From NCBI GenBank assembly GCA_028821395.1, contig JAPPGP010000077.1, forward strand, positions 1 to 36,189: a stretch of DNA of 36,189 bases, given 5' to 3'. Positions within the stretch are counted from its first letter, which is position 1; the number at the start of each line of letters is the position of its first letter. Below are positions 1 through 36,189 of this stretch, piece after piece. The notes under the pieces were generated by a model. It was given only the letters and a program-made list of their open reading frames with translations. It was not told where the DNA came from and ran no database searches. The stretch comes from Defluviicoccus sp. Lineage in GTDB: Bacteria > Pseudomonadota > Alphaproteobacteria > MPNO01. The translations under genes and the position numbers were made by a program.

Positions 1-233
1 CACTCAACCCTCCCGCGCTCAAGCATCAGGGGGTGGGAGGCGTCCATCCCATTTCTCGGCCCGCGAGGCCGCCGGTGGGGAGCGGGGGCAGCGCCCATGG
101 GTGCCCGGATCAAGTCCGGGGTGACAACAGGGCGGGGCGGCGACGATTTCGCCCATCGGGGCAGAGCCCGCCCCGAAGGCTAAACCGGACAGCAGAGGAT
201 CAAGTCCAGGCAAGACGAATGGCGGGACAGGCG
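1..233. repeat. Gene-free edge with REP-like palindrome fragments
   Basis: No convincing gene is seen before the acetyltransferase stop codon at 234. A short palindrome with arms CCCGGA (104-109) and TCCGGG (115-120) around TCAAG is followed directly by GTGACAACA. A degenerate second copy of the core (GGATCAAGTCCAGG) lies near 198-211. The same cores recur near 5160, 13860 and 15030, so this is one dispersed intergenic repeat family. The open frames here are by-products of the repeat. Confidence 0.55.
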
Positions 234-1100
234 CTACCCCAGCTCCGGCCCGGCGAGCGCGTAGACCATGTCGGCGTCGTCGAGCGGACGCGAGCGCCCG
301 CGCAGCATGCGGATATAGGGGCGCTGATAGGCGAAGCCGGACGCCCCGAGCCAGCCGATCAGCGCCCCGTGCCGGTCGGGGCAGTCGATCACCGCCTGGC
401 CGTCGACCCCGGCGAGCGCTCGCGCGGCGAGCGCAATCGCGACCTCCGTGTCGTCGGCCACCAGCGGCCCGATCTGGGTCGCCTGGCGCCCGTCGCGGGC
501 GAGCGCGTAGCCGGCGACTCGGTCCTCGTCCCGGGCGACGAAGGCGCGCCCGGGAAGGCGCGCCATCAGCGAGGCGAGCAGCGCCCGCCGGTCGCCGCCG
601 AAGGCGCGCGCATCGAGCGCCGCAATCGCCGGAAGGTCGGAGGCCCCGGCGGGCGCGACCTCCGCCACCGGCGCGGCGGCGGGCGCCACGGAGGACGCCC
701 AGCGGCGCTCGATCCGGTAGATGTCCTCGAAGCCGAGATGCCGGTAGACCTCGCGCCCGTCGGGGGTCGCGTCAAGCCCGGCCACGGTGCCGGCGCGTTC
801 CAGATCGGCGAGCACCCGGTTCGTCAGCTCGGTCGCGATGCCGCGCCGCCGCCAGGCCGGGCTCACCAGCACCATGCACACCCAGGCGAAGCCGCCATAG
901 CCGAGCGCCATGGCCGAGCCGACCAGCCTGCCAGCCGCGTCGGTCCGCCCGTAGCCAAACCCGTTGGCCAGCATGTAGCGCCAGTCCGCCCTGTTCTGGT
1001 TCCAGCCGATCTCTTCGGACAGCGCCGCCCCGCGCGCGGCGTCGCCGGCGGTCAGCCGCGCCAGCGCGAGCCCGTCAAAAGGATCCGTCGCGGCTGTCAT
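234..1100 (-). CDS. Tandem GNAT-type N-acetyltransferase
   Basis: A 288-residue acyl-CoA-dependent acetyltransferase; the substrate cannot be told. The N-terminal half is a GNAT domain with the acetyl-CoA pyrophosphate-binding loop RRRGIAT at residues 84-90, preceded by the beta-4 strand VCMVLVSP, and the usual GNAT '[11 protein letters not shown]' ending near 130. After an Ala/Pro-rich linker (about 140-155) comes a second GNAT-like half ending '[15 protein letters not shown]', the layout of YitH-type proteins. I start at the ATG at 1100 (MTAATDPF); the open frame runs further upstream but only inside the preceding gene. The start lies 26 bp inside the end of the upstream epimerase gene, so the two are probably co-transcribed. 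Last gene of a three-gene minus-strand unit. Confidence 0.8.
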
Positions 1101-2112
1101 AATCCGTCGGCTTGTCCAGGCTCTGCATGCCGCGCCCGACCCAGTCGGCGACCCAGTCGACCATCCGCGCGAGCGGCACGCGGGGATAGCCGAGCAGCGC
1201 GTGGCAGGAAGACGCATCGGTGAGCCAGCCGCGCTCGGCCTCCCGGCCCACGAAGACGGGCGTCCTCCCCATGCGTTCGCCGAACGCGGCGGCCAGCGCG
1301 CGGATGCTTAACGTTTCGGGTCCGCTGACGTTGAGCGGCGTCGTCGGCGTGGTGCAATGGGCGAGGCAGCGGAGCGCCACCGCGTTCGCGTCGCCCTGCC
1401 AGATCACGTTGACGTGCCCCGCGGTCACGTCGATCTCCGCGCCGTCCCGGACCTTGTGGGCCACGTCGCAGAGCACGCCGTAGCGCATGTCGATTGCGTA
1501 GTTGAGGCGGATCAGCCGGCCCGGCGTCCCGTGCTTCGCCGAGAAGTACTCGAAGCCGCGCTCGCGGGCGACGCAGGACTGCGCGTACTCCCCCAGCGCG
1601 CCGGGCGGCGTCGCCTCGTTCGCCCCGCCGCCGCCGATCTCGACCCAGGGGTAGACGTTGCCGGTGGAGAAGGCGGCGATCCGGGAATCGCGGAACACCT
1701 CCGCCACGATCGCCGGGACCAGCGCGTTCATCGCCCAGGTGAGCGGCAGGTTTCCCGTCGTGCCGAACTTGCGCCCGGCCATGAAGACCACGTTGTCGAG
1801 ACGCGGCAGCGCGTCCACGGCTTCGCGGTGGAGCAGATCGGCCCGGATCGTCTCGATATCCCAGCCCTCGAGCTTCGCCCGCAGGCCGGGCTCGGAGAAC
1901 CGGGCGACGCCGACGATGCGCTTCTCCGGGGCCGCGCGCCTGGCGAGCCGCGCCAGAGTCGGCCCCATCTTGCCGCCGACGCCGAGGATCAGGATGTCGC
2001 CGTCCACCGCAGCGAGATCGTCGATCAGCGCCGGATCGGGCCGGGTCATGAACTCTTCCAGCGCGTCGACGTCGGCGAAGCGCTCGGGTAGCGGATCGGT
2101 ACGCCCGGTCAC
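1075..2112 (-). CDS. NAD(P)-dependent epimerase/dehydratase family protein (extended SDR)
   Basis: A 345-residue Rossmann-fold protein. The nucleotide-binding loop GVGGKMG is at 44-50, a GxxGxxG variant. The central strand ending FSTGNVYP (148-155) and a tyrosine at 176 sit where extended short-chain dehydrogenases carry the Ser and Tyr of the active site. The tyrosine is followed by AQSC, so the lysine of the usual YxxxK is replaced by Cys180; catalysis may be altered or the protein may only bind nucleotide. The start is GTG at 2112, supported by a GAGG ribosome site about 7 nt upstream and a gap of only 9 nt from the amidohydrolase stop. It overlaps the downstream acetyltransferase by 26 bp. 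Substrate unknown. Confidence 0.8.
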
Positions 2113-2121
2113 CCGCGGACC

Positions 2122-3003
2122 TCAGAACCCGAACAGCGCGGCCGGGTTGTCGACCAGCATGCGGTGGCGGGTCGCCGCGTCCGGCACCATGACGGGAACC
2201 AGGTCGACCAGGTCGCCGTCGTCGCACATCTCGCCCGGCGCCCAGCGCTGGGTATGCGGCCAGTCGGTGCCCCAGATCAGGCGGTCCGGCGCGGCGGCGA
2301 CGGTGGCATGGACGAACGGCATCACGTCGTCATAGGGGTGGCCGGTCCTGCTGAGCCGCTCGGCGCAGCAGATCTTGGCCCAGACATGCGGCTCGCGGGC
2401 GAGGTCGAGATAGGCCCGGAAGCCCGGCTGTTCGAGCCCTTGGGCGACGTCGATGCGGCCGAAATGGTCGATCACCACGGGGATCGGGATCTGCGCGATC
2501 CACTCGGCCGCCTCGATCAGCTGTTCCGGCATGGCGTGCAGCGTCACCGACCATCCATGCGGCGCGATGGCCGCGATCACCCGGTCGAACATGGCGAGGT
2601 CCATGCCGCCGCCGGCGCCGGCGAACAGGGTGAGACGCACGCCGCGGGCGCCCTGGTCGTGGAAGGCCTTGTAGTCCGCCGCGGAGAACCGGTCGTCCGC
2701 CTTGATCACCGCGCGGAACCGCCCGTCCGAGCGCGCCACGGCATCGAGCGTGACGGCGTTGTCGAAGCCGTGCCCCATCGGCTGGGTCACGACGCCGCGG
2801 TCGATGCCGAGCAGCCCGGCGAGGTTGACATAGTGCTCGAACGGCGCGGTCGCCGGGACGTAGACCTTGGTCTCGGCGAACGGGAAGCGGTCGGGCGGGC
2901 CCATGACGTGAAAGTGGCTGTCGCACGCCCCCTCCGGCAGCCGGAACGCGGGGCGACGCGGGTTGGGAACCGGCGGGTAGGCGATCGGCAGATATTCGCT
3001 CAT
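2122..3003 (-). CDS. Amidohydrolase family 2 protein, LigI-like lactonase/hydrolase
   Basis: A 293-residue TIM-barrel metal hydrolase. CDSHFHVMGP (27-36) provides the N-terminal HxH metal pair (H30, H32); His156 (TLHAMPE), His180 (VIDHFGR) and Asp247 (GTDWPH) are the other expected ligand or catalytic positions. The 'FHVMGP' and 'GTDWPH' phrases are typical of 2-pyrone-4,6-dicarboxylate lactonase (LigI) and related enzymes, which open cyclic esters or act on carboxylic acids in aromatic catabolism. The real substrate is unknown. It is the first gene of a minus-strand trio with the epimerase (9-nt gap) and acetyltransferase. It is divergent from the toxin-antitoxin pair beginning at 3138. Confidence 0.82.
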   Translation of the reverse strand: MSEYLPIAYPPVPNPRRPAFRLPEGACDSHFHVMGPPDRFPFAETKVYVPATAPFEHYVNLAGLLGIDRGVVTQPMGHGFDNAVTLDAVARSDGRFRAVIKADDRFSAADYKAFHDQGARGVRLTLFAGAGGGMDLAMFDRVIAAIAPHGWSVTLHAMPEQLIEAAEWIAQIPIPVVIDHFGRIDVAQGLEQPGFRAYLDLAREPHVWAKICCAERLSRTGHPYDDVMPFVHATVAAAPDRLIWGTDWPHTQRWAPGEMCDDGDLVDLVPVMVPDAATRHRMLVDNPAALFGF

Positions 3004-3098
3004 CGCCGGTCAGCCTAGTGGGTCGCGGACCCGGCGTCCATTTGGTGGACGGACCGGGTAAGGAGAGGGTCCGCATCGGCGCCTGGAAACACAGACCA

Positions 3099-3120
3099 TA
3101 TAACGCTAATTTGAGTGATA
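3099..3120 (+). promoter_or_regulatory. Possible promoter and operator of the RES-Xre module
   Basis: This short AT-rich patch in a GC-rich surrounding lies 18-39 nt before the antitoxin start. It contains TATAAC (3099-3104), a plausible -10 element, overlapping an imperfect inverted repeat TAACGCT (3101-3107) and AGTGATA (3114-3120), which match at 5 of 7 positions. Antitoxins of this class commonly autorepress from such sites. No clear -35 box is visible, so this is tentative. Confidence 0.3.
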
Positions 3121-3137
3121 AGACCTGAGGTTCGGTC

Positions 3138-3488
3138 ATGCGCTTCGAGGAATTCGTCGACGATCAGATGTTCTCCCCGGCGCTGATCGCCGATGCGCTG
3201 CGCACCACTAAATCCGAGATCGCCGCCACGCTGGGCCTGGGCAAGGATGCGTTCGCGCGCGCGTCGCGGATTCGCGCCCGCAAGACCCAGACCCGGCTGC
3301 GCCAGATGCTGGAAATCCTGCACCGGGTCGAGGCCGCGACGGGATCGCCGCTGGCCGCCTATGCCTGGTTCCGGGCGGAGCCGCTGCCCGGTTTCGGAGG
3401 GGCGACTCCGGACCGGCTGCTGCGCGAGGGACGGGCCGGCGAGGTGCACGCCTATCTCGACCGGATCGCGGCGGGCGGCTACGCCTGA
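3138..3488 (+). CDS. Xre/MbcA/ParS-type antitoxin
   Basis: A 116-residue antitoxin of a type II system. The N-terminal half (about 8-50) is a helix-turn-helix-like region with 'SKSEIAATLGLGKDAFAR'-type spacing, shorter than a standard Xre domain. The C-terminal half (about 52-115) reads as the MbcA/ParS/Xre toxin-binding domain (DUF2384 family): LRQMLEILHRV, then AYAWFRAEPLPGFGGATPDRLL and a closing helix 'VHAYLDRIAAGGYA'. That phrase, with the W-F-x-x-x-P and G-x-T-P positions, is diagnostic. Start ATG at 3138 with GAGG at 3127-3130. Its stop codon overlaps the ribosome site of the RES toxin 9 nt downstream. Predicted to bind and neutralise the toxin and repress the operon. Confidence 0.9.
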   Translation: MRFEEFVDDQMFSPALIADALRTTKSEIAATLGLGKDAFARASRIRARKTQTRLRQMLEILHRVEAATGSPLAAYAWFRAEPLPGFGGATPDRLLREGRAGEVHAYLDRIAAGGYA

Positions 3489-3497
3489 GGCGCCGCG

Positions 3498-4001
3498 ATG
3501 CGCTTACGCGCGACGGCGTACCGCGCGCACAACCCGCAATGGGCCTGGACGCCGCTCTCCGGCGAGGGGGCGCGGCGTCACGGCGGGCGCTTCAACCGGC
3601 GCGGCGTGCCGGCGCTCTACACCTCGCTCTCCCCGCTGACCGCGATCCGCGAGGCCCAGCCCTTGGGTAGGCCGATGCAGCCGCTCATCCTCTGCGCATA
3701 TGCGGTCGACGCCGAGCCGGTCTTCGACGCGCTGGATGCGGAGAGCCGGCGAGAGATCGGAGTGGCCGCGTCCGAACTCGCCTGCCCGACCTGGGAGGCG
3801 GACATGCTGGCGGGCAGGGTCGCGGCATCGCAGGCACTGGCCGACCGGCTGATCGCGGCAGGGTTCGCCGGGATGCGCGTGCGAAGCTTCGCCGCGGGGA
3901 CCGCTCCGGACGACCTCAACCTGGTGCTGTGGCGCTGGGGAGACGACCGCCCCGCCCGCATCGCATTGATCGACGACGAGGGACGGCTCCGGCCGATGTG
4001 A
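3498..4001 (+). CDS. RES-domain toxin (NAD+-degrading family)
   Basis: A 167-residue RES-family toxin of about the usual length. Arg31 (GGRFN), Tyr41 (ALYTS) and Glu52 (AIREA) occupy the conserved polar positions that name the family, and the C-terminal part has the Ser of RVRSFAAG plus the NLVLWRW strand. Family members deplete NAD+ by glycohydrolysis or phosphorolysis, causing growth arrest; that activity is inferred here. The ATG at 3498 is preceded by TGAGG, which overlaps the antitoxin stop codon, so translation is probably coupled. All key residues and both ends are present, so the module appears intact. Confidence 0.9.
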   Translation: MRLRATAYRAHNPQWAWTPLSGEGARRHGGRFNRRGVPALYTSLSPLTAIREAQPLGRPMQPLILCAYAVDAEPVFDALDAESRREIGVAASELACPTWEADMLAGRVAASQALADRLIAAGFAGMRVRSFAAGTAPDDLNLVLWRWGDDRPARIALIDDEGRLRPM

Positions 4002-4068
4002 CGGAGGCCGACGGCATGGATGGCTGCGCGCTTGACCCCCGCCCTGCCCTCCGGCTTAGTCGGGAGCC

Positions 4069-5130
4069 ATGGGGCTAGCGCGAGACGACATACCGGCGGC
4101 GGTGCGGGATCTGATCCGCCGCGGCACGGTCATCCCCGCTCATCCGCTGGCGCTCGATGCGGAGCGCAGGCTGGATGCGCGGCGCCAGCGCGCACTCGCG
4201 CGCTACTACCTCGATGCCGGGGCGGGCGGGCTCGCGGTCGGCGTCCACGCGACCCAGTTCGCGATCCGCGAGGCGGGGCTCTACGAGAACGTGCTGGAGA
4301 TCGCGGCGGCGACGGCCGCGGACTGGACCGACCGCCCGGTCGCGATGATCGCGGGACTCGCCGGGCGGACCGGCCAGGCGGTCGCCGAGGCGCGGATCGC
4401 GGTCGGGCTCGGCTACCACGCCGGGCTGTTGAGCCTGGGCGCGATGCGGGACGATTCGGAGGATGCGCTGGTCGCCCACTGCCGCCGCGTCGCCGAGGAG
4501 ATCCCGCTGGTCGGCTTCTACCTCCAGCCCGCGGTGGGCGGCCGTCCGCTGTCGGCCGCGTTCTGGCGGCGGTTCGCGGAGATCGACAACGCCATCGCGG
4601 TCAAGGCCGCGCCGTTCGACCGCTACCGCACCGTCGACGTGGTGCGCGGCATCGTCGAGGCGGGCGCGGAGGACCGGATCGCGGTCTATACCGGCAATGA
4701 CGACCATATCGTGCTCGACCTCGCGGTTCCGGTTGCGGTCCGTCGCGGCGGCGAGGAAGTCCGGGTGCGCATCCGCGGCGGGCTGCTCGGCCATTGGAGC
4801 GTGTGGACCGAGCGCGCGGTCGCCCTGCTCGCGCGCATCCACGCGGCGGTGGACGGGGGCGCGGTCGACCAGGACCTGCTGGCGCTGGACTCGCGCGTCA
4901 CCGACTGCAACGGCGCCATCTTCGACGTCGCCAACGCCTTCCGCGGCTGCATCGCGGGCTGCCACGAGATATTGCGGCGCCAGGGCCTGCTGGAGGGTAT
5001 CTGGTGCCTCGACCCCGACGAGACGCTGAGCCCCGGCCAGGAATCTGAGATCGACCGGATCTGCGCCGCCCACCCCGACCTCGCCGACGACGATTTCGTC
5101 GCCGCCAATCTGGAACGCTGGCTGGGGTAG
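4069..5130 (+). CDS. Dihydrodipicolinate synthase (DapA) family aldolase/lyase
   Basis: A 353-residue class I aldolase-type TIM barrel, longer than DapA itself (about 290). The Schiff-base lysine is probably K179 (NAIAVKAAPFDRYRT), and Tyr151 (VGFYLQP) sits where DapA-like enzymes place the catalytic tyrosine. The glycine-rich G-x-T/N-E-x pyruvate-binding loop is not recognisable; the matching place reads GVHATQF (59-65). The substrate may therefore not be pyruvate plus an aldehyde in the usual way. The C-terminal ~100 residues, with Cys-rich phrases 'DCNGAIFDVANAFRGCIAGCHE', extend beyond the barrel. Single gene, ending convergently with the 5258 gene over a REP-like palindrome. A biosynthetic DapA role is unlikely. 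Confidence 0.78.
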   Translation: MGLARDDIPAAVRDLIRRGTVIPAHPLALDAERRLDARRQRALARYYLDAGAGGLAVGVHATQFAIREAGLYENVLEIAAATAADWTDRPVAMIAGLAGRTGQAVAEARIAVGLGYHAGLLSLGAMRDDSEDALVAHCRRVAEEIPLVGFYLQPAVGGRPLSAAFWRRFAEIDNAIAVKAAPFDRYRTVDVVRGIVEAGAEDRIAVYTGNDDHIVLDLAVPVAVRRGGEEVRVRIRGGLLGHWSVWTERAVALLARIHAAVDGGAVDQDLLALDSRVTDCNGAIFDVANAFRGCIAGCHEILRRQGLLEGIWCLDPDETLSPGQESEIDRICAAHPDLADDDFVAANLERWLG

Positions 5131-5155
5131 GGCGGCTTCTCCCGCCGCCCCCCAC

Positions 5156-5251
5156 CGTCATGCCCGGACTTGTTCCGGGCATCTCCCTCGGCGGGTTGCG
5201 TGCGGGGCGGTGGCGGCGTGGATGGCTGGAACGAGCCCGGCCATGACGAAT
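5156..5251. repeat. REP-like palindrome between convergent genes
   Basis: A perfect 9-bp inverted repeat, ATGCCCGGA (5160-5168) and TCCGGGCAT (5174-5182) around CTTGT, is preceded by GTC. A related half-site, GCCCGGCCATGACGAATGA, follows at about 5234-5252. The first core is a common alphaproteobacterial intergenic palindrome. Lying between two converging stop codons, it could also stall transcription from both sides, though no T-tract follows. Confidence 0.6.
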
Positions 5252-5257
5252 GAGGAC

Positions 5258-6247
5258 TCACACCCGCGCGCTCTCCCGCGTCGCCGGGTGGAACAGCTCT
5301 TCCGGGTCCATCTCGCGGGCGGCCAGCCCCTGGGCGTGCGAGTAGCGCGCGACCGCCTGCAATTCGCGCAGATTGTCGCGGAACCCGTAGGGCCAGATGT
5401 CGGGGCCGAGCAGCGCCCGCGTGGCCTCGATCTCGGCGGCGATCCAGGGCAGAGACACGTGCGGCGCGGTGGCGTCGCCGAGCGCGGCGACGGCGATGTT
5501 CTTGGCCTCGAGGAACGCCTTGTAGAGGCTCGCCGGCAGCCAGGGATGCGCCTCGGCCAGGCTCTCGCGCAGCACCACGAGGTGCATGATCGGGTAGAGC
5601 TCGGTCTTGCGGTACCAAGCCTCCTCCGCCGCCCGGTAGTCGGGGAAGAGCCGCCGCACGTCATCTCCCGCCCCGAAGCAGGAGGGCGCGCGGGCGCTGA
5701 TCAGCGCCGGGATCTCGCCCGCCGCCAGCATGGCCGACAGGCTGCGCCCGCCGGGGAGCGGCTTTACGGCGATCTCCGGCGGCAGGTCGAGCGTGAACGC
5801 GCCGTAGCGGCCCGGCTGCTCCAGCCCGCCGGTGCGCCAGACGATGTCGGACGGCATCACGCCGTACTCGTCCTCCAGCATGCCGCGTACCCAGAGCGCG
5901 GCGGTCATGGCGTAGACCGGAACCCCCACCTCCTTCCCCATGAGGTCCCCGGGCCGCTCTATCCCTGAATCGGCGCGCACATAGATCGCCGAGTGGCGGA
6001 ACATGCGCGAGGTGAAGACGGGGATGCCGATATAGGGGATCTCGCCGCGCGAGCGGGCGAGCACGAAGGAGGACAGCGACACCTCGGCCACGTCGAACTC
6101 GGCGTTGGTGAAAGTCCGGTAGGAGGTCTCCTCGATAGGGATCGGGAAATAGGCGATTTCGCAGCCCTCGACCGCGACCCGCCCGTCGATGACCGGCCGC
6201 ACCCGGTCGTAGTCGCCGGTCGCGATGGTGAGCGGGAGCTTCGCCAT
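5258..6247 (-). CDS. 4,5-dihydroxyphthalate decarboxylase-like protein
   Basis: A 329-residue protein resembling Pht5-type 4,5-dihydroxyphthalate decarboxylases, which have a periplasmic-binding-protein fold but no signal peptide. Recognisable phrases are 'LTIATGDYDRVRPV' at the N-terminus, FDVAEVSLSSFV (51-62), GVPVYAMTAALWVRGML and the 'EYGV...DIVWRTGGLEQPGR' block (128-147). Members either decarboxylate aromatic acids or bind small acids; which applies cannot be told. Start ATG at 6247, 8 nt after the stop of the BKACE gene. Third gene of a tight operon with the cyclase and BKACE genes, consistent with cytoplasmic processing of a ring-derived acid. Confidence 0.78.
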   Translation of the reverse strand: MAKLPLTIATGDYDRVRPVIDGRVAVEGCEIAYFPIPIEETSYRTFTNAEFDVAEVSLSSFVLARSRGEIPYIGIPVFTSRMFRHSAIYVRADSGIERPGDLMGKEVGVPVYAMTAALWVRGMLEDEYGVMPSDIVWRTGGLEQPGRYGAFTLDLPPEIAVKPLPGGRSLSAMLAAGEIPALISARAPSCFGAGDDVRRLFPDYRAAEEAWYRKTELYPIMHLVVLRESLAEAHPWLPASLYKAFLEAKNIAVAALGDATAPHVSLPWIAAEIEATRALLGPDIWPYGFRDNLRELQAVARYSHAQGLAAREMDPEELFHPATRESARV

Positions 6248-6255
6248 GCCTCGGG

Positions 6256-7191
6256 TCAGAAGCCGACCGCGTCGCCGCCCTTGAGATCGAGCCTCGCGCG
6301 CGCCTCCTCGGGCGTCGCCACCTCGAGCGACAGCTCCTCGACGATGCGGCGGATCTTGGCGACCTGCTGGGCGTTCGACTCGGCAAGCTGGCCACGCGCC
6401 AGATACAGGCTGTCCTCCAGCCCCACGCGCACATTGCCGCCCATCATCGCGCCCATCGTGCACAGGCTCATCTGGTGCCGCCCGGCGCCCAGGATCGACC
6501 ACTCGTAGTCCTTGCCGAACAGCCGGTCGGCGGTCTGCTTCATGAACACCAGGTTCTCCTTGTCGGTGCCGATGCCGCCGAGGATGCCGAAGATGGTCTG
6601 CACGAAGAGCGGCGGGCGGACCAGCCCGCGGTCGAGGAAGTAGGCGAGGTTGTAGAGATGGCCGACATCGTAGCACTCGAACTCGAAGCGGGTGCCGTGC
6701 GCCTCCCCCAAGTCCCTGAGGATGCGCTCTATGTCCTTGAACGTGTTGCGGAAGATGAAGTCGTCGGTGCCGCGCAGATAGGGCTCCTCCCAGTCGTATT
6801 TCCAGGTCTCGATGCGGTCGGCGGCCTGGAAGATGCCGAAATTGATCGAGCCCATGTTGAGCGAGGCGACCTCGGGCCTGGCGACCAGCGCCGCGGCCAT
6901 GCGCTCTTCCACGGTCATGCCGAGCCCGCCGCCGGTGGTGATGTTGATCACCGCGTCCGAGTTCTGCTTGATCCTGGGCAGGAACTCCATGAACACTGCG
7001 GGGTCCGGCGTCGGCCTGCCGTCCTTCGGATCGCGGGCGTGCAGATGCAGGATCGAGGCGCCCGCCTCCGCCGCGCCGATCGCCTGCTCGGCCACCTGGT
7101 CCGGGGTGAGCGGCAAATGGTCCGACATCGAGGGGGTGTGGATCGCGCCGGTTACCGCGCAGGTGATGATGACCTTGTCGTCCTTCGCCAT
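6256..7191 (-). CDS. Beta-keto acid cleavage enzyme family protein (BKACE, DUF849)
   Basis: A 311-residue TIM-barrel zinc enzyme. HLHARDP (49-55) supplies the two metal histidines H49 and H51 of the family, preceded by ITCAVTGAIHTPS (9-21) and followed by the TTGGG loop near 89. The length matches the family. BKACE enzymes condense a beta-keto acid with acetyl-CoA to give acetoacetate and a new CoA ester; the founding member is 3-keto-5-aminohexanoate cleavage enzyme (Kce). Which keto acid is used here is not deducible. Start ATG at 7191, 11 nt after the cyclase stop. Middle gene of the 5258-7979 operon, so its substrate may be made by the cyclase-family hydrolase. Confidence 0.88.
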   Translation of the reverse strand: MAKDDKVIITCAVTGAIHTPSMSDHLPLTPDQVAEQAIGAAEAGASILHLHARDPKDGRPTPDPAVFMEFLPRIKQNSDAVINITTGGGLGMTVEERMAAALVARPEVASLNMGSINFGIFQAADRIETWKYDWEEPYLRGTDDFIFRNTFKDIERILRDLGEAHGTRFEFECYDVGHLYNLAYFLDRGLVRPPLFVQTIFGILGGIGTDKENLVFMKQTADRLFGKDYEWSILGAGRHQMSLCTMGAMMGGNVRVGLEDSLYLARGQLAESNAQQVAKIRRIVEELSLEVATPEEARARLDLKGGDAVGF

Positions 7192-7202
7192 GTCGGTCCC
7201 TC

Positions 7203-7979
7203 CTATTCGTCGAAGATGGCGACCGCGCGGGTCCAGCCCGCCGATGCGCCGGTGATCTTGACCGGGAAGCAGGACACCGTGAACCCGGTCGCCGGGAGCT
7301 GCTCCAGATTGCCGAGCTTCTCGATCTGGCAGTAGCCGATCTCGCGCCCCGCCTTGTGGCCTTCCCAGACGATGGCCGGATCGCCGGTCTCCTCCCAGCG
7401 CGCCTTGGTATAGACGAACGGCGCGTCCCAGCTCCAGCCGTCGGTGCCGCAGACCCGCACCCCGCGTTCGGTGAGGTACATGGTGGCGTCGCGTCCCATG
7501 CCGCAGCCGCGCGAGACATAGTCGTCCTCGCCGTAGCGCCGCCCGGCGGCGGTGTTGACCAGCACGATGTCGAGCGGCTTCAGCGCGTGGCCGATCCGCG
7601 AGAGCTCGGCCTCGATGTCGTCCGGGCTCACCACGTAGCCGTCGGCGAAGCCGCGGAAGTCGAGCTTGACGCCGGGCTGGAAGCACCATTCGAGCGGCAC
7701 CTCGTCGATCGCGATCGCGCGCTTGCCGCCGTCCATCGTCGAGTGGTAGTGCCACGGCGCATCGACATGGGTGCCGTTGTGGGTCGAGAGCTTGATCCAC
7801 TCGATCGCCCAGCCCTCGCGGTCGGGGAGCTGGTCGGGCTCCAGCCCCGGAAAGAACGCGCAAAGCTGTTCCGCGGTCTGTTGGTGGGTCTCGTACGCGA
7901 TCTCCGGCTCGAACCCCGGCGGGTCGGAGCGGATGCCCGATTCCAGCGGAACCGAGATGTCGACGAAGCGGCGCGCCAT
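7203..7979 (-). CDS. Cyclase family protein (KynB-like metal-dependent hydrolase)
   Basis: A 258-residue protein of the cyclase/kynurenine formamidase family. The metal-binding signature HxGTHxDxxxH is present exactly at residues 67-77 (HNGTHVDAPWH). N-terminal 'FVDISVPLESGIRSDPPG' and C-terminal 'FTVSCFPVKITGASAGWTRAVAIF' also fit the family, which includes formamidases, isatin hydrolases and related amide or lactone hydrolases. First gene of the minus-strand operon with BKACE and the decarboxylase-like protein. Likely job: hydrolytic ring or amide opening that feeds the BKACE step. It is too divergent to call true KynB, and no other kynurenine gene lies next to it. Confidence 0.85.
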   Translation of the reverse strand: MARRFVDISVPLESGIRSDPPGFEPEIAYETHQQTAEQLCAFFPGLEPDQLPDREGWAIEWIKLSTHNGTHVDAPWHYHSTMDGGKRAIAIDEVPLEWCFQPGVKLDFRGFADGYVVSPDDIEAELSRIGHALKPLDIVLVNTAAGRRYGEDDYVSRGCGMGRDATMYLTERGVRVCGTDGWSWDAPFVYTKARWEETGDPAIVWEGHKAGREIGYCQIEKLGNLEQLPATGFTVSCFPVKITGASAGWTRAVAIFDE

Positions 7980-8092
7980 CGCTTGCTCCCCTCTTGCACC
8001 ACCCGCCGCAGATTAGGGCGTTCGCCGGGTGCGCAAAAGTGGGGTAGGCCCGTCGACCCGCAGCCGCGCGCCTTGGTCGCGGCGCCGATGGG

Positions 8093-8138
8093 TGGAAATA
8101 GCCGGCCCCGACACAATACAATCGGCCCCGGCGGAGGG
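8093..8138 (+). promoter_or_regulatory. Possible promoter and strong ribosome site of the 8144 gene pair
   Basis: TACAAT (8117-8122) could be a -10 element with TGGAAA (8093-8098) as a weak -35 at 18-nt spacing. GGAGG (8133-8137) stands 6 nt before the ATG at 8144 and is one of the better ribosome sites in the window. The promoter call rests on base content and spacing only. Confidence 0.3.
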
Positions 8139-8143
8139 TTGCG

Positions 8144-8581
8144 ATGGGCGACGTTCTCGACGACGTCACCGACGACGGCATCGACGCGCGGCATGTGCTG
8201 CGCCGCGTCGACGACTGGGAAGCGCGCGTGAGAGACCTCTACGCCATCGTCCGCGAGTGGCTGCCCGGGGGCTGGACCGCGCGCGACGGGGCCCCGGTGC
8301 GCATGCATGAGGAATTGATGCGCGAATTCGGCGTGCCGGCCAGGTCCATTCCGACCCTGCTGCTGGGCAGCGACGCGGGAAGGAGCGCCATGCTCGAGCC
8401 GCGCGGGCTCTGGATCATCGGCACGAACGGCCGCGTGGACATGAAGAGCGGCGGCCGTCACTACCTCCTGGTCGATGTCTCCGGCAATTTCGAGGCTCCG
8501 CAGTGGGAGGCGGCGAGATTGGAGCGGCGCCTCGATCGGGTTGCCCTTACCGAGAACTGGTTGGCCCAGGCCCTTTCGTGA
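8144..8581 (+). CDS. Unrecognised protein coupled to a HEPN-like gene
   Basis: A 145-residue soluble protein I do not recognise. An acidic, helix-rich N-terminus (VLDDVTDDGIDARHVLRRVDDWEARVRDLYAIVREWLP) is followed by a central segment 'HEELMREFGVPARSIPTLLL' and a beta-rich part (RGLWIIGTNGRVDM, HYLLVDVS). There is no signal peptide or membrane segment, and no minimal nucleotidyltransferase motif (GS-x-ARG-x-x-SD) of the kind that usually accompanies HEPN toxins. It starts at ATG 8144 after GGAGG, and its TGA stop overlaps the GTG start of the next gene (GTGA), so both are made together. As first gene of a pair with a candidate RNase it may be an antitoxin or a substrate-recognition partner; this is inference from arrangement only. 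Confidence 0.65.
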   Translation: MGDVLDDVTDDGIDARHVLRRVDDWEARVRDLYAIVREWLPGGWTARDGAPVRMHEELMREFGVPARSIPTLLLGSDAGRSAMLEPRGLWIIGTNGRVDMKSGGRHYLLVDVSGNFEAPQWEAARLERRLDRVALTENWLAQALS

Positions 8582-9036
8582 GGGACCTCCGGGCGATCGT
8601 GGCAGCCTACGAGCAGCTCGACGCCCATCTCGAAGAGCTCAGAGGCGCCGCCGATGCCGATGAAGCGGTCCGCGACCGGATCGCGCAAAGACAGCGGATC
8701 AACGACCATGCCTATTTCGTGCTGGCGTGGGGGCAGTTCGAGTCGTCGGTCGAGGATGCGTGCAGGGAGGCGATCCGGCACGGACAGGCGCAGCGGGATT
8801 GGCCGTCGAGTCGCGCCTGGTCGCTCTACGACCCCGACGACCGCAGGCTGTCGGGGCTGCGTTTCGAAGACCGGCTCGCGCTGGTTCTGGAGAAGGGAAG
8901 CGAATACTGGAAGCGGGCGATACAGCACTACAATGTTCGCAACCAGATCGCCCATGGCGCGATGCGCTCCGAACGAATCGAAGTGACCGCCGTCGTCCAG
9001 GAGTTCTATCTCTTACAGTCCGCCTTCGCGCGCTAG
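8578..9036 (+). CDS. Putative HEPN-domain protein (R-x4-H motif)
   Basis: A 152-residue all-helical protein. I place the start at the GTG at 8578 because it overlaps the upstream stop as GTGA; an in-frame ATG at 8503 would lie 26 codons inside the previous gene. Residues 121-126 read RNQIAH, an exact R-N-x-x-x-H (R-x4-H) HEPN active-site signature, placed in the penultimate helix as in HEPN ribonucleases. An earlier helix carries the polar pair typical of the fold (AWGQFESSVEDACREAI, 50-66). HEPN proteins act as RNA-cleaving toxins or defence effectors, but similar non-catalytic helical proteins exist. Family membership is a motif-based guess. A hairpin directly follows the stop. Confidence 0.6.
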   Translation: MRDLRAIVAAYEQLDAHLEELRGAADADEAVRDRIAQRQRINDHAYFVLAWGQFESSVEDACREAIRHGQAQRDWPSSRAWSLYDPDDRRLSGLRFEDRLALVLEKGSEYWKRAIQHYNVRNQIAHGAMRSERIEVTAVVQEFYLLQSAFAR

Positions 9037-9064
9037 CGAGGCGCGGGATCTTGACCCGCCTCGC
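9036..9064 (+). terminator. Hairpin after the HEPN-like gene
   Basis: GCGAGGCGCGGG (9036-9047) pairs with CCCGCCTCGC (9055-9064) through a 10-bp stem with one bulged base and a 7-nt loop, beginning at the last base of the stop codon. No T-run follows, so it is at best a weak or factor-aided terminator separating this pair from the oxidase operon. Confidence 0.4.
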
Positions 9065-9103
9065 CGCGATGGCGAAGTTGCGCCGCCGGCGGAAGGGGCG
9101 GGG

Positions 9104-9979
9104 ATGAAGGCGGCCGAGTTCGACTATGTCCGGGCCGACAGCGTGGCGGCGACGTGCGCGGCGCTGGCGGCGGCGGGACCCGGCGAGGAGCACAAGATCG
9201 TCGCCGGCGGGCAGACCTTGGTGCCGCTGATGGCGATGCGGCTCGCCCGCCCGACCCTGCTGGTCGACATCGACGGAATTGGGCTCGACGGCATCTCGCG
9301 AAGCGACGGCACCGTCGCCATCGGCGCGATGACCCGCCAGCGCGCCGCCGAGCTCTCGCCCGCGGTGCGCGAGTCCCTTCCGCTGCTGGCCAAGGCGCTC
9401 GGCTTCGTGGGCCACCTCCAGACCCGCAACCGGGGCACCGTCGGCGGCAGCCTGGTGCATGGCGACCCGGCCGCCGAGATACCGCTGGTCGCGGTCGCGC
9501 TCGATGCGGAGCTCGAGGCGGAAGGCACGGGAGGCCGGCGCGCATACCCCGCCGCCGCCTTCTTCGAGGCGCCGATGATCACCGCCATCGCCGCCGACGA
9601 GTGCCTGGTGGAGGCTCGGTTCCCGACCTGGGGCGGGGAGAGAATCGGCACCGGGTTCCACGAGGTCGCCTCGCGCAGCGGGGATTTCGCTATCGTCGCG
9701 GCCGCGGCACAGCTCGCGCTCGACGGCGACGGGCGGTGTGCGCGCATCGCCGCCGCGCTCGGCGGCGTCGCGCCGGTGCCGGTCCGGCTGCCGGCGCTGG
9801 AGGACGCGCTCGGCGGCGGTCGGCTGGAGGACGGCGAGATCGATGCGGCGCTCGCCTGCGTGGACGGGGCGATCGAGCCCGACGACGATTTGCACGCGAC
9901 CGCCGCCTATCGCGGCCGCGTCGCCCGCGTGCTGCTGGGCCGCGCGATCCGCGAGGCGCGGGACGAGGCGCAGCCATGA
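9104..9979 (+). CDS. Molybdenum hydroxylase FAD-binding (medium) subunit, CoxM/XdhB-like
   Basis: A 291-residue flavin subunit of a xanthine dehydrogenase-family enzyme. It passes electrons from the iron-sulfur subunit to an acceptor via FAD. The FAD-binding phrases AGGQTLVPLM (34-43) and TRNRGTVGGSL (107-117), followed by HGDPAAE, are the two classic motifs of the CoxM family; the C-terminal CO_deh_flav_C domain lies from about 170. Start ATG at 9104 with GGAAGG 7 nt upstream. Its TGA overlaps the ATG of the 2Fe-2S subunit (ATGA). First gene of a four-gene operon ending with an amidohydrolase. Confidence 0.92.
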   Translation: MKAAEFDYVRADSVAATCAALAAAGPGEEHKIVAGGQTLVPLMAMRLARPTLLVDIDGIGLDGISRSDGTVAIGAMTRQRAAELSPAVRESLPLLAKALGFVGHLQTRNRGTVGGSLVHGDPAAEIPLVAVALDAELEAEGTGGRRAYPAAAFFEAPMITAIAADECLVEARFPTWGGERIGTGFHEVASRSGDFAIVAAAAQLALDGDGRCARIAAALGGVAPVPVRLPALEDALGGGRLEDGEIDAALACVDGAIEPDDDLHATAAYRGRVARVLLGRAIREARDEAQP

Positions 9980-10458
9980 CCCGGGAGATCGCGCTCACCG
10001 TCAACGGAAGGGAGCGGCGCGCGAGCGCGGTGCCGCGCATCACGCTGGTCGATTTCCTGCGCGACGCGCTCGGGCTGACCGGCACCCATATCGGCTGCGA
10101 GCACGGGGTGTGCGGCGCGTGCACGATCCTGCTCGACGGGGCGGCGGTGAGAAGCTGCCTGATCTTCGCCGTGCAGGCCGACGGCCACGAGGTGACCACG
10201 GTCGAGGGGCTGGCCGGCCCGGATGGCGGGATCGGCGATTTGCAGGACGCGTTCTGGGAGTGCCACGCCTTGCAGTGCGGCTACTGCACGCCGGGCATGC
10301 TGGTCGCCGGCCATGCGCTGCTGGCCGAGAACCCCGAGCCCGACACCGAGGCGATCCGCGAGGCCATATCGGGCAATCTCTGCCGCTGCACCGGCTACAC
10401 CCAGATCGTCGAGGCGATCGCGCTCTGCGCCGCGAAGCGCCGGGAGGGCGGGCGGTGA
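9976..10458 (+). CDS. Molybdenum hydroxylase [2Fe-2S] (small) subunit, CoxS/XdhC-like
   Basis: A 160-residue iron-sulfur subunit with both expected clusters. The plant ferredoxin-type cluster is bound by C41, C46, C49 and C61 (GCEHGVCGACT...SC), and the all-helical C-terminal domain cluster by C101, C104, C136 and C138 (QCGYCTPG and LCRCTGY). Length and motifs match the family exactly. It relays electrons from the molybdenum centre to FAD. The start overlaps the FAD-subunit stop by 4 bp, and its own stop overlaps the GTG start of the large subunit by 4 bp, giving coupled translation of the three subunits. Confidence 0.95.
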   Translation: MTREIALTVNGRERRASAVPRITLVDFLRDALGLTGTHIGCEHGVCGACTILLDGAAVRSCLIFAVQADGHEVTTVEGLAGPDGGIGDLQDAFWECHALQCGYCTPGMLVAGHALLAENPEPDTEAIREAISGNLCRCTGYTQIVEAIALCAAKRREGGR

Positions 10459-12863
10459 ACGGGCACGGCGCCAACTACCGCTACGTCTCGCGGAAGCGGC
10501 GCACCAAGGAGGACGGGCGGTTCGTGGCCGGGTCGGGGCGCTTCGCCGCCGACATCGCGGTGCCGGGGATGAAGCACGTCGCGCTGGTGGCGAGCCCGCA
10601 CCCGCGCGCCAATATCCTGAACGTCGACACAAGCGAAGCGCTGGTGAGCCCGGGGGTGCACGCGGTGCTGACCGGCGAAGAGCTGGCGGCGGAGACCGCG
10701 CCGTTGTTCAACGGGCTCGACATCCCGAACGTAAAGTGGTTCCCGCTGGCGGTCGGGATGGCACGCTACGCCGGCGAATGGGTGGCCGCGGTGGTCGCCG
10801 ATTCGCGCTACCTCGCCGAGGACGCGGCCGAGCTGGTCGCGGTCGAGTACGAGCCGCTGCCCGCCGCGGTCGGGATCGAGTCGCTGCTGGAGCCCGATTC
10901 TCCCCTCGTCCATCCCGGGCACGGCAGCAACGTGCTGGTGCGCAAGAGTTTCGAATGGGGGCCGGTCGAGGCGGATTTCGCGGCCTCCGAGCACACGCTC
11001 TCCTACCGCGCGCGCTGGGGGCGGTCGTCCACGGTGCCGATAGAGACCTTCGGCGTGGTCTCGCGCTGGGATCCCGTCCGCGAAATCCTCGACGTCTGGG
11101 CGTCGATCCAGATGCCCAACTACCAGGAGCAGATCGCGAACGCGCTAAGAATCCCGACCAATGCGATCCGCGTCCACAACGACGTCGATGTGGGCGGCAG
11201 CTACGGCGTCAAGCGGGGCATCAAGCACACGGTGATAGCCGGCTACCTCGCGCGCAAGCTGGGCATGCCGGTACGCCTCATCGAGGACCGGCTCGACAAC
11301 ATGTCGGGCGGCGACGCGCACGGGCCGGACCGGCTGTTCGACGTGACGCTGGCCTTCGACAATGACGGCACCATCCGCTCGATGAAGCTGCGGGCGATCG
11401 ACGACGTGGGCGCCTATCCGGGGCGCGGGCCGCTCCAGCTCGGCAAGCCGATCACCGCCCTGGTCGGCCCCTACCGGCTCTCCAGCGTCGCCTATGAGGC
11501 GATCTCGGTGACCTCGAACAAGACCGGCCAGGTGCCGGTGCGCGGTTTCGGCCAGTCGCCGACCAACTTCATGATCGAGACCGGCATCGACCTAGTCGCC
11601 CGCCGTCTCGGCATCGACCGGATCGAGCTCCGCCGCCGCAACCTGATCCGGAGCGACCAGTTCCCCTGGCGCATCCCGACCGGCACCGAGTACGACTCGG
11701 GCGACTACCACGCGGTGCTGGAGAAGGCGCTCGACCTCGCCGATTACGACGCGCTCCTGGCGAGGCGCGAGGCGGCGCGCGCGGCGGGCAGGCTCGCCGG
11801 GATCGGCATCGCCACCTGCCTGGAGCCCGGCGGCGGCAACAACATCTTCGAGCAGCTCCTCAACGAGAAGCTGACCATCACCACCTTCGTCGAGTCCTGC
11901 CTGATGCGCGTCGATGCGCACGGCCACGTGACCGCGGCGATGTCGACCACCACCTCGGGCCAGGGGCACGAGACCCTGATCGCGACCATCGCCGGCGAGG
12001 AGCTGGAGCGCGATCCCGACACCATCCGCGTCACCCACGCCGATTCGCTGGAGGCGCTCCCCACCAGGAGCCCGGTGGCGAGCCGGATGGCGATCGTGCT
12101 CGGCAGCGCGACGTCCGAGGCCGCGCGCAGGATCAGGGCCAAGATGGTTCGCATCGCCGCCCACAATCTCGATGTGGACGAGGGGCGGGTGGAGTACCAG
12201 GCGGGAACCTTCTTCGTCCGCGGCGAGCCCGCGCGCAAGCTGGCGTGGGAGGAGATCGCCGCCATCGCGCACCGCCAGTTCCACCGCCTGCCGCCCGGCA
12301 TGGACCCCTGTTTGCAGGAGTTCTCCGTGCTCCAGGTGCCGGGCGCCTCGGGCCAGCTGCCCAACGAGAAGAAGGAGATCCAGCTCTACCCCTGCTTCTC
12401 CTTCCAGGCGCATGTCCCCTATGTCGAGATCGACCCGGGCACCGGCAAGGTCGAGGTGCTGGACTACGCGATCGGCCACGACTGCGGCACCGTGATCAAC
12501 CCCGACATCGTGCGCGGCATGATCGTGGGCGGGCTGGCGCACGGCATCGGCGCGGCGCTCCTGGAGAAATTCGCCTATGACGAAGACGGGCAGTTCCTCT
12601 CGGGCTCCTTCGTCGACTATCTGCTGCCGTCGTCGCACGAGATTCCCATCGTGCGCGACATCGAGCACTGCACCCCCTCGCCGAAGACCTCGCTCGGCCA
12701 GAAGGGCTCGGGCGAGGGCGGTTATCTCGGCGCGCCGGCGGCGATCGCGAGCGCTGTCAACGACGCGCTCGCCCCGCTCGGCATCTCGCTCACCGAGCTG
12801 CCGATGCGGCTCTGCGACATCGAGGCGGCGATCCACGAGAAACGAACGGAGCGGACCGGATGA
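10455..12863 (+). CDS. Molybdenum hydroxylase catalytic (large) subunit, CoxL/XdhA-like
   Basis: An 802-residue molybdopterin-binding subunit. I start at GTG 10455, which overlaps the preceding stop (GTGA) and gives MNGHGANYRYVSRKRRTKEDG, a normal N-terminus for the family. The a/b hammerhead domain fills about 20-140. GQGHET (502-507) is a cofactor-contacting motif, and GEGGYLGAP contains the catalytic glutamate E754. The loop that reads AYRCSFR or AYRGAGR in CO dehydrogenase form I or II enzymes here reads PVRGFGQ (361-367), so it is not a CO dehydrogenase. Such enzymes hydroxylate N-heterocycles, aldehydes or purines; the substrate is unknown. The linked amidohydrolase suggests ring hydroxylation followed by hydrolysis or decarboxylation. 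Confidence 0.93.
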   Translation: MNGHGANYRYVSRKRRTKEDGRFVAGSGRFAADIAVPGMKHVALVASPHPRANILNVDTSEALVSPGVHAVLTGEELAAETAPLFNGLDIPNVKWFPLAVGMARYAGEWVAAVVADSRYLAEDAAELVAVEYEPLPAAVGIESLLEPDSPLVHPGHGSNVLVRKSFEWGPVEADFAASEHTLSYRARWGRSSTVPIETFGVVSRWDPVREILDVWASIQMPNYQEQIANALRIPTNAIRVHNDVDVGGSYGVKRGIKHTVIAGYLARKLGMPVRLIEDRLDNMSGGDAHGPDRLFDVTLAFDNDGTIRSMKLRAIDDVGAYPGRGPLQLGKPITALVGPYRLSSVAYEAISVTSNKTGQVPVRGFGQSPTNFMIETGIDLVARRLGIDRIELRRRNLIRSDQFPWRIPTGTEYDSGDYHAVLEKALDLADYDALLARREAARAAGRLAGIGIATCLEPGGGNNIFEQLLNEKLTITTFVESCLMRVDAHGHVTAAMSTTTSGQGHETLIATIAGEELERDPDTIRVTHADSLEALPTRSPVASRMAIVLGSATSEAARRIRAKMVRIAAHNLDVDEGRVEYQAGTFFVRGEPARKLAWEEIAAIAHRQFHRLPPGMDPCLQEFSVLQVPGASGQLPNEKKEIQLYPCFSFQAHVPYVEIDPGTGKVEVLDYAIGHDCGTVINPDIVRGMIVGGLAHGIGAALLEKFAYDEDGQFLSGSFVDYLLPSSHEIPIVRDIEHCTPSPKTSLGQKGSGEGGYLGAPAAIASAVNDALAPLGISLTELPMRLCDIEAAIHEKRTERTG

Positions 12864-13846
12864 TCATCGACACCCACTCGCACCACGTGCCGGAAGCGAT
12901 GCTGGACGACCTGGTGAGCGGCAGGGCCTCCTTCCCCTCGGTCGAGCTCTTGGCCGAGGACGGGAAGTACCGCCTCGCCTTCGCCGGCGGCACGCCGACG
13001 CGGCCGGTCATGCCGGGGCTGCGGAATGTTGAGCCCCGGCTCGGCTGGATGGCGGAGCAGGCGGTCGACTTCCAGGTCTGCGCCGGCTGGCTCGACTCCT
13101 TCGGCTATTCCATCCCGGCCGAGGAAGGGCTCGCCTGGAGCCGCTTCGTGAACGAGCATCTGAGCCGGGCAGCGGGCGAGAACGCGGGCTTCGTGCCGCT
13201 CGCCACCGTGCCGCTGCAGGACGGCGAGACCGCCGCCCGGGCGCTGCAAGAGGCGATAGGGCAGGGGTTCTCCGGCGCCATGATCGGCACCCAGCCCAAG
13301 GGCGGCTCGGGCAAGCTCGACGATGCGGAGCTCGACCCCTTCTGGCAGGCGGCCTCCGATCTCGGCGCCGTGCTCTACCTCCACCCGATGTTCGGCAGCG
13401 ACGATGAGAGGCTGCACGATTTCGGCATGATGAACGCGGTCGGCCGGGTTACCGACGAGACCATCGCGGCGGCCCGCCTGCTCTATGCCGGGCACATGTT
13501 CCGCTTCCCCGGCATGAAGCTGATCCTCTCGCTCGGCGGCGCGGCGCTGCCCTATGTGCTGGGCCGGGTGTGCAAGAACTACGAGGACGACGACACGCTC
13601 GTCTACGACCCGCGCGAGGGGCTGAAGCGGATGTATTTCGATTCCATCGTCTACGATCCGCCGGCGCTGCGCTACCTGATCGACCTGGTCGGCGCCGAGC
13701 GCGTGGTGCTGGGCTCGGACTACCCGTTCTCCATCGGCGACCTCGAGCCCTCGCGCGTGGTCCGCGCCGCGAAGCTGGACGACGCGGACACGCAAGCGAT
13801 CCTCGGCGGCACCGCCGCGCGGCTGTTCGGCGTGGGGAGCGCGTGA
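12860..13846 (+). CDS. ACMSD-like amidohydrolase family 2 protein
   Basis: A 328-residue TIM-barrel protein related to aminocarboxymuconate-semialdehyde decarboxylase and similar metal-dependent decarboxylases or hydrolases. DTHSHHVP (4-11) gives the HxH pair, H175 (LYLHP) the third histidine and D287 (GSDYPF) the aspartate. The histidine of the usual F-A-H-G-G-x-x-P motif is missing: the site reads LSLGGAALP with Leu225, although the surrounding GG-x-x-LPY-x-L-G-R is kept. The chemistry may therefore differ. Start ATG overlaps the large-subunit stop by 4 bp, so it is the fourth gene of the molybdenum hydroxylase operon and probably handles its product. Confidence 0.83.
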   Translation: MIIDTHSHHVPEAMLDDLVSGRASFPSVELLAEDGKYRLAFAGGTPTRPVMPGLRNVEPRLGWMAEQAVDFQVCAGWLDSFGYSIPAEEGLAWSRFVNEHLSRAAGENAGFVPLATVPLQDGETAARALQEAIGQGFSGAMIGTQPKGGSGKLDDAELDPFWQAASDLGAVLYLHPMFGSDDERLHDFGMMNAVGRVTDETIAAARLLYAGHMFRFPGMKLILSLGGAALPYVLGRVCKNYEDDDTLVYDPREGLKRMYFDSIVYDPPALRYLIDLVGAERVVLGSDYPFSIGDLEPSRVVRAAKLDDADTQAILGGTAARLFGVGSA

Positions 13847-13859
13847 GAAGTGCCCATCC

Positions 13860-13971
13860 CCCCATTGTCACCCCGGCCGGAGCGCAGCGGAGAGCCCGGG
13901 CCCAGGGCCCCGAGATCGGGCGCCGCACCGCCCGCTCTGGGCCCCGGGTCAAGCCCGGGGTGACAATGGGG
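13860..13971. repeat. 112-bp REP-like element with perfect 17-bp terminal inverted repeats
   Basis: CCCCATTGTCACCCCGG (13860-13876) is perfectly inverted at 13955-13971. Between the arms is GC-rich sequence with smaller nested palindromes (CCCGGGCCCAGGGCCCC against GGGCCCCGGG). The left arm plus 'CCGGAGCGCAGCGGAGAGCC' recurs near 15032, and the right core AAGCCCGGGGTGACA resembles the one near 112-126. It encodes no protein. It may be a mobile REP-type unit, and the stem could stop readthrough from the operon ending at 13846. Confidence 0.75.
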
Positions 13972-14062
13972 CGTGCGGGGACGGCCGGTCCCTGGACACG
14001 GCCCTTCGGGCTTACTCAGGGTGGAGGCGTTTTCCTGTATCCTCATCATCGAAGGACGGGCC

Positions 14063-14563
14063 ATGGAAGGCATGGACATGACTGAACTCTCATCGCTGTC
14101 GCGGCCCATCGCGCTGCTGCTGAAGGAACGCGGCGAGACCGTCGCGGTCTCCGAATCCGCCGCGGGCGGGCTGATCTCGGCCGCGCTGCTCGCGATCCCC
14201 GGCGCATCTTCCTATTTCATGGGCGGCGGGGTGGTCTACACCCGCGACGCGAGGCGCGCGATCCTGCGCTTCTCGGAGGAAGCGGCGCTCCAGCCGGGCT
14301 CCACCGAGCCCTACGCGCTCGCCGCCGCCCGGGCGATCCGCGAGCGGCTCGGGACCGCCTGGTCGCTCGCCGAATCGGGTGCCGCCGGGCCCACCGGCAA
14401 CAGCTACGGCGACCCGGCGGGACATTGCTGCTTCGCGGTCTCCGGCCCGGTCGAGCGGACGCTCACAATCGCCACCGAAGAGTCCGACCGCGAGGCCAAT
14501 ATGTGGGCCTTCGCCGAGGCCGGGCTCGGCCTGCTCGAAGAGACCCTGCGCGACCATGGCTGA
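14063..14563 (+). CDS. CinA C-terminal domain family protein
   Basis: A 166-residue protein matching the CinA C-terminal domain (PncC nicotinamide mononucleotide deamidase family). Landmarks are the N-terminal helix 'IALLLKERGETVAVSESAAGGLISAALLAIPGAS' (SESAAGG at 30-36), GGGVVYT (54-60), and 'AESGAAGPTGNSYGDPAGHCCFAV', equivalent to the S-G-I-A-G-P-x-G segment. The usual ESCTGG reads ESAAGG, so Cys and Thr are replaced. Together with the unusual 'PTGNSYGDP', this hints at a CinA-like subfamily rather than a standard NMN deamidase. I chose ATG 14063 because AAGGAC sits about 5 nt upstream; the frame extends upstream into the repeat region without support. It overlaps the next gene by 8 bp. 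Confidence 0.8.
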   Translation: MEGMDMTELSSLSRPIALLLKERGETVAVSESAAGGLISAALLAIPGASSYFMGGGVVYTRDARRAILRFSEEAALQPGSTEPYALAAARAIRERLGTAWSLAESGAAGPTGNSYGDPAGHCCFAVSGPVERTLTIATEESDREANMWAFAEAGLGLLEETLRDHG

Positions 14564-14918
14564 CGTGGCGACACTCTACGGGCTCGGCAACTGCGACACC
14601 TGCCGGGCGGCGCGCAAGTGGCTGGAGGCGCGCGGCATCGCCTTCCGCTTCCACGACTTCGCGGCGGCGGGCATCGACCGGGCGACGGTGGAGTCCTGGC
14701 TCGCCGAGCACGGCGCCGATGCCCTGATCAACCGCCGCAGCCGGACCTGGCGGGAGATCCCCGAAGCGAAGCGCGACATCGCCTCACCCGAGGCCGCCGC
14801 CGCGCTGGCGGTCGCCAACCCCAAGCTGGTCAAGCGCCCGGTGATCGACCTCGGCGGACGGACGACGGTGGGGTTCAACGACAAGGTCCGCGCCGCGATC
14901 GAGGAGCGGCAAGGGTAA
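14556..14918 (+). CDS. ArsC/Spx/MgsR-family thioredoxin-fold protein (YffB-like)
   Basis: A 120-residue protein with a CxxC at C13 and C16 (GNCDTCRAARKWLEARG). This is the CxxC[R/K]xAxxWL arrangement of the YffB/Spx branch of the ArsC family. 'NRRSRTWREIPE' and 'PKLVKRPVIDLGGRTTVGFN' match the conserved N-R-x-G-x-x-[WY] and K-R-P-[VI] regions. YffB-type proteins are glutathione-linked reductases of unclear substrate; there is no arsenic resistance neighbour, so arsenate reductase is unlikely. The ATG overlaps the end of the CinA-like gene by 8 bp; the two form a short operon. Confidence 0.85.
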   Translation: MADVATLYGLGNCDTCRAARKWLEARGIAFRFHDFAAAGIDRATVESWLAEHGADALINRRSRTWREIPEAKRDIASPEAAAALAVANPKLVKRPVIDLGGRTTVGFNDKVRAAIEERQG

Positions 14919-15476
14919 TCCCGGTCGCGCCGATGCCACGATTCGTCATGCCCGAACTTGTTCCACGACTGTCCGGTTCGGATTTTCAACGCGGGCTCCG
15001 CGCCCATGACCGAGAACATTTCCGCCCCCCCGTTGTCACCCCGGCCGGGGCGCAGCGGAGAGCCGGGGTCCAGGGAAGCCGGGCGAGGGCGGTGCCTGGG
15101 CCCTGGGCTCCGGATCGAGTTTGGGGTGACTTGGCGTGAAAGTCAGTAGCATGTTGATTTCTAACGGCTATCTGTTCATTCAGCGACAAACTTCACACTG
15201 GATCGGAAGATCAGTCATCACCTCGAATGCGGATTTTTTCAGTACAGGGGCGACCATTTTCTGTGAGTGGCGGTGGAATACCAATTTCGGGGAAACTGTT
15301 CCGTAACCGGTCGCTCAGACCGTGAAGAACCAGATTGAGTGAGGGAGCTCGAGGGGCGCGGGTCAATCGAGCCTCTTGATTGTCGATCGGCGGGTGAATG
15401 CGAATGGTAGCGGCGGGGACTGGCCTGTCGGGTTCCGGAAGCGACGCGACCGCCTGGAGGGCCGGCCGCTCGCAGG
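14919..15476. other. 558-nt gene-free region with repeat remnants
   Basis: No supported gene. At 14946-14962 a half REP core (CGTCATGCCCGAACTTGTTCC) appears without its partner arm, and 15028-15130 holds a diverged copy of the 13860 element. From about 15140 to 15380 the base content falls well below the neighbours and stop codons occur in all frames. The minus-strand TRAP cluster ends here, convergent with the plus-strand operon. I see no clear terminator. Confidence 0.6.
15028..15130. repeat. Diverged copy of the 13860 REP-like element
   Basis: The left part, GTTGTCACCCCGG (15032-15044) plus CCGGGGCGCAGCGGAGAGCC, closely matches the left arm and flank of the element at 13860. The right end retains GGGGTGAC (15123-15130), but the outer bases of the arms no longer pair. 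Two copies of one element within 1.2 kb flank the CinA/ArsC-like gene pair. Confidence 0.6.
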
Positions 15477-17396
15477 CTACTCGGTCGATGGTTTCCCGGA
15501 GCTTTCGCCAAGCTCACGACCGCCTCTCGTCTTCGACAGCCAGAGCCAAAGGGCAAGTGCCGCCGCGACCCCGATGACATCGCTGAACGTCTCCGACGTC
15601 ATCAGGGCCAATCCGACCGCGACGAGCAGCAGCCGCTCCAGCCAGTGCAGCCGCCGAACGATGAAGCCCGCCACCGCCGCGGCCAGGCAGCCGGCGCCCG
15701 CGATCGCCGTCGCCATCGCGATCGCGACGTCGAGCCAGTGGCCGACAAGGAGCAGTTCCGGGTAGAGCACGAACAGGAACGGCGCAACATAGGCGACCAC
15801 GCTCAGCTTCATCCCCTCGATGCCGGTACGAAAGGGATCCGCGCCGGCCATCGGGCCGGAGACGAAGCAGGCGAACGCCATCGGCGGCGTCACATAGGAC
15901 ATGATGCCGAAGTAGTAGATGAAGAGATGCGCCGCCAGGGGTTCGATGCCGAATTCCTGAAGCGCCGGCGCGACCAGGACGGCGAGAAGGATGTAAATCG
16001 CGACCGCCGGCATGCCCATGCCCAGAACGATGCTGGCGAAGGCGGTGAAGACGAGCAGGACCGGCAGCGCATCGCTCGCCATCAGGATCAATGCCTGCGA
16101 CAGGGTGGAGCCGAGCCCGGTGATGTTGACCACGCCCAGTATGAGGCCGGCCAGAGCGGCGATGACGATCGGCTGGACGAGCGAGCGCCCCGTGCTTTCG
16201 ATGACGCCGAGGAGCGCGCGCGGGCGAAGACTCGCGCGGTTGACGGCCGCCATGATCAGCAACAACGCAGCCGTGGCGTAGATCACCGACGTGTCGGGGG
16301 CCAGGAACTTGACGAAGAGGCAATAGATCAAGACCGCGAGGGGGACGACGAACATCAACGCGCCGCGCAACATGCTCTCGATCCGCGGCAGATCCTCGGG
16401 CTTCACATTGGGCAGTTCTTCGCGCTCAGCCACCAGATGCACCTGGATGAAGACGGCGATGTAGTAGAGCAGCGCCGGTCCCAACGCGGCGAGCGCGACT
16501 TCGCTGTAGGGAATTTCGGTGAACTCGGCCATCAGGAACGCCGCCGCTCCCATGACCGGCGGCGCGAGCAAACCGCCGGACGAGGCCACCGCCTCCACAC
16601 CTCCCGCGAACGCCGGCCGGTAGCCGACCCGTTTCATCAACGGGATCGTGACCATTCCGGTGAACGCGACATTGGCCGCGGCACTTCCGGTCATGGTGCC
16701 GAACAACGAGCTGGAGAGGACGCTCATCTTCGCCGGGCCGCCGCGATACCGGCCCAGGGCACGCATGGACAGATCCGTCAGGAACTGCCCGCCGCCGCTG
16801 GCGAACAACAGGTTTCCAAAAAGGACGAAAGCCAGCACCACGCCAGCCATGACCCCCAGCGGCGCGCCGTAAAGCCCCGAAGGGTCGAAGTAGAGGTAGG
16901 TGACCGCTCGCGGCCAGGACGCGGGCCGCGCATAGAGTATGTCGGGGAAATAATCGGAATAGACGGCGTAGAGAATGAAGATTGCGACGACGACGATAAG
17001 CGGCATGCCCGCGGTGCGCCGCACCATCTCGAACACCAATACGATGCCGATGCCGCCAAGGACGAGGCGCTCGGTGTTGACGAACTCCATCAGCGTCGTG
17101 ATGTCGGCGAACGTGACCGCGATGTAGGCATTGCAGGCCAGGGCGCCGGCAATGCAGATCCATTCGTACCACGGCGCCCGGGTCTGTCCCGCCAACCGTC
17201 TGATCGGCGGATAGGTAAGGAAGACGTGGACGGAGGTCAGCGCGAGGATGATCGAGAGATACTGCGAGCGATGGTAGGAGACGCCGGCGTAGAGCGGCAG
17301 GTTAAGAATATCCGCGATACCGATGACCACCATGGCCATCAGGGCGAATCGCGCGATCCACCCCGATGGCCCCGTCAGATTTCGCTGTGCGCCCAC
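15477..17396 (-). CDS. Fused TRAP transporter permease, 4TM/12TM (DctQM fusion, TAXI type)
   Basis: A 639-residue membrane protein in which the small and large TRAP permease subunits form one chain, typical of TAXI-type TRAP systems. Hydrophobic segments near 17-35, 43-60, 78-98 and 110-125 make the small-subunit part. The large part has characteristic phrases 'FGTMTGSAAANVAFTGMVTIPLMKRVGY' near 233-260, 'SSGGLLAPPVMGAAAFLMAEF' and 'IVLGMGMPAVAIYILLAVLVAPAL'. It would drive sodium- or proton-coupled uptake of the ligand delivered by the TAXI receptor. The start is a GTG at 17396, 38 nt after the receptor gene, without an obvious ribosome site. Last gene of the ten-gene cluster starting at 24637. 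Confidence 0.93.
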   Translation of the reverse strand: MGAQRNLTGPSGWIARFALMAMVVIGIADILNLPLYAGVSYHRSQYLSIILALTSVHVFLTYPPIRRLAGQTRAPWYEWICIAGALACNAYIAVTFADITTLMEFVNTERLVLGGIGIVLVFEMVRRTAGMPLIVVVAIFILYAVYSDYFPDILYARPASWPRAVTYLYFDPSGLYGAPLGVMAGVVLAFVLFGNLLFASGGGQFLTDLSMRALGRYRGGPAKMSVLSSSLFGTMTGSAAANVAFTGMVTIPLMKRVGYRPAFAGGVEAVASSGGLLAPPVMGAAAFLMAEFTEIPYSEVALAALGPALLYYIAVFIQVHLVAEREELPNVKPEDLPRIESMLRGALMFVVPLAVLIYCLFVKFLAPDTSVIYATAALLLIMAAVNRASLRPRALLGVIESTGRSLVQPIVIAALAGLILGVVNITGLGSTLSQALILMASDALPVLLVFTAFASIVLGMGMPAVAIYILLAVLVAPALQEFGIEPLAAHLFIYYFGIMSYVTPPMAFACFVSGPMAGADPFRTGIEGMKLSVVAYVAPFLFVLYPELLLVGHWLDVAIAMATAIAGAGCLAAAVAGFIVRRLHWLERLLLVAVGLALMTSETFSDVIGVAAALALWLWLSKTRGGRELGESSGKPSTE

Positions 17397-17434
17397 GCGC
17401 TTGCACGCGTCAGCGGACAGCGGCGCTCATGCAT

Positions 17435-18505
17435 TCAACCCTTGGACCGGCGGACCAGCTCGGCCTGGCGCGCTTCGAGGTCTCCCGTCCAAAGGCCTTT
17501 CGACTTGTAGAACGCGGCCGCGCCCGGGTGGTACGGCATCACGGTGTGAGCGCCGGCCCAGCGCTTGTCTGCGGGCAGCCAGCCCCTGACCAGGGGGTGG
17601 GACTTGCCGAGCTCGTCCTGGTGCGCGTAGAGCGTTTCGAGCACGCGCTGGACGACTCCCTTGTCAAGGCTGTTTCGGGCGATGATGCAGTAGTCGAACG
17701 TCAGGGCCTGGATCGGCTTGTCGACTCCGGGCACGCCTGCGCGCTGCGTGCTGATGTAGTAGGCCGGTTCGACCTTCTGCATCCGAGCGACCGCCGCCGC
17801 ATCGGTGTACATCGGAATGAAGCGGACCTTGCGCGCGGCGTTCATCCGTTGAATCAGGGGAATTCCGGGCGGCGTGCCCACGACATCGAACTTGTTCGTG
17901 TTCCACAGATTTACCAGAACCTTGTAGGACGAGACAGGAACGGCGGTGAGCCCCGCCTCTTCGAGCCCGCCGGCAAATCCGAGATTGGCAAGCCCCGCGA
18001 GATTGAGGTGGTCGATGACCGGATTGATCCACTTGTGGCTGAGGCGTTTGCCCTTCATCCACGTCTTGAGCTGGTCGGTGGTATGGACCGGTGAATCCGC
18101 GGGGACCATGAACGCCCATGACTGCTTACGCCCGAGGGCGACGAGGGCGAACGTGCGGTTGGGCTTGCCGGCATAGGCGTTGGTGCCCCAATACGCCCAG
18201 GACAGCTCGGTCACCGAGGTCATGCCCAGATCGATGTCGCCGCTCTTGATCATTCCCATCCACTTGGCGGCGTTGCCGACCGCGCGGACCGTCGCCTTGG
18301 TTCCGACGTGCTGGGTGAGCACCTTGGCAAAGCCGTTGGCCATGGTGTTTGCGACACCGCCCACGCGGTTGGAGGCGATGATGATCTGCTTGGGCAGCTT
18401 GACCGCCATGCTGCCGGACTCGGCATTCGCCGCCGGAATGGCCCCGAAGAGCATCGTTCCGGCGATGACCGCCAGCGCCAAACTCGACACGGTTCTATTA
18501 GCCAT
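17435..18505 (-). CDS. TAXI family TRAP transporter solute-binding protein
   Basis: A 356-residue periplasmic receptor. A signal peptide (about 1-28, TVSSLALAVIAGTMLFGA...AANA) is followed by the mature start ESGSMAVKLP. The TAXI features are 'IIASNRVGGVANTMANGFAKVL', the 'DIDLGMTSVTELSWAYWG' segment and the C-terminal 'MPYHPGAAAFYKSKGLW'. ATG 18505 is preceded by GGGAGGAAGAG, a strong ribosome site; an upstream frame extension lacks one. It captures an organic acid and hands it to the fused permease encoded just downstream (38-nt gap). The neighbouring 18556 gene is a relative without signal peptide. Confidence 0.92.
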   Translation of the reverse strand: MANRTVSSLALAVIAGTMLFGAIPAANAESGSMAVKLPKQIIIASNRVGGVANTMANGFAKVLTQHVGTKATVRAVGNAAKWMGMIKSGDIDLGMTSVTELSWAYWGTNAYAGKPNRTFALVALGRKQSWAFMVPADSPVHTTDQLKTWMKGKRLSHKWINPVIDHLNLAGLANLGFAGGLEEAGLTAVPVSSYKVLVNLWNTNKFDVVGTPPGIPLIQRMNAARKVRFIPMYTDAAAVARMQKVEPAYYISTQRAGVPGVDKPIQALTFDYCIIARNSLDKGVVQRVLETLYAHQDELGKSHPLVRGWLPADKRWAGAHTVMPYHPGAAAFYKSKGLWTGDLEARQAELVRRSKG

Positions 18506-18555
18506 CTCTTCCTCCCATCGGTGTTCCAGGCGCGAGAAGGCCGGCGCGTTTCCCG

Positions 18556-19509
18556 TCAGAGGTAGCCCTTCTCGCGGTAATACTTCTCCGCGCCGGGGTG
18601 CAACGGCACGGGAACGTTGCTTCCGAGCCATGACAGATCCACCGGCCCGGTCAGCGCCGCGTGCGGTTGGGGAAACAGCGCCTCGATCTCGCCCTTCTGT
18701 TCGTCGAGCGCCGCGATCGTCAGATAGGCGAGCTCGTCGTCCATGTCCTCGCAGCAGAACAAAATCCAGCCGCTGAAATCCACCGTGGGCACATCTTCCG
18801 TCATGCCCCGGTAGCGCGTCCTCTCGATGACGCCGCGCTTCCAGCCGCGCTCGGTCTCGAGCCGTTGCAGGACCTCTTCTTCGACCGGCAGGAAGACGAT
18901 GTCGTGTTGCTCGGTCAGCGTCGTCCAGCGCCGGGTCATCAAGGCCTCGTCGAATATCGCGTCGAACCCGGGCGAGGCGGGCGCGATACCCGGCTGATTG
19001 ATGAACCGGGGGCGGTCGCGCAGCAGCTTGCCGCCCCAGCTCTCGATATCCTCGAAGGTGATGCCGTGCTCGTTGAGAATGATCTCGGTCGCCCAGACCG
19101 CGGGGTGGCGGTTCTCCGGCGGGACCGTGGAAACCTTCAGCGGATATTTCCGCTCCCGCAGCTCGCCGAACGTGTCGATGCCGCATTCCTTTCGCACGGC
19201 GAAGGCCATCCGGTCGTCATGCGGGAAATGGGCGAGCGCGCGCACCGGCATGGGCCTGTCGAAAGGATCGCGCCCCTCCATCGCCAGACGAACCATCCAG
19301 GCGGGGGTCGTGATCGCCATGTGGAAGGCCCCGCTGCAAACCAGTTCGACGCTCTGGAAGCACATCTCGCCCGGGTCGGCGGTGGTGACCGACGCGGTCG
19401 AACCCTTGGGCAGCCGGCTGTAGTAGCCGTCGAGCCCGAGCGCGATGCGGCCGCCGATAGTGAGCCAGTTATGGCCGCCGCCCAGAATGCGCACATCGAT
19501 CCGTTCCAC
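18556..19509 (-). CDS. TAXI-like protein lacking a signal peptide
   Basis: A 317-residue protein related to TAXI receptors. It ends with the typical 'VPVPLHPGAEKYYREKGYL', opens with a G-x-x-x-x-WLTIGGRIALGL segment, and has 'CSGAFHMAITTPAWM' at the position where receptors contact ligand. Unlike the 17435 receptor it begins directly with MERIDVRILGGG: no hydrophobic leader and no lipobox. It is predicted to be cytoplasmic. ATG 19509 lies 13 nt after the Rieske gene. It might be a ligand-sensing or enzyme protein built on the same fold, as with the Pht5-type decarboxylases at 5258. Function unknown. Confidence 0.75.
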   Translation of the reverse strand: MERIDVRILGGGHNWLTIGGRIALGLDGYYSRLPKGSTASVTTADPGEMCFQSVELVCSGAFHMAITTPAWMVRLAMEGRDPFDRPMPVRALAHFPHDDRMAFAVRKECGIDTFGELRERKYPLKVSTVPPENRHPAVWATEIILNEHGITFEDIESWGGKLLRDRPRFINQPGIAPASPGFDAIFDEALMTRRWTTLTEQHDIVFLPVEEEVLQRLETERGWKRGVIERTRYRGMTEDVPTVDFSGWILFCCEDMDDELAYLTIAALDEQKGEIEALFPQPHAALTGPVDLSWLGSNVPVPLHPGAEKYYREKGYL

Positions 19510-19522
19510 TGTCTTCTCCCCG

Positions 19523-19855
19523 TTAGCGGGCGATCCTTACGAACACGTCACCGTCCCGGACGTCGACCGGGTAGACCGTTGCCGCCTGTCGGACGTCGGA
19601 CAGGACGTTCCTGCCCGTTCGCAGGTCGTAACGGAACCGGTGCCAAGGGCAGGTCACTTCCATCCGGTCGGTGCTGACCATCCCTTCTCCAAGAGGGCCC
19701 TGCCAGTGCGGGCAGACGTTGTCGAGCGCAAAGACCTCGTCCGCGACGCGGAAGAGCGCAATCGCCCGATCTTCGGCACGCACGACCCGTCCCGCCCCTT
19801 CGGGGACGTCCGCGATCGCGCATACGCGCAGCAGCGTTCCCGGGTCCGCTACCAT
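19523..19855 (-). CDS. Rieske [2Fe-2S] ferredoxin
   Basis: A 110-residue single-domain Rieske protein. Cluster ligands are C48-x-H50 (VCPHWQGPLGEG) and C69-x2-H72 (TCPWHRFRYDLRTG), the standard CxH...CxxH pattern with the expected spacing. It resembles ferredoxin components of dioxygenases and NirD-like proteins. No Rieske oxygenase alpha subunit or reductase is nearby, so its electron partner is unclear; the luciferase-like monooxygenase or the two HAAO-like proteins in the cluster are the candidates. Start ATG 19855 overlaps the upstream gene's stop by 7 bp. The larger open frame upstream is antisense or shadow to the neighbour's coding. Confidence 0.9.
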   Translation of the reverse strand: MVADPGTLLRVCAIADVPEGAGRVVRAEDRAIALFRVADEVFALDNVCPHWQGPLGEGMVSTDRMEVTCPWHRFRYDLRTGRNVLSDVRQAATVYPVDVRDGDVFVRIAR

Positions 19856-20424
19856 CGAGAGCGCGCCTCCGATTCGGCCGGGCTGTCCTCGGAGGGGTAG
19901 AATCCGTAGGCGGGGGAGTGGACGTGACCGCATTCGGGACAGGTACGAAGCCGCTCGTCGTCGTTGAAGGCTCGTGCCAAGCCCAGCTCGACGTCCCAGA
20001 ATCTCTTCCACCGCGCAATTCCGGTGTCGAAGTCGTGCCGGTTGAATTGGCAAGCGCATTTGGGACAAACCCAAAGAAGGGCATCCCGGCCGTAGTTGCC
20101 GGGTCGCCCGCCGGTGACCAGGAGATAATAGATCTCGCCCTGCTGGCGGGTGCGGAAATAGATCATGTCCGCATCGCAGATTCGCCAGTAGCCGAACAGA
20201 TGTTCGATATGATTCGGCGTGCCCCCGCGGATGACGTGCATCAGGTCGTCTTTCTCGGGGATTCGAAGCGCCCCCGCGTCGTGCAGCTCCCAGACCGTGA
20301 GCGGAGGATCGTCCTCGGCAAAACATCCTGACCAGACCACGTAGTCGACCGTCGCTTGCCACCGGCCGAAACCGCCGCCCTCCGGCTTCAGGGGGATGTC
20401 GTAGTGCAGGATCGGCGTGTCCAC
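19849..20424 (-). CDS. HAAO-like zinc-ribbon protein B (second of a paralogous pair)
   Basis: A 191-residue protein. The C-terminal four-cysteine site C120-x2-C123-x38-C162-x2-C165 (WVCPKC, TCPECGHVH) resembles the rubredoxin-like metal site of bacterial 3-hydroxyanthranilate 3,4-dioxygenase, including the FNDDERLRTCPECG phrase. It is a paralogue of the 20453 protein: both share H-x-FGYW, the 38-residue Cys spacing and a closing acidic helix ending in R-x-W. Where paralogue A has His100 and Glu106, B has Arg81 and Met87, so cupin-type metal ligands are missing. I chose GTG 20424, 28 nt past the upstream stop; the ribosome site is weak and the start uncertain. Possibly a non-catalytic partner of A. 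Confidence 0.65.
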   Translation of the reverse strand: MDTPILHYDIPLKPEGGGFGRWQATVDYVVWSGCFAEDDPPLTVWELHDAGALRIPEKDDLMHVIRGGTPNHIEHLFGYWRICDADMIYFRTRQQGEIYYLLVTGGRPGNYGRDALLWVCPKCACQFNRHDFDTGIARWKRFWDVELGLARAFNDDERLRTCPECGHVHSPAYGFYPSEDSPAESEARSRW

Positions 20425-20452
20425 CGCTGGCGATCCCGGCTCCGCCGCGCCC

Positions 20453-21091
20453 CTACCAGAGCTTTCGTGCCGCCGCTTCTTCGGGGGTGTCCTTCGCGCT
20501 GTTCCAGCAATAGCCCAGCGGGTTCTGATGTCCGCATTCGGGGCATTTCCGATTGGCCGCATCGGCGTTGTACGAGCGAACCGCCTTGGCTTCGGCCTTC
20601 CAGAACCCGTTGAAGCCCAGCCGACCGCTCTCGTACACGAAATCGTGGAGCAGGGTCAGGCATTTCTCGCAGTACCACGCAAATGCGTCCGTCTCCTCAC
20701 CGGTCGGATTGCCCATTACGACGACGAAATACCCCATATCGCCCGGCACCCGCTCGGGGATCGGCATGTACAGCTCGTCCTTGTCGTTGATGTGCCAGTA
20801 GCCGAAATTGTGCGACACCGTGTGCGGCGTCCCGGCGGTGGTGACATGGACCGAGAGCGGGCTGTGCGACCATTCGACCAGGCCGTCCGGTCCCAGTTCC
20901 AGATGATGGCTGATGTTCCCCTTTCTGGGATCGTTCAGCCCCGCCGAGGAGATGCTGCGGCGGCGAAGGCCGAGGACATTGTCGCCGGTCGCCTTGAACG
21001 TCGAATAGTGTTTGAGAACGCGATCCTCGAAGAAATCCCAATCGTCCACGATCTTTTCGAGCGGCTCGTCGATCATGATCTCGGTGAACAT
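20453..21091 (-). CDS. HAAO-like zinc-ribbon protein A (first of a paralogous pair)
   Basis: A 212-residue protein with a C-terminal four-cysteine metal site C141-x2-C144-x38-C183-x2-C186, close to the rubredoxin-like site of bacterial 3-hydroxyanthranilate 3,4-dioxygenase (HAAO). Before it, 'GYWHINDKDELYMPI' places His100 and Glu106 six residues apart, like the H and E iron ligands of HAAO. The second cupin half seems too short (about 35 residues from Glu106 to the first Cys) to hold the usual third ligand. It is therefore HAAO-like, not HAAO. ATG 21091 lies 23 nt after the VOC gene. Its paralogue B follows after 28 nt, which suggests a heteromer. Confidence 0.68.
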   Translation of the reverse strand: MFTEIMIDEPLEKIVDDWDFFEDRVLKHYSTFKATGDNVLGLRRRSISSAGLNDPRKGNISHHLELGPDGLVEWSHSPLSVHVTTAGTPHTVSHNFGYWHINDKDELYMPIPERVPGDMGYFVVVMGNPTGEETDAFAWYCEKCLTLLHDFVYESGRLGFNGFWKAEAKAVRSYNADAANRKCPECGHQNPLGYCWNSAKDTPEEAAARKLW

Positions 21092-21114
21092 GGCGCTATC
21101 GCTCCAATGTGGCG

Positions 21115-21654
21115 CTACTTGTATTTCGTTTCGAACTTGACGGGTCCGTCCAGTGTCCGGTTGCCAAGCTTCGCGTCTTCGGACAGCGGCGTGAGCCTGC
21201 CGTCGCCGTCATGCTCGACTCGGCCTTCCAGGTTGAACATGACGACGGCGAATTCGAACTGGATGCCGTCCGGGTCCGTAAAGTAGATCGACTTGTCGAA
21301 CAGGTGCCGGCCGGTGACTTCCGAGACCTCGATTCCTGCATCCGCCACGCGTCGGCGCATGTCCTCGAGCTCTTCCTCGGTGTCGACGTGGAAGGCCAGA
21401 TGGTAGAAGCCGGCGTAGCTCCGGTCGTCCGCCCGGGGCGGCGGCTTCAGCTCTCTCCCCGGCCAGTACCAGTAGGAGATGACCTGGTCGCGGCCAATGT
21501 CGATCATGAAGTGGTGCCGCTCGGGATTGTGCAGCACGAGGTCGAGCTGGCACCGCATGCCGATCGATTCCCAGAACGCGATCGTGCGGTCCATGTCGGT
21601 GCAGGCGAACTGTACGTGATCGACGCCCTTCAGGCCGGGGGCGGAATTGCGCAT
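21115..21654 (-). CDS. VOC (glyoxalase/extradiol dioxygenase) superfamily protein
   Basis: A 179-residue vicinal-oxygen-chelate protein. H13 (GVDHVQFACTDMDRTIAFWE), H85 or H89 (FYHLAFHV) and E134 (DPDGIQFEFAV) are the expected metal ligands, in the right order for a type I extradiol dioxygenase or glyoxalase-like fold. It is shorter than catechol dioxygenases (about 290), with about 40 extra residues after the last ligand. It could cleave or isomerise a ring-derived intermediate. Start ATG 21654; the frame stays open upstream only because the preceding pseudogene runs into it without a stop. It sits between that pseudogene and the HAAO-like pair. Confidence 0.85.
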   Translation of the reverse strand: MRNSAPGLKGVDHVQFACTDMDRTIAFWESIGMRCQLDLVLHNPERHHFMIDIGRDQVISYWYWPGRELKPPPRADDRSYAGFYHLAFHVDTEEELEDMRRRVADAGIEVSEVTGRHLFDKSIYFTDPDGIQFEFAVVMFNLEGRVEHDGDGRLTPLSEDAKLGNRTLDGPVKFETKYK

Positions 21655-21719
21655 GGGCGAAATCTTCCTCCTGGTCCCGCTCTCGAAGGCCGGATCGCCG
21701 TCGGGTGGAAGACATCCTG

Positions 21720-22673
21720 GAGGATCGAGCCTGACACCGTGGGGGACGCTTGGCAAGCGGCACGCGTTCGCCACCACACTCTCCCCCCATTTGCAGCAAT
21801 CGGGGGCTTCCTCGACGGTCGTTGGCGGCTTGACTGCAAAGCAGCAACCCTCCTCCAGCACCATGTCCAGCACCTCGGTCGGGTTCGGCCGGCCGGCGAC
21901 GACGGCTGCTCCAGCCGGCGGTAGGCGGCCCCGAGCGGCCCGGCCGTCCATCCGAACATGGGGGTGAAGCTTCCGCCTGCATCCGCGTTGGCGAACATCA
22001 TCCGTGCGAAGACGTGACGTTCCGAGACGCCGGCGCGGGCGTGTTCCCGGATCGCATTCAGCGTGGCCTCTGCGACCACGGCGCCCTTGCGGAGGAACTC
22101 GATCTCGTCCCGGGACTTGCACCATCGCGCCTCTCCGAGGATGGGGGTGGCGCTCACGAAACGGGTTTTGGGGAAGGACTCCGTCAGGATCTGGACCGAA
22201 CGCCAGTTCACCTCCCCTTCGGCGGCGCGGCAATGCGTGAAACGGTCCGAATCGAGCCCTGCAATGGCGATTGTCGCGTTCCGATATGACGGATTCTCGT
22301 TGAGCCAGGAGACGATCGTCGCGCCGCCCGCGCCGCGGATCGCCGAGCGGATGTCGCCGATCCAGTTCGACGACGGCCACACGCCGGGGCGCGACAGTCA
22401 GGCGGTCGCCCTGCCCTCGACCGGGAAGGCGACGGTCACCTCATCGCTGTTCTCGCCGAGCTGGGTCGGGTAGCGCGGATCGGCCTGGCCCCGGCCGTGG
22501 GCGTTGGTGCAGGGCGGGCACACGATCAAATCGACGCCGTCGCGCTTCATCAGCCCGCGCGCCCTCGACCGGCGGCGGCGACGCTCGTTGCGCGAAAATA
22601 CCGCGTTGCGCCGGCCCTCCGACCACTTCTTGGGATCCGTCTTTACAGCCGGCACCAGTTCGATGGATGTCAT
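21720..22673 (-). pseudogene. Decayed M24-family (Xaa-Pro peptidase/creatinase-like) gene
   Basis: Three pieces of one gene are readable. ATG 22673, with GGGAGAGG 7 nt upstream, opens a creatinase-N-like segment (LMKRDGVDLIVCPP, DPRYPTQLGENSDEV, FPVEGRATA) that hits an in-frame TGA at 22398-22400. The same frame then continues (LSRPGVWPSSNWIGDIR ... EARWCKSRDEIEFLRKGA ... FTPMFGWTAGP) until about 21900. The sense then moves to another frame (NPTEVLDMVLEEGCCFAVKPPT, KWGESVVANACRL), which ends near 21720 without its own stop. About 100 residues expected between the last two blocks are absent. One nonsense codon, a frame change and an internal deletion make it non-functional. Neighbours on both sides look intact, so the loss may be tolerated. 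Confidence 0.85.
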
Positions 22674-22704
22674 CGAAGACCTCTCCCGCAATCGGCGGAG
22701 CAGC

Positions 22705-23493
22705 CTAGGGATGGACCAGATCGCTCTCCTGGCGGACCAGGAATTTTCCGTGTCGTGCAAGAAAGTCCCCGACCACTTCCGCCAGCGCCTCCGGCCGGTC
22801 GGCATCGATCGCGTGGGCCGCGTCATAGACCAGCATCAGGTGGCAATCGGGGAGGACTTGCCGATAGAGCCTCGCACCCTCCGGCGGCGTGATCGTGTCC
22901 TCGGTACCGAAGAGAGCCAGCACCGGGACGTCGAGGGTCGCCAATCGGTTCTCGAATGCGGCATCGCGCGGCGGGCCGAGCAGCCGGGCAGACAGGGCAC
23001 GCTGCCTTGCATGCACGTCCGGCGGTACGGGATCGCGGCGCGCCTCCGGGCTATCGGGGTGCCTGTGCAGGGTGTGCGGTCCGATGTCGGGTGTGGGGTT
23101 GATGCGGATCGCGGCGGGCGAAATCAGTACCACGGCGCCGACGGGCTCCCGCCGTTCCAACGCCATCGACAAGGCGAGCTTCCCGCCGAAGGAGGTCCCC
23201 ATCAGGTCGTAGCGTTCGATCCCCAGGGCGGCGACCGCCAGGTTCATGGTCGCCGCCAGTTCGCCCATGTTCCGGGACCGCTCGTTGAGCGGCGAATTGC
23301 CGAAGCCCGGCGCTTCGAAGGCGATCACCCGGCGGTCCCGGGCAAGAATGTCGTGCGCGCGGGAGAGCCTGAGACCTCCGCCGCCGTGCAGGCAGACGAG
23401 AGGTCTACCGGATCCCGCCTCACGGTATCGGATTCGAAACCCGTCGGCCTCCACTTCGGTGTCGTCGAATGCCGCGCCCGGTGTATCGTCCAT
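22705..23493 (-). CDS. Alpha/beta hydrolase
   Basis: A 262-residue alpha/beta-fold hydrolase with a complete triad: nucleophile S101 in GTSFGG (99-104), D199 (FGTEDTITPPE) and H227 (AAHAIDADRPE). The oxyanion loop LHGGGG is at 35-40. The pattern resembles meta-cleavage product hydrolases and related C-C or ester hydrolases (MhpC-like), but specificity cannot be read. Start ATG 23493, 28 nt after the monooxygenase stop; 31 nt before the pseudogene. In this cluster it could hydrolyse an ester or ring-fission product. Confidence 0.88.
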   Translation of the reverse strand: MDDTPGAAFDDTEVEADGFRIRYREAGSGRPLVCLHGGGGLRLSRAHDILARDRRVIAFEAPGFGNSPLNERSRNMGELAATMNLAVAALGIERYDLMGTSFGGKLALSMALERREPVGAVVLISPAAIRINPTPDIGPHTLHRHPDSPEARRDPVPPDVHARQRALSARLLGPPRDAAFENRLATLDVPVLALFGTEDTITPPEGARLYRQVLPDCHLMLVYDAAHAIDADRPEALAEVVGDFLARHGKFLVRQESDLVHP

Positions 23494-23521
23494 CGGTTTT
23501 GCCTCACCGTATCAGGGACGT

Positions 23522-24637
23522 TCACAGCTCGTGCATTCGGGGCAGCACCTTCGTCCCGAACAGCTCGATCGATCGACGCGTGGCATCGCCATACTGGATG
23601 GCGATGGTTAGATCGAGCACGCCCGCTCCCAGCGTGTCGCGGATCTTCTTGATCTGCTCGAACACCGTATCCGGACTGCCCGTCAGGAGCTGGCCGCGTC
23701 CGATACGGCCGCGTATTTGCTCGTCCGTGCGCTGCTCGCGATTGCGGCTCCGGTTGCGCTGCTCTTCGAGGTCCGCACCATAATAGCCGGCATTGGCCAC
23801 CGCTTCCTCGACGGCCTGGTTGGCGCGCGAGATGTTGGTGCCCCGGCGGACAGCCGTTGGCGCCTTCAGGTCTTCGATGGCCTTGTCGTCGGTTTCCGCC
23901 ACGTGAAAGCCGAGTCGATAGACGATGTTCTCGGGCTCCGGGGTCCAGCCGAAGCGCTCGGCCTCGCGGCGGTAATGTTCGGCGGCGCGGGTGGCCCGTT
24001 CCAGATGGGTCGCCGCGAATCCCAGCCCGATTCGGTTCCGTGCGGCGAACGAGCCCGATTCGGGGCTCGACCCCGACATGTATATCGGCGGATGCGGCTT
24101 TTGCAGCGGACGTGGCCATATCGAGATGCTGCGGAACTGAAAATAGCGGCCCTGCCAACCGAACGGTTGCGGCTCGGTCCAAACCCGGCGGATGAGCTGC
24201 AGGGCCTCCTCGAAGCGTCCGCGCGACTCCGCGGGGTTGACGTTGTAGGTCACGTATTCGTTGGGTGTGCCGCGAAGCATGCCGGCGATGATGCGGCCGC
24301 CGGTCATCAGGTCCAGCATCGCGAATTCCTCGGCGACGCGAACCGGGTTGAGGATCGGAGTGGTCGGACCGAGAAGCGCGATCCTGGCGCGACGAACGAC
24401 CTGGCTGAGCGCGCCCGCCAATATCGTCGGATTGGGCGTGAGCGAGTACGGGCCAAAATGATGCTCGGCCACCGTGATCCAATCGAAGCCGAGCTCGTCC
24501 GCCATCCTGAACTGCTCGATCGCGGTCGCGAGCGACTCGGCCGCCGCGTCGTCGGAGTAGTAGTCGACCGGAACCGGCCACACGCCTTCCGGCGTGGTGC
24601 CGTGATAGTGGACCGAATTGAAAAGCGTGGCCTTCAT
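23522..24637 (-). CDS. LLM-class flavin-dependent monooxygenase (luciferase-like)
   Basis: A 371-residue TIM-barrel flavin enzyme. Typical phrases are 'EQFRMADELGFDWITVAEHHFGPYSLTPNP' (AEHHF near 57-61), 'RVAEEFAMLDLMTGGRIIAGMLRG' and 'PHPPIYMSGSSPES'. These are the landmarks of bacterial luciferase-like alpha-chain monooxygenases that use reduced FMN and O2. No flavin reductase gene is in the window, so FMNH2 would come from elsewhere. First gene of the ten-gene minus-strand cluster, facing a 777-nt region and the XRE-cupin regulator at 25415. Likely the first oxidative step of the pathway. Confidence 0.9.
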   Translation of the reverse strand: MKATLFNSVHYHGTTPEGVWPVPVDYYSDDAAAESLATAIEQFRMADELGFDWITVAEHHFGPYSLTPNPTILAGALSQVVRRARIALLGPTTPILNPVRVAEEFAMLDLMTGGRIIAGMLRGTPNEYVTYNVNPAESRGRFEEALQLIRRVWTEPQPFGWQGRYFQFRSISIWPRPLQKPHPPIYMSGSSPESGSFAARNRIGLGFAATHLERATRAAEHYRREAERFGWTPEPENIVYRLGFHVAETDDKAIEDLKAPTAVRRGTNISRANQAVEEAVANAGYYGADLEEQRNRSRNREQRTDEQIRGRIGRGQLLTGSPDTVFEQIKKIRDTLGAGVLDLTIAIQYGDATRRSIELFGTKVLPRMHEL

Positions 24638-25414
24638 TGCCGGGCTCTCTCGACCGGTCGAGCGTGAAGCCTAGTGCATGGAGGGTTTTTCGGCCAAGCA
24701 CGGTACCTGGCAGAGCGGAGCCGGGCCTCCGGGTTGGCGGTACGGGCTTCCCAGAAAGAACGCGCCGCATTCCTAACTGCCCTTGCGCGGATCGCGTCTC
24801 AAATTGTCAACCGGGGCAGCGCAATGCACGACTTCAAGCGGCAGGACGTGCCCGTAGCGGTGGTCCTTTGCGGCCTGTCTCCATTCGGCCCAGCGGCCAG
24901 TCGGGTCGAGCCAGGATTGATCGCCGACGCGGGCGGTGAAGATCGATTCAAGGGAATTCTGGCGGCCTGAACTTCAACCGGAATACACCTTAGCGACCTG
25001 TCCGACTTTTCGGGGTCACCTCACTTCCGCCGGCACGCCCGGCATCTCGGCGATCACGGTCACCGGCAGCGAATGGCCCAGGGCGGCGATCAGATCGAAG
25101 CGGTCCGCGGGTCCAGGCGCCACCGCCCGCGCGGCGCGGCCTTGTGGATCGGGCAGCCATAGCGGCCATAGACCACTGGCGGCCTAGTCGTCGAGGACGC
25201 TTCCCATTGGATTCTCAAACGAGTATGAAAATGTGGGGTCGGACGGTCCCCTTCGAGGGATATCCGGTCGAGTGAGGCATCGCCAATTGTAGTAGAGGAA
25301 GTATTTCAGGAGTCGAACGAGCGATCGCGTCCGAACGGGACTGGACGTTGCCGACGGAGCCGAGCTCCCCTCCTTGCTCTGCCGAACCCGGACCCGCCGA
25401 AAGGAGAACGGAGA
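24638..25414. other. 777-nt upstream region with relic coding on the minus strand
   Basis: No intact gene. On the minus strand, about 24780-24950 reads as protein-like sequence (ESIFTARVGDQSWLDPTGRW, then AEWRQAAKDHRYGHVLPLEV) before a stop; I do not recognise the family. A second relic at 25016-25186 is P450-like and listed separately. From 25200 to 25400 the sequence is less GC-rich and should hold the promoters of the divergent cluster (24637) and regulator (25415), but I could not fix boxes with confidence. Confidence 0.5.
25016..25186 (-). pseudogene. Cytochrome P450 gene fragment
   Basis: The minus-strand frame ending in TGA at 25016-25018 reads ADRFDLIAALGHSLPVTVIA then EMPGVPAEVR. 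This closely resembles the conserved helix D/E region of bacterial cytochromes P450 (D-L-x-x-x-x-A-x-x-L-P-V-x-V-I-A-E-x-L-G-V-P). Third-position GC in this frame is very high, as in real genes here. Neither the upstream haem-domain start nor the downstream I-helix or Cys-ligand loop follows, so only about 50 codons survive. It suggests that an oxygenase gene once stood at the head of the cluster. Confidence 0.55.
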
Positions 25415-26002
25415 GTGAATGGTGAATTGAGCCAGGACGGGGACAAGAGCATCAGGCTCGGCAGACAGATACGTCACTGGCGTCTGGTGAAGGGCCTCAC
25501 ACTGCGAGACTTGGCAAAGCTCGTCGGGTGCTCGGAGAGCCTGTTATCGAAAATCGAGAATGACCGGGCGACGCCCTCCTTGAGCACATTGCACAAGACC
25601 GCCGTCGCGCTGGGCTTGAGTATCAGCGACATATTCGGGTCCGGAGAGAGTGAAGTCGTCACACGGGCGGACAAAAGGAATGTGCTTCTTGTCGACGGCG
25701 ATGAGTCCGACGGAGACCGAATACGGCTGGAACAGCTTGTGCCTGCCAAGAAGGGCAGATTGCTTCAGGCCGACATGTACGTCATTCCGCCGGGTGGCGG
25801 AAGCAACGGAGAGATTCAGCATTCCGGAGAGGAGTTCGGCTTCGTAGTGGAGGGATCGCTCTTACTTACCATCGAGAACATGTCCTATCTTCTTGAGGCG
25901 GGCGACTCATTCGTCTTTCGTTCGGAACTGGCACATTCATTCGCCAACAACGGAAATACGGTTGCTCGCGTACTCTGGGTAAACACGCCTCCCACTTTCT
26001 AG
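25415..26002 (+). CDS. XRE-family transcriptional regulator with C-terminal cupin domain
   Basis: A 195-residue regulator. Residues about 15-70 form an Xre helix-turn-helix (LGRQIRHWRLVKGLTLRDLA...CSESLLSKIENDRATPSLSTLHKTAVALGLSISDIF). Residues about 115-190 form a cupin_2 effector-binding domain (IPPGGGSNGEIQHSGEEFGFVVEG, LEAGDSFVFRSELAHSFAN). The start is GTG 25415, with AAGGAG (25401-25406) 8 nt upstream. Such regulators often respond to small metabolites and control adjacent transport or catabolic genes (PuuR-like). It faces away from the 24637 cluster and towards the end of the ABC transporter operon, so it could control either. Confidence 0.9.
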   Translation: MNGELSQDGDKSIRLGRQIRHWRLVKGLTLRDLAKLVGCSESLLSKIENDRATPSLSTLHKTAVALGLSISDIFGSGESEVVTRADKRNVLLVDGDESDGDRIRLEQLVPAKKGRLLQADMYVIPPGGGSNGEIQHSGEEFGFVVEGSLLLTIENMSYLLEAGDSFVFRSELAHSFANNGNTVARVLWVNTPPTF

Positions 26003-26118
26003 TGAATCATCGAGGGTGGACCGGCCGGTGGTTGTTGGTAGGCGATGCGGGCTCTCCAATTGCCCGGGGGTCAAGGACTCAATCGACCGGGGCGCGGCGT
26101 ATTGCGCGTTTCCTGCTG

Positions 26119-26928
26119 CTAGATCGCGCGCGACCGCCAAGTATCGAGGAACTCCCGCAGGCGCGCGCTCTGCGGTCGCCTGAAGATGTCGTCCGGGGGG
26201 CCGCGCTCGACGACCTCGCCCTCGTCCATGAACACGACCTCGTCGGCCACGTGGGCGGCGAATCCCATTTCGTGGGTGACGACGACCATGGTCATGCCCT
26301 CGCTCGCGAGCTCCTGCATCACCTGAAGCACCTCGCCCACGAGCTCCGGGTCCAGCGCCGATGTCGGCTCGTCGAAATACATCACATGCGGGCGGATCGC
26401 CAGCGCCCGGGCGATCGCGGTGCGCTGCTGCTGCCCGCCCGATAGCTGGGTCGGATAGTCCTGCGCCTTGTCGTCCACCCCGACCTTGGCCAGCATCTCC
26501 ATGCCGATCGCCTCGGCTTCCCGCTTGTCCAGCCGCTTCACCACGCGCAACGCTTCGGTCACGTTGCCGAGCGCGGTCTTGTGCGGCCAGAGATTGTAGT
26601 GCTGGAAGACCATGCCGATCACGCTGCGCACGCTGTCGATGTTGCGGTCGCTGTCGGGCACCCGTCGGCCGTCGACCTCGCGGTAGCCCAGCAGACGGCC
26701 TTCGATGAACACCCGCCCCTCGTCGTAGCGGTCGAGAAACGCCATGCATCGCAGGAGGGTGCTCTTGCCGGAACCGGACGGGCCGATGACGCAAACCACC
26801 TGCGAGCTGTCGACCGCGAGGTCTATTCCCTTGAGCACATGGACCGCGTCGAACCGCTTGTGCAGGCCCTCGACCAGGACCACGGGTTTGCCTTCTTGCA
26901 TGGCACCGCTTGTCGCCTCGTTGCTCAT
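26119..26928 (-). CDS. Polar amino acid-type ABC transporter ATP-binding protein
   Basis: A 269-residue ATPase of the HisP/GlnQ group. Walker [10 protein letters not shown] (49-57), signature LSGGQQQR (162-169), Walker B VMYFDEP (182-188) and the H-loop [10 protein letters not shown] are all present. The insertion '[36 protein letters not shown]' is typical of HisP-like proteins. ATG 26928 overlaps the stop of the upstream permease by 4 bp. Last gene of a four-gene operon (binding protein, two permeases, ATPase). Convergent with the XRE regulator, 116 nt away. Confidence 0.95.
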
Positions 26929-27581
26929 GATGTGCGGCTGAACCGGCGTTCGAGCCCCCCGCCGGCCAACGCGATGCCCTCGATGATCAGCCAGTAGAGC
27001 AGGGCGACCGCGACGTAGGGCTCGATCACGGCGAAGGTCTCGTTGACCATCTGCGTCGTGTTCTTGGTCAGCTCGGCGACCGTGATGATCGACAACAGGG
27101 CCGATTCCTTGACCAGGATGATCGCCTGATTGGTCGATGGCGGGATAATCAGCGTCAGCATCTGCGGGATCTGGATGCGGACGACGATGGATCGCCGCGG
27201 GATGCCGAGCATGCGCGCGGCCTCGATCTGTCCGAACGGGATGGATTGGAACCCGGCCCTGAAGATTTCCGCGAAATAGCCGCCGCCATAAAATCCGAGG
27301 CCGACGATCCCGACTGTTTCGGCCGCCAGGGTCAGGCCGATCGAGGGGCCGCCATAGTAGACGATGAACAGCAGGATCAGGATCGGCGTGCCGCGCATGA
27401 CCTCGATATAGGCCCGGCACAGGAGCTTCGCGGCACGAAACGGCAGGCTGTATATCAGCGCGGCCGCAAGGCCGGCGGCGACCGCAAGCAGCGATGCGAG
27501 CACGCAGATATAGACCGTCGTCCATAACCCCGACAGCAGCAACGGGCCGTAACGAAGCACGATGTCGAAATCGAACGACAC
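26925..27581 (-). CDS. Polar amino acid ABC transporter permease (HisM/GlnP-like) 2
   Basis: A 218-residue inner-membrane permease with about five membrane segments. The cytoplasmic EAA loop reads [20 protein letters not shown], the contact site for the ATPase. '[25 protein letters not shown]' is the typical RGTP segment of this family. The start is GTG 27581, 16 nt after the other permease. Its stop overlaps the ATPase start (ATGA). With its paralogue at 27598 it should form a heterodimeric channel. Confidence 0.93.
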
Positions 27582-27597
27582 GGTTTTCCCCGACCGC

Positions 27598-28257
27598 CTA
27601 GCGCACCGCCGCGAGGGCGTGGCGCCTCTCGAACCAAGCTCCGGCGCGGGCGAGGACGAGGTTCATCGCGAGATAGATGACGGCCGCGATCGTGTAGGTC
27701 TCGAGCGGCCGGTAGGTGACGGAGACCACCTGTTGGCTGGTCCGCATGAGCTCGGTCACCGCGATCACCGAGATCAGGGACGAGTTCTTGAGGATGCTGA
27801 TCGTCTCGTTTACGAGCGCCGGCAGCACCAGGCGCATCATCTGCGGAATCAAGATCCGGACCCTGATGGCCAGGACTCCGATCCCGAGCATGCGCGCGGC
27901 CTCGACCTGACCGGACGGGATGGACAGCAGGCCGCCGCGGAAGATCTCGGCCTGAAACGCCGCGGTGTTCATGGTCAGCGCGATGATGGCTGCGGCGATC
28001 GGCTGCACGTCCAGGCCGATCGCCGGCAGCAGGTAGAAGACGATGAGGAGTTGCACCAGGATGGGCGTGCCCCGCCAGAAGCTCCGATAGGCGGCCGCGA
28101 CCCGCCGTATGGGCCGGTTCCGCGAGATCAGGGCGAAGGCGAGCCAGAGCCCGAGGACCATGCCGGCGGCGATGCAGACCGCAGAGACCGTGGCGGTCAT
28201 CGCCGCCCCGACCAGGAACGCGTTGTGGTGGTTCGCGATGACGCCGAGAAAATCCAC
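27598..28257 (-). CDS. Polar amino acid ABC transporter permease (HisQ/GlnP-like) 1
   Basis: A 219-residue permease, paralogous to the 26925 product. 'SFWRGTPILVQLLIVFYLLPAIGLDV' and the EAA loop [20 protein letters not shown] are diagnostic. The start is GTG 28257. The 80-nt gap from the binding-protein gene contains a GC-rich hairpin that may lower expression relative to the receptor. Confidence 0.93.
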   Translation of the reverse strand: MDFLGVIANHHNAFLVGAAMTATVSAVCIAAGMVLGLWLAFALISRNRPIRRVAAAYRSFWRGTPILVQLLIVFYLLPAIGLDVQPIAAAIIALTMNTAAFQAEIFRGGLLSIPSGQVEAARMLGIGVLAIRVRILIPQMMRLVLPALVNETISILKNSSLISVIAVTELMRTSQQVVSVTYRPLETYTIAAVIYLAMNLVLARAGAWFERRHALAAVR

Positions 28258-28302
28258 CGGCGAGGCCCGTCAATCCCCGACGCCCGCGGCGCCACGCACC
28301 CG

Positions 28303-28327
28303 GCCGCCCGGGCGGCGAACGGGCGGC
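28303..28327 (-). promoter_or_regulatory. Intercistronic hairpin between receptor and permease genes
   Basis: GCCGCCCG (28303-28310) pairs with CGGGCGGC (28320-28327) around a 9-nt loop, just past the binding-protein stop codon and before the first permease. Stem-loops at this place commonly protect the receptor mRNA or attenuate the permease genes; here that role is inferred. Confidence 0.4.
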
Positions 28328-28337
28328 GGCCGACGGG

Positions 28338-29195
28338 CTAGTCGGCCGGCACTGGCAGCTTGTCGGCCGGCAGATCCATCGGCCCGCCGAACCACTTCTT
28401 CTGCAGCTCGGTCAGCACGCCCGATCTGTTCAGCGCGGCGAGCTGCTCATCCATGAAGGCTGCCAGCGACGCGCTTTCGGCATCCTTGCGGCCGGCCCAG
28501 CTGAAATACTTCTTGGGACCGAAGGTCGGCAGCACCAATTCGAAGGTATCGGGCCGCTTGCCAACCAGATCGAGCAGGTTCGGCAGGCTGTTGCAGACGG
28601 CGCTGATCCGCCCCGCCGCCAGGTCGGCGAAGGCCTCGTTGAAATCGACGTATGTCTTGATTCCCCTGACTCCCTTGCCCGCGCCCTCAAGCCCCTTGGC
28701 GAAGGCCTGGAGGGCCTGGAGCTGCGCCGAGCCGGCCTGCGAGCCGACCATGTGGCCGGCGATGTCCGCCGGCGCCTTGATCGAATCGTCGCCCTTGCGC
28801 TTCACCAGCGCCATGGTGGCGTCGGCGATCGGCAGGCTGAGCGCGTATTTCGCGTAGCGCTCCTTGGTGACGGTCACCGAGGTGACGACATAGTCGAACT
28901 TGGCCGCGGCCAGGCCGGGCAGAATGCCCTGCCAGGGAAGGTCGAGCCGCTTCAGCTTGACCCCCGGCAACGCCTTCATGATGTGCGCCATGATGTCGGT
29001 CGAGTAGCCGACGATCTTGCCGTCCTTGACGAACTCGAAGGGCGGGAACCGGGCCTCGGTTCCGACCACGAACTCGCCCCGCTTCTTGATCTCGGCCAGG
29101 AGATCCGCGCTGGCCGGCCCGCCGGGGAAGGCGAGGCCGATCCCGACGACGACCGCGAATACGACCGCCCACGCTCGTTTCAATGAGGCCAGCAT
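28338..29195 (-). CDS. Amino acid-type ABC transporter substrate-binding protein (SBP_bac_3)
   Basis: A 285-residue periplasmic receptor. A signal peptide occupies about 1-31 (RAWAVVFAVVVGIGLAF...GPASA). The mature domain opens DLLAEIKKRGEFVVGTEARFPPFEF and contains 'YSTDIMAHIMKAL', 'LDLPWQGILPGL' and 'KFDYVVTSVTVTKER', all typical of family 3 polar amino-acid receptors. ATG 29195 has GAGGGAGA about 8 nt upstream. First gene of the transporter operon. It is divergent, across 660 nt, from an agmatinase-family gene, so the ligand may be arginine, agmatine or another guanidino compound; this is inference. Confidence 0.93.
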   Translation of the reverse strand: MLASLKRAWAVVFAVVVGIGLAFPGGPASADLLAEIKKRGEFVVGTEARFPPFEFVKDGKIVGYSTDIMAHIMKALPGVKLKRLDLPWQGILPGLAAAKFDYVVTSVTVTKERYAKYALSLPIADATMALVKRKGDDSIKAPADIAGHMVGSQAGSAQLQALQAFAKGLEGAGKGVRGIKTYVDFNEAFADLAAGRISAVCNSLPNLLDLVGKRPDTFELVLPTFGPKKYFSWAGRKDAESASLAAFMDEQLAALNRSGVLTELQKKWFGGPMDLPADKLPVPAD

Positions 29196-29223
29196 CTTGA
29201 TTCTCCCTCATGTTTCTTGCATC

Positions 29224-29251
29224 ATAATACATAATATCTCACAATGTGCCA
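29224..29251 (-). promoter_or_regulatory. Candidate promoter of the ABC transporter operon
   Basis: In an AT-rich island the minus strand carries TGGCAC (29251-29246) and TATTAT (29229-29224) separated by 16 nt, about 28 nt before the ATG at 29195. The plus strand shows two adjacent CATAATA copies (29223-29236) overlapping the -10, which could be an operator. This is the clearest base-composition promoter signal in the window, though the -35 match is only partial. Confidence 0.45.
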
Positions 29252-29855
29252 GAATAGTGAATTTTGAAAATGGGATGAAAGTCGGTGACTGACGTCGTCC
29301 GCGAAGATCGGCACCCCCGTCGGAGTCAGGACAGTTCTCGGCGGGGATCGGTTCATCCGTTCCTCGTCGGGAGCACCGGTCGCAGTGCGCGAGGAAGCGA
29401 CCGGACGCAGGCGGGCGCTGCGACATCGCTACTCTCATGAACGGGCCGGTTACAACCGCGAACCCGACGCCGAGGTCCCCGGTTGTTCGTAGCGACGCCG
29501 TCCATGAACCGGTCGGCGCGGACGGAGCGCTGCGCGGAGTCGCTCGCCATTCGGGGCGCGGAGTGGCGAAGTGCATCATCGGCCCGGGCGTACGCGACAG
29601 GAGCATGCTCCTTCGCTGCGTCGAAGGGCTTCATCTTTCGGATCCCGACGGCGCGTTCCGGACGCTCTGCCTGCCCGAATCGGAACGGCCTCCGGGTGTT
29701 CTGGCGCACCGGTGCGTCGGCCAGGAGGGCGCCCTGGCAAGTTCCGTGCGATCTCAATCGGGTCGTCTCAGGCGGTTCGTGTCGAATCCGTTTCGACGAG
29801 ACAGTCGGACGTCGCTATCCGGTAGGATTCAGCCAGTAAATCTGAAGAGCCCGAT
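29252..29855. other. 604-nt region without a supported gene
   Basis: It lies between the divergent transporter operon and the ureohydrolase gene. Several overlapping open frames exist on both strands (for example plus 29483-29839 and minus 29353-29757), but none has a ribosome site, clear codon-position bias or a family I recognise. It should hold the promoter of the 29856 gene; no confident boxes were found. A decayed gene or a structured RNA cannot be excluded. Confidence 0.45.
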
Positions 29856-30860
29856 ATGACATCAAGCAGCAGACGGTCCGAAATCACCCTCAACCGCCCG
29901 TTCGTGGGCATCCCTTCGTTCCTGCGCGCGCGGATCGAAACCGACCTCGAGGCTCTCGACGCCGACATCGCGATCTTCGGGGTGCCCTTCGACGAGGGTT
30001 CGCCATTCCTGGCCGGCTCGCGCATGGGTCCGCGCGCGATTCGCGAGCATTCGTTGCGGTTCGCCGCGCCGGACGCCGGGTTCTACGATCCGGAGAGCGG
30101 GCGCACCTACCTCGCATACGAGATGACGAACCGGACCATCGCCGATGTCGGCGACGTCGACGTATGGCCAACCGACGTGAACAGCACGTTCGACAACGCG
30201 ACCGAGCTGACCGGGAAAATCCTCGCCGCCGGGGCGCTGCCGGTGATGCTCGGCGGCGACCACTCGGTCACCTACCCGGTCGTCAGGGGGTACGGGGACG
30301 AGGAGCCGCTGCACGTCATCCACTTCGACGCCCATATCGACTACGCGCCGTTCATCCACGATCTGCGCTTCACCAACGTGCACCCGTTTCGCCACATCTC
30401 TCCGATGCGGCACGTGCTGAGCCTCGCCCAGGTCGGAATCCGCAGCCTGCGCAGCGCCGAATCGGAGATCCGCGACTCGATCGACGACGGCAACCGGGTG
30501 ATGACCATGGGCGAGTTCCACAGGGTCGGCCCGAAAGGCGTCGCGGAAACGGTGCCGCGCGACGCGCGGACCTATGTCAGCATCGACATCGACGTGCTCG
30601 ACCTGCCGCTGATACCGGGATGCGTCTCCGCCGAGCCGAACGGGATGAGCTACGCGGAGCTGCGCGACACGCTGGCCGCCATCGCCGAGCACTGCGATGT
30701 GGTCGGGCTCGATCTCGTGGAGGTCAATCCGACCCTGGACGTGGGGACTGGCATCACCTCCTATCTCGCCGCGCACACGGTGCTGGAGTTTCTCGGCAAT
30801 ATCTGCCTTCAGCCGCGCTGGGAGCGGCATCGCGAGGCCCGCGCCGCGGCGCGCGGTTGA
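29856..30860 (+). CDS. Ureohydrolase (agmatinase/guanidino-acid hydrolase family)
   Basis: A 334-residue arginase-superfamily enzyme. The binuclear manganese ligands are all present: H136 (GGDHSVTYP), D158, H160 and D162 (DAHIDYA), D244 and D246 (SIDIDVLD). It would hydrolyse a guanidino group to urea plus an amine. The usual D-P after SIDIDVLD is changed to D-L-P-L-I-P-G, and the N-terminal 'GVPFDEGSPFLAGSRMGPRAIREHSLRF' matches the agmatinase/guanidinobutyrase branch more than true arginase. Exact substrate unknown. ATG 29856 has a weak GAAGAG ribosome site. Divergent from the amino-acid type ABC transporter, which may import the substrate. Confidence 0.9.
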   Translation: MTSSSRRSEITLNRPFVGIPSFLRARIETDLEALDADIAIFGVPFDEGSPFLAGSRMGPRAIREHSLRFAAPDAGFYDPESGRTYLAYEMTNRTIADVGDVDVWPTDVNSTFDNATELTGKILAAGALPVMLGGDHSVTYPVVRGYGDEEPLHVIHFDAHIDYAPFIHDLRFTNVHPFRHISPMRHVLSLAQVGIRSLRSAESEIRDSIDDGNRVMTMGEFHRVGPKGVAETVPRDARTYVSIDIDVLDLPLIPGCVSAEPNGMSYAELRDTLAAIAEHCDVVGLDLVEVNPTLDVGTGITSYLAAHTVLEFLGNICLQPRWERHREARAAARG

Positions 30861-30903
30861 ATGTCGTAGGACTTCACTGACCTGCCAGCGCCGAAAGCCA
30901 ATC

Positions 30904-31364
30904 GGAGGGGAGGACATTCATGGGAGATTATAGCGATTAGTCACATTCCCTCCGGTCAGTCCGATGCGGGGTATCGGACGGCGCCGCTCGGCAAGGCCCA
31001 TCTACAGAACATGACCGGCCTTCCCCGCGCCAGGTTCGCACCGCCGAGGAGGCCTGCGGCCGCCGCGGCCCGCAATACGAGATCGAGAACGAACTGAACT
31101 GGCCGGCGCCGGCCATGGAGCGCTGGACCGAGCCCTATTACGGCTTCGAGCATTTCGAGATCGCGACCGGCCACGGCGACGAAGTGGGCGGCGACTATCT
31201 GTTCTGGGCGCGGAAACGGCAGCCGGATTTCGATGCGCTGCGCGATCCGGCCAACGCTCTGCCGGCGCCCGGCTACTCGGCGCCTCAGGCGCGGCGGACC
31301 CGAATCCTGGAAGAGCTCTATTCCGGCGCCTATGTCGCCGACCGGACCGTCGCCTTTCTCCGTC
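30904..31364 (+). pseudogene. Unrecognised gene remnant with strong RBS, frameshifted and truncated
   Basis: GGAGGGGAGG (30904-30913) stands 6 nt before ATG 30920, which reads only MGDYSD before TAG. One base shift later the sense resumes as SHIPSGQSDAGYRTAPLGKA then HLQNMTGLPRARF. After a further shift near 31035-31060 it continues as EACGRRGPQYEIENELNWPA ... ERWTEPYYGFEHFEIATGHG ... GGDYLFWARKR ... RILEELYSGAYVADRTVAFL, then stops abruptly at about 31364, where IS66 sequence begins. The codon pattern in each piece looks genuine. I do not recognise the family. Two frameshifts plus truncation make it a pseudogene. Confidence 0.6.
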
Positions 31365-32681
31365 GAGCTTCTGTTCCGGAACCCAGTTCCAGGGGAGGAG
31401 CTCGTCGAGCCGGGTCTGCGGGGTCCCGGCGATGCGGCCGAGCACGTCGGCGAGCCAGGCCTGCGGGTCTACGTCGTTGAGCTTGGCGGTGCCGATCAGC
31501 GTGTACATCGCCGCCGCCCGCACGCCGCCACGGTCCGAGCCGCAGAACAGCCATGATTTTCTGCCCAGGGCGATACCCCTGAGCGCCCTCTCGGCGGCGT
31601 TGTTGGTCAGGCAGATACGGCCGTCGTCGAGGAAGCGGGCGAGCAGCGCCCAGCGCCGGAGCATGTAATCCATCGCCTTGGCCACCGGGGAGTGGCGCGA
31701 CAGCTTCCCGCGCTCGGCCTGCATCCAGTCCTTGAGGTCGGCCAGCACCGGCGCGCTCAGCTCCTGGCGCAGGGCGAGGCGCTCCGCCGCGCTCTCGCCG
31801 TTGATCCCGCGCTCGATGTCGAACAGCACGTCGATCCGCTTCACCGCCTCCAGCGCCAGCGGCGAGATCGGCGGCGCGCTCTTGCCCTGTCGCTTGCTCG
31901 CCGCGATGTCGGCGAGCTCGAAGAACTTCCTTCTCGAATGCACCCAGCACGCAGCCTCGGTGACCGGCCCCGGCGATCTGCCGGCCACATAGAGGGCGTT
32001 GAACCCGGCGTAGATGTCGGCCTGGAAGATGCCGGTGAAGCTCTTCCGATGCTCGACCGGGTGATTGCCGGGCCGGTCCCGCGAGTAGCGGAACAGGGCC
32101 GCCGGCGAGTCCGCACCGCCGAACGGCGCATCGTCGCGCACATCGACCCACGCCCGGCCGGTGGCGCACTTGCCCCTGGCCAGCACCGGCACCTTGGTGT
32201 CGTCGCCATGCAGCCGGTCGGCCGCCAGCACATGGTCCACGATCAAGTCGTGCAGCGGGCTGAGCGCAACCGTGCACGCGCCCACCTGGTCGGCCAGCGT
32301 CGAGCCGTCCACCGCCCGGTCGACAATCACCCGAACGCCGCTCGCCAGCGCGATCTCCATCCGGCCCGCCTCTCCAGTCGACCGGCACGGCGTCGGCGCG
32401 CCGGCCTCGCCCTCCCGCGTCGCCCCGACTACCACCGGCACGAACCGGCCAGTCTCGGCGTCGCTTTCCGGCTCGCGATACTGTCGCCGCCAGGTGAACA
32501 CCTGGTTGGCATTGACGTTGTAACGCCGCGCCACCAGCGACACCGAAACCCCGAACTCACGGCTCTCCGCAACGATCTGGCGCTTCTGGGCCTCGCTCCA
32601 CCGGCGCCGCCGGCGATCAACCGCCCCGCCGCCCGCCTCGACAGGCTTTTCCCCGGAAACCGACATCGGCCAAGTGTCCAC
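31002..32681 (-). pseudogene. IS66 TnpA-TnpC in-frame fusion
   Basis: One uninterrupted frame. Residues 1 to about 127 are IS66 TnpA: RRRRRWSEAQKRQIVAESRE, the helix-turn-helix VSVSLVARRYNVNANQVFTWRRQY, and the closing GRMEIALASGVRVIVDRAVDG. From about residue 128 it is TnpC: LADQVGACTVALSPLHDLIV, HGDDTKVPVLARG (D160/D161), FQADIYAGFN (D222), TNNAAERALRGIALGRKSW (E364), DELLPWNW. The DDE residues survive, but TnpB and the TnpC zinc-finger/leucine-zipper part are deleted. TnpC homology ends near residue 438 (about 31368); the last 120 codons are antisense to the neighbouring gene remnant. Start is GTG 32681, or more likely ATG 32666. Its activity is doubtful. Confidence 0.85.
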
Positions 32682-32700
32682 TTACCGCCAAGTGGACACC
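31365..32700 (-). mobile_element. Internally deleted, truncated IS66-family element
   Basis: The element keeps the TnpA start side (near 32700) and the TnpC end side (near 31365), but TnpB and the N-terminal part of TnpC are gone. IS66 elements usually run about 2.5 kb with three genes; about 1.3 kb remains. No terminal inverted repeat could be paired between the two ends, and the TnpC stop codon is absent, so the 31365 end is probably truncated. The junction with the unrecognised remnant at 31364 is abrupt. It is not expected to transpose by itself. Confidence 0.8.
32674..32699. repeat. Perfect 10-bp inverted repeat at the IS66 left edge
   Basis: GTGTCCACTT (32674-32683) and AAGTGGACAC (32690-32699) pair perfectly around ACCGCC. 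It overlaps the GTG at 32681 and lies just upstream of the probable TnpA ATG at 32666, so as RNA it would fold in the 5' leader. A further AAGTGCCCACTT lies at about 32705-32716. It could be part of the IS end or a leader hairpin limiting transposase translation from outside transcripts. Confidence 0.55.
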
Positions 32701-32924
32701 TGACAAGTGCCCACTTCCCGAACACTCAGCCTGCCCAAGCAATCCCCGTAGGAACAGGCGGCCTACGCCAGAGGGTTACGTCTTTCGGGCTTCTTGAAGG
32801 GCCTTCGTCTTCGCCGTTCTGGTCGAATTCGTTTACGGCTACCTGTCTCGGTCATCTCTCGAGCCCACCCTCGACCGGCGCGCCGCGAACCGGCGGTTGG
32901 GCGTCATAAACGGCGACCCGGCGA

Positions 32925-33902
32925 TCAGCCGATGCGGGTCCGGAGGATGCCGATCCCGTCGACCTCGCACTCGACCGCGTCGCCGGGCTTGAGCCACCAC
33001 GGCTCTTCGTCGGCGCCGCGTCCGGCTGCGACGCCGCCCGGCGTTCCGGTGGTCAGCACGTCGCCGGGCTCGAGCCCGATCTGCGACCAGAAAGCGATCT
33101 GGTCGCGGATCTTGAAGCGCATATTGGCCACGAGGCTGGACTGGCGAAGCTCGCCGTTCACCCGCGTCCGCAGGCCGACCGCGTCGAGGTCGCCGAACTC
33201 GTCGCGGGTCACCAGATGAGGCCCCATCGGCGCGAAGCCCGGGAGGTTCTTGGTCAGCAGCGGCACGCCGTATTCCTGTTCGCCGAGGTCCCTCGCGCTG
33301 AGGTCGTTGTAGATCGTGAACCCGAAGACGTGGTCGAGCGCCTGCTCCGGGCGGATGCGGAATGCCCGGCGGCCGATCACATAGGCCATCTCCACCTCGT
33401 AATCGAGCTTCCTGGTCTCCTTCGGATAGGGCACCGTGCTGTCCGGGCCGACGATCGCGGACGGGTATTGCGGATGGCCGCTCGGGATCCGCGGTGCGAC
33501 CGGGCGGTTGGACTGCTGCATCTCCACGAGGTGGTCGTCGAAGTTCTTGCCGCAGGCGATGAAGTTCCGCGGCCGCGGGAAGGGCGCCTTGAGCCGCACC
33601 GCATCGGCCGCAAAGTCGATGGTCTCGCCGCGCGGGCCGGACAGCTTCCGGCCGGCGCGCGCCGCCGCGTCCGCCGCCGCCTTGGCCTCCCGCGCGGCCC
33701 GCAGGCCGGTCTCTCCGTTCTCCACGAAGGCGAGCGCATCCGATGGCGCCATCGCCGCGGCAAGGCGGTAGGCGCGCTCCACCGGCACATCCGCCGCCAG
33801 CGCCGCGGCCGAGGCGCCTTCGAGATCGACCACCCGGCCGGCCTCCGACAGGAAGCCGAAGCGCTCGGTCCCGCCCTCGGTTTCGAATGTCACGAAGCGC
33901 AT
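32925..33902 (-). CDS. Fumarylacetoacetate hydrolase (FAH) family protein
   Basis: A 325-residue FAH-superfamily enzyme, cleaving C-C bonds or decarboxylating/hydrating acyl-pyruvate-like compounds. The C-terminal catalytic domain has the metal ligands E169 and E171 (LDYEVEMAYVIG) and D200 (YNDLSARD), with RNFIACGKNFDDH near 112-124 and TGTPGGV near 287-293. I start at ATG 33902 (MRFVTFETEGG), a normal family N-terminus; the frame extends 14 codons upstream. It lies 19 nt after the stop of a paralogous, divergent FAH gene. The likely role is a late step in aromatic acid catabolism, but the substrate is unknown. Confidence 0.88.
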   Translation of the reverse strand: MRFVTFETEGGTERFGFLSEAGRVVDLEGASAAALAADVPVERAYRLAAAMAPSDALAFVENGETGLRAAREAKAAADAAARAGRKLSGPRGETIDFAADAVRLKAPFPRPRNFIACGKNFDDHLVEMQQSNRPVAPRIPSGHPQYPSAIVGPDSTVPYPKETRKLDYEVEMAYVIGRRAFRIRPEQALDHVFGFTIYNDLSARDLGEQEYGVPLLTKNLPGFAPMGPHLVTRDEFGDLDAVGLRTRVNGELRQSSLVANMRFKIRDQIAFWSQIGLEPGDVLTTGTPGGVAAGRGADEEPWWLKPGDAVECEVDGIGILRTRIG

Positions 33903-33921
33903 CGGCCTCTGCTCCGTTTCC

Positions 33922-34917
33922 TCAGCTCCAGCCTTCGCCCGCAACGACGTTCGCCGCGAGCGTGCCGATTCCCTCGGCCGCGGCTTCCAGACTGTCGCCA
34001 GGCGCTATCGCCGCCGGGGTGTCGAGCGGGCCCGTCCCGTCGGCGACGGCGATCCGCGCGCCGAAGGCCAGCATGTCTCCCGGCTCGAGTCCCATCGAGG
34101 AGCAGAACGCGATCGTCTCCGCGATCCCGTAGGCGAAGTCGGCGACGCGGAACCGCTGGCGCACGACGCCGTTGATGCTGAACGAGACTTCGAAATCGTC
34201 GTCGATGCCCGCGCCGCCGGTCAGCCTGATGCCGGGTCCGACCGGCGAGAGCCGCGGCAGGTTCCTCGCCAGCATGCCGCGCCGGACCCGGGACTCTTCG
34301 AGAAACACCTCGTCGTCCCAGACATCGATCATCAAAGTAATGCCGGCCACATGCCGCGGCGCATCCCGCCGGGAGACCCGGAGCGCGGGCTTGCCGATCA
34401 CCACGGCGAGCGCGGCATCGGCGGTGAACCTGCCGGTGGTGGGCGCGCCGTGAACCAGTTGCAGGATCGGCAGAGGCAGCGCCGCGCCGGGGTCGGCGGT
34501 GGCCGAGCAGAACTTCTTGAAGGCGGTGATCGGCGGCCGCTCGAAGTCCTCGGCATCCATCCAGCGGGTCATGACGTGCGCCGTCATCTCCCTGGGCGCG
34601 AGATCGGGCCGGCTTACCGGGCTCCAGCCGCCGACCACCATGATCTTGGCGCCTCCGTCGACCGGACACACGAGTCCGGGATCGACGATCTCCGGATCGT
34701 CGGCCGGAACGGTCTCCAGCCGGCGCATCTCGCCGTGCCCGAGAGTGGCGATCCGGCCGATCCAGCGCGACAGCGAAGCCTCCGCCGCAGCCGGCGCGCT
34801 TGCCAGCCCGGCGCGCGCGAAGACGTCGGCGAGCGGCGCCCACCGGCAGCCCTCGCCGGCGAGCACCACCTGCCGCGCCAGGAACGGCGCTTGAACGAGT
34901 CCCACACCGAGTTGCAC
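33922..34917 (-). CDS. Divergent FAH-superfamily protein with altered metal site
   Basis: A 331-residue FAH-like protein. 'FSINGVVRQRFRVADFAYGIAETIAFCSSMGLEPGDML' and 'TADAALAVVIGKPALRV' align with the FAH catalytic domain. Where the 32925 paralogue has E-V-E-M-A, this protein has D167-A-A169-L-A: one ligand is a conservative change, the other is lost. D198 (LMIDVWDDE) keeps the third. The TGTPGG loop reads FGARIAVADGTGPL. It may be inactive, or have different chemistry, and might form a heteromer with the downstream active copy, as some two-subunit decarboxylase/hydratase systems do. First gene of the pair, divergent from the binding protein at 35065. Confidence 0.78.
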   Translation of the reverse strand: MQLGVGLVQAPFLARQVVLAGEGCRWAPLADVFARAGLASAPAAAEASLSRWIGRIATLGHGEMRRLETVPADDPEIVDPGLVCPVDGGAKIMVVGGWSPVSRPDLAPREMTAHVMTRWMDAEDFERPPITAFKKFCSATADPGAALPLPILQLVHGAPTTGRFTADAALAVVIGKPALRVSRRDAPRHVAGITLMIDVWDDEVFLEESRVRRGMLARNLPRLSPVGPGIRLTGGAGIDDDFEVSFSINGVVRQRFRVADFAYGIAETIAFCSSMGLEPGDMLAFGARIAVADGTGPLDTPAAIAPGDSLEAAAEGIGTLAANVVAGEGWS

Positions 34918-34928
34918 CCAACCCTCCG

Positions 34929-34960
34929 ATCGTCCGGATTACTCTAGGCCGGCGGACGAT
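34929..34960. promoter_or_regulatory. Inverted repeat in the divergent FAH / binding-protein promoter region
   Basis: ATCGTCCG (34929-34936) and CGGACGAT (34953-34960) are perfectly inverted across 16 nt, in the 147-nt space between divergent genes starting at 34917 and 35065. The spacing suits a dimeric regulator site, but no regulator gene is adjacent and the match could be chance. Confidence 0.3.
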
Positions 34961-35064
34961 TCAGGCAAGCGGCGCCCCGGCGCGTGGTTTGCCAACGCCG
35001 ATCGAACGCTGATATCGTCGGGTGGACCGGGCGGGCCCGGCATTCAGGCAAACGGGAGAGGTAG

Positions 35065-36066
35065 ATGTTCGCAGGACGTGTGCTCTTGGGCTTGGCGATG
35101 GCGGCGGGGCTTGCCTCCGCGGCGTCGGCCGAACCCTTGAAGATCCGCATCAACTGGTCGGTGGCCCCGGCGCATATCACGCCGATGATCACCGAGGTGC
35201 CGAAGTCGATCTACAAGAACTACGGCAAGACCTACACCGTCGAGACCATCCGCATGCGCGGCAGCGGCCCGGCGCTCACCGCGCTCGCGGCCGGCGAGGT
35301 CGACATCGGCGCGGTCAACAACCAAGCCTATGCGCTCGGTATCGTAAACGGCAAGCAGGACATCGTCGCCATCGCCTCGATGCTGCGCGACGCGGGCGAA
35401 GACCCCTCCAACGGGTACTGGGTGCGCAAGGATTCCGGCATCGACGCGGTCAAGGACCTCGAGGGCAAGCGGATCGCGGTCAACGCGCTGGGCAGCGGCG
35501 TCCACGCCGCGGCCAAGAAGGTGCTGCTCGACAACGGCATGCAGCCGGGCAAGAACTACCAGTTCGTCGAAGTCCGATTCGGCGCGATGCTGTCCTCGCT
35601 GCAGACCAAGCGCATCGACATGGGCTTCCTGGTGCTGCCGTTCAACTTCATGGCCGAGCGCGACGGCGGCTACAAGCAGCTGTTCACCATGCGCGACGCC
35701 ATGGGCGAGCAGGAGACGGTGCTGTGGATCGCCAAGCGCGACTACGTCGCCAAGAACCGGGCGGCGCTGGTCGACTTCCTCGCCGATCACATCCGCATGC
35801 GGCGTTGGGCCTACGATCCCGCGAACCGCCAGGCGGCCGCCGAGATCATCGGCAAGATCATGCGCCGGCCGGCCAAGAACTACGCGTCCTGGGTGTTCAC
35901 CGACCGCGATTACGGCCGCACCCGCGATGCGAGCTTCAGCCCGGCGCGGCTGCAGAAGAACGTCGACGACCTGCACCGGCTGGGCGTCACCCCCGGCACG
36001 CTCGACGTCGCGAAACACTCCGACACGACGCTCGCCGCCGACGCCAGGAAGCAGGCGGGCATGTAG
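35065..36066 (+). CDS. NitT/TauT-type ABC transporter substrate-binding protein
   Basis: A 333-residue periplasmic receptor of the SsuA/THI5/NMT1 group. A signal peptide covers residues 1-22 (LLGLAMAAGLASAASA), and the mature protein begins EPLKIRINWSVAPAHITPMI. 'ALAAGEVDIGAVNNQAYALGI' and 'DAVKDLEGKRIAVNALGSGVHAAAKKVLLDNGM' are typical of aromatic- or sulfonate-type receptors. ATG 35065 has GGAGAGG 4-10 nt upstream. The gene is followed by a strong hairpin. No permease or ATPase for it lies within the window; they may follow downstream. Divergent from the FAH pair, so its ligand may be their precursor. Confidence 0.88.
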   Translation: MFAGRVLLGLAMAAGLASAASAEPLKIRINWSVAPAHITPMITEVPKSIYKNYGKTYTVETIRMRGSGPALTALAAGEVDIGAVNNQAYALGIVNGKQDIVAIASMLRDAGEDPSNGYWVRKDSGIDAVKDLEGKRIAVNALGSGVHAAAKKVLLDNGMQPGKNYQFVEVRFGAMLSSLQTKRIDMGFLVLPFNFMAERDGGYKQLFTMRDAMGEQETVLWIAKRDYVAKNRAALVDFLADHIRMRRWAYDPANRQAAAEIIGKIMRRPAKNYASWVFTDRDYGRTRDASFSPARLQKNVDDLHRLGVTPGTLDVAKHSDTTLAADARKQAGM

Positions 36067-36074
36067 CGGCGCGT

Positions 36075-36111
36075 TCGGTCCGGCGGCGGGGACCGCCCGC
36101 CGCCGGACCGA
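36075..36111 (+). terminator. Perfect 16-bp hairpin after the binding-protein gene
   Basis: TCGGTCCGGCGGCGGG (36075-36090) is perfectly inverted at 36096-36111 around a 5-nt loop (GACCG), 9 nt past the stop codon. The stem is very GC-rich but has no T-tract, so it is either a factor-aided terminator or an mRNA-stabilising stem between receptor and downstream gene. Confidence 0.6.
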
Positions 36112-36137
36112 TGCCGCGGGCGGAGGGCTCGGTCGCG

Positions 36138-36189
36138 ATGATCGTCGACGTGCACAGCCACCTGAACGACCGGGCGCTGTGCGAGCGCG
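36138..36189 (+). CDS. Start of an amidohydrolase family gene (cut by window edge)
   Basis: Only 17 codons are present: MIVDVHSHLNDRALCER. The V-D-V-H-S-H phrase is the N-terminal HxH metal motif of amidohydrolase family 2 enzymes, as in the 12860 and 2122 genes. GGAGGG (36123-36128) lies about 10 nt before the ATG. Its position after a NitT/TauT receptor suggests it acts on the imported ligand. Confidence 0.6.
   Translation, partial: MIVDVHSHLNDRALCER

Follow-up and report, generated by a model that had tools for sequence, protein, structure and literature searches.

The window, meaning the whole 36,189-nucleotide stretch of Defluviicoccus sp. DNA analysed, carries from position 24637 down to 15477 nine intact genes and one broken M24 gene, all on the same strand:

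23522..24637, minus strand: LLM, a luciferase-like, probably flavin-dependent monooxygenase (371 aa; PF00296, 188 bits)
22705..23493, minus strand: ABH, an alpha/beta hydrolase (262 aa; PF00561, 73 bits)
21766..22673, minus strand: a broken M24 (creatinase/prolidase family) gene, in pieces matching the protein of locus L008
21115..21654, minus strand: a VOC-family protein (179 aa; PF00903, 56 bits, scored on a longer frame)
20453..21091, minus strand: HAO1, an HAAO-related protein with a putative H90/H100/E106 metal site and a Cys4 site (212 aa)
19849..20424, minus strand: HAO2, a paralogue of HAO1 with the Cys4 site and without the His/Glu residues (191 aa, putative start)
19523..19855, minus strand: a Rieske-type [2Fe-2S] ferredoxin (110 aa; PF00355, 59 bits; CxH...CxxH motif)
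18556..19509, minus strand: TAXI1, a leaderless, probably cytoplasmic TAXI-fold protein (317 aa; NMT1_3, 79 bits)
17435..18505, minus strand: TAXI2, a TAXI solute-binding protein with a signal-like start (NMT1_3, 66 bits; TIGR02122, 86.2 bits, cut-off 84.35)
15477..17396, minus strand: a fused TRAP permease (639 aa; DctM, 274 bits; TIGR02123 (TRAP_fused), 592 bits, cut-off 320.65)

With the starts chosen, the junctions measure 28 nt (LLM to ABH), 31 nt (ABH to M24), 23 nt (VOC to HAO1), 28 nt (HAO1 to HAO2), 13 nt (Rieske to TAXI1), 50 nt (TAXI1 to TAXI2) and 38 nt (TAXI2 to TRAP), and HAO2 overlaps the Rieske gene (start at 19855) by 7 nt. The HAO2 start was taken as the GTG at 20424; choosing the in-frame ATG at 20562 instead would create an overlap with HAO1. 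The sequence-only reading of ten same-direction genes with short gaps holds for strand and junctions, but the tenth gene is the broken M24 gene, so only nine are intact. Against the L008 protein its pieces are 85% and 82% identical, over residues 1-258 and 351-399 respectively, with an in-frame TGA and gaps of 289 and 97 nt relative to the sister genomes (L008 and L009), in which the frame is open; the homologue at L015 has Peptidase_M24 and Creatinase_N domains. A promoter and terminator scan gave a signal no better than chance, and origin from a plasmid found no support, with no match among 72,556 plasmid records (E 1e-5).

HAO1 and HAO2 are paralogues (profile E 1e-35). They had been called HAAO-like, after 3-hydroxyanthranilate dioxygenase, and sequence supports this for their C-terminal Cys4 domain but not for the rest: neither matches PF06052, two NCBIfam HAAO models with cut-offs of 220 and 145.95 bits give HAO1 30.7 and 23.6 bits and HAO2 25.2 and 19.2 bits, and the profile alignment of HAO1 to HAAO extends from residue 122 to 192, the cupin half being unalignable by sequence. 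The Cys4 domain (CxxC...CxxC) is thus the only part that the pair detectably has in common with bacterial HAAO/NbaC (PF06052, PRK13264, TIGR03037) in profile alignment. A further likeness comes from structure prediction, performed for HAO1 and TAXI1 only: in a Foldseek search with the HAO1 model, HAAO fills all of the first 20 places (best E 5e-4), with low TM-scores, mostly 0.3-0.4, from a model with a pLDDT of only 70. Two PF06052 genes lie elsewhere in this Defluviicoccus genome. No settled role is known for the Cys4 site of bacterial HAAO.

The four Cys columns (C141, C144, C183 and C186) are invariant in 36 sequences (15 HAO1, five HAO from a diverged paralogous module, hereafter module 2, and 16 HAO2), and 20 HAO1-type sequences also keep H90, H100, N102, D103 and E106 without exception; H90, H100 and E106 stay invariant down to ~30% identity. 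In HAO2 (n=16), H90 is lost in 13 sequences, H100 in 15 and E106 in all 16, while the four Cys are kept in 16/16. HAAO is counted among the facial-triad (two-His-one-carboxylate) enzymes in one article (PMC4019311). The three HAO1 residues cannot be aligned to the HAAO ligands and the model is of low confidence, so the putative metal site is guessed from conservation. HAO1 has a single invariant H-x5-E, 35 residues before the Cys4 site; in this genome's canonical HAAO the distance is 67 (counted by eye), suggesting that the HAO1 iron site is not arranged like that of HAAO.

Besides the window, we found 17 HAO1 loci in 16 genomes (L011 and L020 come from one MAG), a lower bound given that the scan needs exact short peptide matches and reaches close relatives only; near relatives among them are L008/L009, L014/L015, L017/L018/L024, L020/L021 and L022/L023, and L036 and L037 (genomes G386 and G388) were taken as the same genomes as L009 and L008 and counted once. 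Because custom-script gene calling misreads some loci (L009, L069, L074), the counts rest on tblastn (50% coverage for LLM), the Rieske oxygenase and ferredoxin reductase queries (RO_L016, FdR_L017) being run also at E 1e-6. HAO2 is present in 17/17 loci, within 110 nt in 16, with a Rieske ferredoxin no more than 1.7 kb away in 16/17; the exception, L024, yielded no Rieske match with the L017 query either. Around canonical HAAO genes, by comparison, a Rieske ferredoxin was found within 2 kb in the examined flanks of 0/20 control loci and at 5.1 kb in one, four of the 20 having under 2 kb of flank on at least one side (Fisher p ~1e-9 assuming independent loci, which they are not). A constant paralogous partner and a near-constant ferredoxin neighbour thus add to the sub-cut-off scores in setting HAO1 apart from HAAO/NbaC.

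The other members recur unevenly. TAXI1 homologues are found in 11 of the 17 loci, M24 in five, LLM in four, ABH in three, and VOC, TAXI2 and TRAP in two each, VOC only in L008 and L009. Of the genes whose recurrence with the HAO pair had earlier been proposed as a test (LLM, VOC, Rieske and TAXI), the ferredoxin and TAXI1 recur in most loci, and LLM, VOC and TAXI2 in few. The core recurs in two phyla, but the complete set turned up in Defluviicoccus alone and seems to have been put together there around a smaller and more widespread core; the two-locus counts rule it out as one ancient unit. An HAO1 profile matched one of 385 genomes of the class (E 1e-10) and one of 398 of the phylum (E 1e-15), in both cases the window's own; among 41 relatives it matched five, all of the same genus, with a full-length HAO1 in G000, G386 and G388 and only the module-2 HAO in G385 and G387. 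Searches of an open-licence paper library turned up no described operon with this gene set. The linear catabolic route previously read from gene order found support in no test: order varies, and transporters are swapped between loci.

LLM genes are common, with 27 matches in this genome including that of the window, and an LLM match (24-32% identity, no coverage limit) lies in the examined flanks of 10/20 canonical HAAO controls; proximity was for this reason dropped as evidence on its own and replaced by a clade test. In a tree including 18 of the 26 other LLM matches of the genome (the rest having no locus or low coverage), the HAO-linked LLMs, those of module 2 included, form one clade (support 95/91), with the L020 LLM outside it. 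An ABH homologue adjoins LLM in L008, L009, L019, L034 and L035. Module 2 has a plant-type (Fer2) ferredoxin beside HAO in 5/5 loci, and LLM and hydrolase in two of them (L034 and L035). LLM and ABH likely remain partners of the HAO core, since they recur in L019 and, together with ferredoxin and HAO, in L034 and L035.

Which protein does the Rieske ferredoxin serve? As the sequence-only reading had stated of the cluster, no Rieske oxygenase or ferredoxin reductase was found: across the window RO_L016 and FdR_L017 were unmatched at E 1e-4 and 1e-6. A Rieske oxygenase that could use a ferredoxin is present in five of the 17 loci (L011, L016, L022, L023 and, of VanA type, L017). A reductase is present in three: in L017 and L018, from the cultured soil bacteria Paraburkholderia phenoliruptrix and Trinickia symbiotica, HAO1, HAO2, Rieske, Fer2 and reductase genes are consecutive, while in L016 reductase and Fer2 lie at 6.4-6.6 kb, the reductase nearer a Rieske oxygenase. 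The sole ferredoxin reductase match of the Defluviicoccus genome (G000:C154) stands beside a Rieske ferredoxin and a Rieske oxygenase that, by eye, seem to belong with it. The three-component Rieske dioxygenases (anthranilate AndA, phenylpropionate Hca) resemble the core in the Rieske ferredoxin and, in L016-L018, in the reductase (288 bits to AndAa and 273 to HcaD for that of L017, both under the model cut-offs); they differ in that the window lacks the oxygenase alpha subunit (RO_L016 query) and the reductase, HAO1 and HAO2 occupying the place of alpha. The ferredoxin's partner, left open until now, has a candidate in the HAO pair itself.

The transport genes agree only in part with the TAXI-TRAP uptake system proposed before. 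TAXI2 and the fused permease score above cut-offs, and TAXI2 has a signal-like N terminus by inspection. TAXI1, the second TAXI-like protein that sets the cluster apart from TAXI-TRAP transporters, does not look like an exported receptor: by inspection it has no signal-like start, and the nearest upstream stop is reached without another start codon, which leaves TAXI2 as the likely receptor. TAXI1 reaches 70.3 bits against the TAXI model cut-off of 84.35, passes Pfam NMT1_3, and its model (pLDDT 91) has TAXI receptors as best structure matches. A precedent for TAXI1 as an enzyme is 4,5-dihydroxyphthalate decarboxylase (9jp7), which is leaderless and periplasmic-binding-protein-like. A gene for this decarboxylase lies near the HAO genes in L016 (9jp7 match, E 1e-83), but tblastn with it over 20 loci returned only itself, neither a second copy nor a TAXI1 gene; homology of TAXI1 to the decarboxylase is unsupported, TAXI1 being TAXI-type by sequence and fold. 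As to substrates, aromatic-acid catabolism genes occur in the examined flanks of L012 (6-9 kb from HAO1), L016 and L022, and a review reports one TAXI-TRAP transporter as an o-phthalate importer (PMC13040137).

We propose, at close to even chances, that HAO1 and HAO2 form a ferredoxin-fed, two-subunit, HAAO-related iron oxygenase for an imported aromatic or heteroaromatic acid. Together they would act as the terminal component of an oxygenase with non-heme iron, akin to bacterial HAAO, in which HAO1 would hold the active-site iron through H90, H100 and E106, and HAO2 could be structural or electron-carrying, the rubredoxin-like Cys4 site being retained in both. The neighbouring Rieske ferredoxin may give electrons directly or via the Cys4 sites, and would itself be reduced by a reductase encoded elsewhere in the genome (in Paraburkholderia, Trinickia and Aurantiacibacter the reductase gene is part of the locus). 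The acid would enter through TAXI2 and the fused permease; TAXI1 would work in the cytoplasm, probably as an enzyme, on either the substrate or the product, by analogy with the decarboxylase. LLM, hydrolase, VOC and M24 may add lineage-specific steps, LLM and hydrolase being perhaps the oldest partners.

The most serious rival, though an unlikely one, is that HAO1 is an ordinary ring-cleaving dioxygenase of the HAAO kind, turning over without electrons, and that the ferredoxin only re-reduces ferric iron, as XylT, a plant-type ferredoxin, does for catechol 2,3-dioxygenase. The retained Cys4 domain and the plant-type, thus XylT-type, ferredoxin of module 2 fit this view, and HAAO itself is not known to need a ferredoxin. 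On the other hand, a ferredoxin is near-constant here and was found in none of 20 canonical HAAO loci within 2 kb in the examined flanks, three loci have a reductase, and the H-x5-E lies at a different distance from the Cys4 site. We think it improbable that HAO1 and HAO2 are not the oxygenase but a zinc-ribbon accessory or a carrier of the substrate, with the ferredoxin serving a Rieske oxygenase or LLM: the Cys4 site could hold zinc and five loci do have a Rieske oxygenase, but the 12 loci without an RO_L016 match in the examined flanks keep HAO1 and HAO2 (11 of them the ferredoxin), LLM is in only four loci, and H90/H100/E106 are invariant. A chance or lineage-specific neighbourhood without a single pathway would suit the confinement of the ten genes to Defluviicoccus and the commonness of LLM, but is very unlikely given a core found in two phyla and HAO-linked LLMs of two paralogous modules in one clade.

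The HAO pair beside an electron carrier suggests an undescribed kind of oxygenase for aromatic acids. Somewhat doubtful as yet is the fuller proposal of a class of ferredoxin-dependent mononuclear iron oxygenases, in which an HAAO-derived heterodimer, with one catalytic and one degenerate subunit that both carry a rubredoxin-like Cys4 site, would replace the Rieske oxygenase alpha subunit, joined by a cytoplasmic TAXI-fold receptor turned enzyme. If the ferredoxin-fed oxygenase is real, a ferredoxin chain of the sort that serves Rieske oxygenases can be coupled to O2 activation by an iron enzyme of the cupin/HAAO type, and relatives of bacterial HAAO might use its Cys4 site for electron transfer; the cytoplasmic TAXI-fold protein becomes a candidate enzyme.

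The cluster that the sequence-only reading had seen on the minus strand, from 24637 to 15477, is real and runs in the order LLM (luciferase-like monooxygenase), ABH (alpha/beta hydrolase), a broken M24 gene, VOC, HAO1, HAO2 (paired proteins related to HAAO, 3-hydroxyanthranilate 3,4-dioxygenase), Rieske ferredoxin, TAXI1 (a leaderless TAXI-fold protein), TAXI2 (a receptor with a signal-like start) and a fused TRAP permease. The recurring unit, however, is smaller than the ten genes together: HAO1-HAO2-ferredoxin, often with TAXI1, the other cluster genes being a lineage-specific pathway. With the starts that we chose, 13-50 nt separate intact neighbours at the computed junctions and HAO2 overlaps the Rieske gene by 7 nt. 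Two other HAO1 loci, L008 and L009, have an open M24 gene; the window's copy carries an in-frame TGA and, against those two, gaps of 289 and 97 nt. Defluviicoccus MAGs are the closest named kin among the loci (HAO1 identity 97% and 94%); the genome itself is 4.94 Mb in 266 contigs. Elsewhere in the window lie:

25415-26002 (+), an XRE-type regulator with a cupin domain (read from the translation), divergent from the cluster; it could control the cluster or the ABC-transporter genes beyond.
13858-13907 and 15026-15075, two 50-nt copies of a direct repeat, 92% identical and seemingly between genes, close to the cluster 3' end; possibly a dispersed repeat.
12860-13846 (+), an amidohydrolase-2 protein.
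9738-12863 (+), an adjoining molybdopterin xanthine-dehydrogenase-type subunit; this pair, just past the cluster 3' end on the opposite strand, is possibly a further (hetero)aromatic pathway.
2122-3003 (-), an amidohydrolase akin to 4-sulfomuconolactone hydrolase, below the cut-off (316 bits against 500).

Scanning 84,980 species genomes for HAO1 gave 17 loci in 16 genomes, from alphaproteobacteria, betaproteobacteria and one Paenibacillus. Linkage was counted at 50% query coverage and E 1e-6, leaving out the window. HAO2 is present at all 17 loci, at 16 of them within 110 nt; at L013 it lies 4.3 kb away on the opposite strand, beside its own Rieske and TAXI1 genes. Of the other neighbours, the Rieske ferredoxin recurs at 16/17 (each within 1.7 kb of HAO1) and TAXI1 at 11/17, but LLM at 4/17 and VOC, TAXI2 and TRAP at 2/17 each; M24 and a Rieske oxygenase, LigXa-type or related, each occur at 5/17, and ABH, a ferredoxin reductase and a plant-type ferredoxin at 3/17 each, absences being soft at the eight loci where one flank or both fall short of 9 kb. 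Several loci are near relatives (L008/L009, L014/L015, L017/L018/L024, L020/L021, L022/L023) and one MAG holds both L011 and L020, so the 17 are not independent. In the sole Rieske exception, L024 of Candidatus Burkholderia humilis, HAO1 and TAXI1 are in broken pieces (8763-11647); a frame at the expected spot starts like the L017 Rieske protein (by eye), tblastn with that protein gave no Rieske match there at E 1e-3, and joint decay of the module is possible.

Among 20 canonical HAAO loci (PF06052) from relatives, 4-16 kb each and with less than 2 kb of flank at one side or both in L065, L066, L073 and L075, a Rieske ferredoxin occurs once, at 5.1 kb, so HAO1 shows a marked ferredoxin linkage that canonical HAAO does not. 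TAXI1 is found at none of these controls, TAXI2 at two and TRAP at three. LLM (10/20) and ABH (5/20) also occur there, and their nearness alone was rejected as a distinctive sign. LLM flanks canonical HAAO in L066, L068-L074, L076 and L077, five of these ten also having an ABH match.

Neither HAO1 nor HAO2 reached any Pfam model over its cut-off; HAO2, submitted as the longer frame, had a single sub-threshold zinc-ribbon match, and HAAO models scored 19-31 bits against both (cut-offs 146-220). On profile comparison the two are paralogues (149 columns, E 1e-35), whereas their profile likeness to canonical HAAO is confined to the Cys4 domain at the C terminus (residues 122-192 of HAO1, probability 98.5; residues 111-172 of HAO2, probability 96.8), the region over which HAAO is also the best PDB sequence match of both. 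Structure prediction gave a modest model for HAO1 (pLDDT 70), for which HAAO fills all of the top 20 Foldseek places (best E 5e-4, TM mostly 0.3-0.4). Residues invariant in all 20 aligned HAO1-type sequences (15 HAO1 and five proteins, at ~30% identity, from a paralogous module) include H90, H100, N102, D103, E106 and four Cys. In the matching HAO2 columns (n=16) the four Cys are kept throughout, but H90 in only 3/16, H100 in 1/16 and E106 in none. We therefore read HAO1 as a putative metal-binding subunit, of which H90, H100 and E106 would be metal ligands, and HAO2 as its probably degenerate partner.

The paralogous module, a diverged HAO gene set with a plant-type (Fer2) ferredoxin, runs ABH-LLM-Fer2-HAO-NMT1 receptor in two congeneric genomes (L034, L035) and Fer2-TAXI1-like-HAO-NMT1 in Ramlibacter (L022, L023). 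In the window's own genome, Fer2-HAO-NMT1 stands on contig C100 (L026), and a matching LLM, which shares 96% identity with the L034 one, is close to the end of contig C171; this is consistent with a split by a contig break. In a tree of 38 LLMs, a single clade with support 95/91 unites seven of them, those of the window, L008, L009, L019, L034, L035 and C171; the L020 LLM lies outside it. LLM and HAO thus go together across two deeply diverged modules while the ferredoxin may be Rieske or plant type, and we take this comparison as the best argument that what HAO needs is a supply of electrons, whichever ferredoxin brings them. There is also a third HAAO-like pair, more distant, which is encoded by two genes in Defluviicoccus (L027 3046-4467, L034 3054-4358) and fused in L013 (8577-9893, one 439-aa gene abutting another Rieske ferredoxin); close to it, L034 391-2342 holds a 2OG-Fe(II) oxygenase beside a leaderless NMT1-type protein.

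The sequence-only reading had asked what the ferredoxin's partner is, which was the right question. L017 and L018 carry HAO1-HAO2-Rieske-Fer2-reductase consecutively, the L017 reductase being like AndAa/HcaD but below those models' cut-offs. The window has no ferredoxin reductase; with an E limit of 1e-15, its genome has a single match to the L017 reductase (43%, E 1e-85). Since this sole match adjoins apparent Rieske ferredoxin and Rieske oxygenase genes of its own (both by eye), sharing with the HAO cluster is no more than possible.

By inspection, none of 16 aligned TAXI1-like proteins has a signal-like start, and the window's copy has no start codon within the 9 codons back to the preceding stop, its model placing the first strand from residue 5. 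Starts are ambiguous in a few rows (the second L013 copy, L018, L023). A crude hydrophobicity index, dividing the two groups imperfectly, is below 1.8 in 15/16 TAXI1-like rows (L012 has 1.84, in a stretch aligning with the fold's first helix) and at least 1.8 in 10/13 transport receptors, the remaining three hinging on the start chosen. With pLDDT 91 the TAXI1 model is confident, and it resembles the TAXI receptors 1us4, 8u79 and 4ddd (TM 0.67-0.76). We propose that TAXI1 may be a cytoplasmic enzyme, for which a leaderless L016 protein is a precedent: it matches 4,5-dihydroxyphthalate decarboxylase 9jp7 at E 1e-83, its only other match being a weak one to the taurine receptor TauA (E 0.011).

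The flanks of HAO1 loci point to aromatic acids. In addition to that decarboxylase, L016 has a LigXa_C Rieske oxygenase, a Gfo/Idh/MocA dehydrogenase and a quinolinate phosphoribosyltransferase, and the set looks to us like o-phthalate catabolism; homologues of these last three, and a flavin/NAD/Fer2 reductase, are present in L022. At L012, 6-9 kb upstream of HAO1, are an FAD enzyme above the cut-off of a 3-(3-hydroxyphenyl)propionate hydroxylase subfamily model, a bicupin resembling gentisate dioxygenase (below cut-off) and an FAA hydrolase. Transporter type varies by lineage (TRAP, Liv-type ABC, NMT1-type ABC, MFS); o-phthalate uptake by a TAXI-TRAP system is reported in a review (PMC13040137). 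The open-licence literature searched held no matching system. The HAO1-HAO2-ferredoxin unit is most likely a ferredoxin-linked oxygenase, related to HAAO, of a kind not yet described.
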